Source: Desulfobacula sp. (lineage in GTDB: Bacteria > Desulfobacterota > Desulfobacteria > Desulfobacterales > Desulfobacteraceae). From it: a stretch of 64,000 nucleotides of DNA. The stretch spans positions 62,001 to 126,000 of the forward strand of contig JAMPXP010000009.1 of the NCBI GenBank assembly GCA_023701135.1, given 5' to 3'. Shown piece after piece: positions 1-64,000 of the stretch. Both the position numbers and the translations under genes were made by a program. Numbering within the stretch: the stretch's first letter is position 1; the number at the start of each line of letters is the position of its first letter. A model generated the notes under the pieces. It had not been told where the DNA came from, made no database searches, and saw only the letters and a list, made by a program, of their open reading frames with translations.

Positions 1-1405
1 CCATATGGGAATAGATATCGGGCAGGTTCAGGCGTACAGGCTGTCTTTTCAGGGCCGTCTCAAATTCGTTCAAGGCTTTTTCCCGGTCTTCCAGGGCATG
101 GAGCATGAGACCTCGGTAAAAGCTGGTATAATATTGTCCGGGCAGGGCTTTTTCCAGGGCGCTGAGTTTTCTCAAGGCCGGGGCCGGATCAAAATTTTCA
201 GTGATGAGCCGGGCCGTAAACATGCCCACACTGGCGGAAACCGCCCTTTCCCTGAAATGGGCGCCGGGAATGACGGCATAAAAGGCCGGAATCTGGAGAC
301 GGTCATGGGTGGTGCGGATGACCAGGACTTCAAAGCCCCTTTTGGCAAGGGCCCGGATCAGGTTCTCCACCTCGATGCGGATATTGTTGCTGGACAGGTT
401 GGGCAGATCCTTGATGGAAACCAGGGTTTCAGGATGGGTGATGAATCGTGCATCCTCGATGCGGGTGAATTTGGGCAGGCCGCTGGCCACATAATTGGAG
501 CCTGAATTAAAGTCCCCGGCAAGCTGGGCGGTTTCGGTCAAGGCCCGGCTCATGGCCTTTTCCGGGTCCGGGGAGGTCCCCGCAGTCCAGACGATTTCAC
601 TCATGGCCGGAAAAGTGGACGGGTCATAGGCCAGAACCGCCACCGTGGGAATGCCCGTGTCCAGGGAAAAATCCGAGGCATAGATGTTAATGCCCTGCCG
701 TTTATATTTTTCCAGCATCTCACGGACCAAAGGATCGGTAAAAGAATCCAGGCGGATACCCGGCACCTTTAATCCGCCGTGACTGACCAGGGAAGAGGTA
801 TGGCGTTCGACCAGTTCGCAGATGCCCTGGCTCAAGGCTTCTTCCGTGCAGTTGCCGGCGCTGGGCCCGTTGAATTCATTGATCATATAAAACCAGTCAA
901 AGGGGATCAGGACCTCTGTTCGCCGGGTCAGGTTATAGCCCTTGGTCCATTTCAGGGGGAGGTCCTCAAACACGGGCTTGACGGCCAGGGCGTCGGCTTC
1001 GTTGTCGTGGATGGATTGGATGATCCGGTCAAAGGAAAGGGCCTTTTCACCCAGTTCCTTTGCGGTTGCGCAAAAGAAATTTTGTTCATTTTTGACAAAG
1101 GAAAAAAAACTGAACCGTTCGGCCAGCTCCATGACGGCGCTGGCTTCGGACTGGGCCGGGGTTCCGCCCTTGCCCATCTGCTTTTTGGTGCCGATGACCT
1201 CAACGGCGTCGCTGCCGCATTCGCTGAAAAATACGGGGATATCCAGCCTGCCGTTATCGATTCGTCTTGTCCGGCTCAGGATATCAAGGTTCAGCCGGGC
1301 GGTTTTTTCTTTAAACCCGGCCACGGTTGCTTCCGGGGACATGATCTTGTCCTGGTCATAGGTATAGCCTTTAAAGGCATCTTTCAATTCAACAATATAT
1401 GTCAT
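1..1405 (-). CDS. YcaO-domain protein with C-terminal TPR-like region (3' end beyond window)
   Basis: The reading frame is open from an ATG at 1405 to the window edge, about 468 codons, so the C-terminus is missing. The start is supported by an AAGGAAGAG Shine-Dalgarno just upstream. The protein begins MTYIVELKDAFKGY and carries YcaO-type ATP-binding signatures: a SEASAVMELAER segment near residue 110 and an EALSQGICELVERH segment near residue 200. The visible C-terminal part (ALPGQYYTSFYRGLMLHALED, then FETALKRQP) looks like tetratricopeptide helices. E. coli YcaO has the same kind of C-terminal extension. YcaO enzymes use ATP to activate backbone amides, forming azolines or thioamides, or in E. 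coli supporting RimO methylthiolation. No precursor peptide or partner cyclodehydratase is visible, so the substrate is unknown. It lies 39 bp downstream of the MOSC gene on the same strand and is probably co-transcribed. Confidence 0.87.
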   Translation of the reverse strand, partial: MTYIVELKDAFKGYTYDQDKIMSPEATVAGFKEKTARLNLDILSRTRRIDNGRLDIPVFFSECGSDAVEVIGTKKQMGKGGTPAQSEASAVMELAERFSFFSFVKNEQNFFCATAKELGEKALSFDRIIQSIHDNEADALAVKPVFEDLPLKWTKGYNLTRRTEVLIPFDWFYMINEFNGPSAGNCTEEALSQGICELVERHTSSLVSHGGLKVPGIRLDSFTDPLVREMLEKYKRQGINIYASDFSLDTGIPTVAVLAYDPSTFPAMSEIVWTAGTSPDPEKAMSRALTETAQLAGDFNSGSNYVASGLPKFTRIEDARFITHPETLVSIKDLPNLSSNNIRIEVENLIRALAKRGFEVLVIRTTHDRLQIPAFYAVIPGAHFRERAVSASVGMFTARLITENFDPAPALRKLSALEKALPGQYYTSFYRGLMLHALEDREKALNEFETALKRQPVRLNLPDIYSHM

Positions 1406-1444
1406 TTCTCTTCCTTGGGATTCGTGTCCCGTGTCCTTTTTCCC

Positions 1445-1882
1445 CTAAAGGCCGGCCGGTTCAATCCGGTCGCCGACCCGGATGACGCCGCCCTTCAGAA
1501 TTTTAGCAAATACACCTTCCTTGGGCATAATGCAATCCCCTGTCCGGTAAAATATGGCGCATTTTTGGTGGCATTCCTTTCCGATCTGGGTGATTTCCAC
1601 AAGGGCGGTTTCCCCGAGCCTGAAAATTTTTCCAATGGGCTCGTTTTTCCAGTCAATGCCGGTTGTGGCAATATTTTCGGCAAAATCCCCGAAATTCAGT
1701 TTGAAATCTTCAGAGCTTGCTTTTTCAATGCTTTCCGAGGCCAGAAAGCTTAATTGCCGGTGCCAGTCCCCGGCATGGGCATCCCCTTTGATGCCGTGGT
1801 TTTCCATGAGTTCGGCGGTTTCAACGCAGTGCTTGACGGTTCCCTTTTTGTGGCTCACGGCTATGGATACGATTTTCATCAT
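1445..1882 (-). CDS. MOSC domain-containing protein (YiiM-like)
   Basis: This 145-residue protein consists of a single MOSC (molybdenum cofactor sulfurase C-terminal) domain. It shows the family pattern of GIKGDAHAG near residue 31, GDFAENIATTG near residue 65 and the Cys-containing ECHQKCAIFYRTGDC near residue 103. The last part ends GVFAKILKGGVIRVGDRI, typical of small free-standing MOSC proteins found near molybdenum cofactor genes in anaerobes. These proteins are thought to handle sulfur or cofactor transfer through a conserved cysteine; the substrate cannot be read from the sequence. Two adjacent ATG codons (1882 and 1879) are possible starts, preceded by TAGGAG. It is followed closely by the YcaO gene. 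Confidence 0.85.
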   Translation of the reverse strand: MMKIVSIAVSHKKGTVKHCVETAELMENHGIKGDAHAGDWHRQLSFLASESIEKASSEDFKLNFGDFAENIATTGIDWKNEPIGKIFRLGETALVEITQIGKECHQKCAIFYRTGDCIMPKEGVFAKILKGGVIRVGDRIEPAGL

Positions 1883-1955
1883 TATTATAGTCTCCTATGC
1901 TACATTGTGACATTCTTTATACCACAAAAGGGTAGTCATCTGTCAAGGCCAAACC

Positions 1956-1994
1956 CTGAACCGGGAATGCTGCAAAATGGCAAACCCGGTTCAG
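1956..1994 (-). terminator. Hairpin downstream of the carbonic anhydrase-MCP gene
   Basis: A perfect 10-bp inverted repeat, CTGAACCGGG and CCCGGTTCAG, is separated by 19 bases. It lies just past the stop codon of the receptor gene and before the MOSC gene. There is no strong T-run, so it is either a weak intrinsic terminator or an RNA 3'-end stabiliser for the chemotaxis operon. Confidence 0.5.
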
Positions 1995-2018
1995 ATCATG
2001 GTCTTCGCTATGTCAGGA

Positions 2019-4688
2019 TCAGTAATCCTCAAAATCCTCATCTTTATAGGATTCTTTGGAGGAATCATCTGTTAAGGAAATATGGACGCCTTTGTCTTTC
2101 TTTCCGGCCGGGTTTTTGCCCCCCTGCGGTACGGCATGGCTTATGGTTTTTGATATGCGTTTGCGGGGAACGGATGGCCTTCCTTTTTTTGAAGCGCCGC
2201 CCGTGGCTGTTTCCAGTTTGTCCAGGAGGCTCATGGCGTTCTGGAGCTGCTCAGCTTGGGCTGAGAGCTCTTCCGAGGTGGAAGCCATTTCCTCGGACAC
2301 AGCCGAATTCTGCTGGATAACCTGGTCAAGCTGCTGAAGGGCCTGGTTGATCTGGGTTGCTCCGGTGCTCTGTTCCTTTGATGCCGCATTGATCTCTTGA
2401 ACCAGTTCGGCCGTTTTTTTAATATCCGGAACAATTTTATTCAGCATCTGGCCTGCATTTTCAGCCACCTGAACGCTGGAAGACGAGAGGCTGCTGATCT
2501 CGGCTGCGGCAGCCTGGCTCCGCTCGGCCAGTTTCCGGACCGCATCGGCCACAACGGCAAATCCTTTGCCGTGTTCGCCGGCCCGGGCCGCTTCAATGGC
2601 GGCATTCAGGGCCAGCATATTGGTCTGGCGGGCGATTTCTTCAATAATGGAAATCTTTTCGGCAATCTGTTTCATGGCATCCACGGTTTTTGCCACGGCT
2701 TGTCCGCCTTTTGCAGCGTCTTCGGCCGCGTTCATGGAGATCTGCTGGGTCTGCTGGGCATTTTCCGAATTCTGCTGGATGGCGGCGGACATTTCTTCCA
2801 TGGAGGAAGAGGCCTCTTCCGCAGCGGCTGCCTGTTCGGTGGCGCCCTGGGACATTTCCTCTGCCGTGGCGGCCAGCTCCTGGCTCCCGGAGGCCACGTA
2901 ATTGGTGCTGGTCATGATATCGTTGACGATTTCACGGGTATTTTTAAGAATGATGAGGCTGACCATGGCGCCCAGGATAAGGGCCAGGGTGCTTAAAAAG
3001 ATCATGCCGATGATGGTGGTTCTCTCGTCATGTTCGGCTCTCAGCACAGACTGCTCGGTAAACTCTTCTACGGAAAGGGTAAATTCCTCGATCTCCCGGT
3101 TGAGATCATCTTCTTCCTTTTCCACCTTTTCAGCCATCTGCTCGGCCTGGGCCGTTTTCCGGCTGTTCAAAAGTGCAAAAACCTCATTGACATGTTTTTC
3201 AAACTCTGAATGTTCTTTTTCAATCGTTTTTAACGTGTCCAGGGTTTTTTCAAATTCTCTTTTGATTTCCGTGTCTGTCGCTTGTTTTAAGGCATGTTCC
3301 GCAATTTTAATACCGGCCTTAAACGCTTCATCCGCCTCATGGGAAAGCCTTGATGCGTCTTCTTCGGCTTGTTTTAGTCTTTTCAGCATGGCCGGGTTTT
3401 GGGTTGCCAGTTCACCGAAGCGCAATGCGCGCTCAAAAGAGATGCCCTGTTCCAACTGTAATTGGCTGACGGTGGTGATGATTTTGGTCAGGGGAAGATC
3501 CTCTTCAGCAATCTCCTTGATTTCGGTTCCGATGCTGGCCACTTTCAAAATACCGAAAAGATTGCTGCCCAGGATAAAAATCAGGAGGACAGAGGCCAGA
3601 AGAATGATCTGGTTTCTCACCGTCATTTTCCCGAAGATGTTTTTCCGGATGATAAAATACAGACCCGCCGCCACCAGGACCAGGATGACAATTCCTGAAA
3701 TGATCCAGGTGACATAGGAGGAATCCTCTTTATTGTCGGCGCTGTGGTTCGTCTTGTCTGCTGATTTTTCTTTTATTGATTTTTCCGGGGCGTCATGGGA
3801 GGCGCTTCCGGAGGACATCCGGGCCTCATTTTCACCAGCCCCATGGCCGGTTTCTGAACCGGTCTCATGGGCGGTTTCTCCATGGCCGCCCTCGCTCATG
3901 GGATTCACTTCCTTTTCAGGGTTTGCCTCGGCCCTGGCCAGGGCCTGGGCAACGGGAAATTCAGGAAGCCATTCGATTTTTCCCGTTCCTACGTCATAGA
4001 TGGCGCCCACCACTTTGGCTTTGCCGCTTTTGACGATATTTCTCACAGCCGGGCTTTTCAGAAAAAGGTCTTCAACCCCCTGCCAGACATTTTCCACAAT
4101 GGCAAAGGGGATGACGCTGTCTCCTTTGGCTTCGGGATGGGCTGCAACGGCCCGGTGGACGGCAGGGATGATATTGTCCACCAGGGGAGGGATATTGCGT
4201 TCAAGGGCGTGGCCTTCCCCCCTGGCAGCCTTGGCCACGGCAGTGACGGCGCCGCACTGGGTGTGTCCCAGAACCACCAGGACCGGCGTTTTGACATGGG
4301 CCAGCCCGTATTCGATGGACCCGATTTCATCGGTATCGCAGACATTGCCGGCCACACGGATCACAAAGGTATCCATGATTCCGGTATCAAAGATTCTTTC
4401 CACCGGCACCCGGGAATCCGAACAGGTAAGGACCGTGGCCAGGGCGTAATCTCCCTGGTTTTCCCTACCGGCCAGCGTCAACCTGGCCCCATCGCTATGG
4501 GGATGGGCAGGGGTTTGGGATACAAATCTCTGGTTTCCCTGTTTAAGGATTTCAATCACCTGGTCAGGGCCGGGTTTTGCAGACAAGGCAGGGCCAGGAA
4601 AAATAAAGGTCCCTGAAATACAACCGAGGATACTGATGACCAGGGTCCGGTAAAATTTTTGGGCCATTAAGCGCGTCAGGCTTTTCAT
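2019..4688 (-). CDS. Beta-carbonic anhydrase / methyl-accepting chemotaxis receptor fusion
   Basis: This 889-residue protein joins an enzyme to a chemoreceptor. Residues 1-37 look like a signal peptide or signal anchor. Residues 40-250 form a beta-carbonic anhydrase with the zinc ligands and dyad intact: C89, D91 and R93 in TCSDSRVP, and H142 and C145 in GHTQCG. A polar, His/Glu/Ser-rich linker (255-323) leads to a transmembrane helix (325-348). A short loop and a second helix (360-382) follow, then a four-helix-bundle-like periplasmic region (385-558) and a third helix (558-582). The MCP signalling domain (590-830) contains the hairpin tip [21 protein letters not shown] see no HAMP domain between the last helix and the signalling domain. 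The topology puts the enzyme in the periplasm. It is the last gene of the chemotaxis cluster, which supplies cheR, cheB and cheD. The inferred role is taxis to CO2, bicarbonate or pH. Confidence 0.93.
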
Positions 4689-4736
4689 GATGACTCCTTT
4701 CTAAAAATTATGGTTTTATATCGGGTCTTCCTGATT

Positions 4737-6476
4737 CTAAAACAGATCCACATTGTCTCCGAGAGAATCCGGCTCTTTTTTTTCATCTTTCGAGGGATCT
4801 TTGACATCGGGCGGGATCATTTTCGCATCCCCGCCAACCACTTCCGAGTGGATGAGACGTTCGCTTTCCATGGTATAAATGGAAGCCTCGGGTATTTTTT
4901 CAGGGCGGCCCATATCTGGTTCAGGCATGCCGGATAAGATTTTGTCCAGGGCCCTGGTTTGGTTTTCAAGGGTTTCGGCAAATTCCGGCATAAATAAAAG
5001 ATGGGTCTTTGCCCAGGAAAGAAGCTGGGTGAATTTTTCCGCCGGAATCCGGGCTGCTGAAGAATTTTTTCTGAATCGTTCATAATCTTGTGAAATATGC
5101 CGGATGGCCGTATTGAGAAAGGCATGGGACTGATCAAGGCCGATGGTTTTCTGTCCGGTTTTATCTGTTGTCTCGGAAACGGCCTGAATGATCCCTGTTA
5201 CGGTGGCGGTGAATTCATTCAGGGCATGGGAGGTTTTGGTAACCTCCTGGGCCAGTACCTCAAGGGCAAGCCCGATCTCACCCAGAGAGGCGGATTTGAT
5301 GACCGCATTCAGCGCTTTTCGGTGAAGATCCAGGCTGATTTCCTCAACGATCCGGATATGCCGGCTCAGTTTTTTAATGGACTCGGATGCCGTTTTAACG
5401 GCTTCTTCCATCTGTCGATCCAGATCCTCGGCATGGGTAAGAAGGGATGTGAGTTTCATCATGCTTTCAATGGCCCCTGAAAACAGGTCGGCCTCTGAGG
5501 CGGCTTCTTTTTCAATCCCCGTGGCTGAAAGACATTGGGCAAGGGCCTGTGCTTCCCTGTCAATGGTATGAAAGGCGTCCATGATGCGTTCATGGGCATC
5601 CCGGATTTCTGAAACAACCCCGAGAACCTGGGCCTTTTGCACCTTTAAGACTGAAAAGACGGCAGCCTGGACTTCACGGGTATTTTTTTTCGTGGGATGT
5701 ATCTCATCCAAGACCGTTACCACATGCTCCAGTTTTTGCCGGACAATGTCGTGAAATTGAATGGCCATGACGATTTCACTGATTTTGGCGGTAATTGCAG
5801 CAGAATGTGAGCTTGCCTTTTCAAGAGAATGAAACGAGGCTGCAATGAGGTCCTGGATGGTTTTTGTGGATTCCTTAACAGCCTTTCCCGAATCCTCCGT
5901 CAGCCGGACAAAGGTTTCCAGTTTTTGTTCCAGGGTTTTTAAATAGGCTTGCTGGCATTGTTTTTCCTTTTCTGCATCATCATTCAACACGTTTGAAACC
6001 GTCTTGATTCTGTGAGCAAGCTGACCGATCTCCTGGACAAAAACCTCGAACATCTGGTTGGCTTCCCGGGATCTTCTGCTTTCCACGGCAATGTTCAGGG
6101 TGATGACGTTTAACAGCATTGAAAGCCGGTCCGTATGGCCGCAGCCCCTGGAAAGCGATTCAAGATGCATGATTCCGGAAGCCAGATGGGTCAGATGAGC
6201 CTGGATATTTTCCTGAGCCGATCTCAAGGTCTGAATGACGGTATCGGATACGGTGTGAATGTCTTTTAACCGGTTTTTGTCTTCTCCGGCCTGGTCAAGG
6301 TTAAGGGTGTTCAAAACAAGACCGGATAATTGTTCGGATGCTGAAAAGGTTTCATTGAGCTTTTCGCCCAGCATGAGGAAATGAGGATCAACCGATGTCA
6401 GAGAACCGGAAATCGAGTTTGAAACAGCGGTCAGATCCGCATCAAGACCTGCTTTAGGCTTGTTGAAACCGAACAT
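4737..6476 (-). CDS. Cytoplasmic MCP-like protein with CheZ-like phosphatase motif (paralogue A)
   Basis: This 579-residue protein has no transmembrane segment and is largely helical. It contains two degenerate copies of an MCP hairpin-like segment, near residues 118-158 (LLNVITLNIAVESRRSREAN) and 375-420 (RKALNAVIKSASLGE). Neither copy keeps the standard receptor tip. Between them, residues 234-251 (EIVMAIQFHDIVRQKLEHVV) resemble the CheZ active helix, with D243 and Q247 in the D-x-x-x-Q spacing used by CheZ to dephosphorylate CheY-P. The C-terminus carries YTMESERLIH and ends SLGDNVDLF; the protein at 13085-14830 has closely similar peptides. It starts 4 bases after the stop of cheW. I infer a receptor-derived signalling or phosphatase protein, which fits the absence of cheZ, cheC and cheX from the cluster. 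Family databases would probably label it simply as methyl-accepting chemotaxis protein. Confidence 0.8.
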   Translation of the reverse strand: MFGFNKPKAGLDADLTAVSNSISGSLTSVDPHFLMLGEKLNETFSASEQLSGLVLNTLNLDQAGEDKNRLKDIHTVSDTVIQTLRSAQENIQAHLTHLASGIMHLESLSRGCGHTDRLSMLLNVITLNIAVESRRSREANQMFEVFVQEIGQLAHRIKTVSNVLNDDAEKEKQCQQAYLKTLEQKLETFVRLTEDSGKAVKESTKTIQDLIAASFHSLEKASSHSAAITAKISEIVMAIQFHDIVRQKLEHVVTVLDEIHPTKKNTREVQAAVFSVLKVQKAQVLGVVSEIRDAHERIMDAFHTIDREAQALAQCLSATGIEKEAASEADLFSGAIESMMKLTSLLTHAEDLDRQMEEAVKTASESIKKLSRHIRIVEEISLDLHRKALNAVIKSASLGEIGLALEVLAQEVTKTSHALNEFTATVTGIIQAVSETTDKTGQKTIGLDQSHAFLNTAIRHISQDYERFRKNSSAARIPAEKFTQLLSWAKTHLLFMPEFAETLENQTRALDKILSGMPEPDMGRPEKIPEASIYTMESERLIHSEVVGGDAKMIPPDVKDPSKDEKKEPDSLGDNVDLF

Positions 6477-6480
6477 TTTC

Positions 6481-6972
6481 CTATCCCTCGGAAACGGTTT
6501 CAGCGTTTTTCAATGCAGCTTCTTCCGACATCAGGCGATTGATGTCCAGAAGAATGATAAAATCATTGCCTTTTTTGCCGATGCCTTTGATATATCCGGT
6601 ATTGATCCTCATGCCGATCCTCGGGGTCGGTTCGATCAGGTTTTTTTCAAGGGTCAGGACCTCCCGGATGGAATCCACTATGACACCAAGGCTGATGGTT
6701 TCTCCGGAAAGATCCGTTTCAACAATAATGATACAGGTATCCACGGTTTTTTCACCGGCCGGAAGACCGAATTTTCTGCACAACTGGATCACGGGAACCA
6801 CGGCTCCCCTCAAATTGATGGCGCCGAGAAGATAATCCGGCATCCTGGGAACTTTTGTGATTTTTGTAACATCAATGACTTCTTTTACCTTCTGGATATC
6901 AAAGGCATAGGTTTCCTTATCCAGATGAAAGGTAAGAAACTGTACGGTTCCGGATGGGCTCTCTGTAGACAT
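6481..6972 (-). CDS. cheW: Chemotaxis coupling protein CheW (first copy)
   Basis: This 163-residue CheW-domain protein couples receptors to CheA. It has the family features FHLDKETYAFDIQKVKEV, the conserved VPRMPDYLLGAINLRG segment and the C-terminal KGIGKKGNDFIILLDINRL. It is closely related to the second CheW at 9577-10125, which shares the GIGKK(G/D) block and the VDTCIIIV/VDTCIIIL strand, so the two look like in-cluster duplicates. It lies between cheD and MCP-like paralogue A. Two couplers may serve different receptors or allow different array geometries. The start is an ATG preceded by GGAGGT. Confidence 0.96.
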   Translation of the reverse strand: MSTESPSGTVQFLTFHLDKETYAFDIQKVKEVIDVTKITKVPRMPDYLLGAINLRGAVVPVIQLCRKFGLPAGEKTVDTCIIIVETDLSGETISLGVIVDSIREVLTLEKNLIEPTPRIGMRINTGYIKGIGKKGNDFIILLDINRLMSEEAALKNAETVSEG

Positions 6973-7031
6973 TGCATACCTCCGTTGATATTGGAAAAGA
7001 CGGTTATTTTTTCAGGAGCAGGAGAATGCCC

Positions 7032-7625
7032 TTAGAAAAAAGTGACATTCCCGGGTTTTCGGATCTCCTGTTCAATGATTTGTTTCTTTCTTGCTTCCTC
7101 GCGCATCAGCCTGAATATGCTGGTGGGGGAGATTTTTTTTACGGATACGTTTCCGGTGTCTGTAAAAAAAAAGACCTTTCTGGGCCGTTCGCCTCCCAGA
7201 TCCCGGGCCATGATGGGAATCCCCTCTGTTTCCAGGAACCGGACCACAAAATCGGAAATCTGCCGGCCAACGGCGTTTTTAATATCAATATCCGGCAGGA
7301 CATGGGCTCCGCCGAAAATCTTGGCCATGAGGTTGTGACGGTTGGCCCCTTTTTTCATCATGGCGTTGATCAGAATCTCCATGGCATTGATGCTGTAACG
7401 GGTCTGCTGGTCAAACACCATCGAATTTGTTTTGCCCGGTAATATGATGTGGTTCATTCCCGCGATATTATTGTGCTTGTCATGGAGGCAGACGGCCACA
7501 CAGGAGCCCAGGATGGTGCTGATGACAATCCCCTGGCTGCTGGTATAGAAGTCCCCGATATGAATCCGGACCTCTTTTTTTTTCAAGGCCCCTAATTCTC
7601 TGCTATGGAAATTCCGGATGGTCAT
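7032..7625 (-). CDS. cheD: Chemoreceptor glutamine deamidase CheD
   Basis: This 197-residue CheD deamidates specific glutamines on receptors and, in systems with CheC, binds CheC. The catalytic Cys is C42 in TILGSCVAV and the catalytic His is H59 in GMNHIILP. The following FGGAHVLPDIDIKNAVGRQ segment is typical of the family. The N-terminal extension (about 20 residues) and the C-terminal basic tail are longer than in the shortest CheD proteins. It starts 9 bases after the cheB stop with AAGGAAA upstream. No CheC is encoded here, so CheD probably works directly on receptors such as the carbonic anhydrase-MCP fusion. Confidence 0.96.
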   Translation of the reverse strand: MTIRNFHSRELGALKKKEVRIHIGDFYTSSQGIVISTILGSCVAVCLHDKHNNIAGMNHIILPGKTNSMVFDQQTRYSINAMEILINAMMKKGANRHNLMAKIFGGAHVLPDIDIKNAVGRQISDFVVRFLETEGIPIMARDLGGERPRKVFFFTDTGNVSVKKISPTSIFRLMREEARKKQIIEQEIRKPGNVTFF

Positions 7626-7634
7626 AGGGTTTCC

Positions 7635-8702
7635 TTAGGATTCATTACACATGTCAAGCACGGCCTGGTTGATCCGCTCAAGGGGAAGGATCTTATCCAC
7701 GCACCCCAGCTTGATGGCTTCTTTGGGCATTCCAAATACCACGCTGGAGGCCTCGTCCTGGGCTATGGTGGAAGCACCGGATTCTTTCATTTCCAGCATG
7801 CCTTTTGCCCCGTCATCTCCCATACCCGTCATGATGACGCCGACTGCATTTTTCCCTGCATAGCGCGCCGCAGACCTGAAAAGGACATCTACGGAGGGCC
7901 GGTGCCGTGATACCAGGGGGCCGTCTTTGATTTCCGCATAATACCGGGCCCCGCTTCGTTTGATGAGCAGGTGTTTGTTGCCCGGCGCGATGAGGGCCTG
8001 GCCCCTTAAGATGGAGTCCCCGTCCGCGGCTTCCTTTACAGAAACCCGGCAGATGGAATTCAGCCGCGTGGCAAAGGCTTTGGTGAAATTTTCAGGCATG
8101 TGCTGAACAATGACGATGCCGGGGACATCTCTTGGAAATTTTTCAAGAAATATCCTCAACGCTTCCGTCCCGCCTGTGGAAGCACCCACGGCAATGATTT
8201 TTTCAGTGGTTTTCAGCATGGCCTTTGTGGGTTTTTCAATTACGGCATCGGCTGTCAGCTTGGGAGCGACTTTCCTGATTTCAATCACTTTTTTCAGCCT
8301 GGACATGGCCGCGGCCTTGACAATATCGCATATCCGGATTCTGGATTCCTCAAAGAACCGCTTTGTCCCTACCGTGGGTTTGGTAATGATGTCCACGGCT
8401 CCGGAATCCAGGGCGCGGAGGGCGGTGGCCGACCGGTCTGCAGTCAGGGTGGAGCAGATGACAACCGGGATGGGGTGCTGGGACATGAGCTTCTGCAAAA
8501 ACGTGATGCCGTCCATCCGGGGCATTTCAATATCCAGAGTGATCACATCGGGTTTTTGAATTCTCATTTTCTGGGCTGCTGCAAAAGGATCCTGGGCCGT
8601 ACCCATGACCTCGATGCCGGGATCGGAAGAAAGGATATCCACAAGGGTCTGACGAACCAGAGCGGAATCATCTACAATCAGGACTTTAATTCTATCGGGC
8701 AT
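7635..8702 (-). CDS. cheB: Protein-glutamate methylesterase CheB
   Basis: This 355-residue CheB has an N-terminal receiver (phosphoacceptor D57 in [13 protein letters not shown]) joined to a C-terminal methylesterase. The catalytic elements are visible: Ser in [10 protein letters not shown], His in [11 protein letters not shown] and Asp in [10 protein letters not shown]. It removes methyl groups from receptors, and deamidates some, when activated by CheA phosphorylation. It lies 17 bases downstream of cheR and just upstream of cheD, so all receptor-modifying enzymes are contiguous. Confidence 0.97.
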
Positions 8703-8719
8703 GGGCCTTCCTTTTGCCT

Positions 8720-9577
8720 TCAGGTTTTTTGATATACGGTTGACGCCGTGGGCACCACCGGCAGCAAATGGTGTTCAAGAAGTTCAGAATGGCCCATGAA
8801 GAGAAATCCGCCGGGTTTCAATTGCCCGCATATCCGTTGCATAAGGTTGCGGGTGGTGGGGGCATCAAAATAAATAATAACGTTCCGGCAGAAAATCACA
8901 TCAAATTTTTTTAAAAAGGTGAAATCTTCCATGAGGTTCATCCTTTTGAAATGAATCCTGTCCCTTAAATCCGATACAATCCGCACCATGTTCTTTGACC
9001 TGTCCTTTGAGCGCAACAGATATTTTTTCCGGAAATTGAGAGGGACCGGTTCGATGGTATCATGGTCATACACGCCCTTTACGGCAATATTTAAAACCTT
9101 TGAAGAAATATCCGTGGCCGTAATGGTAAAATCAAAGCCCTGTTTTGTTAAAAAATTCGCCATCACCATGGCAAGGGTATAGGGTTCGTCCCCCCTGGAA
9201 CAGGCGGAACTCCAGGCATGGATATGTTTTGTGGCCTTGGCTGTTGTTCTCATTAATTCAGGGAGCGCAATTTCCGTAAGATAGGTGAAATGGTTGGGTT
9301 CCCGGAAAAAATCGGTTTTATTGGTGGTAATGGCATCGATCAAGTGGGACAGTTCCTCCTGTTGCCCTTCAGCGCTGAAGAAATATTCCGTATAATCAAA
9401 ATAGGAATTCATATCCAGTTGGTTCAGCCGTTTTCTGAGTCTTGATTCCAGCAGCCCTTTTTTCTGTGGCGGCAGCTTGATTCCGACGGTTGAATGGATA
9501 TATCCGGCCAGCCGTCGGAAATCCGTTTCAGACAGGTGGGGTGCGGATTGAAGGATCGTAGCGGGGGCGCCGGCCAT
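8720..9577 (-). CDS. cheR: Chemotaxis protein methyltransferase CheR
   Basis: This 285-residue SAM-dependent methyltransferase methylates glutamates on chemoreceptors. An N-terminal helical domain (about 15-85) precedes the Rossmann domain with the [18 protein letters not shown] motif, the SSKVLNIA segment and the [14 protein letters not shown] motif. There is no C-terminal TPR extension. Its ATG overlaps the stop codon of the upstream cheW by one base (TAATG), implying translational coupling. No receptor in the window ends in the NWETF-type tether, so recruitment must differ from E. coli. Confidence 0.97.
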
Positions 9578-10125
9578 TACATCTCCTCTTTGGTCCCGGA
9601 TTCAGGGGGGACAAATGTTTCTTCATCGGCCGGGGGAGCTTCCTGTTCAACCCCGGTGACCGATTCTATTTCCTCTGTCGAGAACAGCTTGTCCAGATTC
9701 AGGATGATCGTGAATTTTTTATCTTTTTTCCCGATGCCCTTGATAAATCCGGGATTGATCCCGACCCCCATCCTGGGAGCGGGTTCAACCTGGTCCGGCT
9801 CCAGGGTCAGCACCTCCTGGACCGAATCGGCGAGAATTCCCATGAGAAGCGATTCCTTGCCCATGATAAAATCCAGGATGATGATGCAGGTGTCCACGGT
9901 GTTCTGAGTTTCCGGCAATTCAAATTTCAGCTTCAGATCTATGACCGGGACAACGGTATCCCTTAAATTGATGATGCCGCGCATGAAAACCGGCATGCCG
10001 GGCACTTTGGTAATCTCGGTATAGTCCAATACCTCCCGGACCTGGGTAATCCCCAGGGCATAGACTTCCTTGTCCAGTTTAAACGTCAGATACTGGCTCG
10101 TCTGGGTAATTCCTTTTATGGTCAT
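9577..10125 (-). CDS. cheW: Chemotaxis coupling protein CheW (second copy)
   Basis: This 182-residue CheW-domain protein is similar to the product of 6481-6972 throughout the domain, from YLTFKLDKEVYALGI to KGIGKKDKKFTIILNLDKL. It differs by a 30-residue acidic, proline-rich C-terminal tail (EQEAPPADEETFVPPES). The tail may be disordered. It starts 23 bases after the cheA stop with AAAGGAGA upstream, and its stop overlaps the cheR start. Confidence 0.96.
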   Translation of the reverse strand: MTIKGITQTSQYLTFKLDKEVYALGITQVREVLDYTEITKVPGMPVFMRGIINLRDTVVPVIDLKLKFELPETQNTVDTCIIILDFIMGKESLLMGILADSVQEVLTLEPDQVEPAPRMGVGINPGFIKGIGKKDKKFTIILNLDKLFSTEEIESVTGVEQEAPPADEETFVPPESGTKEEM

Positions 10126-10148
10126 TGCCCATCTCCTTTTATATTCAT

Positions 10149-12227
10149 TTATGCTGCGATAATTTTGTTGACATCGACAATCAGGGCCACGGTTCCATCT
10201 CCCAGGATGGTGGCGCCGGAAATATCGCCCACGTCCCTGAAGGCCGACCCGAGATTCTTGATCACGGTCTGGTGGCCGCCGATGACATTGTCCACCACAA
10301 ATCCGGTCCTTTTTCCGTTGGCTTCCATGATGACCACCTGCTCCAGCGCCGGTGCATCGGTCCGGATATCGTATTCATCCCTGAGCTTGACATAGGGAAC
10401 GATTTCCCCCCTGACATTGAGAATCTGCCTTTTCCGGTCATGGGAGGCCTCTTCCTTAGGCAGCTCCACGCACTCCTCCACCGAGGCCAGGGGAAGGACG
10501 AAATACCCTTCTCCGACGGTCACCAGAAGACCGTCGATGATGGCCAGGGTCAAGGGCAGCTTAAGGGTGATGGAGGTGCCTTTTGATTTTTGGGATTCAA
10601 TTTCAATGCTGCCTCTTAATTCATCAATGCTTTTTTTGACCACATCCATGCCCACCCCCCGCCCGGAAACATCGGTAACGGTTTCGGCCGTTGAAAAGCC
10701 GGGGGCAAAGATGATATTTAAAATTTCTTTTTCCGTTAATTCGGTTTCGGAAGAGATGATCCCTTTTTTTTCCGCCTTGTTTCTCAAGGCTACGGGGTCC
10801 AAGCCTTTGCCGTCATCGGAAATCCGGATCAGCACATATGCACCTGAATGCCTGGCAGACAGGTGAATGGTTCCGGTTTCCGGCTTTCCGGCCTCTTTCC
10901 GGGCCTCTGGCATTTCAATACCATGGTCGATACTGTTGCGGATAATATGGACAAGGGGGTCTTTGAGCCTCTCAATCACGGTTTTATCCAGTTCTGTTTC
11001 CCCACCCGACGTGGTCAGCTCAATTTTTTTGCCCAAATCATCGGAAAGATCCCGGACCAGGCGTTTGAAATTTGAAAATGTGGTTCCGATCTGGAGCATG
11101 CGGATGCTCATGGCATTGTCTCTTAAACCGGAAGTCAGCATCTCCACCTCCTCGGCAATGGACACAAGGTCTGCTTCGCCCTGGATGGAAGCCTTCTGGC
11201 TCAACCTTGCCTGCACGGTGACAAGCTCACCCACAAGGTCTATCAGATGGTCAAGCTTTTCAGCCGGGACACGAACGCTTTTTTCAGAGATCTGTTCTTT
11301 TTTTTGGGTCACCTTTTTCTGGATGCGTTCCTGTTCAACCAGAGCGGATTTAACGGCGGACAAACTGGTTTTGTTTTCTTTCACGAGGATCTGCCCGATT
11401 TTTGAGGGGGCCTGTTTATCAAGGGCCCGATGAAGGTCTTCCTTGGAGATATCTCCCCGGCTGACCAGGATTTCCCCCAATTTATCAACTGTCATATCTT
11501 CCACATTGGCTTCGTGGTCGAAAATTTCTTTAATGGAAATCTGACTGTCGTCTTCAACAAAGATGAACACATCTTTGACCGCATTCAGGGTCTTGCGCGT
11601 GGTCAGGACAATGTCCCAGAAAATATGGCATTCTTCGGGATTCAGGGTTTCGAGGGGAGGGAGTTGGCTGGTGTAAGCAGTAACGGCGCACTCCCCCATC
11701 TCTCTTAATTCGTCGAGCAGCAAAAGGGGATTGGTCCCGTTGGCAAAAATATCACGGGAAGGTTTAAATCTTATCCTGAAGGTGACCTCGGGAGAGTCCG
11801 GTTCAGGCTCATGAGCAGCCTTGCCGGGAAGTATTTCCTCATCGGGTTCCGTATCCGGCATCAGTTTTTTAAGTTCGGCAATGAGGGCTTCCCCTTTTTC
11901 CCGGTCGATTTGACCCTCTCCATTGGAACCGTCCAGAAGATCACGGATATGATCCCTGGCCGATAATGTCAGGTCGATGAGTTCCTTTGTAACCACAATG
12001 GCCCCTTCTCGGACCTTGTCAAATACGGTTTCAACATTGTGGGTAAAATTTGCAATATCATCGAAACCGAACATGGCGCCGGAGCCTTTGATGGTATGCA
12101 TGGCCCTGAAAACCCTTCCAATGAGTTCCATATCATCCGGTGATTCTTCCAGCTCCAACAGGGAGGTTTCAAGTTCAGCCAGCAATTCATAGGCTTCTTC
12201 CTTAAATACATTTTTTTGAGTATCCAT
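10149..12227 (-). CDS. cheA: Chemotaxis histidine kinase CheA
   Basis: This 692-residue CheA has all the expected modules. The P1 domain carries the phosphorylated H44 in AMHTIKGSGAMFGF. Residues 145-232 are a domain starting FRIRFKPSRDIFANGTNPLL in the P2 position, and it does not look like E. coli P2. Residues 240-305 (DKLGEILVSRGDISKEDL, repeated as SKIGQILVKENKTSL) resemble the MshEN/type II secretion ATPase N-terminal repeat. Then come the dimerisation domain (about 315-385), the ATPase with HIIRNSIDHGIE and DDGKGLD, and a C-terminal CheW-like domain. I chose the ATG at 12227 because GAGGAG lies 7 bases upstream; an in-frame extension to 12338 has no ribosome site and an unrelated sequence. 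A 132-bp gap separates it from cheY. Confidence 0.97.
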   Translation of the reverse strand: MDTQKNVFKEEAYELLAELETSLLELEESPDDMELIGRVFRAMHTIKGSGAMFGFDDIANFTHNVETVFDKVREGAIVVTKELIDLTLSARDHIRDLLDGSNGEGQIDREKGEALIAELKKLMPDTEPDEEILPGKAAHEPEPDSPEVTFRIRFKPSRDIFANGTNPLLLLDELREMGECAVTAYTSQLPPLETLNPEECHIFWDIVLTTRKTLNAVKDVFIFVEDDSQISIKEIFDHEANVEDMTVDKLGEILVSRGDISKEDLHRALDKQAPSKIGQILVKENKTSLSAVKSALVEQERIQKKVTQKKEQISEKSVRVPAEKLDHLIDLVGELVTVQARLSQKASIQGEADLVSIAEEVEMLTSGLRDNAMSIRMLQIGTTFSNFKRLVRDLSDDLGKKIELTTSGGETELDKTVIERLKDPLVHIIRNSIDHGIEMPEARKEAGKPETGTIHLSARHSGAYVLIRISDDGKGLDPVALRNKAEKKGIISSETELTEKEILNIIFAPGFSTAETVTDVSGRGVGMDVVKKSIDELRGSIEIESQKSKGTSITLKLPLTLAIIDGLLVTVGEGYFVLPLASVEECVELPKEEASHDRKRQILNVRGEIVPYVKLRDEYDIRTDAPALEQVVIMEANGKRTGFVVDNVIGGHQTVIKNLGSAFRDVGDISGATILGDGTVALIVDVNKIIAA

Positions 12228-12359
12228 GACACGCTCCTCAATAATGAAAACTGTAATGTTTCTGTAATATGGTCTAATCCATACACGGCACCTTTGGCAA
12301 GATCGCAAAGGAAGGAAAGTGCGGGATCGGGACGGCAATGCCGGATGCCATGCGAATGA

Positions 12360-12725
12360 TTATTTCAACACTTTTTTAATAACGGCCAGGAGCTGTTCCG
12401 GTTTGAACGGCTTTACGATCCAGCCTGTGGCACCGGCGGCTTTTCCCTGCATTTTCTTTTCATCCTGGGATTCCGTCGTCAAAAGGATGATGGGGATAAA
12501 TTTGTATTTGGGCAGGGCTCTTATTTCCCTGATCATTTGAATCCCGTCCATATGGGGCATGTTCAGATCGGTGATGACCATATCCACATCTTTTGCTTTT
12601 GCTTTTTCCAGCCCGTCTTTGCCGTCAACCGCTTCCAGTACGTCATAACCGGCTCCCTTGAGGGTGAAGCTAACCATCTGGCGCATGCTGGCGGAATCAT
12701 CTGCAGTGAGAATCAGTTTTCCCAT
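12360..12725 (-). CDS. cheY: Chemotaxis response regulator CheY
   Basis: This 121-residue protein is a stand-alone receiver domain. It has the acid pair in ADDSASMRQ, the phosphoacceptor Asp in MVITDLNMPHMDG, the conserved Thr in ILLTTES and the Lys in WIVKPFKPEQL. This is the CheY type that carries the signal from CheA to the flagellar switch or another effector. The ATG at 12725 has AGGAGA 8 bases upstream. It starts 2 bases after the end of the STAS gene. Confidence 0.95.
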   Translation of the reverse strand: MGKLILTADDSASMRQMVSFTLKGAGYDVLEAVDGKDGLEKAKAKDVDMVITDLNMPHMDGIQMIREIRALPKYKFIPIILLTTESQDEKKMQGKAAGATGWIVKPFKPEQLLAVIKKVLK

Positions 12726-12727
12726 GA

Positions 12728-13069
12728 TCACGCTTCTCCTTTCCATAAGCATGTTTTGCACGGATTTTCCGAGCACCCGAAATTATTGTCATACCCGAGC
12801 TCTGTTAATAACGAGGCCACGGAATCCATATCCTTGTCGGTTATTGAAAAATCTTTGCCGCTTTTTTCAAAGGACATATTGGCCGAACAAAAAAGCTGGA
12901 CAATGGACATGTCCATTTCATGAACATCCCTAAGGTCCATGGTTACCCTGCTGCAGGAGGATAGTGAATTCACAAGCGCAGCCTTGACTTCATTTGCCTG
13001 GGCAATGCCCATGGGCCCTGTAAATTTTATGCTGCATTCATTGCCTTTTGTGTTTAGATTATATTCCAT
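12728..13069 (-). CDS. STAS-domain protein with C-terminal Cys cluster
   Basis: This 113-residue protein has a STAS fold pattern (VTMDLRDVHEMDMSIVQLFCSAN, residues 42-64) like anti-anti-sigma factors and the STAS proteins found in some chemotaxis operons. The usual phosphorylatable Ser/Thr of the D-S/T-x-G motif is not clear: the corresponding stretch reads MDMSIVQ. The C-terminus has three cysteines in C-x5-C-x2-C arrangement (GCSENPCKTCLW), unusual for this family. AGGAGA precedes the start. It sits between MCP-like paralogue B and cheY with only 2-15 bases on either side, so it is certainly part of the operon. Its partner is unknown. Confidence 0.82.
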   Translation of the reverse strand: MEYNLNTKGNECSIKFTGPMGIAQANEVKAALVNSLSSCSRVTMDLRDVHEMDMSIVQLFCSANMSFEKSGKDFSITDKDMDSVASLLTELGYDNNFGCSENPCKTCLWKGEA

Positions 13070-13084
13070 ATATTTTCTCCTGGA

Positions 13085-14830
13085 TTAAAACAAATCAATG
13101 TTGTCGCCAAGGGTTTCATTTTCTTCAGATACGGCCGCCAAGGGTTTTTCCTGAACCCTGCCGGATTGTTTTTTATGGATATTGCGTTCCTTTTCCATGG
13201 TATAGCGGTTTAAAAAATACGGATCATCCTCAAGGGACCCGGAAAAGGCTTTTTTGTAAGGTTCCAGACCGGGTTTGATTTTTTTTAACCGGACAAGGAT
13301 GGCTCCGAGGGTTTCAGCCATGGATTTAAAAAAAGATATTTCATTATGGGCAAGGCGGGTCAGAGTTTTCAGATGCTCCCCTTTTTTACGGATATTTCCC
13401 ATATGGAGATTGACGGTTTCAAAGGTTTTGGAAATATCAGCCAGGGAATCCGAAATGGTCTGGGACACATTGCCGCTGTTCCCTTTTTTTAATTCCGATG
13501 AATTTGAATAAAGCTTTTCAGAAGAGGTATGGACGGCATTTAAAATCCGGTCCACATGGGCCGTAAATTCGTCGATTTTATCTGTCATGGCTCTCATCTC
13601 ACGGGCAAGAACCTTTAAGGTGGCGCCGTTTTCCATGAGCTTATCTGCGGAGATAATGGCATTGAGGGATTTAATCTGGGATTCTTTGCTGATGGTGTGA
13701 ACCTGGCTGATATAACCGGAAAGGCGACGGCTGCTCTTAAGGGTCTGGGCCGCAATTTCTTCAACATCGGATATCATGGCGTCTCCCTGAATTTTCAATG
13801 AACTGATGCAGTTCAGAGAATCCGTGATCCCCGAGGTCGGGTTTTTGTCTGAAGAGTTTTTCTTTTCATCAAACAGGTTGCCGGAAAATTGATCAATCTC
13901 ATCGAGAATGGATTCAAATGTCTTGGAATTATTATGAAACACCGATTCAAGGTCTTCTATGATGTGCTGAAGCTGGGATTCCTGCACCTTAAGAATCTTA
14001 CAGGCAAGCCCCAACCGTTCCTCATGGGTATACGCCCTGTTGCCGAGGGGGGTTTCCGTGCTGCAAAGCACAAGGACATCATCAAGGCCTTGGTGGATAT
14101 GTTCAATCCGCTGACGGATATTGTCATGCATCTGGACGGCCACAATGATATTGCCGATTTCTGAATGGATGGACAGGGAGGATCGGTTTGATTTTTCAAT
14201 GGCGGCTGTTGAAAGGGCAATCAGTCCCCGCGTCTCGTCGATGGATCCCTGAAGATGGGTTTTGGACGCTGCAACAAGCTTTTCTGTTTGGTCCAGGCGT
14301 TTTGATATCAAGTCCTTTGTAGAAGCAAAGGCTGATCGGGCAGATTCCGAATCCTGTTTGATTCCCGTGGAAATTTCATGGATCTGGTCAGCGAGATGTT
14401 TGATTTCACGGGCCAGGATTGAAAAATTCTGATCCGTCAGCCGGGTTCTTGAGGTTTCAACCACAAAATTAAAGGCCACTGCATTCAAATATTTTGAAAT
14501 ATGGCTTATATTTGCCTGGAATTCGGCAAGTTGATTTAAGCCGTTGATGATTTCGGTTACGGAGTCAATGCTTTTATTGATGGCGTCATGGTTCTGCCCA
14601 AGGGATTGAATCATGGAATCGGCCAGTTTTTGAGTGTTGGAAAGGATATCATGATCCTCCCCCAACAGCAGCGAGGCGGATTGGCCCGTCTGACCCACAA
14701 GATCTGAGACTTCTTGGGACAGGGTCTGCAGGAATGCGCCAAGACCTATGAAATCCTTTTCGGTTTTTTCAGGTATGACGGCCAGTGTATTCATCATCTC
14801 AAGTATGGCATCCGCCGGTATTAAACTCAT
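13085..14830 (-). CDS. Cytoplasmic MCP-like protein with CheZ-like phosphatase motif (paralogue B)
   Basis: This 581-residue helical protein has no membrane segments and is a diverged paralogue of the product of 4737-6476. It has the same layout: a degenerate MCP hairpin-like stretch at 113-150 (YLNAVAFNFVVETSRTR), a CheZ-like helix at 227-245 (NIIVAVQMHDNIRQRIEHI, with D236 and Q240), and a second degenerate hairpin at 380-425 (IKSLNAIISADKLMENG). The C-terminus has YTMEKERNIH followed by the terminal TLGDNIDLF. It is the first gene of the chemotaxis operon, downstream of a sigma-70 promoter. The conserved terminal peptide, like the CheY-binding tail of CheZ, could be a docking site. The phosphatase function is inferred from motif spacing only. 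Confidence 0.8.
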   Translation of the reverse strand: MSLIPADAILEMMNTLAVIPEKTEKDFIGLGAFLQTLSQEVSDLVGQTGQSASLLLGEDHDILSNTQKLADSMIQSLGQNHDAINKSIDSVTEIINGLNQLAEFQANISHISKYLNAVAFNFVVETSRTRLTDQNFSILAREIKHLADQIHEISTGIKQDSESARSAFASTKDLISKRLDQTEKLVAASKTHLQGSIDETRGLIALSTAAIEKSNRSSLSIHSEIGNIIVAVQMHDNIRQRIEHIHQGLDDVLVLCSTETPLGNRAYTHEERLGLACKILKVQESQLQHIIEDLESVFHNNSKTFESILDEIDQFSGNLFDEKKNSSDKNPTSGITDSLNCISSLKIQGDAMISDVEEIAAQTLKSSRRLSGYISQVHTISKESQIKSLNAIISADKLMENGATLKVLAREMRAMTDKIDEFTAHVDRILNAVHTSSEKLYSNSSELKKGNSGNVSQTISDSLADISKTFETVNLHMGNIRKKGEHLKTLTRLAHNEISFFKSMAETLGAILVRLKKIKPGLEPYKKAFSGSLEDDPYFLNRYTMEKERNIHKKQSGRVQEKPLAAVSEENETLGDNIDLF

Positions 14831-14868
14831 AGCCTTTTCTCTTGTGAATAAATCAAGTAAAAATTGGA

Positions 14869-14897
14869 ATAATAGCCCCCGGAAAAATATTCGTCAA
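14869..14897 (-). promoter_or_regulatory. Sigma-70 type promoter of the chemotaxis operon
   Basis: On the minus strand, TTGACG (14897-14892) and TATTAT (14874-14869) are separated by 17 bases, each one mismatch from consensus. The predicted transcript starts about 30 bases before the ATG at 14830. No sigma-28-like TAAA...GCCGATAA was seen in the gap. Confidence 0.65.
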
Positions 14898-14947
14898 CAG
14901 ATCAGGGCATATATCGTTTTCCCTTGCCATGATATCTTCTCTGCAAT

Positions 14948-16126
14948 TCAATGGGCTTTCCTGAATAAATTGATCCGGTGGATTGGAAAGGAAACTTTGA
15001 AAACGGAGCCTTTCCCTTCACGGCTTCTCACCGTAATGGTTCCATTGTGGTGCTGGACCAGTTCCTTTGCAATGGCAAGGCCGAGCCCTGTGCTTTTCTC
15101 TCCGGCAGTGCCTTTTCGGGATATGCGGGAATACCGGGAGAACAGGTCCTGGATTTTATTTTGAGGAATACCGATGCCGTTGTCCATGACGGATATGGCC
15201 AGGGTGCCGTCATCCTGAAGTTTGAGGGTGATGCTGACCTGACCCCCGTCCGGAGTGAATTTCACGGCATTGGAGATCAGATTGTTGAAAATCCGGGATA
15301 AGGCAGGCTTATTGCCCATGATCTGGGTCTTACCGATTTTATTCACCATTGTGAGTGAAATGTGTTTCAAGGTTGCAGAGGGCTCCAGCGAGTGGATACA
15401 CCCGGATATGATTTCAGCCGGTTCAACCTGGGTCAGGTCCATTTCCTGGCGCTCTGCTTCGGCGCGGCTCAGATCCAGGATATCATTGATCAGCAAAAGA
15501 AGCTCCTCTCCTGAAGAAAGGATGTCTTTCAGCATGCCCAGGTGGCTTTTATTTTCGATTTCCAGCATCAAAAGCTCGGTATACCCGAGAATACCGCTTA
15601 ACGGGGATCTCAAATCATGGGAGCAGACAGCGAGAAAATCGTTTTTCATTTTATCAAGCACCTGAAGCTCGATAATATTTTTTTTCAGGACTTTTTTCAT
15701 CTTTTCCTGTTTGAGATGAACATGGATGCGCGCCAAAAGTTCTTCATGGATGAACGGTTTGTATAGATAGTCTGTTGCACCTGCTTTGAACAGCTCTATG
15801 GTTGTTTTCTTATCCGAGTCTACGCTGAGAATAATGACCGGAAGGGTTTCCATCATCAGGTCCGTTCTGATTCTCCGGCAAAGTTCATCCCCGTTCATTT
15901 CGGCCATATGCAGATCTGAAATGACAAGATCTATTTTATCCGGATCCTGTCTGATTTTTTCAAGTGCAGTGGCACCGTCGTCGGCTTCCCATATTCCGAC
16001 CCCGAGCTCTTTCAGGCTTGAAACAATATGGTGCCTGGCTGAATCGCTGTCATCCACCACAAGGATCTGCAGGTCTTCCAGATTTTCTGCGTCGGCATAT
16101 TCATAGGTTTTTTTGGGGTCTGTCAT
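14948..16126 (-). CDS. Response regulator-histidine kinase hybrid
   Basis: This 392-residue soluble protein has an N-terminal receiver (about 18-135, phosphoacceptor in IDLVISDLHMAEMNG). A short coiled segment follows, then a HisKA domain (HDLRSPLSGILGYTEL) and a HATPase domain (NNLISNAVKFTPDGG, DNGIGIP, GLGLAIAKELVQHH). The receiver-first arrangement makes the kinase an output of another phosphorelay. It has no sensor domain of its own, so input must come through the receiver. It lies immediately upstream of the chemotaxis operon but is separated by 117 bp containing that operon's promoter, so it is probably a separate unit. Confidence 0.92.
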   Translation of the reverse strand: MTDPKKTYEYADAENLEDLQILVVDDSDSARHHIVSSLKELGVGIWEADDGATALEKIRQDPDKIDLVISDLHMAEMNGDELCRRIRTDLMMETLPVIILSVDSDKKTTIELFKAGATDYLYKPFIHEELLARIHVHLKQEKMKKVLKKNIIELQVLDKMKNDFLAVCSHDLRSPLSGILGYTELLMLEIENKSHLGMLKDILSSGEELLLLINDILDLSRAEAERQEMDLTQVEPAEIISGCIHSLEPSATLKHISLTMVNKIGKTQIMGNKPALSRIFNNLISNAVKFTPDGGQVSITLKLQDDGTLAISVMDNGIGIPQNKIQDLFSRYSRISRKGTAGEKSTGLGLAIAKELVQHHNGTITVRSREGKGSVFKVSFPIHRINLFRKAH

Positions 16127-16192
16127 GGTCTTGGCAATCCTTTTTCGCTAAAGAATTCAAATGATCGTGAAGACTCTTTAATAAGGAGCTTG

Positions 16193-16201
16193 ATTTTAGC
16201 A
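16193..16201 (-). promoter_or_regulatory. Candidate extended -10 promoter for the hybrid kinase gene
   Basis: The minus strand reads TGCTAAAAT, an extended -10 element, about 65 bases before the kinase ATG. No convincing -35 hexamer is present. The surrounding 196-bp intergenic stretch is AT-rich and contains no gene. Confidence 0.35.
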
Positions 16202-16322
16202 TACAAACAAAAAGATGGGAAAAAAGAGTATCTTGATATATGCAATTGATTTATTTCTACTATTTTTTCATATCCGGATCAATTGAAACTTTTCTTATTC
16301 TTGAATTTTCAATGCATCGGTC

Positions 16323-17021
16323 TCAGGATGATGACACCAGGGCATAGATCTGCCCGTTTTCTTTCCAGATATCTGCCCGGCAGTCTTTGATCTCAAAATG
16401 GTTTTCCGTACCCTCGGCCATCTCGAAACCCAGGTGGTCATGACTCAGGATAAAAAGCGAAACAATTTGCCCGTTTTTCCGGTAAAAAAGATAGGCGGTT
16501 CTGCAGTCACCGACAAAGCAAAGCCTTCCGCCCAGAAGGGTGTAGCCTTTCTCCGATAAATCAGGGAGGGTGACGTCAAATTCAAGTTCTTTTCTCATTT
16601 TAGCCAAGGCCTCATCCAGGTTGTCCGGTGTAAAAGACATGGCTGTATTTCCCCGCAGATGGGTCAGCACGGCATTTTCACCCAGACGGTACAGGTCAGG
16701 GAAGTGGAAGGGCCTGTTTGGGGTCATGAAGAAAAAGACAGCCGCTAGGATGATTCCGGCGGTCAATGTCGCAATGACGGGCCTGTCCAGGCGGAGAGAC
16801 GTCCTTGCCCCATCAATGGCCGTATCAATCCGGTCCATGAGGCCTTTGGGGATTTCCTCGCAGAGAAAACCGGTTAGAATGTCTTTTTCAAGGCCCGTAT
16901 CCATCATATAAATCCGTTTGCAGGCGGCACAGGTGCTAAGATGGGAGCGCACTTCGGAAGGTTCGTTTTCTACGAACACATCTCTTGTCAAAAGCCAGTT
17001 TTGAAATTGGTCACAATTCAT
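16323..17021 (-). CDS. Membrane anti-sigma factor with zinc-binding ZAS domain
   Basis: This 232-residue protein has an N-terminal ZAS motif: H27, C31 and C34 in HLSTCAACK, with C3 as an additional possible ligand. This is followed by one membrane helix (about 81-100, VIATLTAGIILAAVFFFM). The C-terminal 130 residues are extracytoplasmic, with GYTLLGGRLCFVGDCRTAYLFYRKNG resembling the sensor part of several ECF anti-sigma factors. It is encoded 4 bases downstream of the ECF sigma gene. The two cysteines in the external domain (LCFVGDC) could make it redox-sensitive; that is a guess. Confidence 0.88.
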   Translation of the reverse strand: MNCDQFQNWLLTRDVFVENEPSEVRSHLSTCAACKRIYMMDTGLEKDILTGFLCEEIPKGLMDRIDTAIDGARTSLRLDRPVIATLTAGIILAAVFFFMTPNRPFHFPDLYRLGENAVLTHLRGNTAMSFTPDNLDEALAKMRKELEFDVTLPDLSEKGYTLLGGRLCFVGDCRTAYLFYRKNGQIVSLFILSHDHLGFEMAEGTENHFEIKDCRADIWKENGQIYALVSSS

Positions 17022-17025
17022 GTGT

Positions 17026-17610
17026 TTATGCGGGTATCAATGGTTTTTTAAAGTCCAGGGCTGATATCTTTTTCTTTTTTGGAGCTGCCTTTTTTAACAG
17101 CACTGATTTGAGTCTTTCCCTGGCCCGTGTCAACCGAGACATGACCGTGCCGATAGGGATGTCAAGGGAATCTGCAATGTCTTTATACAGCATCTCATCC
17201 AGATAGTATAAGGTCAGCACTTCCTTATATTTTACGGGCAGCCGGTCAATGGCCTGCTGCACCGTCAGCCGGCCGGATTCCGAAAAAAGAAGGGTGTCGG
17301 CATCATTATCGGTCATACCGGTTTCCAGAAATTCGATATAATCTGTTTCATTCAGTCTCTGCATGTTTTTCTGCTTATGATAGCTTTTCAGAAAATTATT
17401 TCTTAATATTTTCAGGAGCCAGGATTTGCATTTTGATTTTTCCCTCAATTGATGAAAATTCTTAAAGGCCGCCAGATATGTTTCCTGGACGATATCTTCA
17501 GCATCAAATGCATTCCCGCAATATCTCAATGCCACATTATACAACAATTTCATGTGGGGGTAGGAGAGTTGTTTAAACTCATCCCTGGACGTTTTTCTTT
17601 TAAATATCAT
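17026..17610 (-). CDS. ECF-family RNA polymerase sigma factor
   Basis: This 194-residue protein has region 2 (YNVALRYCGNAFDAEDIVQETYLAAFKNF) and region 4 (LPVKYKEVLTLYYLDEMLYKDIADSLDIPIGTVMSRLTRARERL), with a short linker and a lysine-rich C-terminus. This is a typical ECF sigma. Its cognate membrane anti-sigma factor is encoded just downstream, so release probably follows an envelope signal. The target regulon cannot be read from the window. A strong AAAGGAGG lies unusually far upstream of the ATG (about 20 bases), with a weaker AGGA closer. Confidence 0.94.
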   Translation of the reverse strand: MIFKRKTSRDEFKQLSYPHMKLLYNVALRYCGNAFDAEDIVQETYLAAFKNFHQLREKSKCKSWLLKILRNNFLKSYHKQKNMQRLNETDYIEFLETGMTDNDADTLLFSESGRLTVQQAIDRLPVKYKEVLTLYYLDEMLYKDIADSLDIPIGTVMSRLTRARERLKSVLLKKAAPKKKKISALDFKKPLIPA

Positions 17611-17723
17611 GTCACCATTTCCTGACTCCGCCTCCTTTCATATATTAATCAGGTTATGGATCAATTCAATTGTTTTTCCATATTTATCTGTTTGAACGCT
17701 ATCTTTGAATTTATGACAGGGAA

Positions 17724-18848
17724 TTATTTTTTTTTATTCCAAATCAATACGGATTCTTCCCGGATCAGGGGGATAAATTTCAGATTGGCTTTGGGGAAGG
17801 CAAATTGGTCTATGTCCGTTAACCGGACCCATTTATAGTCCATGGGGCCGTTTAGCCGGATCCTGCCGGAAATATAGCGGCAATAATAAACATCCATTTT
17901 GATTTTAAAATGGGTATAGGCATGACGGATGGTGGTGAGGTGGGACTCTATCCCGACGGCGAGACCGGTTTCTTCTTTTATTTCGCGGATGCAGGCCAAA
18001 GAGGCTTCTTCGCCTTTTTCCAGTTTGCCGCCGGGAAACTCCCACAGCCCGCCCAAGAGCCCGTTCAGTTTCCGGCGGGTGATGAGAACCTTGCCGTTTT
18101 TCCGGACAATGCCTGCGGCGATATGGACGGTGGGAACCCTTCGGGATGCCGCCCGTTTGGGAAATTGATCCACCGTGCCCGAAAGAAACGCCTCACAGAA
18201 TTCCGACACCGGACAGGCGGCGCAGTCCGGTTTTTTGGGGGAACAGATCAGGGCCCCGAGTTCCATCATGGCCTGGTTAAAGGTTCCCGGGTCATGCCTG
18301 TCCAGATGAAGGTCGGCCAGGTCCTTGAATAGCCCATGGGAATTTGGTTTGTTGACCGGGGCTTCCATGCTGTAAAGCCTTGCCAGGACCCGTTTGACAT
18401 TGCCGTCCACAACTGCCAGGGGGTGGCCAAAGGCCATGCTCTGAACCGCAGACCCGATATAATCTCCTATGCCGGGCAGGTTCTGAAATTCATGGAAATC
18501 GTCCGGGATCACTCCCTTCATTTCCTGGACAATGATGCGGGCGGCTTTGTGGAAATTTCTGGCCCTGGCATAATATCCAAGACCTTCCCATAGTTTCAGA
18601 ACGGTTTGGAGATCTGCCCTTGCAAAGGCCTCAAGGGTCGGGAATCGGTCCACGAAATTCAGGAAATAGGGGGTTGCCGTTTTGACCTGGGTCTGCTGGA
18701 GCATGACTTCGGATATCCATATGGGATAAGGATCACGGGTTTCCCGCCAGGGGAGTTTCCGGTGATTCAGCCCATACCAGGCCAGGAGTTTTTTTTTGAA
18801 TTGAATGATCTGTGAAGGGTGGATGGCGGTTTTTCCCGGAGAAACCAC
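17724..18848 (-). CDS. mutY: A/G-specific adenine glycosylase MutY with an intact Nudix box
   Basis: This 374-residue base-excision enzyme removes adenine opposite 8-oxoguanine. Catalytic E47 (SEVMLQQTQ), the helix-hairpin-helix (LPGIGDYIGSAV, 124-135) and catalytic D148 are present. The iron-sulfur cysteines are C202, C209, C212 and C218 (C-x6-C-x2-C-x5-C). The C-terminal 8-oxoG recognition domain (about 240-374) carries a full Nudix box, residues 274-296: G, x5, E, x7, then REIKEETGL. That box is normally degenerate in MutY, so this protein may also hydrolyse 8-oxo-dGTP like MutT. The start is a GTG at 18848 with AAGG upstream, and it lies inside a strong hairpin. No ATG fits the family N-terminus. 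Confidence 0.94.
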   Translation of the reverse strand: MVSPGKTAIHPSQIIQFKKKLLAWYGLNHRKLPWRETRDPYPIWISEVMLQQTQVKTATPYFLNFVDRFPTLEAFARADLQTVLKLWEGLGYYARARNFHKAARIIVQEMKGVIPDDFHEFQNLPGIGDYIGSAVQSMAFGHPLAVVDGNVKRVLARLYSMEAPVNKPNSHGLFKDLADLHLDRHDPGTFNQAMMELGALICSPKKPDCAACPVSEFCEAFLSGTVDQFPKRAASRRVPTVHIAAGIVRKNGKVLITRRKLNGLLGGLWEFPGGKLEKGEEASLACIREIKEETGLAVGIESHLTTIRHAYTHFKIKMDVYYCRYISGRIRLNGPMDYKWVRLTDIDQFAFPKANLKFIPLIREESVLIWNKKK

Positions 18849-18888
18849 CGCACCTTATCCGGATGGAAAACCGGGATAGGGTGCGGTG
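18846..18888 (-). terminator. Strong hairpin between the SYLF gene and mutY
   Basis: The arms CACCGCACCTTATCCGG (18846-18862) and CCGGGATAGGGTGCGGTG (18871-18888) pair almost completely around an 8-base loop. It lies a few bases past the stop codon of the SYLF-domain gene, where a terminator is expected. No T-run follows on the minus strand. The mutY GTG start codon is inside the stem, so it could also control mutY translation or readthrough. Confidence 0.6.
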
Positions 18889-18898
18889 AAATCAGATA

Positions 18899-19477
18899 TC
18901 AGTTGATGGGTGAGAAAGAGAACCTCTGGCCGCCGATGGAGACCTCATACATGAGGCCGCCGATGGTGTGGACAAATACGGCCATTCCTTTGGTATAGCT
19001 GGTTTCAGCCTGGGCACCGGTGGCAGGCCCGACGCTGGCGCCGGCTGTATTGCCCTGGGTTCCGGCCTGGGCCTGGGCTCCCAGTGTAATGACAACGGCG
19101 GAAAGGGAGCCGTCAAATTCAAACCCTTCGCTGGTGAATTCGTCATAGGCCCGTTTATCCTGGAAGAAGATGATTTCACGGAAAGCCTGTCCCCCCAGTT
19201 GAAACCCGAAATTGACCTTAAACAGGGTGGCCGTGCCCGCAATATCTCCCTGCCTGTACACCCGGCCTGCCCCATAGGCCCCGCCCAGAATAATGGCTCC
19301 CTTTCCGACGAGGGGAAAGACGGCATATCCGTAAGCTTCATTGAAAAACGGTTTGACGGCATCGGATTTGATAAATATTTCAATGGTGTCTGTATAGTCG
19401 TCTGCCGCGGCAGGGGTTAAGTGAAATGTCAGGAGCATGAACATAGCCAAAATTAGGTTTGATTTGAAAAATTTCAT
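18899..19477 (-). CDS. Secreted SYLF/Ysc84-like lipid-binding domain protein
   Basis: This 192-residue protein has a signal peptide (about 1-25, ending TPAAADD). The SYLF domain starts AYGYAVFPLVGKGAIILGGAYGAGRV, followed by GTATLFKVNFGFQLGGQAFREIIFFQD. A glycine/alanine-rich low-complexity stretch (AQAQAGTQGNTAGASVGPATG) precedes the final strand. Bacterial SYLF proteins are exported proteins of poorly known function; eukaryotic relatives bind phosphoinositides and actin. The GGAGG upstream of the ATG is strong. It is a single-gene unit with a hairpin after it. Confidence 0.9.
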   Translation of the reverse strand: MKFFKSNLILAMFMLLTFHLTPAAADDYTDTIEIFIKSDAVKPFFNEAYGYAVFPLVGKGAIILGGAYGAGRVYRQGDIAGTATLFKVNFGFQLGGQAFREIIFFQDKRAYDEFTSEGFEFDGSLSAVVITLGAQAQAGTQGNTAGASVGPATGAQAETSYTKGMAVFVHTIGGLMYEVSIGGQRFSFSPIN

Positions 19478-19640
19478 AATCGGCCTCCTTTGAGGATTGG
19501 TGTCATTTTGTGTTTTCTTATGTACCAGTCTTTGCTTTTTTATTCCAGAGGTTTTGACGGTTTAAATTTAAAAATTTGATTTGAAAATTGGAATCCGATA
19601 TCATGGCGGAAAAGGATATCCGCAACCAAGGCTTCATACC

Positions 19641-20750
19641 ATGAAACCAAAGACAAAATGGATTGTATTTTTTCTTCTCCTGGCGTCCGTGGCCGCCATT
19701 GGCCTGCTTCATGCCTTCACGCCCGGCCATCTGTCCCTTTATCATGACACTTACCGCAGGCTCAGTTATTTTCCCATTGCCATCGGCGCTGTTGTTTTCG
19801 GACTCTGGGGAGGGGTAAGCCTGGCCGTGATGTCCTGCCTCGCCTTTGTTCCCCATCTGTTTTTATTTTGGGCTAGGGGACCGGAAGCCTATTACAGCGA
19901 ATTGTCGGAAATTATGTTTTATCTTGCGGCTGGAATCGTCATCGGGCTGATTTCAAGCCGGGAAAACAGGTTAAGGGAAAAATATAAGCGCCTTTCCGAA
20001 AAACTGGCCGCTTCCTATGGACGCCTTCACGAACAGGCATCCAGACTGATAGACGCCGAAAGGCAGTTGGGTCAAAGTCAAAAATTGTCCATGCTGGGTC
20101 ATGTGTCGGCCTCCCTGGCCCATGAACTGAAAAATCCCCTGGCCTCCATCAAGGGCGCAGCGGAAATCCTTGCCGATGAATTGCCCGAAGGCCATCCCAA
20201 ACAGGAATTCATTGATATCATGCGCTCGGAAATTTCACGGCTGAACCATTCCGTGGAAGATGTCCTGAGTTATTGCCGGGGGCAGCAGCAGGAGGGCAGA
20301 AGCAAACAGGAATCCGTTTCCGGAATTATCCACCAGGTTGTGTCCCTGCTGGAAGGCCGGTTTGAAGAGAAATCCATAGCCCTTTCCGTTCAGGTGAACC
20401 CGGAAGATGATTTTTGGGTTGACGAGACCTCCATGATCCAGGTTTTGATGAATATCCTCCTGAATGCCGTGGATGCGGTGGGGCCCAGCGGCCAGATCAG
20501 GGTGGAGGTTGGCCGGCACGAAAACTCCCGGCTCATCAAAGTTTCCGATGACGGTCCCGGAATCGATGCCGCCAGAGCCGAAGACGTTTTTCAGTCCTTT
20601 GTCACCTTTAAGGAAGGCGGGACAGGCCTTGGCCTTTCCATTTCAAAGCGGATGGTCGAAAGCCTGGGCGGCAAAATCGAGGTTGGGACATCGGAGCTGG
20701 GCGGAGCCCTTTTTTCAATTGTCCTGCCGGAACAAACCGGTTCTGCATGA
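19641..20750 (+). CDS. Membrane sensor histidine kinase (NtrB/AtoS-like)
   Basis: This 369-residue kinase has three or four hydrophobic segments in the first 105 residues (6-24, 44-76, 90-105) with almost no periplasmic domain. A coiled coil leads to the HisKA domain (H161 in SLAHELKNPLASIKG) and HATPase domain (MNILLNAVDAVG, DDGPGID, GGTGLGLSISKRMVESLGG). I take the ATG at 19641 as the start; a TTG 60 bases upstream extends the frame but has no ribosome site. The sigma-54 response regulator follows 52 bases downstream, so the two form a pair. The signal is unknown and may be sensed within the membrane. Confidence 0.93.
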   Translation: MKPKTKWIVFFLLLASVAAIGLLHAFTPGHLSLYHDTYRRLSYFPIAIGAVVFGLWGGVSLAVMSCLAFVPHLFLFWARGPEAYYSELSEIMFYLAAGIVIGLISSRENRLREKYKRLSEKLAASYGRLHEQASRLIDAERQLGQSQKLSMLGHVSASLAHELKNPLASIKGAAEILADELPEGHPKQEFIDIMRSEISRLNHSVEDVLSYCRGQQQEGRSKQESVSGIIHQVVSLLEGRFEEKSIALSVQVNPEDDFWVDETSMIQVLMNILLNAVDAVGPSGQIRVEVGRHENSRLIKVSDDGPGIDAARAEDVFQSFVTFKEGGTGLGLSISKRMVESLGGKIEVGTSELGGALFSIVLPEQTGSA

Positions 20751-20802
20751 AGATGGCAGTCTTGAGGTAAATTTAAATGGCGAAGAATGGGGGAAACCAA
20801 GC

Positions 20803-22143
20803 ATGTCTGATGTGATTTTGTTGATTGATGATGATCAGAGCCTCAGAAGGGTCACGGAATATAACCTGGCTGCAAAAGGGTTCCAGGTTGTGACGGCTGA
20901 TTCAGGCCGGGAGGGCTTGCACCAGTTTCAGGCCCAGGCACCGGACCTGGTGGTGACGGATGTGAAGCTGGGGGATATGAGCGGCCTGGACATCCTCTCA
21001 ACCGTTAAAAAAGAAGCCCCGGATACGCCCGTCATTGTCATGACCGCCTTTGGGTCCATTGAAATGGCGGTCCAGGCCATGCACAAAGGGGCCTTTAATT
21101 TTATCACCAAGCCCTTTGACCGGGACACCCTGATTCTCTCCTGCCAAAAAGCCCTTGAACTCAAGGGGCTGCACACCAGAACAAAGCTGCTGGTCCATGA
21201 AATCAACCAGTTGACCGGTACGGAGGGCATTGTTTCCGCCGGCACAATGATGAAAGAGCTGCTGGATACGGCATCCAGGGCTGCCAACAGCGAGGCCACG
21301 GTCCTGATATCCGGTGAATCCGGCACCGGCAAGGAAGTATTGGCGCGCTTGATCCACCAGAACAGCCCCAGAAGCAACGGCCCCATGGTGGCCGTCAATT
21401 GTGCGGCCATTCCCAAGGGCCTCATCGAGAGTGAGCTTTTCGGACATGTTAAAGGGTCCTTTACCGGTGCGGTCAAGGACAGAAAGGGGCATTTTTCAAC
21501 GGCTTCCAACGGCACCCTGTTCCTGGATGAAATCGGGGAATTGACCACCGATGTCCAGGTCAAGCTCCTGCGGGCCATCCAGGAAAAAGAAGTGCAGCCC
21601 GTGGGTTCCGACACGGCAAAACGCGTTGACATCAGGATCATCGCTGCCACCAACCTGGATCTGAAAAAGAAAATCGCTGCCGGGGAATTCAGGGAAGATC
21701 TCTTTTACCGGCTCAGTGTCATTCCTTTGTTTATCCCGCCCCTGAGGGAGAGAAGGGAAGATATCCCGGCCCTGGTCGCCCATTTTCTGAAAAAATTTAA
21801 TGCCCCGGCCGGGGTGCATTTTTCAGACCCGGCCCTGGAATTGTTGAAATCCTATTCATGGCCGGGGAATATCCGGGAAATCCAAAATATTGTTGAACGC
21901 TGTATTATTTTAAGAAAACAGAACCGGATCGAGCCCAAAGACCTTCATCTGCTGCTGGACAAGCCTTTGGTGTCCGCCCTTTGCCCTGAAATTCCGGACG
22001 AGGGAATCGCTCTGGAGGATATTGAAAAGGCCTATATTTTAAAGGCCCTGGAAAAGGCAAACCAGAACCGTTCGGAAGCGGCCAGGCTCTTAAAAATCCC
22101 GAGACATGTTCTTCTATACCGCCTGGAAAAATACAATATGTAG
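20803..22143 (+). CDS. Sigma-54-dependent response regulator (NtrC/AtoC family)
   Basis: This 446-residue protein has a receiver domain (D53 in LVVTDVKLGDMSG), an AAA+ domain and a C-terminal Fis-type helix-turn-helix (NQNRSEAARLLKIPRHVLLYRL). The AAA+ domain has Walker A GESGTGKE, the sigma-54 contact loop as GSFTGA rather than GAFTGA, and Walker B LFLDEIGEL. It activates sigma-54 promoters after phosphorylation by the adjacent kinase. I start it at the ATG at 20803; the frame stays open upstream inside the kinase gene, but that stretch is an overlap of the kinase sequence. Target genes are not evident. Confidence 0.94.
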   Translation: MSDVILLIDDDQSLRRVTEYNLAAKGFQVVTADSGREGLHQFQAQAPDLVVTDVKLGDMSGLDILSTVKKEAPDTPVIVMTAFGSIEMAVQAMHKGAFNFITKPFDRDTLILSCQKALELKGLHTRTKLLVHEINQLTGTEGIVSAGTMMKELLDTASRAANSEATVLISGESGTGKEVLARLIHQNSPRSNGPMVAVNCAAIPKGLIESELFGHVKGSFTGAVKDRKGHFSTASNGTLFLDEIGELTTDVQVKLLRAIQEKEVQPVGSDTAKRVDIRIIAATNLDLKKKIAAGEFREDLFYRLSVIPLFIPPLRERREDIPALVAHFLKKFNAPAGVHFSDPALELLKSYSWPGNIREIQNIVERCIILRKQNRIEPKDLHLLLDKPLVSALCPEIPDEGIALEDIEKAYILKALEKANQNRSEAARLLKIPRHVLLYRLEKYNM

Positions 22144-22198
22144 CCAATGCTGAAAAAATATTTTAACAATTGAATTTATTGGATATTTTGATAGAATT

Positions 22199-22444
22199 AT
22201 GATTACAATTTTGATAATTATTTTTGCGTTAACTTCTGGCATCATCTTTGGAATTTATGATATTTATTCAGGTGTTAGAAAATTGAAAGAAACCAAAGAC
22301 GGATCTTTTAGGTTTTTAAATGTATTCTCAAATAGAAGGCTTAGTGCCTACTCTGGCAAAGAACAAATATTTACAGGAGTGATGCTTCTGGTAGGGGCTG
22401 GTTATTTAATACACTTGTTATTTTTCCGAACACGCTTCCTATGA
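22199..22444 (+). CDS. Small two-helix membrane protein beside an Rhs remnant
   Basis: This 81-residue protein has an N-terminal membrane helix (ITILIIIFALTSGIIFGIYDIY) and a C-terminal one (IFTGVMLLVGAGYLIHLLFF), with a charged middle. I do not recognise a family. The gene is clearly more AT-rich than its neighbours and is followed at once by a fragment of Rhs-core coding sequence. That placement is what one sees for orphan immunity genes of Rhs toxins, but the function is only inferred. The ribosome site is weak. Confidence 0.5.
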   Translation: MITILIIIFALTSGIIFGIYDIYSGVRKLKETKDGSFRFLNVFSNRRLSAYSGKEQIFTGVMLLVGAGYLIHLLFFRTRFL

Positions 22445-22487
22445 TGCCCGGCTCTATGACCCGGTGCTGGGGCAGTTTCATGGCTGA
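22436..22487 (+). pseudogene. Rhs-core fragment (remnant)
   Basis: In the frame ending at the TGA at 22485 the DNA encodes SYDARLYDPVLGQFHG, matching the conserved end of the Rhs/YD-repeat core (the R-x-Y-D-P-x-x-G-R/Q-F motif). No upstream Rhs reading frame continues; the preceding bases belong to the small AT-rich gene. The GC-rich composition differs from the gene before it. I read it as a scrap of an Rhs element left by recombination. Confidence 0.65.
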
Positions 22488-22497
22488 CTATATAGAT

Positions 22498-22537
22498 TTG
22501 CAGACTATTCTGCAAAGACCTGTAGAATAGTCTGCAA
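22498..22537. repeat. Perfect 14-bp inverted repeat
   Basis: TTGCAGACTATTCT (22498-22511) and AGAATAGTCTGCAA (22524-22537) are exact reverse complements around a 12-base loop. There is no T-run, so it is a poor terminator. It follows the Rhs remnant directly. It could be a repetitive extragenic palindrome, an element end, or a structured RNA. Confidence 0.6.
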
Positions 22538-22693
22538 CCGGCTTTGTTCCGCATCGGCCTGCCATTTTAGGACATCCTTTTTTTTCTTTTAAATTTAGCC
22601 TGTTAAAATTTTTTATCTTCTGGTTCCAGTCCCCGGCACGGGTCTTGATAGTCCCTGGGCAGCAATTCATTTATCATTTAAGAGGAGGAAAGC

Positions 22694-23203
22694 GTGAAAT
22701 CCATAAGATATCTGATCCTGGGGGTTGTCGGGGTTTTTATCCTGTTTGCGGCAGACCGGGTCACGGCGGATAAAACAGAGCCGGGGAGTGTTCAGAGGGC
22801 CGTCATCAAAATAGACTCCCTGTCCTGCGGCGGGTGCTTTAATACCATCAGCCAGGCTCTTTCCCCGTTGGAGGGGTATTCGGGCATGGGGATGAATCTT
22901 TTCCGGAAACGCATTGCTGTTGATTTTACCGAGCCCCTGACTGCAGACGAAATAACCCGGACCCTGTCTCAAATCGGATATCCGGGAACGGTTGAAACCG
23001 TTGAATCTGTTACGGAAAAAGAGTCCTTTGCCTATCTGGATCAAAAAAGAGCAGGCGCTGGACCGGGCCGGGGCGGTTGCTGCAGCAGCGGAGGGTATCC
23101 CGGCAATACTGCTGAAAATCAAAATCCGTCCGGCCCAGGGCTGTCTACCGGAGGTTCCTGCTGCATCCTTCCCGATGTTTTACAGCCGGCAGAAAAATTA
23201 TAA
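22694..23203 (+). CDS. Exported heavy-metal-associated (HMA) domain protein
   Basis: This 169-residue protein starts with GTG preceded by GAGGAGGAA. Residues 1-25 form a signal peptide or anchor. An HMA-like domain (35-105) has the metal-binding C45 and C48 in LSCGGCFNTISQAL. The C-terminal tail is Gly/Ser rich with paired cysteines (GGCCSSGG and GGSCC). It would bind soft or transition metal ions outside the cytoplasm. It is the first gene of a five-gene cluster with a DUF2318 protein, an HMA-like membrane protein and an ABC transporter of the FtsX type, suggesting a metal handling system. Confidence 0.8.
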   Translation: MKSIRYLILGVVGVFILFAADRVTADKTEPGSVQRAVIKIDSLSCGGCFNTISQALSPLEGYSGMGMNLFRKRIAVDFTEPLTADEITRTLSQIGYPGTVETVESVTEKESFAYLDQKRAGAGPGRGGCCSSGGYPGNTAENQNPSGPGLSTGGSCCILPDVLQPAEKL

Positions 23204-23213
23204 GGGGATACGC

Positions 23214-23684
23214 ATGAAATCATTCAATAAGATCACTGTTGCTATAGCAGTCGTTTCCATCCTGCTTTTTTCAGGATCTCATGCTTTTGCTCTTTTCGGC
23301 GGGAAATGGACAACCCTGACGCCCAAAGACGGGAATGTGATGATTCCCGTGAAAACCGTGAGTGACGGAAAAGCCCATTATTTCAAGGTCAAAGCCGATG
23401 ACGGGGTCATGGTGGCATTTTTTCTGGTTCAGAGTGCCGACGGGGTCATCCGGGCTGCCGTGGATAGCTGTGACGTGTGCTACCGTTCCGGCAAGGGCTA
23501 TGTCCAGGAAGGGGATTTCATGGTATGCACCAACTGCGGCATGCGGTTTGCCGTGGACCGGATCAATGAGGTCAAGGGCGGATGCAACCCTGCTCCCCTG
23601 AAACGGGAAGTGCGCGGGGACAATCTTGTCATTTCCACGCAGGAGATCAATGCCAATGCCTGGTATTGCAAATATAAAAAATAA
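23214..23684 (+). CDS. DUF2318 (FtrD-like) metal-binding protein
   Basis: This 156-residue protein has a signal peptide (1-27) and then a DUF2318 domain with C86/C89 (DSCDVCY), C105/C108 (CTNCGMRF) and C124 (GGCNP). DUF2318 proteins are found next to high-affinity iron transport components and FtsX-type ABC transporters in anaerobes and epsilonproteobacteria. The ATG at 23214 has AAGGGGA 6 bases upstream; an open extension upstream overlaps the HMA gene in another frame and is not used. Whether it binds iron, copper or a cluster is not determined. Confidence 0.85.
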   Translation: MKSFNKITVAIAVVSILLFSGSHAFALFGGKWTTLTPKDGNVMIPVKTVSDGKAHYFKVKADDGVMVAFFLVQSADGVIRAAVDSCDVCYRSGKGYVQEGDFMVCTNCGMRFAVDRINEVKGGCNPAPLKREVRGDNLVISTQEINANAWYCKYKK

Positions 23685-23694
23685 GGAAGGTCCC

Positions 23695-24135
23695 ATGGCC
23701 TATGATCCGGAAAAATACCGGGAAAAAAGAGAAAAGGTTCTCGGCATAAAAAAAAGGGGGATCGGCTTCGGGACCCTGGCTGCCATCGTGTCCCTTCTCG
23801 TTGTTGCAGGATTGGGGGCGGTAACGGTTCCCCGGGCAGTCTCCTATATGGCCACACGGAACCTGGATGATGCCATCTTCAAACTGGAATCCGGCGCATC
23901 CTGGCCAAAAACCGCTATTTCGGAACTATCGGCCATGGAGGGGGTAAAACAGATTGTTCAGGATAAAAACGGCTCCCGTCTTGTGGTCACCTATGATCAC
24001 CGCAAGGTCAAAACCGATGCCGTCATTGAAGGCTTTGTCCGGCAGGACCTGAAGGTGACCCTGCTGAACGAGATCAATCACCGCCAGCACCGGACCACCA
24101 TGGAAAATGAGGAGGAAGACGGTGAAGCTCCATAA
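23695..24135 (+). CDS. Membrane protein with a Cys-less HMA-like domain
   Basis: This 146-residue protein has one membrane helix (about 27-50, LAAIVSLLVVAGLGAVTVP). The following 75 residues read like an HMA fold (AMEGVKQIVQDKNGSRLVVTY then HRKVKTDAVIEG) without the CxxC pair. The ATG at 23695 has AAGGAAGG upstream. It overlaps the start of the permease gene by 14 bases, with a GAGGAGGAAG ribosome site for the permease embedded in its own 3' end. It is probably an accessory subunit of the ABC system. I do not recognise a named family. Confidence 0.72.
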   Translation: MAYDPEKYREKREKVLGIKKRGIGFGTLAAIVSLLVVAGLGAVTVPRAVSYMATRNLDDAIFKLESGASWPKTAISELSAMEGVKQIVQDKNGSRLVVTYDHRKVKTDAVIEGFVRQDLKVTLLNEINHRQHRTTMENEEEDGEAP

Positions 24136-25282
24136 TATTTCTTTCAGCAATATCCGCCGCCGGAAGGGCCGGATGATTTTTCTTGTCCTGGGTCTGGTCA
24201 TCGGCATTTCAACGGTGGTGACCCTGTTGTCCGTGACGGATAGCATGACCCGGGATATTGAAGAAAAACTCAACCAGTTCGGGGCCAATATCGTCATGGT
24301 TCCAAAGACTGAAAACCTGGCCCTCAATTACGGCGGCATTGATGTGGGAGGGGTCAATTACAGCGTCCCTGAACTGGATGAGGCCAGACTGGCCGAAATC
24401 CGGGCCATCCGAAACAGCAAAAATATCTCCATCGTGGCCCCAAAAATCCTGGGGCCAGTGACCATCAATGAAAAAAGAGTGCTGATGATGGGGGTCTGGT
24501 TTGAAGAGGAGATCGCCCTCAAGACCTGGTGGCATAAAAGCGAATGGGTTTTCCCCCAGAAAGAAAACGAGGTGATGCTGGGTGCTGAGGTGGCGGCCCG
24601 GCTTGGGGTCAAGGCCGGGGAGAGCCTCGTGGTTTCCGGGACACCCTTTCAGGTGGCGGCGGTTCTAAGCCCCACCGGTGCTTCAGAGGATAGTGCGGTG
24701 ATTGCGGAGCTTGGGGCGGTCCAGCGAGTTCTGGGAAAAGAAGGCAAGATTTCCATGGTGGAGATATCGGCCTTTTGCCAGGGATGCCCCATTTCAGAGC
24801 TGACCCTTCAGATTGCGGAAAAATTTCCCGAGGCAAAGGTGACGGCCATGAAACAGGCGGTCCTGTCCAAGATGCAGTCCATTGAAATGTTTCAATCCTT
24901 CAGTTTCGGGGTTTCCGTCATTGTGATCCTCATCGGGTCATTGCTGGTCTTTGTCACCATGATGGGATCAGTCAATGAACGGACACGGGAAATCGGGATA
25001 TTCAGGGCCATCGGTTTCAGGCAGAGCCATGTCATGCAGATTATACTGCTGGAGGCCCTTCTTTTGGGGATCATCGGCGGTATCCTGGGCTTTGCCGCGG
25101 GGAATCTGACGGCCTGGGGGCTCGTTCCCATGATCATTAAAGACGGGACCTTTGCCGGGGTTGATTTGCGCCTGGGGGTGGTCTCCATCCTCATGGCAGT
25201 GGCCTTAAGCCTTCTGGCAAGCCTTTACCCTGCTTTTAAGGCCGGCAATATGGATCCCAGCGAAGCCTTGAGGGCGCTGTAA
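24122..25282 (+). CDS. FtsX/MacB-type ABC transporter permease
   Basis: This permease of about 386 residues has an N-terminal membrane helix (FLVLGLVIGISTVVTLLSV), a large external MacB-like domain and three C-terminal membrane helices in FtsX arrangement. The external domain contains a CQGC pair (SAFCQGCPISEL), unusual for the family and reminiscent of the metal-binding pairs in the two upstream genes. I favour the GTG at 24122, placed 5 bases after GAGGAGGAAG; an ATG at 24107 is the alternative. It works with the ATPase encoded 18 bases downstream. The substrate is probably a metal-related cargo. Confidence 0.87.
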   Translation: MKLHNISFSNIRRRKGRMIFLVLGLVIGISTVVTLLSVTDSMTRDIEEKLNQFGANIVMVPKTENLALNYGGIDVGGVNYSVPELDEARLAEIRAIRNSKNISIVAPKILGPVTINEKRVLMMGVWFEEEIALKTWWHKSEWVFPQKENEVMLGAEVAARLGVKAGESLVVSGTPFQVAAVLSPTGASEDSAVIAELGAVQRVLGKEGKISMVEISAFCQGCPISELTLQIAEKFPEAKVTAMKQAVLSKMQSIEMFQSFSFGVSVIVILIGSLLVFVTMMGSVNERTREIGIFRAIGFRQSHVMQIILLEALLLGIIGGILGFAAGNLTAWGLVPMIIKDGTFAGVDLRLGVVSILMAVALSLLASLYPAFKAGNMDPSEALRAL

Positions 25283-25300
25283 TAAAAAGAGAGGAGCGAC

Positions 25301-25981
25301 ATGGCGGAAGTAAAGCATTTAATTGAGGTCCGGGGCTTGAAAAAGACCTATCAGAGTGGTTATATCCGGGTTGAGGCTGTCCGGAACATGGATTTTTTTA
25401 TTGATGACGCAGAATTCGTCACCCTCATGGGCCGGTCCGGCTCAGGCAAGAGCACGCTTTTATCCATTCTGGGTGCCCTCAACCACCCGACCGGGGGGAA
25501 GGTTATGGTGGATTCCCTGGACATTTATGCTTTGACTTCGGAACAGCGGGCAGACTTTCGCAGTGAATATATCGGATTTATTTTTCAGTCCTTCCAGCTC
25601 ATTCCCTACCTGACCGTTCTGGAAAACGTCAAACTTCCCATGGCCGTGACGGGCAGAAAAAAAAAGATCCAAGACCGGATGGCCGAGGAGGTCATTGAAC
25701 GGGTGGGTTTGACGGCCAAATCCCTCCGGCTGCCCGATCAATTGTCCGGCGGGGAGCAGGAAAGGGTGGCCATTGCCAGGGCCATTGTCAACAAGCCCCC
25801 CCTTATCCTGGCGGATGAGCCCACGGGGAACCTGGATTCAAAAACCGCCGGGGATATCATGGGCTTGCTGAAATCATTGAACAGCGACGGCCATACCGTG
25901 ATTGTGGTGACCCACAACCCGGATATGGAATCCTATGCCGGGAGGACCATCAGGGTCCGGGACGGAGAATGCTTTGTCTGA
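25301..25981 (+). CDS. ABC transporter ATP-binding protein (LolD/MacB type)
   Basis: This 226-residue ATPase has Walker A GRSGSGKST, Q-loop IFQSFQLIPYLTVLENV, signature LSGGEQERVAIARA and Walker B LILADEPTGNLD. The LDSKT sequence after Walker B and the length put it in the group that partners FtsX-type permeases. GAGGAG precedes the ATG. It is the last gene of the cluster and ends 4 bases from the convergent hybrid kinase gene. Confidence 0.95.
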   Translation: MAEVKHLIEVRGLKKTYQSGYIRVEAVRNMDFFIDDAEFVTLMGRSGSGKSTLLSILGALNHPTGGKVMVDSLDIYALTSEQRADFRSEYIGFIFQSFQLIPYLTVLENVKLPMAVTGRKKKIQDRMAEEVIERVGLTAKSLRLPDQLSGGEQERVAIARAIVNKPPLILADEPTGNLDSKTAGDIMGLLKSLNSDGHTVIVVTHNPDMESYAGRTIRVRDGECFV

Positions 25982-25985
25982 GCGT

Positions 25986-27929
25986 TCAAGTAAAAAGGCC
26001 GGCCAGCTTATCCTTTAACTGGTTTATGGAAAACGGTTTTTCAAGGAGACCGGAAAATCCTTGCTGCCGGTATGTTTTAATTTCGCTGTGGTCGGAATGG
26101 CCGGTCATGAGAAGCCCGATGATGCCGGGATCCATTTCCTTGAGAGCGTTCAGGGTCTGAAACCCGTCAAGGCCGCCGACGACATCATAGTCCAGGAGGG
26201 CAATATCTGTTTTCCGGCCTTGTTGCATGGCCGTTTTGAAGAGTTCAACGGCCTGGGACCCGTTTGAAGCCGTTGTCACCCTATAGCCCAGGCGTTTTAA
26301 AAGCTGGGAAACAACATCCAGGGTCAGGGCTTCATCGTCCATGACCAGGACCTGTTTCAGGTCGTCGGAAGAAGGGAGCGTCTCCATTTTTGGACCGGCG
26401 TCTGCTTCAGTCCCTGTTTCAATGTCTCCATTGTTAAAGACCGGCAGAAAGATGTGGACCGTAGTTCCCTGATCTTTTACGGATTCTACATGGATATTCC
26501 CGCCATGCCGTGTAATGATGGACCAGGCGATGCTCAGGCCCAGCCCCGTACTTTTCCTGCTTCCCAGGGGTTTGGTGGTAAAATAGGGATTGAATATCAT
26601 ATCCATGTGGTCTTGAGAAATTCCCGAACCGGTATCTGAAATGGAGATGGCAATGCGGGGGGTCTGGCGGTCTTCTTTCATATACCGGATGGCAATTCCC
26701 ATCCGGCCGTGCTGGGTCATGGAATCCATGGCATTTTGAAGAATATTGCCGATGGCTGTTTTAAGCTGTTCCTGGTCTGCAAAATAATGACCCGGAATCC
26801 TGTCGCAATCCAGTGTGTAAGGAATTCCGTTTGGATCCAGTTTCGCTGCAAGGATTTTTCTGACCAGATCGGCAATATCGGTTTGGGTTTTGTGGGGACC
26901 CCCACCCCTGGCAAAGGTGATCAGCTTTGAAGAAATCCTTTTGGCCTGCATGACGCCTGCTTCTGCATTCTGCAGAAATTTCCGGGTTTCCTTGTCAAGA
27001 TTTCCGAGCTGGGCCAGATTGATATTTCCGATGATGGTGGAAAGGGTATTGTTGAAATCGTGGGCGACCCCCCCGGCAAGGGTTCCTATGCTTTCAAGTT
27101 TTTTGGAGGTTTCAATGGCTTTTTCAAATTGACGGTACAGCTTCTCATGTTCTTTTTTTTCCGTAATATCAAAGGCGGTTTCAAGCCTGACCATCCGTTT
27201 GTCATACCATTCGATGGCTTTATCCACAATGCTGTACCAGCGGTTGTTCCGGTTGTTGTAAAATTCCCAGACATAGGGGGGTGCAGGGCTGCCGTAGGCC
27301 AGGAGGAGCCTTTCATTGGTGCAGAAGGAGCAGGGCCCTTCCTGGCCTTTTTGAATAATTTCCCAGCATTTTCCCCCTTCCATGGCTTTCTGCGCATCAC
27401 AACCGACCCCTTCCATGAATTTTTTATTGGCATAAATGAGTTCATGGGTTTTGATGTCTGCGACATAGACAAGGGCTTCCATGCCGTCAAAAATATTCCT
27501 GAAGACGGCAAAGCCTTTCTCGGTTTCCTTTTTTCGGATCAGTTGATGCTGGAGTTCATCATATCTGTCCTGGGCCCGGTCCAGGGTGTCATAAAGGGTA
27601 TTAAAATTTTTAACCGGTTTTTTCAGATAATCAAAGGCCTTGCCCTGTTTCAAGGCCTCGGTGGCATTTTCAACGGAAGCATATCCCGTAAGAAAGACGA
27701 CCTGCACAAAGGGATCAATGTCTTTTAAGGCATGCAGGAGCTCAATGCCGTCCATTTCATTCATCTGGATATCGGAAAGGACTGTTTTGAAAGGATTTTT
27801 TCTGAAGCGGGCAAGGGCGTCGGGGCCGCTGAGGGCGGTTTCGACCAAAGCCCCCCTTGCTTCAAAGAGGGCTTTGAAGGATTCTGTCAGGCGGGGTTCA
27901 TCATCAACGATCAGAAGTTTATGTATCAT
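25986..27929 (-). CDS. Hybrid histidine kinase: receiver-PAS-HisKA-HATPase-receiver
   Basis: This 647-residue soluble protein has a first receiver (1-125, phosphoacceptor in VLSDIQMNEMDG). A PAS domain follows (about 143-260) with three cysteines in GGKCWEII and PCSFC. Next come HisKA (GGVAHDFNNTLSTIIGN), HATPase (GLGLSIAWSIITRHGG) and a second receiver (from about 530, DIALLDYDVVGGLDG). It has no membrane helix, so it senses internal or upstream phosphorelay signals. The cysteine pattern in the PAS domain could bind a cofactor. It is convergent with the ABC cluster and seems to be a single-gene unit. Confidence 0.92.
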   Translation of the reverse strand: MIHKLLIVDDEPRLTESFKALFEARGALVETALSGPDALARFRKNPFKTVLSDIQMNEMDGIELLHALKDIDPFVQVVFLTGYASVENATEALKQGKAFDYLKKPVKNFNTLYDTLDRAQDRYDELQHQLIRKKETEKGFAVFRNIFDGMEALVYVADIKTHELIYANKKFMEGVGCDAQKAMEGGKCWEIIQKGQEGPCSFCTNERLLLAYGSPAPPYVWEFYNNRNNRWYSIVDKAIEWYDKRMVRLETAFDITEKKEHEKLYRQFEKAIETSKKLESIGTLAGGVAHDFNNTLSTIIGNINLAQLGNLDKETRKFLQNAEAGVMQAKRISSKLITFARGGGPHKTQTDIADLVRKILAAKLDPNGIPYTLDCDRIPGHYFADQEQLKTAIGNILQNAMDSMTQHGRMGIAIRYMKEDRQTPRIAISISDTGSGISQDHMDMIFNPYFTTKPLGSRKSTGLGLSIAWSIITRHGGNIHVESVKDQGTTVHIFLPVFNNGDIETGTEADAGPKMETLPSSDDLKQVLVMDDEALTLDVVSQLLKRLGYRVTTASNGSQAVELFKTAMQQGRKTDIALLDYDVVGGLDGFQTLNALKEMDPGIIGLLMTGHSDHSEIKTYRQQGFSGLLEKPFSINQLKDKLAGLFT

Positions 27930-28098
27930 CAGGCTATAATCGTCTGAAAACGGTTAATTTTATAGGTTTCCGGATTTCTGCGTGGGACCATTTGGAGTAA
28001 TATCAAAACACTGTTTATCTGATTCGGGGAAAAAAAACAATGGGTAAAAAACCCTAATAAAAAAATATTGAAATGGATCAGGCGGGTGCGGCAGAGAT

Positions 28099-28713
28099 TC
28101 AGATGAGGAACAATGCCTTTAAGACGGACCCGGCAATGACCCACATGGTTATCCCCACCAGGGAATTCAATATTCTCCATGAGGCTTCCCTGGTAAATAC
28201 CGGTGCCAGGAGCCTTCCGCCGACACCCAGGGCAAAAAACCAGGAAAAAGAAGCCATGACGGCGCCGGCACCGAAATAAAGATGGCCCGGGGGATGGAGC
28301 TGGCTGGAAAGGCTGCCCAAAAGAACAACCGTGTCAAGATAGACATGGGGATTGAGCAGCGTCACGGCCAGGGTGGTCAGGACGGCTGTTTTTAAAGAGG
28401 TTCCGGTTTTCTCCTCCGAGGGCAGGCTGCCTCCGGCAAGGGCGGATTTAAAGGATCTGAGCCCGTATAAAAACAGGAAAACAGCCCCTCCCATACCGGC
28501 CACCAGGGAAAGGGTCCGGCTGGAGGCCAGGAAAAGGCCCATGCCCGTTACCCCCAGGGTGATGAGGAGGGCATCACAAACCGCACAGATCAAGGGGATG
28601 ACGATATAATGGTTTTTTTTGATCCCCTGGCTCAGGACAAAGGCATTCTGTGCCCCAATGGCAATAATCAGACCGCTTCCGGCCCCAAATCCTTTTAAAA
28701 ATGCAATCAGCAC
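28099..28713 (-). CDS. LysE/ArgO-family amino acid exporter
   Basis: This protein of about 204 residues has six predicted membrane helices and the family N-terminal signature (GLIIAIGAQNAFVLSQGIK). It also has the conserved TLLNPHVYLDTVVLLG segment. LysE proteins export basic amino acids such as lysine or arginine. I choose the GTG at 28713 with AGAGG upstream because the protein then begins like known members; an ATG 48 bases further upstream would add an atypical N-terminus. No LysG/ArgP-type regulator is adjacent. Confidence 0.9.
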   Translation of the reverse strand: MLIAFLKGFGAGSGLIIAIGAQNAFVLSQGIKKNHYIVIPLICAVCDALLITLGVTGMGLFLASSRTLSLVAGMGGAVFLFLYGLRSFKSALAGGSLPSEEKTGTSLKTAVLTTLAVTLLNPHVYLDTVVLLGSLSSQLHPPGHLYFGAGAVMASFSWFFALGVGGRLLAPVFTREASWRILNSLVGITMWVIAGSVLKALFLI

Positions 28714-28902
28714 GGTAACCTCTTTGGTATATTTTGAAATCCGTAAGATAAATAATTTCATCTTTAAAGTAAATCCATAAATTTTAATTCAGAGGTGACC
28801 CTTGATCAGGATTTGTGGTAAACTCGACAAAGGTATTTGAATATATGAACTGAACGATCATGGGTCATCCGAAGTGCCGGACCGGCCTGAAGGAGGAATA
28901 CG

Positions 28903-29523
28903 ATGGCGCCGTCCCTAGTGCTGGAAATATTTTCAGACTATGTCTGACCCTGGTGCTATTTCATTACCGGGAGTATTGAAAAACTGAAACAGGAATATGA
29001 TATCCACATCAAATGGCGGGCTTTCCCCCTGCATCCGGATACGCCTCTGGAGGGTCTGTCCCTGGCGGATCTGTTTAAACAAAAGGGGATACCGGTGAAT
29101 GTGGACAAGATGATGATGCAGTTGAAAGCCACGGCCGCGGGTTTCGGACTGCCCCTGGGGGACAGGAAAATGACCTATAACAGCCGCCTGGCCCAGGAAA
29201 TCGGGTTGTGGGCCGAAACAGAGGGCTGCGGGCATCAATTCCACAGGGAAGTCTTTGCCGCCTATTTTGCCGAAGGCAGGAATATTGCACAAAAAGAGGT
29301 GTTGCTGGATCTGATCAAAAAATCAGGTCTTGATCCCCGGGCCGGCGAAAGGGTCATTGATCAACGTCTGTTTTCAAAGGCCGTGGATGAGGACTGGGAG
29401 CGTTCAAGAAACATGGGCATCACGGCTGTCCCGACCTTTCAAATGGGCCTGGACCGGCTTGTGGGGGCAAAGCCCTATGCAACGCTGAGAACTCTGGTTG
29501 AAAAATATAGGGATCAGGGATAG
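28903..29523 (+). CDS. DsbA-family (FrnE-like) oxidoreductase, selenocysteine at codon 15
   Basis: The frame starts at an ATG at 28903 behind AAGGAGGAA. It runs to a TAG at 29521-29523 with a single in-frame TGA at 28945-28947. Reading that TGA as selenocysteine gives 206 residues beginning MAPSLVLEIFSDYV-U-PWCYF. The TGA replaces the first Cys of the CPWC active site found in DsbA/FrnE homologues. The rest of the fold is intact, including the cis-proline loop (GITAVPTFQMG near residue 170). A hairpin starting 11 bases after the TGA fits a bacterial SECIS element. The product is probably a cytoplasmic thiol/selenol oxidoreductase, since no signal peptide is seen. A nonsense mutation is unlikely given the exact position. 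Confidence 0.87.
28959..28981 (+). promoter_or_regulatory. Bacterial SECIS element
   Basis: Immediately downstream of the in-frame TGA the RNA can form UUUCA-U-UAC, loop CGGGA, GUA-U-UGAAA. This gives 5 pairs, a U-U mismatch, 3 pairs and a five-base loop with G at its second position. The loop begins 20 bases after the TGA, inside the spacing known for bacterial SECIS elements recognised by SelB. Confidence 0.75.
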
Positions 29524-29538
29524 GGGTAAAAAGGAGCG

Positions 29539-29604
29539 ATGCGTTCTTCTGATTTTCATAAATCCTTTCTTGACGGTTGGGAGAAGTTCGCATACATCTT
29601 TTAA
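29539..29604 (+). CDS. Possible 21-residue small ORF
   Basis: An ATG preceded by AAGGAG opens a short frame, MRSSDFHKSFLDGWEKFAYIF, ending in TAA, between the selenoprotein gene and the DUF1847 gene. It has a good ribosome site but no known homologue that I recognise. It may be a leader or chance. Confidence 0.2.
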   Translation: MRSSDFHKSFLDGWEKFAYIF

Positions 29605-29638
29605 AACGGATTTGCTGATTTAATGATGGGAGGAAACC

Positions 29639-30343
29639 ATGACGGATAAAAAAAAGAAACTACCACCTGCCTGTGCATCCTGTGAACTGGATATTCCGGA
29701 GAAGCTTTGTTTTTCGGATCAGGGTAAGGCGCACAAGGGATGTCCCACCTTGACGCGAAAAGAGGTGCTGGCGGAAGCCAACCAGGCCTATGGGCCGGAG
29801 GATGTCAGAAAATTTGCGTATAATGCCTCTTTGCAGGAGGCGGAATGCTATGCCAACCGGGACCGGCAGCCCTATGTCATGCAGCCCTGCAAGACCCGGA
29901 TGGTCGAAACCTGCGAATTCGCCTTGAAAATGGGGTACAAGCGCATCGGTCTTGCCTTTTGCCTGGGGCTTTCAAAGGAAGCCAAGACTGTTGAAGAGAT
30001 TTTGAAAGCCTATGGGTTTGAAGTGGCCTCTGTCTGCTGCAAGGCCGGGAACACCTCCAAGGAACTCATCGGCATCTCTGATGATGAAAAAATTTTTAAG
30101 GGAACCGACGAGGCCATGTGCAATCCGATTTTCCAGGCCAAAGCCCTGAACCATGAACAGACGGATTTTAATATCCTTTTAGGCCTGTGCGTGGGGCATG
30201 ATACCCTGTTTTTAAAATTTACCGATATCCCGACAACGGTTCTGGCGGTAAAGGACCGGGTAACCGGCCATAACCCCCTGGCAGCGATTTACCAGGCCGA
30301 TTCCTATTATAAAAAGATCCGGAACCCGAATATCAAGCCCTGA
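29639..30343 (+). CDS. DUF1847 metal-binding protein
   Basis: This 234-residue protein is Cys-rich. C12/C15 (ACASCELDI), C24 and C35 lie in the first 40 residues, and others follow in MQPCKTRMVETCEF, GLAFCLG, VCCKAGN, AMCNP and GLCVGHD. This pattern is typical of DUF1847, annotated as metal-binding proteins in strict anaerobes. Function is not established. The ATG is preceded by GGGAGGAAA. It sits between the selenoprotein and the DUF2868 gene on the same strand. Confidence 0.88.
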   Translation: MTDKKKKLPPACASCELDIPEKLCFSDQGKAHKGCPTLTRKEVLAEANQAYGPEDVRKFAYNASLQEAECYANRDRQPYVMQPCKTRMVETCEFALKMGYKRIGLAFCLGLSKEAKTVEEILKAYGFEVASVCCKAGNTSKELIGISDDEKIFKGTDEAMCNPIFQAKALNHEQTDFNILLGLCVGHDTLFLKFTDIPTTVLAVKDRVTGHNPLAAIYQADSYYKKIRNPNIKP

Positions 30344-30365
30344 TCTTTTAAAACGAAACCAAATC

Positions 30366-31961
30366 ATGGCCATCATATTAAAAGACATCATTGATCTGGA
30401 TTATCTGGTGAGCCGGGATGAGGCCCTTAAATCGGAAAAAGAGATCCGGCTGAGGGATGACCGGGACCGGAGGATCTACCGGCAATGCAGGGAGACCTGC
30501 CGGACCCCTGAGGCGGTGTTGCGCGCATGGCTTGAAGCCAGAAGACAGGAGATTTACGGGGAAGACGGGCAAAAAGCAGTGGTTCTTCTGCCCGGAACCG
30601 TCTTCTCTTCCCTTTATTCGTTTATGGTGACAGCCCTGATTTTTCTGGGTGTTTTTTCTGGTCTTTCCCTGGCCTGTTCATTTCTTGCCTACCACGGCAC
30701 AAGACCCGTCAATGCGGCGCTTTTTGCTTTTTTGTTCATTGTCCTCCAGGGGATACTCATCCTTGTCACGGTTTTTTTTCTTTTCCGCCGGCGCATGAAG
30801 ATCAGGTCCGAAAAAGGGTTCAAAGATTCAATGGTGCATACCGTGATGTCTTTTCTGTTTTTTTACGGTCTGCCCAGGATGCTGAAAAAAACAAATTCAC
30901 GATTATTTCGAAAAGGGCGGGATTCCCTGGAATATACCACCGCCCTCTTCCGGATGAAAAACCGGGAATTTCAGGCGCTTTTTTTCTGGCCGGTTTTTAT
31001 CCTGACCTCGGTGTTTGCCTTTTGTTTTACGCTGGGGGCCCTTGGCGGAACTTTTTTCAGGGTCATTGTCAGCGATATGGCCTTTGGCTGGCAGTCCACC
31101 CTCATGGCCACCAGCCAAAGCGTCTACGGCCTGGTCTCCCGGATAGCCCTCCCCTGGTCCTGGTTCATGCCGGAAAGCATTGCCCACCCGAGTCTGGCCC
31201 AGATTGAAGGGTCCAGGATCATCCTCAAGGACGGAATTGCGGTTCTGGCCACCCGGGATCTGGTTTCCTGGTGGCCCTTTCTCTGCCTGGGCATTCTCTT
31301 TTATGCCGTCCTTCCCCGGGCGGCTCTGCTGGTTACCGGACTCCTGGCCCAGTATCATGTTCTTCGCCGCTTTGACCCGGACCGCCCGGTTTTCAGGCAA
31401 TTGCTGATCCGGATGCAGTCACGGAATCTGGATATAGACAGTCCAAAAGACTTTCCGGAAATAAGAGGCCCGGCCCCGATTCACAGAGAAGAGCTGCATG
31501 TCGGGCAGAATCCGGCTCTGGCCGGCGATTCCCCCCAGGCCGCCGGCATCCCTTTTCAAAATGCCCTAATCCTTGCCCCCCAGACGGTGTATTCCGATGC
31601 AGCCATGGAAAAGATTGAAGCCCACATCCGCGCCCATCTTTTTCTGGATGCCCAAGAAAGGATCAAAGCCGGCTTTGATCCGGACCAGGACCGGGAGATC
31701 TTCACCCGGATCAAAAACAGCCCCGCAGACCAGGTTGTCCTTGTGCATGAGGTCTGGCAGCCGCCCATCCGGGGGCTTCTGTATTATATCCGGTCGCTTA
31801 AATCCGTGATGCCGGAAAAAATGCATTTGTGGATCCTGCTCACCGGGGATGCCGGACCGGAAAACCTGGGTGTGGAAAAAACCGATGCTAATTTTGAGAC
31901 CTGGAAAAGGGCTGTCGTCACGCTTGAAGATCCGGGCATCACCGTCACGAGGGTGGTATAA
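30366..31961 (+). CDS. DUF2868 membrane protein
   Basis: This 531-residue protein starts MAIILKDIIDLDYLVSRDE and has several membrane helices in its first 320 residues: pairs at about 78-140, two near 200-230 and one near 300-325. A soluble C-terminal half follows with a nucleotide-fold-like strand (NALILAPQTVYSD). DUF2868 proteins occur as partners of DUF3482 GTPases. Here the stop codon overlaps the ATG of that GTPase gene by one base, supporting a two-protein membrane complex. The biological role is unknown. Confidence 0.85.
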   Translation: MAIILKDIIDLDYLVSRDEALKSEKEIRLRDDRDRRIYRQCRETCRTPEAVLRAWLEARRQEIYGEDGQKAVVLLPGTVFSSLYSFMVTALIFLGVFSGLSLACSFLAYHGTRPVNAALFAFLFIVLQGILILVTVFFLFRRRMKIRSEKGFKDSMVHTVMSFLFFYGLPRMLKKTNSRLFRKGRDSLEYTTALFRMKNREFQALFFWPVFILTSVFAFCFTLGALGGTFFRVIVSDMAFGWQSTLMATSQSVYGLVSRIALPWSWFMPESIAHPSLAQIEGSRIILKDGIAVLATRDLVSWWPFLCLGILFYAVLPRAALLVTGLLAQYHVLRRFDPDRPVFRQLLIRMQSRNLDIDSPKDFPEIRGPAPIHREELHVGQNPALAGDSPQAAGIPFQNALILAPQTVYSDAAMEKIEAHIRAHLFLDAQERIKAGFDPDQDREIFTRIKNSPADQVVLVHEVWQPPIRGLLYYIRSLKSVMPEKMHLWILLTGDAGPENLGVEKTDANFETWKRAVVTLEDPGITVTRVV

Positions 31962-33370
31962 TGGATCAGTTTCCCCAACCCGTCCCTGAATTCGCCGTCC
32001 TGGGCCATCCCAATGAAGGAAAATCATCGGTGGTCTCCACCCTGACCGAGGATGACCGGATCAGGGTCAGCCGGATACCGGGGGAAACCACGGAATCAAC
32101 CGCTTACACGGTCAAAATTGACGGAAAAGATATCATCCGGTTTGTGGATACGCCGGGATTCCAGGTGCCCAGGCAGACCCTGGCCTGGTTCAGGAAATTT
32201 GAGGGGAATCCTGAACAGATCGTGGAGACCTTTATCCAGACCTTTAAAAATGATCCCTTTTATGCCGATGACTGTGAACTCTTAAAACCCGTGGCCCGGG
32301 GCGCCGGCATTATTTATGTGGTGGACGGGTCCCGCCCGGTCCGGGATGACGATCTGGCGGAAATGGAGATCTTAAGGCTCACCGGCCGCCCCAGGATGGC
32401 CGTCATCAATTCCAAGACCGATGAAAAAGATTATACGGCAGACTGGAGAAACGAATTCCGCAAACATTTCAATGCTATCCGCCTCTTTAATTCCAATACG
32501 GCGGATTTCACGGAACGCATTAAAATGCTGGAAAGCCTGAAAGCCATTGACCAGGAATGGGAAGGGCAGCTCTCCGATGTCATTTCAGCCTTTCATGCGG
32601 ATTACCGGAAAAGAAGGGACCTGGCCTGTACCGCCATATTCCGGGCCCTGGAGCAGAGCCTGTCTTTTTCACTTTCCGAACCCGTCACCGGGGATGAAGA
32701 CCTTGAGGCTCTCAAGGAGCGGCTCAATGAAAAATACCAGGCCCGGATCAAAAAATTTGAGGATGATCTGTTTAAGAAAATCCGGTCTCTCTTCAAACAT
32801 CATGTGTTTGACCATAGGTTGCCGGAGTATTCCATTCTCAACCATGACCTGTTTTCAAAACAGACCTGGGAGCTTCTGGGCCTAACAACGGAACAGCTTG
32901 CGGCAGCCGGGGCCGTTGTCGGCGGAACCTTCGGGGCCATTATTGATACGGCCGCTGCCGGCCATACCTTTGGGCTTTTTACCGCCGTCGGGGGAATATT
33001 GGGGGCCGGGTCAGCCCTGTTCAGCGGGAAAAAGATGGCGACGAACACCCCCCACGGCATTCGCCTGGGCGGCGACCGGCTTTTGCTGGGGCCCCATAAA
33101 AATCCCCAGTTTCTCTATATCCTGCTGGACCGGGCCCTGATATATTATTCCCATATCATCCACCGGCCCCACGGAAAAAGAGATATGGGAGAAGGAAGAG
33201 AGAACCATTTAAAAAAGGGCTTTTCAACAGAATTTACAAGCGGCCAGAGGACCGCCTGCTTAAAATTTTTCAAGGCGGTCGCAGGCCGTTCCCTAATCCG
33301 GGATAAAAAGGCGATATCGGAATTTGAGGATCTCCTGAAAGAACTGTTAGAGGACCTTTCAGGGAAATAA
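31961..33370 (+). CDS. DUF3482-containing GTPase
   Basis: This 469-residue protein begins with a TrmE/Era-type G domain: G1 GHPNEGKSS, a G2 Thr in GETTEST, G3 DTPGFQ and G4-like NSKTD. A helical DUF3482 region follows from about residue 210, with a glycine-rich hydrophobic hairpin (AAAGAVVGGTFGAIIDTAAAGHTFG) near residue 315. Such hairpins often insert in membranes. It is translationally coupled to the upstream DUF2868 gene. The pair may work at the membrane, but no process is established. Confidence 0.87.
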   Translation: MDQFPQPVPEFAVLGHPNEGKSSVVSTLTEDDRIRVSRIPGETTESTAYTVKIDGKDIIRFVDTPGFQVPRQTLAWFRKFEGNPEQIVETFIQTFKNDPFYADDCELLKPVARGAGIIYVVDGSRPVRDDDLAEMEILRLTGRPRMAVINSKTDEKDYTADWRNEFRKHFNAIRLFNSNTADFTERIKMLESLKAIDQEWEGQLSDVISAFHADYRKRRDLACTAIFRALEQSLSFSLSEPVTGDEDLEALKERLNEKYQARIKKFEDDLFKKIRSLFKHHVFDHRLPEYSILNHDLFSKQTWELLGLTTEQLAAAGAVVGGTFGAIIDTAAAGHTFGLFTAVGGILGAGSALFSGKKMATNTPHGIRLGGDRLLLGPHKNPQFLYILLDRALIYYSHIIHRPHGKRDMGEGRENHLKKGFSTEFTSGQRTACLKFFKAVAGRSLIRDKKAISEFEDLLKELLEDLSGK

Positions 33371-33403
33371 ACGGTAAAAATTTTCATATTTTTATAAAAA
33401 ACC

Positions 33404-33433
33404 TTGTGATGGAATGAATAATTCGCTTATACT
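33404..33433 (+). promoter_or_regulatory. Candidate sigma-70 promoter for the FadH-like gene
   Basis: TTGTGA (33404-33409) and TATACT (33428-33433) are separated by 18 bases, 55 bases before the ATG at 33488. The -10 is one mismatch from consensus. Confidence 0.45.
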
Positions 33434-33487
33434 GGCATTCCGGATTTATCCATGAATCGACCCAACCTTCAAAAGGAAGGATTTCCC

Positions 33488-35413
33488 ATGCTTTCAAACC
33501 TCTTCAGCCCCATCCGGATCGGAAACAGGGTTGCGAAAAACCGGCTTCTCATGTCGGCCATGAGCATTAATTTCGGTGTGGACGAAAACTGCTGCGTCAC
33601 GGATCAGCTTGTGGAATATTTCGTGGAGCGGGCCAAGGGCGGAGTGGGCATGATGCTGGTGGGCGGCGGCAGCGTCCACCCCGGCGGCCAGGAACTGCCG
33701 GATCTTCCCCAGATGTACACGGATGCCTGCATCCCGGCCTTGAGAGATATGGTTCAACGGGTTAAGCAATATGATCTCCTGTTCGGGGTCCAGCTCATGC
33801 ACGGGGGCCGCCAGTCCTATCTGCCCCAAAAAGTGGCCCCTTCCGCCATCCCGGCCCCGGCCGTGGTGAAGGGAGAGGTCCGGGCCCTTGAAATCCCGGA
33901 GATAAAAGAACTGGTCTCCTGTTTCGGAGATTCGGCCCGGCGATGCCGGGAAGCCGGGTTTGATTGTGTGGAATTGCACGGGGCCCACGGCTACCTGATC
34001 AACCAGTTTTTAGCGCCCAATTCCAATATCCGGACCGATGAATACGGCGGGTCCTTTGAAAACCGGTCCCGGTTTTTGTTTGAAATTATTGACGATATCC
34101 AGGCAAAAACCGGCAGGGATTTTCCCGTCGGCATCCGCATCAATGGAAAGGATTATATTGAAAACGGCTGGGAACTCAAAGACACGGTAAGACTTGCTCC
34201 CCTGCTGGAAAAGGCGGGGGCCGCCTATCTGCATGTGTCCGGCGGGGTGTACGGGTCCACGGAGCTGACCATCCCGTCCATGTATACGCCCCACGGGTGT
34301 TTTGTCCATTTGGCCGAAGAAGTCAAAAAGCATGTGCGGATTCCCGTGATCACCGTGGGCCGGATCAAATATCCGGAACATGCCGAAGCCATTATCCGGG
34401 AAGGCAAGGCCGATATGGTGGCCTTTGGCCGATCTTTTCTGGCAGACCCCTATTACCCCGAAAAAGCCGAAAAAGGTGAATTCGATAAAATCCGTCCCTG
34501 CATCGGGTGTTGTCTCGGGTGTATCCATGCCGTGCTGGCCAAGGAGCCGGGGTCCTGCGTGGTGAACCCGGATGTGGGAAGGGAATATAAGCTCAAAGAT
34601 GAAAAACCGCCGGCTCAAATTCAACGGATTCTGATCGCAGGCGCAGGCCCGGCCGGGCTGGCCGCAGCAAGACAATTTGCGCTCAAGGGCCACAGGGTGA
34701 TGGTCTGTGAACAAAAGGAGGCCCCCGGTGGACTCCTGACCCTGGCCGCCAAGGCCCCGGGCCGGGGAGAACTCAATGATATCCTGGATTTTTTCAGAAA
34801 AGAAATAAGCGCCCTGGGGGTTGAAACCCGGTATAACACAGGGCTTACCCTTGACCTGATCCATGAGGTGAACCCGGACCACGTGATCCTGGCTACGGGG
34901 TCCATGCCGGACATGCCCGTGATCAAAGGGCTTTTCCAGTCAAAGATGAACCTGGTCACCTCTGTGGATGTCCTGGCCGGCAGGGAACATATGGGGGAAA
35001 ACATTATTGTCCTGGGCGGCGGCATGACGGGTCTCATCACGGCGGATTTCCTGGCGGACCAGGGGAAAAAGGTGGTGGTGCTGAACCGGAAAAAAAGCTT
35101 TGCCGAGGAAATGTCCAGCAATGACCGCTATTATCTGAGGGAGCGCCTTAAAAAAGAAAAGGTCCTCCTGTATAAAAATGTATCCATCCGGCAGTTCACC
35201 GATGACGGGGTGGTTTTTAAAGCCAATGATGAAGAGATGACCCTGACGGGCTTTGATGCGGTGGTCATTTCTGAAAAACACAGCTCCATCCGGGATGCCA
35301 GGGATCTGGAAAAAAAGGCCCGGGCCGAATTTCATCTTATCGGCGATGCCAGGTCGCCGCGGCACCTGATGTATTGCATCAGCGAAGCCGAGGAAATCGC
35401 CAAATCCGTTTAA
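33488..35413 (+). CDS. FadH-like NADH:flavin oxidoreductase with 4Fe-4S cluster
   Basis: This 641-residue enzyme is of the 2,4-dienoyl-CoA reductase/old yellow enzyme family. The N-terminal TIM barrel binds FMN (VELHGAHGYLINQFLAP, then NIRTDEYGGSFENR). The 4Fe-4S cysteines are C338, C341, C345 and C357 in exact C-x2-C-x3-C-x11-C spacing. A FAD domain (ILIAGAGPAGLAAARQ) and a second dinucleotide fold (IIVLGGGMTGLITADF) follow. I use the ATG at 33488, behind AAGGAAGGA; an upstream ATG at 33452 lacks a ribosome site. It would reduce enoyl or enone substrates with NAD(P)H. It may act with the FMN oxidoreductase encoded next. Confidence 0.93.
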   Translation: MLSNLFSPIRIGNRVAKNRLLMSAMSINFGVDENCCVTDQLVEYFVERAKGGVGMMLVGGGSVHPGGQELPDLPQMYTDACIPALRDMVQRVKQYDLLFGVQLMHGGRQSYLPQKVAPSAIPAPAVVKGEVRALEIPEIKELVSCFGDSARRCREAGFDCVELHGAHGYLINQFLAPNSNIRTDEYGGSFENRSRFLFEIIDDIQAKTGRDFPVGIRINGKDYIENGWELKDTVRLAPLLEKAGAAYLHVSGGVYGSTELTIPSMYTPHGCFVHLAEEVKKHVRIPVITVGRIKYPEHAEAIIREGKADMVAFGRSFLADPYYPEKAEKGEFDKIRPCIGCCLGCIHAVLAKEPGSCVVNPDVGREYKLKDEKPPAQIQRILIAGAGPAGLAAARQFALKGHRVMVCEQKEAPGGLLTLAAKAPGRGELNDILDFFRKEISALGVETRYNTGLTLDLIHEVNPDHVILATGSMPDMPVIKGLFQSKMNLVTSVDVLAGREHMGENIIVLGGGMTGLITADFLADQGKKVVVLNRKKSFAEEMSSNDRYYLRERLKKEKVLLYKNVSIRQFTDDGVVFKANDEEMTLTGFDAVVISEKHSSIRDARDLEKKARAEFHLIGDARSPRHLMYCISEAEEIAKSV

Positions 35414-35438
35414 TATTCAAGCGTAGAAAGGCAAGGGA

Positions 35439-36455
35439 ATGAAAGAGATATATGAAAATGCAAGAAAATTAATGAAGGGCTATTGCCGGGTCTGCAAAGT
35501 CTGCGACGGCTTTGCCTGCGCCGGGGAAGTCCCCGGCATGGGAGGCCTTGGGACCGCCTCTTCCTTTAAGGCCAATGTCTCGGCTTTAAAAGAAATCCGG
35601 TTCAATATGCGATTGATCCATGATGTCACCGAACCGGACACCTCGGTTTCCATCCTCGAGAAGAGGCTTTCCCTGCCCATCCTGGCCGCCCCCATCGGCG
35701 GGGTGTCCTTTAATATGGGAGGGGGAGTTTCCGAGGAAGACTATATCCGGTCCATCATTTTCGGATGCCGGGAAAAGGGAATCATGGGATGCACCGGGGA
35801 CGGGGTCCCGGATTTCATCCATGAGACGGCCCTGGCCGTCATCCGGCAGGCCGGCGGCCACGGCATCCCCTTTATCAAGCCCTGGGCCGACCGGGAATGG
35901 TTTGAAAAACTTGAAAAAGTAAAACACAGCAAGGCTGAAATCATGGGTATGGATATTGATGCGGCAGGCCTCATCACCCTCAAAAAGATGGGACGGCCAG
36001 TGACGCCCAAGACCGTTGACATGCTGGCCCGGATCATCCGGCAGGCGGGCGGAAAATTCATCTTAAAAGGCGTCATGACCGTTGAAGACGCAAAGCTGGC
36101 CGTGGAGGCCGGCGCCCATGCCCTTGTGGTATCCAATCACGGCGGCCGGGTCTTGGAGGACACCCCGGCCGTCGCCGCCGTCCTGACGGACATCAGCGCT
36201 GCGGTAAAGGGCAGGATCACCATCCTGGCCGACGGGGGAGTCAGAACCGGCGGGGATGTCTTAAAACTCCTGGCCCTGGGGGCCGATGCCGTCATGATCG
36301 GGCGTCCCTTCAGCGTGGCTGCCGTGGGTGGCCTTCAAAAAGGGGTGGCGCTTTATATCGATAAGATCCGGACGGAACTTGAACAGGCCATGGTGCTGAC
36401 CGGCGTCCCCTCTGTGACTGCTGTTTCAGGGGCCATCCTGCACCATCATCCATAA
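35439..36455 (+). CDS. FMN-dependent alpha-hydroxy acid oxidase-family protein with N-terminal Cys cluster
   Basis: This 338-residue TIM-barrel enzyme has the family's SNHGGRVLEDTPA motif with the active-site His, the catalytic-site Lys in KFILKGVMTVEDA, and phosphate-binding ILADGGVRTGGDVLKLLALGADAVMIGRP. The N-terminus carries CRVCKVCDGFAC (C16-C27 region), which could bind an iron-sulfur cluster and is absent from lactate oxidase and glycolate oxidase. AAGGCAAGGGA precedes the ATG. It lies 25 bases after the FadH-like gene, likely in one operon. The substrate is unknown; it could be an alpha-hydroxy acid or an isoprenoid-like compound. Confidence 0.87.
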   Translation: MKEIYENARKLMKGYCRVCKVCDGFACAGEVPGMGGLGTASSFKANVSALKEIRFNMRLIHDVTEPDTSVSILEKRLSLPILAAPIGGVSFNMGGGVSEEDYIRSIIFGCREKGIMGCTGDGVPDFIHETALAVIRQAGGHGIPFIKPWADREWFEKLEKVKHSKAEIMGMDIDAAGLITLKKMGRPVTPKTVDMLARIIRQAGGKFILKGVMTVEDAKLAVEAGAHALVVSNHGGRVLEDTPAVAAVLTDISAAVKGRITILADGGVRTGGDVLKLLALGADAVMIGRPFSVAAVGGLQKGVALYIDKIRTELEQAMVLTGVPSVTAVSGAILHHHP

Positions 36456-36480
36456 GCGGTTGGAACGGAAAAAGAAGGAT

Positions 36481-37185
36481 ATGGAACCCAAACCCACATA
36501 TGAAGACCTTGAATTTCATATTCAGGAATTAAAAAACGAGCTTTTACGGATCAAGGCCTCCGAAGAAAGACTGAGGCTGGCCATTGATGCGGTCAATGAC
36601 GGGGTTTTTGATTTTGATATGAAACGGAATGAAGTCTATTTCAGCCCCCGGTATTATACCATGCTGGGCTATGATCCCTATGAACTGCCCGCGGGCCGGG
36701 AAACCTGGAAAAGTTTGCTGCACCCGGAAGACAGGGAAAAAGCCGTGGCCTTTGTGGATGAGCAGATCCGCCGGAAACAAAGCTGGTCCCTGGAATTTAG
36801 GCTCAGGACCAAGGATGGAAAATACAGATGGATCCATTCCCGGGGCCGGGTGTCGGAATGGGATGAAAACGGGAACCCCATCCGGCGCACCGGAATCCAT
36901 AACGATGTGACCGAGCGCAAAGAAGCGGAATTTGAAAGGGAGGAACTCATCCAGCAGCTCAATGAGGCCCTGAAAGATGTGAAAACCCTTGGCGGACTCA
37001 TCCCCATATGTTCAAGCTGTAAGAAAATCAGGGATGACAAAGGATACTGGAACCAGTTGGAAAGCTATTTTGAACGGCATTCCACAGCCTTGTTCAGCCA
37101 TAGCCTGTGTCCCAACTGCATGGATGAGATCTATGGAAAAGATGACTGGTATATTGAGTTGAAAGAGAAAAAAAACAAGGAATGA
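36481..37185 (+). CDS. PAS-domain protein with a C-terminal Cys-rich module
   Basis: This 234-residue protein has a PAS/PAC domain (about 30-155, with the PAC end RRTGIHNDVTERKEAE). A short coiled coil follows, then a C-terminal module: LGGLIPICSSCKKIRDDKGYW and SHSLCPNCMDEIYG. This CxxC...CxxC module recurs at the ends of sensor proteins in deltaproteobacteria and looks like a zinc-binding knuckle. There is no kinase, cyclase or regulator output domain. I use the ATG at 36481; a TTG at 36460 also keeps the frame. It is 25 bases from the flavoenzyme gene and 6 bases from the PHP gene. Confidence 0.83.
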   Translation: MEPKPTYEDLEFHIQELKNELLRIKASEERLRLAIDAVNDGVFDFDMKRNEVYFSPRYYTMLGYDPYELPAGRETWKSLLHPEDREKAVAFVDEQIRRKQSWSLEFRLRTKDGKYRWIHSRGRVSEWDENGNPIRRTGIHNDVTERKEAEFEREELIQQLNEALKDVKTLGGLIPICSSCKKIRDDKGYWNQLESYFERHSTALFSHSLCPNCMDEIYGKDDWYIELKEKKNKE

Positions 37186-37191
37186 CAGGCC

Positions 37192-37803
37192 ATGGTCATG
37201 AAAATCGATCTTCACTGCCATACAAAATATTCTCTGGACAATGTGTTCGACCCCGTCCAATTGATCCGGGAAGCATATGAAAAGGGGCTTAACGGGGTCT
37301 GCATCACCGATCATTTCAGTGTTGAGGCTTCCAGGCCCGTGGATAAGATCAAAAAACCCGAGGGCTTTCTGATCTTCCGAGGAGTTGAAATTTCCACAAC
37401 CATCGGTCATATGCTAGTCTTCGGGCTTAGGGATGATGCCTGGAACATCTGGGACCGTGATTTTTACCTGGATACCCGTTCAGTTGTGGCCTCGGTCAGG
37501 AGCAGGGGTGGGATCTGTGTTCCGGCCCATCCCTACAGGCCGGTGGAGTCCATGGCCGACCTGGCCTTTGACCGGTCCCTCTTTGATGCCGTTGAAGCCG
37601 TGAACGGGGGCAATCTGCCGGAATGGAATGAAAGAGCGGCTGAAAAAGCCGGGATTATTGGAATGCCATGCATCGGCGGCAGCGACTGCCATGGCCCCGG
37701 CAAGGTGGGCAGGGCCTATACCGTATTTGATAACCCGGTTACCACCCTGGCCGATCTTGTGGAAGAGATCCGGCAGGGCCGGTGCCGGCCGGAAAAACCC
37801 TGA
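37192..37803 (+). CDS. PHP-domain metal-dependent phosphoesterase
   Basis: This 203-residue PHP-fold protein has metal-binding motifs DLHCHTKYS, ITDHF, GVEIS, VPAHPYR and GGSDCHGP. Members hydrolyse nucleotide, phosphate ester or other small phosphorylated substrates using two or three metal ions. Start codons at 37192 and 37198 are both plausible. It is the last gene of the plus-strand run that begins with the FadH-like gene. The substrate is unknown. Confidence 0.9.
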   Translation: MVMKIDLHCHTKYSLDNVFDPVQLIREAYEKGLNGVCITDHFSVEASRPVDKIKKPEGFLIFRGVEISTTIGHMLVFGLRDDAWNIWDRDFYLDTRSVVASVRSRGGICVPAHPYRPVESMADLAFDRSLFDAVEAVNGGNLPEWNERAAEKAGIIGMPCIGGSDCHGPGKVGRAYTVFDNPVTTLADLVEEIRQGRCRPEKP

Positions 37804-37844
37804 CGGGTTCCCACAAATCTAAGGCAGGGTGACCTTGATCCTTT

Positions 37845-38954
37845 TTATCCGAATGAATCAGCCGTTTCCTTTAATTTTGAAATTCCCAATTCAAGGGCTT
37901 CAGGGTCCAGGGCCGGAAAAGTGAGTCGGATAAAAAGCCCTTTGTTTTTAAAATCAGCCCTAAAGTCCGGTGCCACTGCATCCCAGGCCGGGGCAATGCT
38001 GACCCCCTTTTCCCGGGCCGATGCCACAAAAGCGGTTTCATTTTCCTTTCCAACACGGGGAAAGGTCAGCACTGCAAAAAATCCGCCCGTGACGGTCTGG
38101 GGAGAAGTCTCCGGGAAATGGGTCTTCAGCGCATGATTCAAGGCCTCCATCCTCGGCCGGTAAAGTCCGGTCAGATAATGAAGATATTCATCATACCGCC
38201 CGGACTGGATAAAGTCCGCAATAAGCCCCTGGGTCGGCAGGTTGGGGTTGATCCTGGTATTGGCGATCACCTGGGTGAAATGATTCACGTAAGCCGCCGG
38301 AACAATAATATAGCCGCATTTGGTTCCCGGAGAAATGGTCTTTGTAAAAGAACTGGCAAGGACCGGCCCCCAGTCTGATATCTCTATTCCGTCATTGGCC
38401 TTGCCGTCATAGCGCAGGCTCTGATAGCATACATCCCAGAGGCAGACCACTCCGTTTTCCCGGCAGATCTCTTCCACTGCCTTTCGATTGTCTCTTGAAT
38501 AGGTGATCCCGAAGGGGTTCTGGTGAAAGGGGATGCCGTAAAAAACAGCCGGATTCATCCTGGTGACGATTTCCTTAAACCGGTCCAGATCCACGCCGTC
38601 ACAGGTCAGGGGTACTCCGGCAAGCCTGTGCCCGTAGCGCAGAGCATCCAGAAGGACCCGGTCATAGGAGGCCTCTTCCACCAGGATCAGGCTTTGTTTG
38701 GGAAGGGATTTAAAAAACAGGGAAATGACTTCGAGCCCGCCGTTGCCGGCCACTACCCGTTCTGCATCCACGCCGTGGAGGCTGCCGATGATCTCTCGCA
38801 AAGGTTTAAACCCGGTAAAATGCCCATATTGAAGCACCTCTGTCCCGTATTTGAGCACAGCAGTTTCATATCCTTTTGAAACCGCCGGCACGATCTTTTC
38901 CAAGGCTTCCCGGGCAGGAACCCCCCGAAGAAAATTGACGGATTGTTTGTTCAT
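37845..38954 (-). CDS. PLP-dependent class I/II aminotransferase
   Basis: This 369-residue enzyme has the PLP lysine in LASSFTKTISPGTKCGYI. It also has the aspartate in CLWDVCYQSLRYDG and the GNGGLEVISLFFKSL segment. The arrangement is like the aminotransferase group that includes 2-aminoadipate transaminase and the catalytic half of MocR proteins, but there is no GntR domain. The substrate is not determined. Neighbouring amtB suggests nitrogen metabolism, though the two are separated by a hairpin. Confidence 0.92.
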   Translation of the reverse strand: MNKQSVNFLRGVPAREALEKIVPAVSKGYETAVLKYGTEVLQYGHFTGFKPLREIIGSLHGVDAERVVAGNGGLEVISLFFKSLPKQSLILVEEASYDRVLLDALRYGHRLAGVPLTCDGVDLDRFKEIVTRMNPAVFYGIPFHQNPFGITYSRDNRKAVEEICRENGVVCLWDVCYQSLRYDGKANDGIEISDWGPVLASSFTKTISPGTKCGYIIVPAAYVNHFTQVIANTRINPNLPTQGLIADFIQSGRYDEYLHYLTGLYRPRMEALNHALKTHFPETSPQTVTGGFFAVLTFPRVGKENETAFVASAREKGVSIAPAWDAVAPDFRADFKNKGLFIRLTFPALDPEALELGISKLKETADSFG

Positions 38955-39057
38955 TTCTCTGTCCTTATTTTTACTTTTAATATAGCATTCCAGGCTTTCT
39001 ATCCCAGGATGAAAAAGGAAGTCAAGAGAAGAGTGCTTGTATGGAAGGCATGAAATG

Positions 39058-39099
39058 ACCCTTTCCCCGGCACAGACTGATATGGGCCGGGGAAAGGGT
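39058..39099. terminator. Hairpin terminator between amtB and the aminotransferase
   Basis: A perfect 14-bp stem, ACCCTTTCCCCGGC paired with GCCGGGGAAAGGGT, has a 14-base loop. The T-run (TTTT) is on the plus strand. For minus-strand amtB, which ends at 39128, the hairpin lies downstream of the stop and so probably terminates it, without a strong U tract. Confidence 0.65.
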
Positions 39100-39127
39100 T
39101 TTCCAAAAAACTTTTACTGGAAAATTT

Positions 39128-40423
39128 TTATTCTATTTCAAAGGCCCGTTCGCCGTGGAGGGCGTTATCCAGACCGGCCAGCTCATCCTCTTTTTCGACC
39201 CGGATGCCGTTGGTTATGACTTTGGTGATAAAAACAATAATGAGGGTTGCAATGGCACTGAAGGCAATGGTGCCGATGATGGACAGAAACTGAATCCAGA
39301 CCTGTCCGGGATTGCCGTAAAACAAGCCTGCTGCCCCTTCGGTCACGGATGGCGAAGCAAAAAGCCCGGTGGCAATGGCTCCCCACATACCGCACAGGCC
39401 ATGGATACCAAAGGCATCGAGAGAATCATCATATCCTATTTTGCGTTTGATCACAGCAACTCCGAAAAAGCCGATGACGCCGGAAATGGCGCCAATGGCC
39501 AGGGCTCCGGGTAAGGTGACGAATCCTGCGGCCGGGGTGATGCCCACAAGCCCGGCAATGGTCCCGGATGCGAGCCCGAGGAGGGTGGGTTTTTTGCTGT
39601 ATTTCCATTCAACAAAAAGCCAGGAAAGGCCGCTGACAGCCGCAGCCGTATTGGTCACCATGAAGGCGGAGGCGGCAATCCCGTTTGCAGCAAGGGCGCT
39701 TCCGGCATTGAACCCGAACCAGCCGAACCATAAAAGCCCTGCACCCAGGGCCGTAAATGCGACGCTGGAAGGGATCATGGGCTCTTTTCCATACCCCTGC
39801 CGTTTCCCGAGAATCAGGGTCAGGACAAGGCCGCTGATACCCGCATTGATATGGACCACATTTCCGCCGGCAAAATCAAGGGCCCCCATTTTAAACATCC
39901 ATCCGCCGCCCCAGGCCCAGTTGCATACCGGGGCATAGACAAAGGTGACCCAGAGAATGGTGAATACGATCCAGGCGGAGAACTTCATCCGGTCCACCAC
40001 GGCTCCGAGGATAAGGGCCACGCTGATGCAGGCAAAGGTCATCTGGAACAAGGCAAAAATGAGGGTGGGGATGGTTCCGGTCATGGACCGGATATCAATC
40101 CCGTTCAAAAAGAGATGGCTCAGATTTCCGATGAGAAGGCTCGGGCTCTCGCCAAAGGCCAGGGAATATCCCCAACCCACCCAGACGATGCTGGCCAGGC
40201 AGTAAGCCACCAGGGTCATGGCAAAGGTGTTCAGGATATTTTTGTACCGGGACATGCCCCCGTAGAACAGGGCCAGACCCGCCGGGGTCATCATCATGAC
40301 CAGGGCCGTCGACATGGTTACCCAGGCCGTGTCCCCGGAATCAATAGCCCCATCTGCGGCAAATGCACAGGCAGTGGTCGAAAATATAAAGGAAAATAAG
40401 ATGAGTGTTTTTTTGATCAGCAT
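39128..40423 (-). CDS. amtB: Ammonium transporter AmtB
   Basis: This 431-residue protein has an N-terminal signal peptide (about 1-22, STTACAFA), as in E. coli AmtB, then eleven predicted membrane helices. Family motifs include FYGGMSRYKN, the first pore His in VVHINAGISGLV and the second in FGIHGLCGMWG. It conducts ammonia/ammonium across the inner membrane. In most bacteria a glnK gene is next to it to plug the channel; none is seen here. The gene is preceded by a sigma-54-type promoter, as expected for nitrogen limitation control. The ATG has AAAGGA upstream. Confidence 0.97.
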   Translation of the reverse strand: MLIKKTLILFSFIFSTTACAFAADGAIDSGDTAWVTMSTALVMMMTPAGLALFYGGMSRYKNILNTFAMTLVAYCLASIVWVGWGYSLAFGESPSLLIGNLSHLFLNGIDIRSMTGTIPTLIFALFQMTFACISVALILGAVVDRMKFSAWIVFTILWVTFVYAPVCNWAWGGGWMFKMGALDFAGGNVVHINAGISGLVLTLILGKRQGYGKEPMIPSSVAFTALGAGLLWFGWFGFNAGSALAANGIAASAFMVTNTAAAVSGLSWLFVEWKYSKKPTLLGLASGTIAGLVGITPAAGFVTLPGALAIGAISGVIGFFGVAVIKRKIGYDDSLDAFGIHGLCGMWGAIATGLFASPSVTEGAAGLFYGNPGQVWIQFLSIIGTIAFSAIATLIIVFITKVITNGIRVEKEDELAGLDNALHGERAFEIE

Positions 40424-40471
40424 GGCGTATGTCCTTTGCGGTTTAAAGGGTTATGGTTTGACATCCCAAAC

Positions 40472-40487
40472 AGCAAGAGACATGCCA
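40472..40487 (-). promoter_or_regulatory. Sigma-54 promoter of amtB
   Basis: The minus strand reads TGGCATGTCTCTTGCT. It differs from the TGGCACG-N4-TTGCT consensus at one base and keeps the invariant GG and GC at the right distance. It lies about 49 bases before the amtB ATG. Confidence 0.8.
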
Positions 40488-40742
40488 GATAGGAAGGTAC
40501 TCCTTTGTTTCCATATAACTATTTGAAAATAGAAAGCAAATTAATGGCATGGGGGATATGGTCGCGTAAAATCTATTGTTAAAAATTGATATAATTCAAA
40601 TTTGTATTTTTATATAAAAAATTTATAGACAAAAATGTTGTAAAATATTTAGATCCAATAATATTTTTCGAACATATGGTTTGAATAGGGTATTAAGAAA
40701 GGGGGTTGTGGAAATAACAATTTTGTAGAAAAAAGAGCAGGG
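40488..40742. other. AT-rich intergenic region upstream of amtB
   Basis: This stretch between amtB and the GGDEF gene is very AT-rich, with several A/T runs and no coding frame of note. It would hold enhancer sites for an NtrC-type activator of amtB, but I could not find a clear palindrome matching the known NtrC consensus. Confidence 0.6.
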
Positions 40743-41660
40743 TTAAACACCGATGGCATTTTTGCCCTTGTTTTTGACTTCAAACATCAGGGTGTCGGCT
40801 TTGGCCAAAAGTTTGGGCAGATCTTCACTATCTTCCGGGAAGGTGGAGATACCGTAACTGGCTCTGAGATTCACCTTAACCCCGTTGACATTAAGATAGG
40901 AGGTCAGGGCCATACGGTCTTGGATTTTTTTCGATGTTTGGATGGCCGTTTTTTTATCAAAATCAGGCAGGATGATGACAAATTCATCCCCGCCATAGGC
41001 AACGCCATAGGCGGGTTCCCGGATGGCGGCCCTTATGGTGGCGGCCACTTCCTTGAGGGCCTGGCTGCCGTTGAGGTGGCCATAGGTGTCCACCACTGTC
41101 TTGAAATTGTCCATGTCCATAAAGATGATGGAAAATGTTTTATTCCGGTCTTTGATACGGTTTTTTAAATCCTGGTACATGAACCGGATATTATAGAGCC
41201 CGGTCAGGTCGTCATGCATGGCCAGGTATTTCAGTTCCTCGTTTTTCTGGGAAAGCTGGAGGATGAGCTGGGATTTGTCCCGGTTCAGAAAAAACTGGGC
41301 CACGGCATCGTTCAGAGTTTTGATCAAAGACTCCCTGTTGATGGGCTTTTCAATATATCTGAAAATGTCCGTATTATTGATGCAGTGAATGATTTTAATC
41401 AGGTTCTTTTCTTCACAGAACGCCAGCCGGATAATATGGGGAAACTGCTTTCTGATCAACTGCAGCAGGGCCAGTCCGTCCATATTGTCAATCCTGAGAT
41501 CGCAGACAATGACGTGGACATCCTGGGTGGACAGGGTTTGCAGGGCGTCCCTGGCATTATTGACAAAGGCTTTCTGAAACCTTTCTTCCTGCAGCAGGAA
41601 TTCAATCCGGCTCAATATGGTTTCATGGTGGTCAACAAATAGAATTCTGATATCGTTCAT
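40743..41660 (-). CDS. Response regulator with GGDEF domain (diguanylate cyclase)
   Basis: This 305-residue protein has an N-terminal receiver (phosphoacceptor in HVIVCDLRIDNMDG, conserved Lys in YIEKPINRES). A coiled-coil linker leads to a C-terminal GGDEF domain with the motif intact (AYGGDEFVIIL). There is no RxxD inhibitory site at the usual place, so product feedback may be absent. It makes cyclic di-GMP when phosphorylated. I use the ATG at 41660, six bases after GAGG. Confidence 0.93.
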   Translation of the reverse strand: MNDIRILFVDHHETILSRIEFLLQEERFQKAFVNNARDALQTLSTQDVHVIVCDLRIDNMDGLALLQLIRKQFPHIIRLAFCEEKNLIKIIHCINNTDIFRYIEKPINRESLIKTLNDAVAQFFLNRDKSQLILQLSQKNEELKYLAMHDDLTGLYNIRFMYQDLKNRIKDRNKTFSIIFMDMDNFKTVVDTYGHLNGSQALKEVAATIRAAIREPAYGVAYGGDEFVIILPDFDKKTAIQTSKKIQDRMALTSYLNVNGVKVNLRASYGISTFPEDSEDLPKLLAKADTLMFEVKNKGKNAIGV

Positions 41661-41790
41661 GCGCATCCTCAAATTGAACAGGGTTGTTCGTATTGTCTAT
41701 CGCTGTCGGCTTTTTCTGTCAAGAAATGAATGATCCGGTTTTGCTTTTGCCGGGCAATGGGAAAGCAGCTTTTGAAAGCCCACGGTTGCA

Positions 41791-41819
41791 TCGACAGGGG
41801 TGGGAAAACATGCTATATA
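41791..41819 (+). promoter_or_regulatory. Candidate sigma-70 promoter of the KamA-family gene
   Basis: TCGACA (41791-41796) and TATATA (41814-41819) are separated by 17 bases, 38 bases upstream of the ATG at 41858. Confidence 0.45.
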
Positions 41820-41857
41820 GAATAAAAATGGATAAATGCACAAAGGAGGTATTGATT

Positions 41858-43654
41858 ATGATCGATATAAACACCTATCGCCCTGAATATCTTTTATCAG
41901 TTATTCCTCAGATTTTTGATATTGCCCGAAAATCAGATACGATTGAAGCGTTTCGCCAAAACGCAGCCCAATATGTCCATAAGCTCCAATATGAACCCCT
42001 GGATGAGGTCCGCTCCTTCAGCGAGGGGACCATTATCCGTGTCCGGGATTGCTCCCAGGCGGTTAACCAGATTTTTTCACATCGTTCGGAAGAAAAATCA
42101 AATTTCTCCGTGGCCAAGGCCCTATGGGATATTTCCCATAACCATCCCAGACCCGATCTTTCTTCTGCATTCTATGCGGAAATGCTTCATCTCTTTTTAG
42201 GTCTGCACGGAAAAGGCCCCCGGCCGAAATTTGCGGATTATCACCTGGTGCCCAGCTCCCTCGATGGCCGGGAAGCAGCCATCGAGCGCAGCAGCCAGCT
42301 TGATACCTTGTCCGAAGATGTTACAAAATACATGGATCGATACAGCGACGGCCTTGCCCAAGCATCTATGGATCGCCGGCATAGGCGACGGAATCATATT
42401 CTTAAAAAGCTGGGGGCTTCTTTAAGCGACTGGGAGGACTGGCGCTGGCAATACGGCCATGTGATGCGGGACCCGGAGATGATAAAGCAACTGGTCAATC
42501 TATCACCGGCTCAGGCCATCGCCCTTGATACGGCCAGAAAAATCAAGATCCCCTTTGGCATCACCCCCTATTATCTTTCCCTTATGGATGAAGACCCTGA
42601 TTCGGGAAAGGATACTGCCATTCGGTCCCAGGTCCTTCCACCGTCCAGTTATGTAGATCAGATATCGGAATACGATCGAAAAGAAAATTCCTGCCTCGAT
42701 TTTATGCGTGAAGCAGATACCTCGCCCATTGATTTGATTACTCGCCGATATCCGTCCATATGCATTTTCAAGCCCTTTAATTCGTGCCCCCAAATCTGTG
42801 TTTACTGCCAGAGAAACTGGGAAATCGAAGATGCAATGATGCCCGGGGCCATGGCCTCCAAAAAGCAGATTCAGGAAGCCGTTGACTGGATCCGCAGGCA
42901 TCCGGCCATTCATGAAGTGCTGATTACCGGCGGTGATCCCCTGGGAATGAACGATGCCGGCTTGGACCGCATTCTCGCGGAGATTTCCGCTATCCCATCC
43001 ATAGAGCGGATCCGCATCGGAACAAGAACACTGGTAACTGCTCCCATGCGGATTTCCGAGAAGCTCGCCGATATCCTGGCCAAATACAGGGAACCTTACA
43101 AACGGCAGGTTGCTGTTGTCACCCATATTCAACATCCCTACGAAATCACCCCGGATACGGCAGCAGCAGTGGAACGGCTCCGGGAAAAATCCATCCCTGT
43201 GTTCAATCAGCTCGTGTACACCTTTTTCATTTCCCGGCGGTTTGAAGCCGCTTTTCTGAGAAGAAACCTGACCCGTATCGGCGTCAGCCCGTATTATTCC
43301 TTTAATACCAAGGGAAAAGAAGAGACCTTGGAATACCGTGTCCCCATTGCCCGGTTGCTTCAGGAACAAAAGGAAGAGGCAAGACTTCTTCCCGGCATGT
43401 CCAGGACCGATGAGGCGGTCTATAATGTTCCGGGAATGGGAAAAAACTATTTGCGCGCCCGGCAGCACCGGGATCTGATTTCGATTCTTCCGGACGGAAC
43501 CCGATTACATGAATTTCACCCCTGGGAAAAAAATATTACCCGGAATATTTCCACCCATATCGGGCAGGATGTTCCGATTCTCGATTACCTCATCCGGCTG
43601 GAGGCTGCCGGCGAGGATGTTTCAGATTATGAAACCATCTGGTATTATTTCTGA
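41858..43654 (+). CDS. KamA-family radical SAM protein, large form
   Basis: This 598-residue protein belongs to the lysine 2,3-aminomutase family. The radical SAM cluster cysteines are C310, C314 and C317 in SCPQICVYCQRNWEIE. The SAM and PLP-domain sequences VLITGGDPLGMND and RIGTRTLVTAPMRISEK follow. It is about 180 residues longer than standard lysine 2,3-aminomutase. Most of the extra length is at the N-terminus (1-230), which has no motif I recognise. Substrate specificity cannot be assigned. The ATG at 41858 is preceded by a strong AAAGGAGGT. The gene overlaps the end of dnaE2 (43645) by 10 bases, tail to tail. Confidence 0.88.
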   Translation: MIDINTYRPEYLLSVIPQIFDIARKSDTIEAFRQNAAQYVHKLQYEPLDEVRSFSEGTIIRVRDCSQAVNQIFSHRSEEKSNFSVAKALWDISHNHPRPDLSSAFYAEMLHLFLGLHGKGPRPKFADYHLVPSSLDGREAAIERSSQLDTLSEDVTKYMDRYSDGLAQASMDRRHRRRNHILKKLGASLSDWEDWRWQYGHVMRDPEMIKQLVNLSPAQAIALDTARKIKIPFGITPYYLSLMDEDPDSGKDTAIRSQVLPPSSYVDQISEYDRKENSCLDFMREADTSPIDLITRRYPSICIFKPFNSCPQICVYCQRNWEIEDAMMPGAMASKKQIQEAVDWIRRHPAIHEVLITGGDPLGMNDAGLDRILAEISAIPSIERIRIGTRTLVTAPMRISEKLADILAKYREPYKRQVAVVTHIQHPYEITPDTAAAVERLREKSIPVFNQLVYTFFISRRFEAAFLRRNLTRIGVSPYYSFNTKGKEETLEYRVPIARLLQEQKEEARLLPGMSRTDEAVYNVPGMGKNYLRARQHRDLISILPDGTRLHEFHPWEKNITRNISTHIGQDVPILDYLIRLEAAGEDVSDYETIWYYF

Positions 43655-46600
43655 TCCGGACCATTGGGGTGATGAATGGGCCGGGTTTTTTCAACGGTCA
43701 GGGTAAGTGCCCCCCAGTTGGCCTCGACCCTGCCGTAGAGCAGGTAAGGTTTCCCATAGTCCAGCATATGGCAGAAAAGGGCATAGGGTTTGGGGAAAAA
43801 AACCGTTTCAACCAGGCCGGTCTCATCTTCAAAACTCAGGAATTTCATGGGATCACCGTGCTTGGTGATTACGACCTTTCCGGTGATGAGCCATCCGGCA
43901 AAGGCGATGGTTCTGTTGATGAATTTTGAAAGATCCTTGGCCTTGACGGTATGATAATTTCGGAGGATGTCCCGGTACAGAACCATGGGGTGAAAGGCGC
44001 ATAAAAATCCGAGAACGGAAAATTCCCGGCGCAGTTTCTCCATGGGGATTTCCTTTGGCAGATTCGGAGCAGGCAAAATGGCGGGTTTGGATTCAAACAG
44101 GCAAGGCTCCCGGCCCATGATTCGTTTTTGTCGCTGCAGGGCGGCAAAGGCCCATAAAATGGCCGCCCGGTTGTTTTTCTCATCCAGGGAATCCAGGCTC
44201 CCGCTGTGGACCAGGGCCCGGACCTCGTCCTCCCTGGGCCGGACCCGGCTGAAAAAATCCTCCGGACCGGCAAAAGGCCGTTTTTTTTGTTCCTTTACAA
44301 GGGTGTTCAGGGTCCGGGAAGAGAGGTCCTTGACGGCCATGAGCCCGACCCTGAGCGTATGTTGCCGGCCTTTCCAGGGGATATCGCTTTGGTTCACATC
44401 CGGGGGAAGGACGGTCACGCCCAGGCGCCTTGCTTCGGACACATAGGCAAAAGCGGAATAAAACCCGCCCTGGTTGCTGATGACGGCAGCCATGAACTCT
44501 GCCGGGTAATGGGTCTTCAGATAGGCGGCCTGGAAAGAGACCCGTGCATAGGAGGCGGAATGGGGTTTGCAGAAAGAATACCCGGAAAAGCTGAGGATCA
44601 TGTTCCAGACGTTTTCAATATCTGCATCGGATACCCCCTTGGCCAGGGCCCCGGCCCTGAACCGGTCGTGGAAATCGGCCAGTTCCCGTTCCCTGTCTTT
44701 TTTGGAGATGATTTTCCGCAGCCCGTCGCCTTGGGCAGGGCTGAACCCGGCCATTTTCACCGCCACTCTGGACACGTCTTCCTGGTAGACCATGATGCCG
44801 AAGGTTTCGTTCAATACATCTTCCAGGATGGGGTGGATGGGCTCCCAGACCCCGGTATGGAGCCGTTTGATATATTCCTGGATAAATTCATTGGCGGCTG
44901 GCCGGATAATGGAGGAATGGATCACCACATGTGCAAAATCCCCGACCTTGGTTTTTTTCTGCAAAAGGCGCATGGCCGGGCTCTCAATATAAAAACATCC
45001 CATGGTATTGCCCTGGGCCACGTTTTCCTGGGTGTCGATATCATCTTCAGGGTCAAGGCGGTTGAAATCCTCAAATTTTCCGGAGGTGCTTTGAATGCTC
45101 GCAATGGTATCCCGGATGACGCCCAGGCTCCGGTTGCCCAGGAGATCGATTTTGACGAGACCGGCTTCTTCCGCGGCATCCTTTTCCCACTGGATGAGGG
45201 GGACCCCCTTGGGCGCGGTCTGAACCGGCACATAGATGTCCATGGGGGCGGGGGTGATGACAATGCCGCCCGGATGCACGGAAAGGTATCTCGGGACACC
45301 GATGAGGGCCTGGGCATAGGTCATGATTTTCGGCCAGGGTTCCGGGAAATCCATGAACCTGAATTCGGGTCGTTCTTTGATCCGGTCCAGGAGATCCTGT
45401 TCAGCCTCATTGAGGTTCCAGAACCAGGGGAGGCGTTTGGAGACCTTGGTGATTTCCGCCTCCGGCAGGCCAAAGACCTTGGCCGTTTCACGCACCGCCA
45501 TCCTGGGCTGAAACAGGATATGGCTGGACACCATGGCCGCATGGCCTTTGAATTCCTCCAGCACCTGGTTTAAAATACCATCCCGCTCATCCCAGGCAAA
45601 ATCAATGTCAATGTCCGGCGGGTCGGTTCTTTCCAGGTTCAGGAACCGTTCAAAATAAAGATTGTATTTCATGGGGCAGACATTGGTGATGCCAAGGCAG
45701 TACGCCACGATGGAGGCTGCGCCCGAGCCCCGGCCGCAGATGCGGGAGGCTTTTGCCACAATGCGCTCAACCACCAGGAAATATTCGCAGAAATTTTTTT
45801 GGCGGATAATGGACAATTCATGATCGATGCGCGTAAGAACAGGGCCGGGCGGATTTTCCCCATACCTGCGTCTCGCGCCCCGGAGGGTCCTTTCATACAG
45901 GAGCCGGTCGGCGGAAAGGGATGTTTTCTCCTTCAGGGGCGGCATGACCGTTCCGAAATCGGGGCCGGTAAAGCAAAGCTTTTCCGCCAGGACATGGGTG
46001 TTTTCTACAGCCTCGGGGAAAACGCCGAACCTTTCCCCATAGGCGGCGGGAGATTCCAGGAAAGCCGTGTCCGGGGCCGCATCCGTTTGCGTGAGACGGC
46101 TTTGGCAGGTATTGAGGTCAATGGCCCGGAGCATGCAATGGATGTCGGCATCGCTCCTGCTCAGGAAAAAACTGCCGGGGGTGGCCACCAGGGGGATGTC
46201 CAGCTTTTTTGCGGCCTGGCAAAGGGGGTGGGTTTGAGACAACGGATGCCGGGCCAGGTTGACGGCCAGATCCACGCCGGCATCTTTCCAGAAAGGGAGA
46301 AGATCCGGGTTCCGGGTCAGGACGATCAGCCCCTCTGAAAACTGCGGCAGACCGGTTTCCAGTGAAAAATCCGTGTTCCTGTGGCGTTGGGTGATCAACC
46401 GGGTGAGGTTGCTGTAACCCAGGCTGTCCTTTACCAGGCACACCGCCCGGTGAGAGGTATGGGGGTCTGTGACTTCGGCGCCGATAATCGGGGTCAGGTC
46501 CTGAAACCGGCAGGCCCGGATAAAGGGCATAAGACCGCACAGATTGTCCGTGTCGGTGAGGGCGAGTCGTTTATAGCCGAAGGTTTTGGCCTGTTTGCAG

Positions 46601-46665
46601 AGCGCTTTCACGGAAGCTGTCCCCCACATAAAGGAATAATGGGATCGGGTGTTTAAGGGGATCAT
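43645..46665 (-). CDS. dnaE2: Error-prone DNA polymerase III alpha subunit DnaE2 (ImuC)
   Basis: This 1006-residue polymerase of the DnaE2/ImuC type has a PHP domain (about 1-200, SHYSFMWGTASVKAL). The polymerase active site is PDIDIDF (350-356) with the matching GRGSGAASIVAYCLGI just before it. A C-terminal OB-fold reads TIAFAGWLITGKVVITKHGDP. It is shorter than replicative DnaE (about 1160). ImuC performs translesion synthesis in the SOS-induced mutasome. Its ATG overlaps the imuB-like stop by four bases (ATGA). It is the last gene of the lexA operon. Confidence 0.95.
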   Translation of the reverse strand: MIPLNTRSHYSFMWGTASVKALCKQAKTFGYKRLALTDTDNLCGLMPFIRACRFQDLTPIIGAEVTDPHTSHRAVCLVKDSLGYSNLTRLITQRHRNTDFSLETGLPQFSEGLIVLTRNPDLLPFWKDAGVDLAVNLARHPLSQTHPLCQAAKKLDIPLVATPGSFFLSRSDADIHCMLRAIDLNTCQSRLTQTDAAPDTAFLESPAAYGERFGVFPEAVENTHVLAEKLCFTGPDFGTVMPPLKEKTSLSADRLLYERTLRGARRRYGENPPGPVLTRIDHELSIIRQKNFCEYFLVVERIVAKASRICGRGSGAASIVAYCLGITNVCPMKYNLYFERFLNLERTDPPDIDIDFAWDERDGILNQVLEEFKGHAAMVSSHILFQPRMAVRETAKVFGLPEAEITKVSKRLPWFWNLNEAEQDLLDRIKERPEFRFMDFPEPWPKIMTYAQALIGVPRYLSVHPGGIVITPAPMDIYVPVQTAPKGVPLIQWEKDAAEEAGLVKIDLLGNRSLGVIRDTIASIQSTSGKFEDFNRLDPEDDIDTQENVAQGNTMGCFYIESPAMRLLQKKTKVGDFAHVVIHSSIIRPAANEFIQEYIKRLHTGVWEPIHPILEDVLNETFGIMVYQEDVSRVAVKMAGFSPAQGDGLRKIISKKDRERELADFHDRFRAGALAKGVSDADIENVWNMILSFSGYSFCKPHSASYARVSFQAAYLKTHYPAEFMAAVISNQGGFYSAFAYVSEARRLGVTVLPPDVNQSDIPWKGRQHTLRVGLMAVKDLSSRTLNTLVKEQKKRPFAGPEDFFSRVRPREDEVRALVHSGSLDSLDEKNNRAAILWAFAALQRQKRIMGREPCLFESKPAILPAPNLPKEIPMEKLRREFSVLGFLCAFHPMVLYRDILRNYHTVKAKDLSKFINRTIAFAGWLITGKVVITKHGDPMKFLSFEDETGLVETVFFPKPYALFCHMLDYGKPYLLYGRVEANWGALTLTVEKTRPIHHPNGPDQK

Positions 46666-47846
46666 GACGAAGAGGTCTCACCGGTCAGGGTCAGCCCGGT
46701 TTGTACGGCAGCATGGCCGAACCGGTTGCGGATCCGGTCCACGGCCCGGATCAGGGCCGCCTGTTTTGTCTCCCTGGTTTCAGGGGCAAAGAGGTCTGCC
46801 TGCACCATGGGCGGGCAAAGCGTTTCGCAGATCAGGCGCATGTGCCGGATGCGGACCCGCCGGGTCCAGGCCTTGTCCAGGAGAAGGACGCATTTTTTAA
46901 ACAGGACCATGTCATTGGATGTGGAGGGTGAAAGCTTTGCGGTTGAAAGGCTTTGCAGCCCGTCTGAATAGGAGAGGATGAGTTTTGTGCCGCCGCCGTG
47001 GAGATTTCTGTCCCTTAAGCGTTTGCAGATCTGTTCGATCATGAGGTACAGGGTTTTTTTCAAGATCCCGGCATGGTTGGTGTCATTGGAAAATTCATGG
47101 TCGGCCGAAAGAGTTGAGGCGGTTTCGCTAAAGGCCCTGACCGGGCTCGGGTCCATTCCCCTGATCCAGTCATAGATCAGGGGGGCCTTCTGAAGAAAGG
47201 GGATTTTGAGCTGTTCCAGGGTAAGTCGCCGGGCCTCGGATACGGAAAAGAGGTTGAATTCTCTCAGCCGGTTTAGATCCGCTTTTGTAAATCCAGGGAT
47301 CAGGTGAAGGGGCAAAGTGGCAAGAAAGGCCTCTTCATCTCCCGGCGCCACAATATATTCGCCCAGGGGTTTCACCAGCCGTGTGGCCACCTTGGCCACC
47401 AGCTTGCTCGTTGCCACGGACCAGATGGGATCCAGGTTGAAGGCGGATTTAAAGGTTTTTTTCAGCCTGAAGGCCACGTCGGCGGAGGGGCCGAAAAGCC
47501 GCCCCGAGGACGTCACATCCAGGAAGAGATGGCCGTCAAAGGATCCGTATTCAACCAGGGGAGTAAAGGCAACGCTTTCCTTTAACAGGTCTTTCATGAC
47601 CTGTTCATACCGGTTGAAGCCGGGGGCAAGGACGGGGATGTTTCGGTTGAGCCGCCGGGCCCGGGCCAGGGGCATGCCTTTGCGGATGCCTTCTTGATAG
47701 GCTTGGTCGCTCATGTCATAGACCACGGCCCGGGGCGATCCTTGTGGTGCGATGATGAGGGGCCGCCCCCTGAGGGAGGGAGACCGGTTGGTCTCCACGG
47801 CAACGGCAAAATCCGCAATATTTAAATGAATGACGGCGCGTTCCAT
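46662..47846 (-). CDS. imuB: ImuB-like Y-family polymerase protein, catalytic residues altered
   Basis: This 394-residue protein has the overall Y-family organisation: palm and fingers to about 230, a little-finger domain, and a short C-terminus. The metal-binding sites are changed. Where DinB has H-V-D-M-D-C-F, this protein has HLNIADF (N9 and A11 replace the aspartates). The S-x-D-E motif is SFDG (G105 replaces the Glu), as in ImuB proteins that lack polymerase activity and act as scaffolds. It begins at 47846 inside the end of the DUF72 gene (25-base overlap) and overlaps dnaE2 by four bases. No clear C-terminal beta-clamp binding peptide was recognised. Confidence 0.87.
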   Translation of the reverse strand: MERAVIHLNIADFAVAVETNRSPSLRGRPLIIAPQGSPRAVVYDMSDQAYQEGIRKGMPLARARRLNRNIPVLAPGFNRYEQVMKDLLKESVAFTPLVEYGSFDGHLFLDVTSSGRLFGPSADVAFRLKKTFKSAFNLDPIWSVATSKLVAKVATRLVKPLGEYIVAPGDEEAFLATLPLHLIPGFTKADLNRLREFNLFSVSEARRLTLEQLKIPFLQKAPLIYDWIRGMDPSPVRAFSETASTLSADHEFSNDTNHAGILKKTLYLMIEQICKRLRDRNLHGGGTKLILSYSDGLQSLSTAKLSPSTSNDMVLFKKCVLLLDKAWTRRVRIRHMRLICETLCPPMVQADLFAPETRETKQAALIRAVDRIRNRFGHAAVQTGLTLTGETSSS

Positions 47847-48658
47847 GGCGTTTTTCCACCGCCTTTTTTGAGCAGGAGATCCATGAGTCGCAATGCGTTT
47901 TTCGGGGCCTGCCCCCTGACATGGTTGTTGAAAAAGATACCGCCGGCGGCCGCTTCCGGCATCAGTCCGGTCTTGATCCGCTCCGCCCATTCCTTCAGCT
48001 CCGGGTCTGCATAATCATAGTCAAACTGTTTTTGCATACTGCCGGACCGCCACCCTTTGGCATTCCGGCCGTGGAAACGGACATAGAAGAGATCCGGGTT
48101 GGTGACCATTGAAAGCCGGGGGAAAAGCCCGGGCAGGTCCGGCTCATCCACATTGACCAGGGTGATCCTGCGGCGTTCAAGCTCTGAAAAGACCTTGTCA
48201 TTGACCCAGGAATCATGCCGGAATTCCACGGCCAGGGGGAGTCCCGACAGTTCATCCAGAAGGGCGGCCAGATAATGCCTGAAATCCGCGGACCGTTCAA
48301 AATAGGGGGGCAGTTGAATCAGGATGCACAAGAGTTTTTCAGATCGGATCAGGGGTTCTATGCCCTGGCGAAAAGCCAGGACCTCTTTTTGCCAGAGATT
48401 TTTTTGGATCTCATGGGTCAGGGTCCGGGTGAGCTTGGCGCTGAATTTAAAATGTTCCGGCACCTTTTCGCACATTCTCTCCATAGCCGGGGCCTTGGGC
48501 ATCTGGTACCAGGTATAATTGAGTTCGACGGCGTGAAAGGCTTTGATATAGCAGTCCAGCATATTGGAGGAATGGGTGCCGTCCGGGTAGAAGCCCGAAT
48601 CCACCCATTCCCCGTAGGAATACCCGCTGGTGCCGGTATAGAGGCGGCAGGCCGTCAT
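47822..48658 (-). CDS. DUF72 (YecE-like) TIM-barrel protein in the lexA operon
   Basis: This 278-residue protein has the DUF72 signature TGTSGYSYGEWVDSGFYP at the start, VELNYTWYQMP near residue 50, LAVEFRHDSW near residue 148 and YVRFHGRNAKGW near residue 200. DUF72 is an uncharacterised TIM-barrel family. Its ATG follows the lexA stop with no spacer (TGAATG). Its end overlaps the imuB-like gene, so the three are translated together. In the usual lexA-imuA-imuB-dnaE2 cassette this position holds ImuA, a RecA-like protein. This protein is not RecA-like, so it is a substitution rather than a diverged ImuA. Confidence 0.9.
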   Translation of the reverse strand: MTACRLYTGTSGYSYGEWVDSGFYPDGTHSSNMLDCYIKAFHAVELNYTWYQMPKAPAMERMCEKVPEHFKFSAKLTRTLTHEIQKNLWQKEVLAFRQGIEPLIRSEKLLCILIQLPPYFERSADFRHYLAALLDELSGLPLAVEFRHDSWVNDKVFSELERRRITLVNVDEPDLPGLFPRLSMVTNPDLFYVRFHGRNAKGWRSGSMQKQFDYDYADPELKEWAERIKTGLMPEAAAGGIFFNNHVRGQAPKNALRLMDLLLKKGGGKTPWNAPSFI

Positions 48659-49294
48659 TCAGCCCTCTATCCCCTGGGGGCCCCGGACAATGCCGATGAC
48701 CTTGCCCTGGATCAGAACCTCGTCAAACCCGTATTTTTGCGGGGTGAAATCCGGGTTTTCAGGCCGGAGTTCAATCCCGTCCGGAAGGAGGAAAAACCGT
48801 TTTACCGTGGCCTCTTCATGATGGATCAGGGCCACCACGATTTCCCGGTCACGGGCATATTGCCGGGGTTCACAGACGGCCAGGTCCTGGTCCAGGATTC
48901 CGGCATTTTTCATGGAACTGCCCTGGATCCTGAGGGCAAACAGGTTTTGACCCGGGTATAGGGCCCCGTCCAGGATCAGGCTGCCCCCCCATTCCTGCTG
49001 GGCATACATGGGCAATCCCGCCGTGATGCGGCCGATGATGGGAATCTGTTTCTGCCGCTGGGCTGCATCAATGTCCCCGGTGTCTTCCAGAATGTGAAGG
49101 GTCCGGCTGTACCGGCCTTCCCGCCGGATATAGGCCTTGTCTTCAAGGGATTTCAGGGTCTGGGCCACGGCCGCATGGCTGATGTCCAGTTCGGCCGCTG
49201 CCGCGCGAAGGCTTGGGACCATCCCGTTTTCTTTCACCTGCCGTTTCAGATAGTCCAGCATCCGCTGCTGGGTTTGGGTCGGTTTTTGTCTCAT
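48659..49294 (-). CDS. lexA: LexA repressor of the mutagenesis cassette
   Basis: This 211-residue LexA has an N-terminal winged helix (PSLRAAAAELDISHAAVAQTLKSLEDKAYI). The self-cleavage site is at A92-G93 (ITAGLPMYAQ) and the serine/lysine dyad is S127 (IQGSSMKNAG) and K165 (ATVKRF). It represses SOS genes until RecA-stimulated cleavage. It begins the operon that contains the DUF72, imuB-like and dnaE2 genes, so it probably represses itself and them. I take the ATG at 49294; the frame is open 156 bases upstream but that part is a low-complexity hydrophobic stretch that covers the promoter. Confidence 0.95.
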   Translation of the reverse strand: MRQKPTQTQQRMLDYLKRQVKENGMVPSLRAAAAELDISHAAVAQTLKSLEDKAYIRREGRYSRTLHILEDTGDIDAAQRQKQIPIIGRITAGLPMYAQQEWGGSLILDGALYPGQNLFALRIQGSSMKNAGILDQDLAVCEPRQYARDREIVVALIHHEEATVKRFFLLPDGIELRPENPDFTPQKYGFDEVLIQGKVIGIVRGPQGIEG

Positions 49295-49325
49295 GGGCAA
49301 TGCCTTTTTTTGATCGTTTTTGTAA

Positions 49326-49354
49326 AGCGTAGAGATTTTTAGACAAAATGTCAA
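49326..49354 (-). promoter_or_regulatory. lexA operon promoter with TTTACA repeats
   Basis: The minus strand has TTGACA (49354-49349), a 17-base spacer and TACGCT (49331-49326), about 32 bases before the lexA ATG. TTTACA hexamers occur at 49377-49372 and 49366-49361, near helical phase with the -35, and another at 49326-49321. They are candidate LexA operators; the E. coli CTGT-N8-ACAG box is not present. Confidence 0.45.
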
Positions 49355-49479
49355 TATAAATGTAAATGATTTGTAAAGTAAAAATATTAACAAAAAAACG
49401 ATGGTTTGTGAAATCGGTTGTTTTTGTGACGCTTTGATTTTGGTTTCCAAAGCCTGATTTTCCTGATAATAATACCGGC

Positions 49480-50331
49480 ATGTTGACCGGATACCTATTT
49501 ATCATTATGGCGGCCGTCTTCTGGGGGCTCATCGGGATTTTTTCCAGCCTTGCCTTTTCACAGGGCGTGGGCCCCATGGAAGTGGCTTTCTGGCGGGCCG
49601 TCCTGACCTGGTTCTGTTTTGGCGGCCAGGCCGTGATGAGCAGGCAGACCAAAATCGATAAAAAAGATTTTCCTTTATTTCTGGTGTTTGCCCTTTTCGG
49701 GATCTCTCTTTTTTATATTGCCTATCAGTTTGCCGTAAAAACAGGGGGGGCCGCCTTTGCTTCGGTTCTCCTGTATACGGCGCCGGCCTGGGTGGTGGCC
49801 TGTTCATTTTTCATTTACAGGGAACGGCTTACCTGGATAAAAGGGATGGCTGTCGTTCTTGTGATTCTGGGTGTCTTTCTGATCTCAAAAACCGGGGGGA
49901 ATACCCAAAGCAGTCTGTCCATCGGCTGGATCGCCATTCTCTCCGGACTTGCCTCCGGATTCTGCTATTCCCTTTATTATACCATTGGGAAATATTTTTC
50001 CGGCCGGTATTCCAGTGCTAATCTGTTTTTATGGGTTCTCCCCATGGGGGCATTGGGAATCCTGCCCTTTGTCGATTTCGTAGAAAAGACCCCCCTTGCC
50101 TGGGCCGCCCTGATATCGGTTTCCCTTGTGTCCACCTTTCTTGCCAATTTCTGTTATTACCAGGGGCTTAAGACCCTTGAGGCGGGAAAGGCATCCATTG
50201 TGGCAACCCTGGAGCCGGTGGTGGCTGCCGTTACGGCCTATATATTCCTGGGAGAATATTTTTCATTTCTCGGCTATGTCGGCGCCGGCCTGATTCTTCT
50301 GGCCGTTATGTCAACCATTTATGATCATTAG
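49480..50331 (+). CDS. EamA/DMT-family transporter
   Basis: This 283-residue membrane protein has ten predicted helices arranged as two EamA repeats (first starting LFIIMAAVFWGLIGIFSSLAF, second starting AILSGLASGFCYSLYYTIG). Members export metabolites or amino acids. The repeat end LEPVVAAVTAYIFLGEYFS is characteristic. It is divergent from lexA and is followed 13 bases later by ptsP. The substrate is not known. Confidence 0.93.
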   Translation: MLTGYLFIIMAAVFWGLIGIFSSLAFSQGVGPMEVAFWRAVLTWFCFGGQAVMSRQTKIDKKDFPLFLVFALFGISLFYIAYQFAVKTGGAAFASVLLYTAPAWVVACSFFIYRERLTWIKGMAVVLVILGVFLISKTGGNTQSSLSIGWIAILSGLASGFCYSLYYTIGKYFSGRYSSANLFLWVLPMGALGILPFVDFVEKTPLAWAALISVSLVSTFLANFCYYQGLKTLEAGKASIVATLEPVVAAVTAYIFLGEYFSFLGYVGAGLILLAVMSTIYDH

Positions 50332-50344
50332 GAAAGGCAAAGCC

Positions 50345-52618
50345 ATGCAAAAGGATACGGATTACCTTAATCTTTTGTTTGATATCAGCGAACTGGCCGA
50401 TCTTGTCACGGGGAGTTCGGACCTGGAGAGTTTTCTTGAACTGGCCGTGGACCTTGTGGCCCGGCATTTCAAGGCCCCGGTCTGTTCCATCTATCTGTAC
50501 AATGAAAAATCAAACCGCCTGACCCTGAAAGCCACAAAGGGATTGAAACCCGAGGCGGTCAATAAGATCCATATGAAGCCGGGTGAAGGGCTGGTGGGAA
50601 GATCTTTTGAAACCCTTTCCATAGTAAGGGAAGGCAATGCCAGTCAAAATCCGGGATTTAAATATTTTAAGGAAGCCGGTGAAGACCCCTATAATTCATT
50701 TCTTTGCGTCCCCATCAAACGGGGGGTGGAGCGCATCGGGGTCCTTGTGGTCCAGCACCGGGATTTGAATTATTTTGAAATGTCCGATGAAAGGGCCATC
50801 TGGACCGTGGTCAGCCAACTGGCCGGTTCTATTGAAAATGCAAGGCTGCTCATGGAAGTGCCCCAGACCCGGGAGGATATGGAAATGTCGGCGCCGCTTG
50901 GTTTCATAAAGGGAAGCGCCGCTTCCGGAGGCTATGCCCTGGGAAAATCCGTTGTTCTGGATGAGCCGCACAAATCCATCCTTTACGACCCCATGGCAAA
51001 AGAAGACGAATTCACAAAAACGGATTTTATCCATGCCGTTGAAAAAACCATCCAGGAATTGAAAGATCTCCAAAAGGGCTTTGCCGAGAGGCTGCCGGAA
51101 AGCGCATCGCTTATTTTCACGGCCCATTTCATGATATTAAAGGACAAGAATTTTATCGGGAAAATGGGGGAACTCATTGACAACGGCTTGAACCCCGTGG
51201 ATGCGGTCCGGAAGATCGCGGCCAAATACATGGCTGTTTTTTCAGCCAGTCCCCATGCCTATATGAGGGAAAAGGCCCAGGACGTGGAGGATCTGGCCGT
51301 CCGGATTCTAAGCCATTTCAGCAGCCGGGATCAAGGCAATGCCTGTGAAAAAGGAAGTATCGCCATCGCCAGGCAGGTATTCCCATCGGATATCCTCAAA
51401 TATGTTTCCGCCGGTGTCAAAGGCATTATCCTGGCCAGCGGCGGCGTCACCTCCCATGTGACCATCCTTGCGAGATCTCTTCAGATCCCCCTGATTATTG
51501 CCGAAGAATCCGGGCTTTTGAATTTGCCGGGAAACACCGATATCCTCATGGATGGGGACCTTGGCAATATTTATATCAATCCGGATCAAAAAACCGTCAA
51601 GCTCTTTGAAACAAAGGCCGGAGCAGAAAAAGAAGCCCATTCTGCGTCCATGGAAAATACCACATGGACAAGGGATAAGGAGCGGGTGGTCCTGATGGCC
51701 AATATCAACCTGCTCAGCGAGGTTCCCCTTGCCAGGACCTTAAAGGCGGAAGGCATCGGCCTTTACCGCACGGAATTTCCCTTTCTGATCCGGTCCACCT
51801 TTCCTTCGGAAGCAGAGCAGTATATCATCTATAAAAAGCTCTTTGATGAGATGGCGCCCCTTCCCGTCATGATCCGAACATTGGATGCAGGCGGGGAAAA
51901 GGCCCTGGCCTACAGTGATTCTCCCAAAGAGGCCAACCCGGAGCTGGGGCTCAGGTCCATCCGGTTCTCTCTGAAACACAGGGATATCTTTGAGTTTCAG
52001 ATCAGGGCCATGCTGAGGGCGGCTGCCGGAAAAAAAGAGATCCGGATTATTTTTCCCCTGATTTCATCCATAGATGAATTTTTGGAAGCCAAACAGGTGG
52101 TTTATGACTGCATGGACGACTTGTCCAAGGAAGAGCTTGAATTCAACAGGGATGTGAGCCTCGGGATGATGGTGGAATTGCCCTCGGTACTGGCCACCAT
52201 TGATGAATTTGCGCGGGAAGCGGATTTTTTTTCCATCGGCACCAATGATTTTATCCAGTATCTTCTGGCCGCCGACCGCTCCAACAAAATGGTGGCAGAC
52301 CATTATATCCCCTGCCATCCGGCCGTGAACAGGGGCATCGCGAAAATTGAAGAGGCAGCCGAAGCCCACCATATCGAGGTCTCGGTTTGTGGTGAAATGG
52401 CCCATGAAAAAGACTATATCCCCTTTCTTCTGGGTGTGGGGATCCGCACCCTGAGTGTGGATCCCCAGTTTCTGCCCATGGTTCAAAAAACCGTCATGGG
52501 TCTTGATATGGCCGTCGCCAGACAATATGCGGCCCAGATGCTGGCCCAGACCACGGTAAAAGGAGCCAGAAGCGTTCTCGACGCTTTCAAGAACAGCCTG
52601 GACCGGAAAAGCGGATAA
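50345..52618 (+). CDS. ptsP: Phosphoenolpyruvate-protein phosphotransferase PtsP (enzyme I-Ntr)
   Basis: This 757-residue protein has an N-terminal GAF domain (about 10-168), then a phosphotransferase enzyme I. The phosphorylated histidine is H371 (GGVTSHVTILA), and the PEP-binding barrel has EGIGLYRTEFPFL and CGEMAHEKDY. Enzyme I-Ntr transfers phosphate from PEP to NPr and links nitrogen status (sensed through GAF) to regulation. No ptsO or ptsN gene is adjacent. AAAGGC precedes the ATG at 50345. Confidence 0.95.
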   Translation: MQKDTDYLNLLFDISELADLVTGSSDLESFLELAVDLVARHFKAPVCSIYLYNEKSNRLTLKATKGLKPEAVNKIHMKPGEGLVGRSFETLSIVREGNASQNPGFKYFKEAGEDPYNSFLCVPIKRGVERIGVLVVQHRDLNYFEMSDERAIWTVVSQLAGSIENARLLMEVPQTREDMEMSAPLGFIKGSAASGGYALGKSVVLDEPHKSILYDPMAKEDEFTKTDFIHAVEKTIQELKDLQKGFAERLPESASLIFTAHFMILKDKNFIGKMGELIDNGLNPVDAVRKIAAKYMAVFSASPHAYMREKAQDVEDLAVRILSHFSSRDQGNACEKGSIAIARQVFPSDILKYVSAGVKGIILASGGVTSHVTILARSLQIPLIIAEESGLLNLPGNTDILMDGDLGNIYINPDQKTVKLFETKAGAEKEAHSASMENTTWTRDKERVVLMANINLLSEVPLARTLKAEGIGLYRTEFPFLIRSTFPSEAEQYIIYKKLFDEMAPLPVMIRTLDAGGEKALAYSDSPKEANPELGLRSIRFSLKHRDIFEFQIRAMLRAAAGKKEIRIIFPLISSIDEFLEAKQVVYDCMDDLSKEELEFNRDVSLGMMVELPSVLATIDEFAREADFFSIGTNDFIQYLLAADRSNKMVADHYIPCHPAVNRGIAKIEEAAEAHHIEVSVCGEMAHEKDYIPFLLGVGIRTLSVDPQFLPMVQKTVMGLDMAVARQYAAQMLAQTTVKGARSVLDAFKNSLDRKSG

Positions 52619-52624
52619 AGGATT

Positions 52625-55012
52625 TTATTTTTTTACGCCATCCAGGATTTTTCTGACGGCAAGGGCCAGTTCGGTCCTATCCACCGGCTTCATGATAAAT
52701 GAGGAAAAGCCTATGTCGTAGGCTTTCTGCTCGGACAGGGTCTCACTGTATCCCGTGCAGAGCATGGCCGGCAGTTTGGGTCTTACCCTGAACATCTCGA
52801 CGGCCAGTTGATCCCCGGTCATACCGGGCATGGCCATGTCCGTGATCAACAGGTCAAAGGCCTCCGGGTCGGCTTTGAATATCTCCAATGCCGTTAAGGG
52901 GTCCGTGGCCCCCTGAACCGCATAGCCCAGCATTTCCAGGCGCTGTTTTCCAAGTTTCATGAGAATGGGTTCATCGTCAACAAAGAGAATCCGCTCCCTG
53001 CCTTTCGGCAGATTATTCTGCTCTTCCTTTGCCTGTTGGATCCGGCCCTGGAAAGCAGGAAATAAAAGGATGAACACGGTCCCTTTGCCCAATTCACTTT
53101 CAACCCGGATGAAACCCTGATGCCGCTCCACGATGCCGTGAACCACTGCAAGGCCGATGCCGGTTCCCTTGCCGATCTCCTTTGTGGTAAAATACGGTTC
53201 AAATACCCGGCTCAGGGTATCCTTGTCCATGCCGGAACCGGTATCAGAGACCGTCAGTTTTACATAGGGGCCGGGAGGCAGTCCGGCATTGGGGCTTTTC
53301 GCATCTTCGGCCAAGACCAGGGTGTCAAGGTCGATCCCGATACGGCCCCCGGTCTGCATCATGGCATCGGCTGCATTGGAACACAGGTTGATGAGCACCT
53401 GGTTGATTTGTGTGATATTGCCCAAAACCATGGCAGGGGTTTGGGATATGTTCTGATGGATGTCAATGTTTGCCGGGATGGAGGACCGGATAAGCCTCAG
53501 GGATTCTTTGACGGCGGCGCCCATATCCAAGGCTGTTTTTTTTGTATTATCCTTCCGGCTGAAGGTCAGAAGCTGTTTGACCACATCCCTGGCCCTCAGC
53601 CCGGCCACCCGGATTTCTCCCAGGCTGGCCCGGGCGGGGCTCCATTCGGGCAGCTCATCCATGGCCAGTTCGGTGTTGCCCATGATGATGCTGAGAATAT
53701 TGTTGAATTCATGGGCAATACCGCCGGCCAGGGTCCCGATGGATTCCATTTTCTGGGATTGGACGAGTTGAGCCTGGGCCTTCTCTTTTTCGGCAACGGC
53801 TTTTAAATACTCGGTAATGTCACGGAAAAGGGTCATTTGGGAAACAGTGCCGTCCTTGTGATGCACCGGCATATGGGTTACCCGGTAGTGTCTGCCGTCA
53901 AGGGGGCTTTTCAGGTTGATTTCCATGGTCCTACCGGCTGCAACCGCTTCAAACCCGCACCAGCCGCATGGATGATCCATGCCGTGGAGGGCGCTGTAAC
54001 AGTTTTCATGGGTGGCGTCCCGCCCGATCCGGCGGATCATGGCCGGGTTCATATATTCAATCCTGAAATCAGGCGAACAGATATATAAAGGGTCTGTGAA
54101 GGATTCCATCATAAACCGGTATTTTTCTTCGCTTTCTTTAAGTTTTTCTTCAGCCCGCTTTCGTTCCGTCAGGTCAATGCCCAGGCAGGTGACGTCGAGA
54201 ACCTTTCCCTGGGCATCCCGGGTCAGGACATTGGACCAAGCCACGTTCAGTAATTCTCCTCTTTTTGTCAGGATTTCATTTTCATAATTTGAAAATCCGG
54301 AGGTGTCTTTCCGGTTCATCACGGTGTGGAAAATGCGTCGGATGTCTTCCCGAATCGCCTCGGGAATAAAGAGGGTAAACCAGTCCTTTCCCAGAATCTC
54401 CTGCCGCTCCCATCCGGTCAGTTTCAGGAAATGATCGTTGGCAAAAATGATCTTGGCTTCCGGATCCAGGGTAATGCCGATCTGCGGGGTATTGACAAGA
54501 ATGTTCCGCCATTTTTGCTCAGAGTCGATCAGGGCTTTCTCTGCCTGTTTCCGGTCCGTGATGTCCAGGGTGAAACCGGCCAGATAAGACGGGCGCCCTT
54601 TTATACGGATCGGGAATTTGATTGTTTCATAAAACCGGCCGTTAAAGGTTTCTTCAATGTATTTGACTTTTCCTTCCCGAAAGATTGCCTGATCATCGGC
54701 AATCATGCTTTTTGCAAGATCGGACGGGAAAAGATCATCCATGGTTTTGCCGATCAAGTGATCCAGGGGCATCCCCAGCATTTTTTCATAATTTCTGCTC
54801 AGATAGAGGGACCGGATTTTTTCATCTTTAAAAAAGATATAGACGGGGCTGTGTTCCATAAAAAGATGGAAGATCTCTTCTCTTTCCTGAAGCACCTCTA
54901 CCATCCGCTTTTGTTCGTTTTCAAGGCCCGGTGTTTTTTTGTGTTCAAGGAGAGCCTGTTCCAGGTCCCTGACTCTTTTTTCCAATTCTGCATAGGATGG
55001 TTTTTGGTTCAT
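52625..55012 (-). CDS. Hybrid histidine kinase with three PAS domains
   Basis: This 795-residue soluble protein begins with a short coiled coil. It then has PAS domains at about 40-155, 165-285 and 295-405, a HisKA domain (GGIAHEFNNILSIIMGNTEL), an HATPase domain (DTGSGMDK, GTGIGLAVVHGIVERH) and a C-terminal receiver (LLITDMAMPGMTGDQ). The third PAS domain has cysteines in ENCYSAL and PCGWCGF, like the Cys-bearing PAS domain of the protein at 25986-27929. It is convergent with ptsP with a 6-base gap. The signal is unknown. Confidence 0.92.
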   Translation of the reverse strand: MNQKPSYAELEKRVRDLEQALLEHKKTPGLENEQKRMVEVLQEREEIFHLFMEHSPVYIFFKDEKIRSLYLSRNYEKMLGMPLDHLIGKTMDDLFPSDLAKSMIADDQAIFREGKVKYIEETFNGRFYETIKFPIRIKGRPSYLAGFTLDITDRKQAEKALIDSEQKWRNILVNTPQIGITLDPEAKIIFANDHFLKLTGWERQEILGKDWFTLFIPEAIREDIRRIFHTVMNRKDTSGFSNYENEILTKRGELLNVAWSNVLTRDAQGKVLDVTCLGIDLTERKRAEEKLKESEEKYRFMMESFTDPLYICSPDFRIEYMNPAMIRRIGRDATHENCYSALHGMDHPCGWCGFEAVAAGRTMEINLKSPLDGRHYRVTHMPVHHKDGTVSQMTLFRDITEYLKAVAEKEKAQAQLVQSQKMESIGTLAGGIAHEFNNILSIIMGNTELAMDELPEWSPARASLGEIRVAGLRARDVVKQLLTFSRKDNTKKTALDMGAAVKESLRLIRSSIPANIDIHQNISQTPAMVLGNITQINQVLINLCSNAADAMMQTGGRIGIDLDTLVLAEDAKSPNAGLPPGPYVKLTVSDTGSGMDKDTLSRVFEPYFTTKEIGKGTGIGLAVVHGIVERHQGFIRVESELGKGTVFILLFPAFQGRIQQAKEEQNNLPKGRERILFVDDEPILMKLGKQRLEMLGYAVQGATDPLTALEIFKADPEAFDLLITDMAMPGMTGDQLAVEMFRVRPKLPAMLCTGYSETLSEQKAYDIGFSSFIMKPVDRTELALAVRKILDGVKK

Positions 55013-55049
55013 TTGCAGGCCTCGAAAATTTAAGGTGCCGGTTAGGGGT

Positions 55050-55832
55050 TTATGCCCATAATTCCTTTGGAATCCGGCATACGGGGATGGGAAGCATTTT
55101 ATGCCGGTTGGCCGTATTAAAGGCTTGAAAAATGCCTACGACCTGTTTTTCCCGGTCCGTCAAAGGGGTGTTGCCGGGGGATTCAAGATATTGCATGGCC
55201 CATTCCAGTTCGGCATAGGAGGCGCCGATCTGGCTTTCATCGGTGCGGTTGTCTTCCCAGAGCCCATCTGTGGGCGGGGCCGTCAGGATATCCTGAATAA
55301 TGCCCAGATGTTTTCCCAGCGCATAGACTTCCGATTTCGTGAGGTCGGCAATGGGTGAAATGTCCACCCCGCCGTCGCCGTATTTGGTAAAAAACCCCAC
55401 GCCAAAATCTTCGACCTTATTGCCGGTTCCGGCCACCAGCAGTTTATGGCCGGAGGCAAAGGCATAGAGAGTAAGCATGCGGAGCCTTGCGCGGGTATTG
55501 GCCATGGTCAGGCCATCCTGGATCTCTTCGGGAAAGCAGGCTTTGATCTGTTCAAACACCGGGGTCAATTCGACATCAACACCCTTGACAGCGGCAAAGT
55601 GTCGGCTTAGCCAGGTTATATGGGAGGATGACCGGGACACCTGGTCCCTGGCCTGATGAATGGGCATGTTCAATACCAGAACCGGTTTCCCGGTTCTGGC
55701 GCACAGGGTGGAGGTAACGGCGGAATCAATGCCTCCTGAAACACCAACAATAAATCCGTTCAGCCCGGATCGGCCAAGATAATCGGAAAGCCATTGAACA
55801 ATATGATCCACTACTTTTTCGGTTCTCATCAT
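55050..55832 (-). CDS. nadE: NAD+ synthase NadE (ammonia-dependent type)
   Basis: This 260-residue enzyme has the P-loop SGGIDSA in IVGVSGGIDSAVTSTL. It also has NAD synthase motifs including MANTRARLRML, GTGNKVEDFGVGFFTKYGDG and the C-terminal HKMLPIPVCRIP. No glutaminase (nitrilase-like) domain is fused, so it uses free ammonia. It makes NAD+ from deamido-NAD+, ATP and NH3. Two adjacent start codons (55832 and 55829) are possible. It lies 37 bases downstream in a separate unit from the hybrid kinase. Confidence 0.95.
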   Translation of the reverse strand: MMRTEKVVDHIVQWLSDYLGRSGLNGFIVGVSGGIDSAVTSTLCARTGKPVLVLNMPIHQARDQVSRSSSHITWLSRHFAAVKGVDVELTPVFEQIKACFPEEIQDGLTMANTRARLRMLTLYAFASGHKLLVAGTGNKVEDFGVGFFTKYGDGGVDISPIADLTKSEVYALGKHLGIIQDILTAPPTDGLWEDNRTDESQIGASYAELEWAMQYLESPGNTPLTDREKQVVGIFQAFNTANRHKMLPIPVCRIPKELWA

Positions 55833-56057
55833 GTTGCATCCTGAAAAATTAATATCGTTAGGGTTTTAATGGTGTTGGGTGATATTAAAAAGCCGGGAGG
55901 GTTTTGTCAATCATTAGGAAACGAATTCCATGGATCTTCTTGTACCCTGACGGATACCGGATTATGATAAGGCTTTGTAAGAGCATGGATCAAGAGGCTT
56001 GCATCCGGGCCCGGATTTGGATAAACTCGTCCAACCTGTAAGAGAAGGAGGTTTAAC

Positions 56058-56354
56058 ATGAACGTCATCATCGATCTGTGTGTGGTTCCCATGGGAGTAG
56101 GCCTGTCGGTTTCAAAATATGTGGCGGTCTGCCATGAAATCATACAAGCGGCCGGGCTTTCATCGGAACTCCATGCCTATGGAACCAATATCGAAGGGGA
56201 CTGGGACCGGGTTTTTGCCGTGGTGAAAGAATGTCATGAAAGAATTCATGCCATGGGTGCGCCCCGGATCACCACCACCATCAAGGCCGGCACAAGAATC
56301 GACAGGGAACAGACCATGGCGGAAAAGGTGGCCAGCGTCCGGGCCAAGCTTTAA
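56058..56354 (+). CDS. Thiamine-binding MTH1187/YkoF-family protein
   Basis: This 98-residue protein has the family's opening (IDLCVVPMG), YVAVCHEIIQAAGL, HAYGTNIEGDWDRVF and the C-terminal PRITTTIKAGTRIDRE. Members bind thiamine or related compounds; in this organism the role is not known. AAGGAGG precedes the ATG closely. No TPP riboswitch was seen upstream. It overlaps the convergent DHH gene by four bases. Confidence 0.9.
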   Translation: MNVIIDLCVVPMGVGLSVSKYVAVCHEIIQAAGLSSELHAYGTNIEGDWDRVFAVVKECHERIHAMGAPRITTTIKAGTRIDREQTMAEKVASVRAKL

Positions 56355-57250
56355 ATGTCTTCCGGGTTTTGATACAGGACGTCAAGGATCTGTTCAATTT
56401 TCCGGTCCGCCGTTTCCGCATCGAGAGTGCAGCCTCCGGCCCCGGCATGGCCCCCGCCGCCGAACCGGGCCAGCAGCTTTCCGATGTTGACCCGGCAGCC
56501 TTTGTTGAAAATGCTGCGGCCGATGCTGATCTGCACCTGGTTCCGGTCAGGCCCGGCAAACCGGATTTTTACGCTGGCAATGCTTTCCGGAAAAAGCGAA
56601 TAGGTCAGAAACCGGTTGCCCTCGGGAACCGGGTCAAGGGATCTGAAGTCCGTCACGGAGACATGTCGCTGCACCTTTGTATGGGCCATCAACCGGCTTT
56701 CATAGGCGGTATTTTCTCTTACCACAGATTCGCACCGGCGTTTGACCTCCGGAACTTCGAGGATGCTTTGGATGGGGGAATCCATTAAAAGATCCACCAG
56801 GAGGTTCCAATAGGCCCGGTCCTTGTAGGCCTGGTTCTTAATGGTCATGGACAAAAGAATATAGGGATATTTTTCCGGGTGCCTTACCTGGTCCTTATCC
56901 AGGGCGGCGGCATCGATGATGTCGGTATTCAAAATCAGTTCATCATATTGATTATCGAGTTTTCCCTTGGCCTTATAATATCTGTAAACCAGCCCGGCGG
57001 CCGACGGAGCAATCTCAAAGGCGCCTTTTACGGGGCCCGGGGGTGAATTGGAAACATGATGGTCAAACCATAATTCACACCCCTTTGCATAGGGGAGGTT
57101 GCAGATGATATCCCCTTTTAAAATGGACGCTTTTCCAGCCTGGATTTCGTGAGGTTCAACCCAGTAAATATCCGTATCAATGCTTTCCGCCCGTCTCAAT
57201 ATAACGGCACAGACGATTCCGTCAAAATCAGGCCTTGTCACAATTCTCAT
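56351..57250 (-). CDS. DHH/DHHA1-family phosphoesterase
   Basis: This 299-residue protein has DHH-domain motifs TRPDFDGIVCAVIL near the start, WFDHHVSN near residue 62 and TDIIDAA near residue 109. A DHHA1 domain has FGGGGHAGAGG near residue 268. These enzymes use two metal ions to cleave phosphodiester or polyphosphate bonds, for example in oligonucleotides or cyclic dinucleotides. The first motif is D-F-D rather than the usual D-x-D of NrnA. The substrate is not determined. It is alone on the minus strand. Confidence 0.9.
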   Translation of the reverse strand: MRIVTRPDFDGIVCAVILRRAESIDTDIYWVEPHEIQAGKASILKGDIICNLPYAKGCELWFDHHVSNSPPGPVKGAFEIAPSAAGLVYRYYKAKGKLDNQYDELILNTDIIDAAALDKDQVRHPEKYPYILLSMTIKNQAYKDRAYWNLLVDLLMDSPIQSILEVPEVKRRCESVVRENTAYESRLMAHTKVQRHVSVTDFRSLDPVPEGNRFLTYSLFPESIASVKIRFAGPDRNQVQISIGRSIFNKGCRVNIGKLLARFGGGGHAGAGGCTLDAETADRKIEQILDVLYQNPEDI

Positions 57251-57397
57251 AGGGTTCTCTTTATTATAAATTGTTCATAACCTATTGATAGATGATTCAG
57301 CCTAAGTTTTCAAGATGGTTCTTACAAGGCCGGACAATTTCTTGTTTTTCTGTTTCCCATAAAATCTAATGAAGACCGGGCCCATCTTTTTTTGTGC

Positions 57398-57426
57398 TTG
57401 ACCCCCATGGGTTTTTCTGGTCTATT
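57398..57426 (+). promoter_or_regulatory. Candidate sigma-70 promoter for the kinase gene at 57474
   Basis: TTGACC (57398-57403), a 17-base spacer and TCTATT (57421-57426) lie about 50 bases before the TTG start at 57474. Confidence 0.45.
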
Positions 57427-57473
57427 ACCATCATCAATTCGGCACATTTCTTTTTTTTTGAGAGCGTAATACC

Positions 57474-59762
57474 TTGACAGAAATCAATATAGAACATGTT
57501 GAAAGAGATTTTTTCAAAAGTGGGGATCCCTTAAAAAAACTTTTGAAAATAACCCTTGATCTTCTTTCGGCCGAGCAGGTCGGCATCTTATACGGCACAA
57601 ACGCTTCAAAAGAAAGGTTTCTTCCCACAAGCGACTGGGATCGCGGCGTCATGGATATCTTTGACGGCCGGGGGATGCAGGGAAAGATTCTGAAGCTCTT
57701 TGGGACCCAAATTGTCACCCTGAAAAAATTAAGCCCGGTATATTTTTATAAACAGGATTCAAAAACAGGGGAGCGCCGGGACAATGACGGCATTATTTCC
57801 TATATGCTCCGGACCTGTACCGATTATTATCGAAAAGGGATCAGTATTCTTTTCAGCCCTGATATCTCAGGCAATATTTACAAAATAGACGAACAGTATG
57901 CCTGTATCCCGTTTTACAGTTATAACGGTACGACCATCAGCGAGCCAGAAATCCAGGTCCGGGTGGATCTGAATATTGTCAAACATTTTCAGGCTAAAAA
58001 TTATGTTTCCATCTATATCCCGGATTACGGAATCATGGTGGTCAATACCACGGATCAGGATCTCATGGATCTTGTGGAATTAAGGTTTGTGAGGGAAGCG
58101 GAGCTCAAGGCAAAATTTAATATTCTTATCGAATTGGTTGAGATTGCCTCCCTTGCCGCATTGGGCAGGCTCAAGGGAAAAAAGGGAGCCCATCTGTTAT
58201 GGAAAAAAGAAAAACAGCTGAGAAAGACTTCTTTTGATCTTGTGGAAAATGAAAAAAAATATCGGGATCTTTATGAGAATGCGCCCATAGCCTATTTTTC
58301 TATGGATGTAGAGGGGAATGTTACAAAATGCAATAACAATGCCTTAAACCTTACCGGCTACTCAAAAAAAGACCTTATCGGTCGTCCTGCAAGGGATTTG
58401 TACGTAGATGCCGGCTCCGGGATTATAACACCCCAGGGCGTAAGGCAGATGCTTGAACAGGATAGGCCTGTCAGGGATGTTGAAATGAGATTCAGGAATA
58501 AAAACGGTCAGGAGGTCTGGGTCAGTATTTCCCTGGACGCCGTCCGGGACAAAGAGGGAAATATCGTTGAATTTCGTGCCATGGCTACGGACATTTCAGA
58601 AAGAAAAGCCCTTGAAAAGCAATTGCTTCAGGCCCAGAAAATGGAAGCCGTCGGCACCCTGGCCGGAGGAATTGCCCATGATTTTAATAATATCCTGACC
58701 CCTATTGCCGGATATACGGAAATGCTCCTGATGGAAATGGATGCCACCGGGACCCAGAAAAAAGAACATCTTCAGATTATTCATGACTGTGCCTTATATG
58801 CCAAAGGCCTTGTCAATCAGATACTGACCTTTTCCCGCCAGAGAGAAAATGAATTCAAGCTTTTGCAGCCCCATACCTTTGTCAGGGATGCCCTGGCTTT
58901 GGCAAGGTCTTTTGTACCGGCCACCATTACTATCAGGGAAACGATAAATGAAAACTGCTCTTTTCTCATGGTGGATCCGATCCAGGCCCATCAGGTTGTC
59001 ATGAATCTGATTTCCAATGCCTGCCATGCCATGGAAGAAACCGGAGGGGTTCTGGATGTGGTTCTGGATGAAATTGTCATCAAGACTGAAAATGAGATCT
59101 ATCCCTTGAAACCGGGAACCTATAGTTATCTTAAATTTTCAGACACGGGTCACGGCATTCCTCTGTCTGTCCATGAAAAAATATTTGAACCTTTTTTCAC
59201 AACCAAAAAAGAAGGCAGGGGTTCAGGCATAGGCCTTTCAGTGGTTCACGGCATTATCCGGTCCCACAACGGCCATATCACCGTCAAATCAAAGGAAGGG
59301 GAAGGCGCCTGTTTTGAAATCTATCTCCCGGCCTATGCCGGGGATATCCGGCCCGAGGATCAGGGAAAAGAAGAAACCCGTTTTATAAAAGGAAATGAAA
59401 GAATTCTTCTGGTGGATGACGATCAAAAAGTGGCGGTCATGGTACAGTATATGCTCGAAACACTCGGTTACCATGTGATCTGCCATCAGAAAAGCCCGGA
59501 GGCCCTTCTGGCGTTCAGGCAATCTCCCAAAGCGTTTGACCTTGTGATCACGGATTTGACCATGCCGAATCTTACCGGGGATCAACTGGCCGAAAAGATA
59601 ACTGAAATCAGGCCCGGGATGCCGATTATTCTTTGTACCGGTTATGGTGAGCAGGTCCATAAAGAAAAATATCAGCTTAAAGGGATAAAAGGCTTTTTGC
59701 ATAAGCCGGTGGCTATAACGGAAGCTTCCCATCTGATCCGGGATGTTCTTGATGGCCGTTAA
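57474..59762 (+). CDS. Hybrid histidine kinase: N-terminal sensor-PAS-HisKA-HATPase-receiver
   Basis: This 762-residue soluble protein has a 215-residue N-terminal region that I do not recognise (GAF-like in length; contains [18 protein letters not shown]). A PAS domain follows (about 260-380), then HisKA ([20 protein letters not shown]), HATPase ([23 protein letters not shown]) and a receiver ([14 protein letters not shown]). The start is a TTG; no nearer ATG keeps the N-terminus and the ribosome site is weak, so the exact start is uncertain. It overlaps the convergent purine nucleoside phosphorylase gene by four bases. Confidence 0.88.
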
Positions 59763-60595
59763 ACCGGGTCGGTATAAAGGGATGCAATCACATGCGTCAA
59801 AAGCCTCTTGAGCGGTTTTAAAGAGGTTTCAGCCGTTTTCAGCACAGATTCCAAAGTGGTTTCCATGGGGTTGTCAGGGTCATTGATATTGGTGATCAGG
59901 GAAATTCCAAGGATTTTCATTCCCGCATGAACCCCTGCAATGGCTTCCATAACCGTTGAAAACCCGACGGCATCAGCCCCGATGAGTTTTAAAAACCGGG
60001 TTTCCGCCGGAGTTTCCAGGCTCGGGCCCAAAAGACCGGCATAGACCCCGGTCCGAATAGGGATCCGGCATTGCAAAGCGATTTTTTGGGCAAGATCCAT
60101 GAGGCCAGGGTCATATACCCGGCTCATATCCGGGAATCTCAGGCCCCAGGCCGTTTCATTTGGGCCCGCAAGCGGGTTCTTTCCGGTAAGGTTGATATGA
60201 TCCCGGATGATCATGATGTCTCCTGCGGAGAAATTCAGATTGATTCCCCCGGCGGCATTGGTTAATATCAAAATCCTTACCCCCAGTTCCTGCATGACCC
60301 GGATGGGGAAGGTGACCTCCTCGGGAGAATATCCTTCATAGAGATGAAATCTGCCCTGCATCATTAAAAGGGGCCTGCCGGAAAGGGTGCCGTAAATGAG
60401 TTTCCCTTTATGGCTTTCTACTGTAGATACCGGGAAATTCGGCAGTTCAGAATAGTTGAAACCCGCCAGGGGGTCAAGGCCGTCAAGGGTTTCGGAAAGG
60501 CCTGTTCCGGTCAGACATCCGATGCAGGGGGCTTTTGTGATATAGGGTTTTAAAAATTCGGCTGTTTCGATCACATGTTTTCTGTCGGTCTTCAT
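59759..60595 (-). CDS. Purine nucleoside phosphorylase (trimeric PNP/MTAP family)
   Basis: This 278-residue enzyme has phosphate and nucleoside site motifs LTGTGLSETL, MQGRFHLYEGYS, LTNAAGGIN, DHINLTGKNPL and GVYAGLLGPSLETPAE. The GADAVGFSTVMEAIAGVHAG block reads M rather than the usual P near the Val. It phosphorolyses inosine, guanosine or a related nucleoside. AGGATGG precedes the ATG. It lies 77 bases downstream of the cysteine desulfurase-family gene and may be co-transcribed. Confidence 0.93.
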   Translation of the reverse strand: MKTDRKHVIETAEFLKPYITKAPCIGCLTGTGLSETLDGLDPLAGFNYSELPNFPVSTVESHKGKLIYGTLSGRPLLMMQGRFHLYEGYSPEEVTFPIRVMQELGVRILILTNAAGGINLNFSAGDIMIIRDHINLTGKNPLAGPNETAWGLRFPDMSRVYDPGLMDLAQKIALQCRIPIRTGVYAGLLGPSLETPAETRFLKLIGADAVGFSTVMEAIAGVHAGMKILGISLITNINDPDNPMETTLESVLKTAETSLKPLKRLLTHVIASLYTDPV

Positions 60596-60672
60596 GGTCC
60601 ATCCTCACATCAGGGTCATCCGGTTTTTTACCAGGTTTTAGATTCAAAGGGAACCATAATTTAAGGCCGGGC

Positions 60673-61827
60673 TTAGGTTGCATACCTGGATGCAATCTCT
60701 TGGACGGCATTCAGGACGGCATTCACATGGGCTTCGGTATTAAAGGGGCCGAATCCCATGCGGACGGTTCCGCCGATTTTGTCCGTGCCCAGGTGTTCGT
60801 GGACCAGGGGGGCGCAGTGAAGTCCGGTCCGGCAGGCAATATCATAGTCTCCATCCAAAAGAATGCCGGTGTTGACGGCTTCAAATCCTTTGATGTTGAA
60901 ACTCAGGATGCCGATATGATCCGTCAGGTCATGGGCGCAATAGGTGACGACTTTATCCATGCCGTTTAACCCGTCCTGCAGTTTTTTTGTCAGATTCATT
61001 TCATGGCCGTGAATCTTATGGATTCCCTGTTCCAGAACCCAGTTCAAGCCGGCATAAAGACCGGCAATGCCGATGGTATTCAAAGTGCCGTATTCAAGCC
61101 GGTAGGGATATTCTTCAAGATGGTGGCGAAGGGCTGAATCGACACCGGTTCCACCGGCCCGGCTGTGGCGGATAACCACATTCTCCCGGACATATAAACC
61201 GCCGACACCGGGAGGACCCATGAGGGATTTGTGTCCGGTAAAGGCGATGACGTCCACATTCATGGCCTCAATGTCAATGGGGATCTTGCCGGCGGTCTGG
61301 GAAGCATCCACCAGAAAGATGATCCCCCTCTCCCGGCAGAGTTTCCCGATTTCCCGGATGGGCTGTAGGGTTCCGATGACATTGGAGCCGTGGTTCACCA
61401 CCACCAGCCGTGTATTTTTTTTAAACCGTGGTATAAAATCATCCGGGTTCACAAAGCCTTGTCCGTCAAAGGGAATATAATCCACATCCACATGGTTGTA
61501 GACGGAGGCGTGATACAGGGGCCGTAATACGGCATTGTGTTCGATCATGGTGGTCACGGCATGGTCCCCCGGACTTAAGAGGCCTGAGATGGCAAGATTC
61601 AGGGCGTCGGTGGAATTGAGTGAAAAAATAAGCCGTTTCGGGTCTTTCCCGTTAAAATACCGGGTCAGGACTTTTCTTGCATCCTCAATGATATTGCCGG
61701 TCTCTATGGAAAGATCGTAGCCGGACCGCCCCGGGCTGACCCCGTTTTTTCTGAAAAACCGGTCCATGAAGGCATAAACCCCTTCCGGCTTGGGAAATGA
61801 TGTGGCCCCGTTATCAAGATAAATCAT
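60673..61827 (-). CDS. Cysteine desulfurase-family class V aminotransferase
   Basis: This 384-residue PLP enzyme has MIYLDNGATSFPKPEGV at the start, the PLP lysine in AFTGHKSLMGPPGVGG and the reactive Cys in CRTGLHCAPLVHEHLGT. The pattern matches the small SufS-like subfamily typified by EF2568 of Enterococcus, which is often found with selenium-dependent enzymes. It would mobilise sulfur from cysteine or selenium from selenocysteine. Given the selenoprotein elsewhere in the window, a role in selenium supply is possible but not shown. No U-type scaffold gene is adjacent. Confidence 0.9.
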   Translation of the reverse strand: MIYLDNGATSFPKPEGVYAFMDRFFRKNGVSPGRSGYDLSIETGNIIEDARKVLTRYFNGKDPKRLIFSLNSTDALNLAISGLLSPGDHAVTTMIEHNAVLRPLYHASVYNHVDVDYIPFDGQGFVNPDDFIPRFKKNTRLVVVNHGSNVIGTLQPIREIGKLCRERGIIFLVDASQTAGKIPIDIEAMNVDVIAFTGHKSLMGPPGVGGLYVRENVVIRHSRAGGTGVDSALRHHLEEYPYRLEYGTLNTIGIAGLYAGLNWVLEQGIHKIHGHEMNLTKKLQDGLNGMDKVVTYCAHDLTDHIGILSFNIKGFEAVNTGILLDGDYDIACRTGLHCAPLVHEHLGTDKIGGTVRMGFGPFNTEAHVNAVLNAVQEIASRYAT

Positions 61828-61973
61828 ATGGGTAGAATCCTTTGGTCCTTATTTCCCATTAATATAATCACCCTTGTGGTCAAGGCACCCTTTAATTTCC
61901 AGGGGATTTATATTATAGAAGAAAGAAGATTGAAATGAACAAATCAAAAGGGTATCAACATCAGAGGGATCCT

Positions 61974-62603
61974 ATGGCGGACGAGCATTATTTCTATTCC
62001 GTGGGCCTGCAACGGATAAAAATGATTAAAATCAAGCGGTCCATATTTATCTGCACCCTTGACCATGTTGAAACCATTGAAAAGGCAAAGGCATTTATTT
62101 CCCGTATTTCAAAGGAGAACAAGACCGCAACCCATAATTGCTGGGCCTATATTCTGGGTGAAAAAGGGGAGGTGTTTCACAGCTCTGATGCCGGAGAACC
62201 CTCGGGAACAGCAGGGAAACCCATGCTCAACATATTGAAAAACTACCGCATGACCCAAACCGCAGCCGTTGTGACCCGGTATTTCGGAGGGATCAAGCTA
62301 GGCGTCAAGGGATTGATGGAAGCCTATGCGGAAAGCGTAAAACAAACCATTGACATGGAGGAACTTAAAAAGCTGACGCAAACCATCTGCCTTAAAATAC
62401 AATTGCCTTACGGGGTCAACGAAACGCTCATCAGTCTGTTGAAGCCCTGGCAGGCAAGGATTTTAAACACCGCCTATACGGACAGGATCGTACATCACAT
62501 CGAGATCGAAAAGAATCGATATGCTCAGGTGGAAAATCTGCTTATGGAGTTTCAATCCCAGGGGAAATTAAATTTTCAGGTATTGCCGGGTCAAGGAAAT
62601 TAG
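61974..62603 (+). CDS. IMPACT-family protein (YigZ-like)
   Basis: This protein of about 209 residues has the UPF0029 signature: SRISKENKTATHNCWAYI, then SSDAGEPSGTAGKPML and VVTRYFGGIKLGVKGLMEAY, plus a short C-terminal ferredoxin-like domain. Function in bacteria is unknown; eukaryotic IMPACT binds GCN1. I use the ATG at 61974 behind GAGGGA; the ATG at 61935 would add 13 residues with no family similarity. It overlaps the convergent FapA gene by four bases. Confidence 0.92.
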   Translation: MADEHYFYSVGLQRIKMIKIKRSIFICTLDHVETIEKAKAFISRISKENKTATHNCWAYILGEKGEVFHSSDAGEPSGTAGKPMLNILKNYRMTQTAAVVTRYFGGIKLGVKGLMEAYAESVKQTIDMEELKKLTQTICLKIQLPYGVNETLISLLKPWQARILNTAYTDRIVHHIEIEKNRYAQVENLLMEFQSQGKLNFQVLPGQGN

Positions 62604-64000
62604 AGGTTGGTCATGACCATTTCAGATCTTTTTTTACAGCCTTTATCCCATTGGGTGTTGATTTCCATTATTCTGGTCCGGGTCAGGGTCCGGCTCAGGG
62701 TTAAATGGGCATACCTTCCGTTGATTCTTGTTCCGGCCAGGATTTTACCGGCGACATCAAGGATGGGTTTGGAAGGGCTGGCTTGTTCCAGGCGTTTTAA
62801 GGTTAATTTGTCCTGATCTGCTATTTTGATGGCCTTTTCACAGGCCAGGATATCGTGATTTGCCTTTTTTAAATGGTATTCCAGAAGGGCCTTATCATTC
62901 TTTAAGCCATGAATTTTAACGTCTGCCGTGCCAAGACTTTTTTGGAGCAGCTCGATCTTGTCCTCCATTTTTTCGGGCCCGTTTTTTTTGACCTCATTCA
63001 TAATGGAAACCGTTCGCAGCTTAGACTGGTCAAAATCTTCTAATTTTTTCATAATGATATCCAGGTCGGCTTGTATTTTATTCTTTTCAAGACTCCTGGT
63101 TTCCAGAAAAATCCGTCTTTTTTCAATACGTGAATCCAAATCCTGAAGTTTTTTTTCAAGATAGCCGGAGATCCCCACCGTAATGGTTGAGGGCCCTGAC
63201 TTTTCAGAACCGATACTGTAAATCTTTGCGCCCCCCTTTGCCATGATGGAAGAAGAGTATACGCGTCCCCGGCTCATTTTAAAGGTTCCTTCCAAAAGGA
63301 CTTCCGTATCCACAATTTCCTTTACTACGGTCATGTCCCCCATGCAGGCGGCTTTAGACCTGTGCATGAACCCGGCCTTAATATTTCCTTTGGCTTCAAT
63401 AACGGATTCGGTTATCCCGTTCTGGATGAAAACATCCCCCTGGGCTTTGATAATTCCGCCATCCACAGCCTTGGCAACAACATTGATAGCCTCAACCCTG
63501 AACCCGTTTTTTATGGAACCGGTGATATATACATTTTTATCAAATATGACATGGCCTGTATTAAAATCCACATCCCCTTCAATATAATAGGCGTCATTTA
63601 CGGAAAATTCTCCGCTGGGGCTTACCCTGGGATTGCCGTTCACATCCGCCATAACCTTTAACCCGTCTTTGGAAACGCGGACCCCTTTGCCCAGAACAAA
63701 GGATATATCCATGGCATCTGCTTTGGGAATGGCCTCACCATAGACGCTGACCCCATCTTTTCCCTCTTTGGGCGGAATTTTTTCAGCCAGGACATCCCCT
63801 GCCGACACAAACGGAATCTCCCCCCTTTCTTTGAAATCAATGGTTCCATCCTCTGAAAACCGGCCCGGTTTAAGATAATCCCGTTCAAACAGATAAACCA
63901 CCCCGGCGTCTGTTCCATCAATGGGTTCAAGTCCTTCGGCCGCTTTTAAAAATGTGGTTTTGTATTTTTCGTCTTCAACGAAGGCCTTAAGGCTCTCATC
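62600..64000 (-). CDS. FapA/DUF342 family protein (5' end beyond window)
   Basis: The frame is open to the window edge, giving at least 466 residues; the N-terminus is missing. A beta-helical DUF342 domain with repeated polymerising-type turns (GDVDFNTGHVIFDKNVYITGSIKNGF, AKGNIKAGFMHRSKAACMGDM) occupies the first 250 visible residues. A coiled coil (SGYLEKKLQDLDSRIEKRR through KANHDILACEKAIK) and a final short domain (LDVAGKILAGTRINGRYAHL) follow. FapA-type proteins are linked to flagellar assembly or polar organisation in some bacteria. No flagellar gene is in view, so that role is only inferred. Confidence 0.88.
   Translation of the reverse strand, partial: DESLKAFVEDEKYKTTFLKAAEGLEPIDGTDAGVVYLFERDYLKPGRFSEDGTIDFKERGEIPFVSAGDVLAEKIPPKEGKDGVSVYGEAIPKADAMDISFVLGKGVRVSKDGLKVMADVNGNPRVSPSGEFSVNDAYYIEGDVDFNTGHVIFDKNVYITGSIKNGFRVEAINVVAKAVDGGIIKAQGDVFIQNGITESVIEAKGNIKAGFMHRSKAACMGDMTVVKEIVDTEVLLEGTFKMSRGRVYSSSIMAKGGAKIYSIGSEKSGPSTITVGISGYLEKKLQDLDSRIEKRRIFLETRSLEKNKIQADLDIIMKKLEDFDQSKLRTVSIMNEVKKNGPEKMEDKIELLQKSLGTADVKIHGLKNDKALLEYHLKKANHDILACEKAIKIADQDKLTLKRLEQASPSKPILDVAGKILAGTRINGRYAHLTLSRTLTRTRIMEINTQWDKGCKKRSEMVMTNL

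Follow-up and report, generated by a model that had tools for sequence, protein, structure and literature searches.

Alpha- and beta-class carbonic anhydrases (CAs) have unrelated folds and catalyze the same reaction, and to our knowledge the exported-type beta-CAs known so far are stand-alone enzymes. An extracellular CA tethered beside a sensor of its product is found in mammalian CO2 taste, where carbonic anhydrase 4 is located on sour cells. Among bacterial chemoreceptors, we know of no CA associated with TlpA of Helicobacter pylori. This receptor has been reported to respond to arginine and bicarbonate, with the choice between bicarbonate and pH left undecided (PMC5245789), and its ligand domain is a dCache domain (PMC8406319). 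In animals, the CA-like domain of RPTP-gamma is described as a putative bicarbonate sensor without the histidines regarded as necessary for catalysis (PMC7541084). In PMC7691447, a CA gene appears solely as a member of a regulon. Neither a CA-chemoreceptor fusion nor a dedicated CO2/bicarbonate chemoreceptor with an enzyme was described in the titles and abstract openings of the open-access literature searched, among the matches listed.

Here the analysis concerned a protein of Desulfobacula sp. encoded in a stretch of 64,000 nucleotides (the window). Its CA domain has the fold and the Cys-x-Asp-x-Arg and His-x-x-Cys motifs in common with the exported-type beta-CAs and, unlike the stand-alone members, forms the ectodomain of a chemoreceptor. 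With the Tar-like and 4HB_MCP receptors (PF02203 TarH and PF12729; Tar, Vc1313 and PcaY_PP) it shares a periplasmic four-helix bundle flanked by two membrane helices, together with an MCP hairpin, whereas it falls below the Pfam cut-off, lacks a HAMP domain, and adds at its N-terminus a further membrane helix preceded by an enzyme. In mammalian CO2 taste, carbonic anhydrase 4 and the sensor are separate proteins on one cell, in contrast to the one polypeptide or the neighboring genes found here. TlpA is likewise a bacterial chemoreceptor for which a response to bicarbonate has been reported; it differs in its dCache domain. The animal receptor phosphatases RPTP-gamma and RPTP-zeta (PMC7541084; PMC11215419) also carry a CA-type ectodomain on a signaling receptor with proposed bicarbonate sensing, but the system described here has intact metal ligands, CA folds that vary, a bacterial host and a chemotaxis output.

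The original prediction, made from the sequence and giving no strand, described a single protein with an exported beta-CA, a linker, three membrane helices, a helical periplasmic region and an MCP domain; this layout was borne out by the open reading frame (ORF), Pfam, hydropathy and AlphaFold, with export read from the sequence (Table 1). Pfam matched residues 85-238 to Pro_CA (PF00484; E 2.7e-35; 122.4 bits versus a cut-off of 25.7 bits) and residues 651-790 to MCPsignal (PF00015; E 1.2e-34; 120.1 bits versus a cut-off of 34.6 bits). Hydropathy peaks at residues 16-34 (signal peptide), 329-347, 361-379 and 563-581 gave three membrane helices after the signal peptide, an arrangement that would place the CA and the four-helix bundle in the periplasm; the bundle and its membrane helices are together referred to below as the receptor body. 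The predicted zinc ligands (Cys89, His142 and Cys145) and Asp-Arg dyad (Asp91 and Arg93) are all present in the CA. In an NCBIfam scan no family spanned both domains, and the exported-type beta-CA family NF011765 matched below its cut-off. HAMP domains are common, though not universal, among MCP chemoreceptors, and the Pfam scan found none in the window protein, as had been noted. The C-terminal DFEDY resembles the pentapeptides that tether CheR. The gene ends a run on the minus strand; upstream of it lie genes for an MCP-like protein, CheW, CheD, CheB, CheR, CheW, CheA, CheY, a STAS protein and an MCP-like protein, in agreement with the predicted chemotaxis operon, and the same genome gave three flagellin matches. 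Chemotaxis clusters also house the homologous receptors L010, L005 and L068, and the CA-less receptors L004 and L186 lie in clusters of the same make-up.

Table 1. Features of the CA-MCP gene and of the chemotaxis genes upstream of it (window positions; residue numbers refer to the CA-MCP protein).
Feature	Position	Strand	Basis or remark
CA-MCP gene	2019..4688	-	889 aa plus stop, ATG start, single intact ORF
Signal peptide, residues 1-37 (hydrophobic stretch 16-34)	4578..4688	-	Hydropathy; peptide end is an estimate
Beta-carbonic anhydrase domain, residues 38-262	3903..4577	-	Pro_CA profile, 2a5v fold match, pLDDT
CSDSR: zinc ligand Cys89, Asp91-Arg93 dyad	4410..4424	-	Motif check
HTQC: zinc ligands His142, Cys145	4254..4265	-	Motif check
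Linker, polar, His-containing, predicted disordered, residues 263-322	3723..3902	-	pLDDT, composition
Membrane helix 1, residues about 323-348	3645..3722	-	Hydropathy, AlphaFold model
Membrane helix 2, residues about 357-383	3540..3620	-	Hydropathy, AlphaFold model
Periplasmic four-helix bundle (predicted), residues about 384-558	3015..3539	-	Model, conserved columns
Membrane helix 3, residues about 560-583	2940..3011	-	Hydropathy, AlphaFold model
MCP signaling hairpin, residues about 595-829, no preceding HAMP	2202..2906	-	Pfam, model
C-terminal DFEDY	2022..2036	-	Sequence
MCP-like protein, no recognized input domain, next gene upstream	4737..6476	-	MCPsignal below cut-off
CheW	6481..6972	-	Pfam
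CheD	7032..7625	-	Pfam
CheB	7635..8702	-	Pfam
CheR	8720..9577	-	Pfam
CheW, second	9577..10125	-	Pfam
CheA (longest ORF; the gene may start further in)	10149..12338	-	Pfam
CheY-like response regulator (longest ORF)	12360..12776	-	Pfam
STAS-domain protein	12728..13069	-	Pfam
Second MCP-like protein	13085..14830	-	MCPsignal

The full-length protein modeled with AlphaFold (from 32 aligned sequences; mean pLDDT 74.3, pTM 0.38) showed a CA domain with pLDDT mostly about 90 or more, a linker with pLDDT under 50 at residues 268-322, a helix at residues 322-348 and four long helices at 357-427, 434-469, 473-508 and 512-591, with block-mean pLDDT values in the four-helix region of 90-97 over residues 401-540 and 76-85 closer to the membrane. 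In the model, the CA domain has a beta-CA fold, with Foldseek TM values of 0.78-0.85 of target against chains of PDB 2a5v; the nearest solved structures were 2a5v and 1ym3. The bundle modeled alone (43 sequences; pLDDT 94.5) gave maximum TM values of 0.84 with the ligand domain of Vc1313 and 0.75 with that of Tar (listed chains 0.71-0.84 of target), at Foldseek E values of only 0.01-0.04, while a search by sequence for a solved relative of the receptor body returned two weak, unrelated matches only. The body of the window protein scored 17.9 bits with TarH, below the Pfam cut-off of 25.2; at E up to 0.01, TarH was matched by 31 of 43 members of the body family and 4HB_MCP_1 by 27 of 43. Conserved columns of the bundle among 55 bodies include Pro399 (all 55), Glu419 (98%), Gln414 (91%), Arg420 (84%) and His493 (84%), and the polar residues Glu419, Gln414, Arg420 and His493, common to CA-linked and unlinked bodies, are candidates for the sensing site.

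The coupling of CA to chemoreceptors is wider than the single fusion first observed. A second CA-MCP of the same genome (965 aa, at C8) adjoins CheA and other MCP genes, and further beta-CA-MCP fusions were present in G020 (858 aa), G296 (L010; 886 aa), G111 (L003; 954 aa up to a contig end), G014 (with an ORF that starts inside the CA domain in that draft) and G281 (with an ORF cut by a contig end). An assembly error joining two genes, a possibility raised with the original prediction, is excluded by the homologous fusions in independent genomes and by the second one in the same genome. The absence of HAMP is not general across the fusions, since L003 has one. A further locus, L007, encodes CA and linker up to a contig end, with the downstream part beyond view. 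Within the genus, the fusion was found in 3 of 26 genomes (G000, G014 and G020), which excludes a genus-wide trait, and the congener G002 has a receptor body without CA, so that the expected retention in close relatives held in part. A family-wide search matched this CA in 37 of 86 genomes, some matches being weak or to other beta-CAs, and located fused beta-CA-MCPs at six places in five of the 86. The same six places, with frames of 820 aa or more, were obtained in a class sample of 291 genomes, where the other matches listed had at most 424 aa and most beta-CAs of this type were short frames, i.e., solo proteins. The window protein, L003, L010 and L112 carry a beta-CA on the same type of body; the second fusion of the window's genome, like the G281 and G014 fusions, has a longer, different periplasmic part (with a weak HBM match in L113), and beta-CA has thus met more than one receptor body. 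In L006, a broken beta-CA-like stretch, described frame by frame, precedes the receptor.

The place of the beta-CA can also be taken by an alpha-CA. A search with the whole window protein as query recovered L005, L008 and L068, the match to L005 covering body and MCP. In L005 (Desulfobacteraceae SURF_7), an alpha-CA (PF00194 at residues 37-248, E 8e-43) is fused to the same body, as is that of L184 (G325; PF00194 at residues 44-256, E 3e-45), which came from a body-only search; in both, the alpha-CA lies ahead of a polar linker and a membrane helix, where the beta-CA is found in the window protein. In L008 (Magnetococcales) and L068 (Gammaproteobacteria), a separate alpha-CA gene lies directly upstream of the body receptor, that of L068 being one gene with two alpha-CA domains. 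These two served as seeds of further body-only searches, which added alpha-CA-adjacent receptors in Magnetococcales (L199, L201, L202, L206, L207 and L227, the last with two alpha-CA genes) and in Gammaproteobacteria (L244, L246 and L247). In L192 (G160; body-only search), the body receptor is followed by CheW and then by a beta-CA with a signal-peptide-like start.

In total, 18 of 55 distinct body homologues scoring at least 80 bits were CA-linked, counting the window protein as well as the seeds L008 and L068: four with a fused beta-CA, two with a fused alpha-CA, 11 with an adjacent alpha-CA and one with an adjacent beta-CA. For the remaining 37, no CA was present in the flanks covered, which extended about 1.4-1.5 kb upstream for 23 of them and less than 900 bases for four. 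The bodies of G002 and G208 had no CA although over 4 kb upstream was covered; a CA is therefore not obligatory for the receptor body. As a control, a CA ORF was found within 3 kb of two of 83 MCP ORFs lacking this body, both beside CA-MCP fusions; these 83 came from 66 loci, each with at most 8 kb of flanking sequence, mostly of other lineages than the adjacent cases (7 of 83 from Magnetococcales loci). Linkage by separate genes amounted to 12/49 versus 0/81 with the two fusion-side controls left out (Fisher p 3e-6) and to 12/49 versus 2/83 with both counted (Fisher p 1e-4), p-values that are optimistic because the cases are related and two linked cases had served as seeds.

Seen from the enzyme, Magnetococcales gave 21 alpha-CA matches in 13 of 48 genomes, eight of them with an MCP in the flanks covered, which was of the body type in all eight. 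Gammaproteobacteria had an alpha-CA in 77 of 321 genomes; among 30 alpha-CA loci listed, that of G360 was linked and 29 had no MCP within about 1.5 kb, and further linked cases came from G609, G628 and G714. In the order Desulfobacterales, alpha-CA occurred in 6 of 242 genomes, one of them being the fused L005. Five gammaproteobacterial alpha-CAs in long frames (L310-L314) were considered as possible receptor fusions and rejected, none of the five having an MCP domain; two are joined to PKD-type domains.

As judged by motifs, the zinc ligands are kept in every linked CA examined. Both beta-CA metal motifs were present in six of seven fused rows and in all 40 solo rows; the seventh fused row is the G014 ORF starting inside the domain, in which HKQC is present. 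The three zinc histidines were at their motifs in all 15 domains of the 14 linked alpha-CA proteins, and the motifs that we take to correspond to His64, His94/His96, His119 and Thr199 were likewise present in all 15, with one second-shell change, a Gln replacing the Glu two residues before His119 in L279. Among the unlinked alpha-CAs flagged in the motif check, L121 was without the His94/His96 motif, and L116, L195 and L197 varied only around it. A hydrophobic peak like that of signal peptides lies near the N-terminus of the adjacent alpha-CAs (in L206 and L247, near a later start).

A tree of the receptor bodies (IQ-TREE; 55 rows, 237 columns) was weakly resolved, with 16 of 52 inner branches starred. 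CA labels required 15 changes on this tree against a shuffled mean of 17.1, a value as low being reached in 11 of 200 shuffles; with 15 label changes and many weak branches, a single origin of the CA linkage was unsupported. The CA-linked cases are, at the same time, not independent of one another. One supported clade unites L005 (alpha-CA fused), L006 (broken beta-CA) and L192 (beta-CA nearby), which makes a change of enzyme within this clade probable. Another comprises L010 (beta-CA fused) with L004 and L186, two receptors that have no CA and retain the first membrane helix, preceded by a hydrophobic start and a polar stretch, which looks like enzyme loss. Linked and unlinked bodies differed at three columns only under the rule of the script, and a clear sequence signature dividing the two, sought beyond these three weak columns, was not obtained.

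These observations make it reasonably probable, in our judgment, that the CA-MCP is an enzyme-coupled chemoreceptor in which the CA lets the four-helix bundle read CO2 by way of bicarbonate or protons. The exported CA, tethered to the membrane through a flexible leash and an anchor helix of its own, would rapidly equilibrate CO2, bicarbonate and protons in the part of the periplasm beside the receptor. The bundle between membrane helices 2 and 3 would sense one product, bicarbonate or protons, and membrane helix 3 would relay its state straight into the MCP hairpin and on to CheA/CheW and the motor, with CheR, CheB and CheD providing adaptation. Catalytic activity, the small-molecule link from CA to bundle, the identity of the product sensed and the direction of swimming are inferred elements of this scheme. 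The uncatalyzed hydration of CO2 has a rate constant of 0.037 per second, from which a half-time of about 19 s is computed, and swimming bacteria compare signals over seconds. Uncatalyzed hydration is slow on the time scale of temporal sensing, so a bicarbonate or proton receptor without CA would miss steps in CO2. The first proposal, that the enzyme makes a local change in bicarbonate or pH, can be refined. With 1000 turnovers per second at 2-5 nm, the local bicarbonate excess from one enzyme is estimated at about 0.03-0.07 uM; bicarbonate is at a millimolar level, against which a steady local build-up by one enzyme is negligible and was rejected. Since this excess is too small, fast equilibration in the periplasm is favored as the better version of the proposal, and an array of such receptors might equilibrate the periplasm rapidly rather than each enzyme maintaining a private product cloud. 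The same 0.03-0.07 uM is similar to the concentration of free protons near neutral pH, before buffering.

The further suggestion that the enzyme matters to sensing gained strong indirect support from the replacement of beta-CA by alpha-CA on the same body and from the separate CA genes adjoining it. That two unrelated CA folds replace one another, both in fusions and as separate genes, suggests that selection acts on catalysis and not on one fold in particular. The disordered leash and the extra membrane helix, the cases in which a gene of its own encodes the CA, and the use of two folds point to a diffusible link, the reaction product, and not to mechanical coupling. More broadly, and tentatively enough that we would stop short of calling it probable, there may be a family of enzyme-coupled chemoreceptors with catalysis as a detection step, in which at least three bacterial lineages sense CO2 by a tethered or co-expressed CA of either of two unrelated folds together with one four-helix receptor type.

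A CA might instead sit on the receptor only so as to be exported and retained at the membrane or pole, serving CO2/bicarbonate or pH handling there with no part in sensing. The exported solo beta-CAs of this type that are common in the class sample, some of them with a His-rich tail resembling the start of the fusion's linker (L085), would suit such a role, as would the 37 of 55 body receptors that show no CA. This reading is nevertheless unlikely, given that separate CA genes beside a receptor require no receptor for export, that the Magnetococcales alpha-CAs with an MCP neighbor adjoin the same receptor type in 8/8 cases and that the control MCPs had no CA neighbors except beside CA-MCP fusions.

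It is distinctly improbable that the CA domain is itself the ligand sensor, with binding of bicarbonate or CO2 altering its shape or pairing and the change passed on mechanically, as has been proposed for the CA-like domain of RPTP-gamma. Many beta-CAs are allosteric dimers or tetramers, which would fit this idea, but the alpha-CA fold that takes the same place is usually monomeric. The animal receptor with a CA-like ectodomain is a precedent, being a proposed bicarbonate sensor (PMC7541084). Against a mechanical route stand the roughly 55 residues of predicted disorder and the separate membrane helix between CA and bundle, the 12 cases in which the CA is a separate gene product, and active sites that are intact, unlike that of RPTP-gamma.

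Some beta-CA relatives hydrolyze carbonyl sulfide or carbon disulfide, and sulfur chemistry might suit a sediment host; that the enzyme acts on such a small substrate and the receptor senses the product is nonetheless very improbable, as the slot is occupied by alpha- as well as beta-CAs, with the customary motifs for CO2 hydration, and the main reaction common to the two classes is CO2 hydration. An incidental gene fusion with no selected function would agree with the patchy occurrence (5 of 86 family genomes) and is scarcely credible in view of repeated coupling, by fusion and adjacency, of two folds in three lineages with metal ligands intact.

We regard the protein as a chemoreceptor whose sensory equipment would include an active-looking enzyme. 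The sequences show the domain make-up, intact active sites and the repeated coupling, fused and unfused, of two unrelated CA folds to one receptor body, and the function is inferred. The CA on the receptor and the other modes of coupling suggest a bacterial CO2 or bicarbonate sensor working through an enzyme. With two unrelated CA folds occupying the same slot, the part played by catalysis is open to direct test. If the proposal is true, these receptors would give access, at the molecular level, to the way in which bacteria follow CO2 or bicarbonate and would be a case of evolution using an enzyme as a sensor part.

In the window, the che gene run that immediately precedes the gene for the carbonic anhydrase (CA)-chemoreceptor (MCP) fusion is bracketed by two MCP-like genes, one at each end, whose products are alike in length and in their C-terminal ends (LGDNVDLF and LGDNIDLF). 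The second CA-MCP of the same genome has a longer periplasmic helical part, and its gene is clustered with CheA and further MCP genes.

Coordinates of the features in the window and at the other loci (L numbers)
Feature	Locus	Position
Second CA-MCP gene, 965 aa	L111 (G000:C8)	2734-5628
MCP-like protein, no recognised input domain	window	4737-6476
MCP-like protein, no recognised input domain	window	13085-14830
Three adjoining genes: DUF1847, DUF2868, DUF3482 + GTPase domain	window	29639-33367
Ammonium transporter gene	window	39131-40423
Tandem of three body-type receptors	L183 (G176)	397-10769
Broken beta-CA-like stretch, spread over several frames	L006	about 8000-8400
Gene with two alpha-CA domains in tandem	L068	3541-5106
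Alpha-CA + PKD-type domains in one protein, Gammaproteobacteria	L310	2678-5272
Alpha-CA + PKD-type domains in one protein, Gammaproteobacteria	L311	685-2610

Among the body-type receptors, which share the periplasmic four-helix bundle and membrane helices of the window protein, those of L183 have unusually long middle regions (892-1427 aa), and that of L006 is immediately preceded by the broken beta-CA-like stretch. A body-type MCP also lies directly downstream of the double alpha-CA gene, within a che cluster; in the two gammaproteobacterial proteins the alpha-CA forms the C-terminal part.
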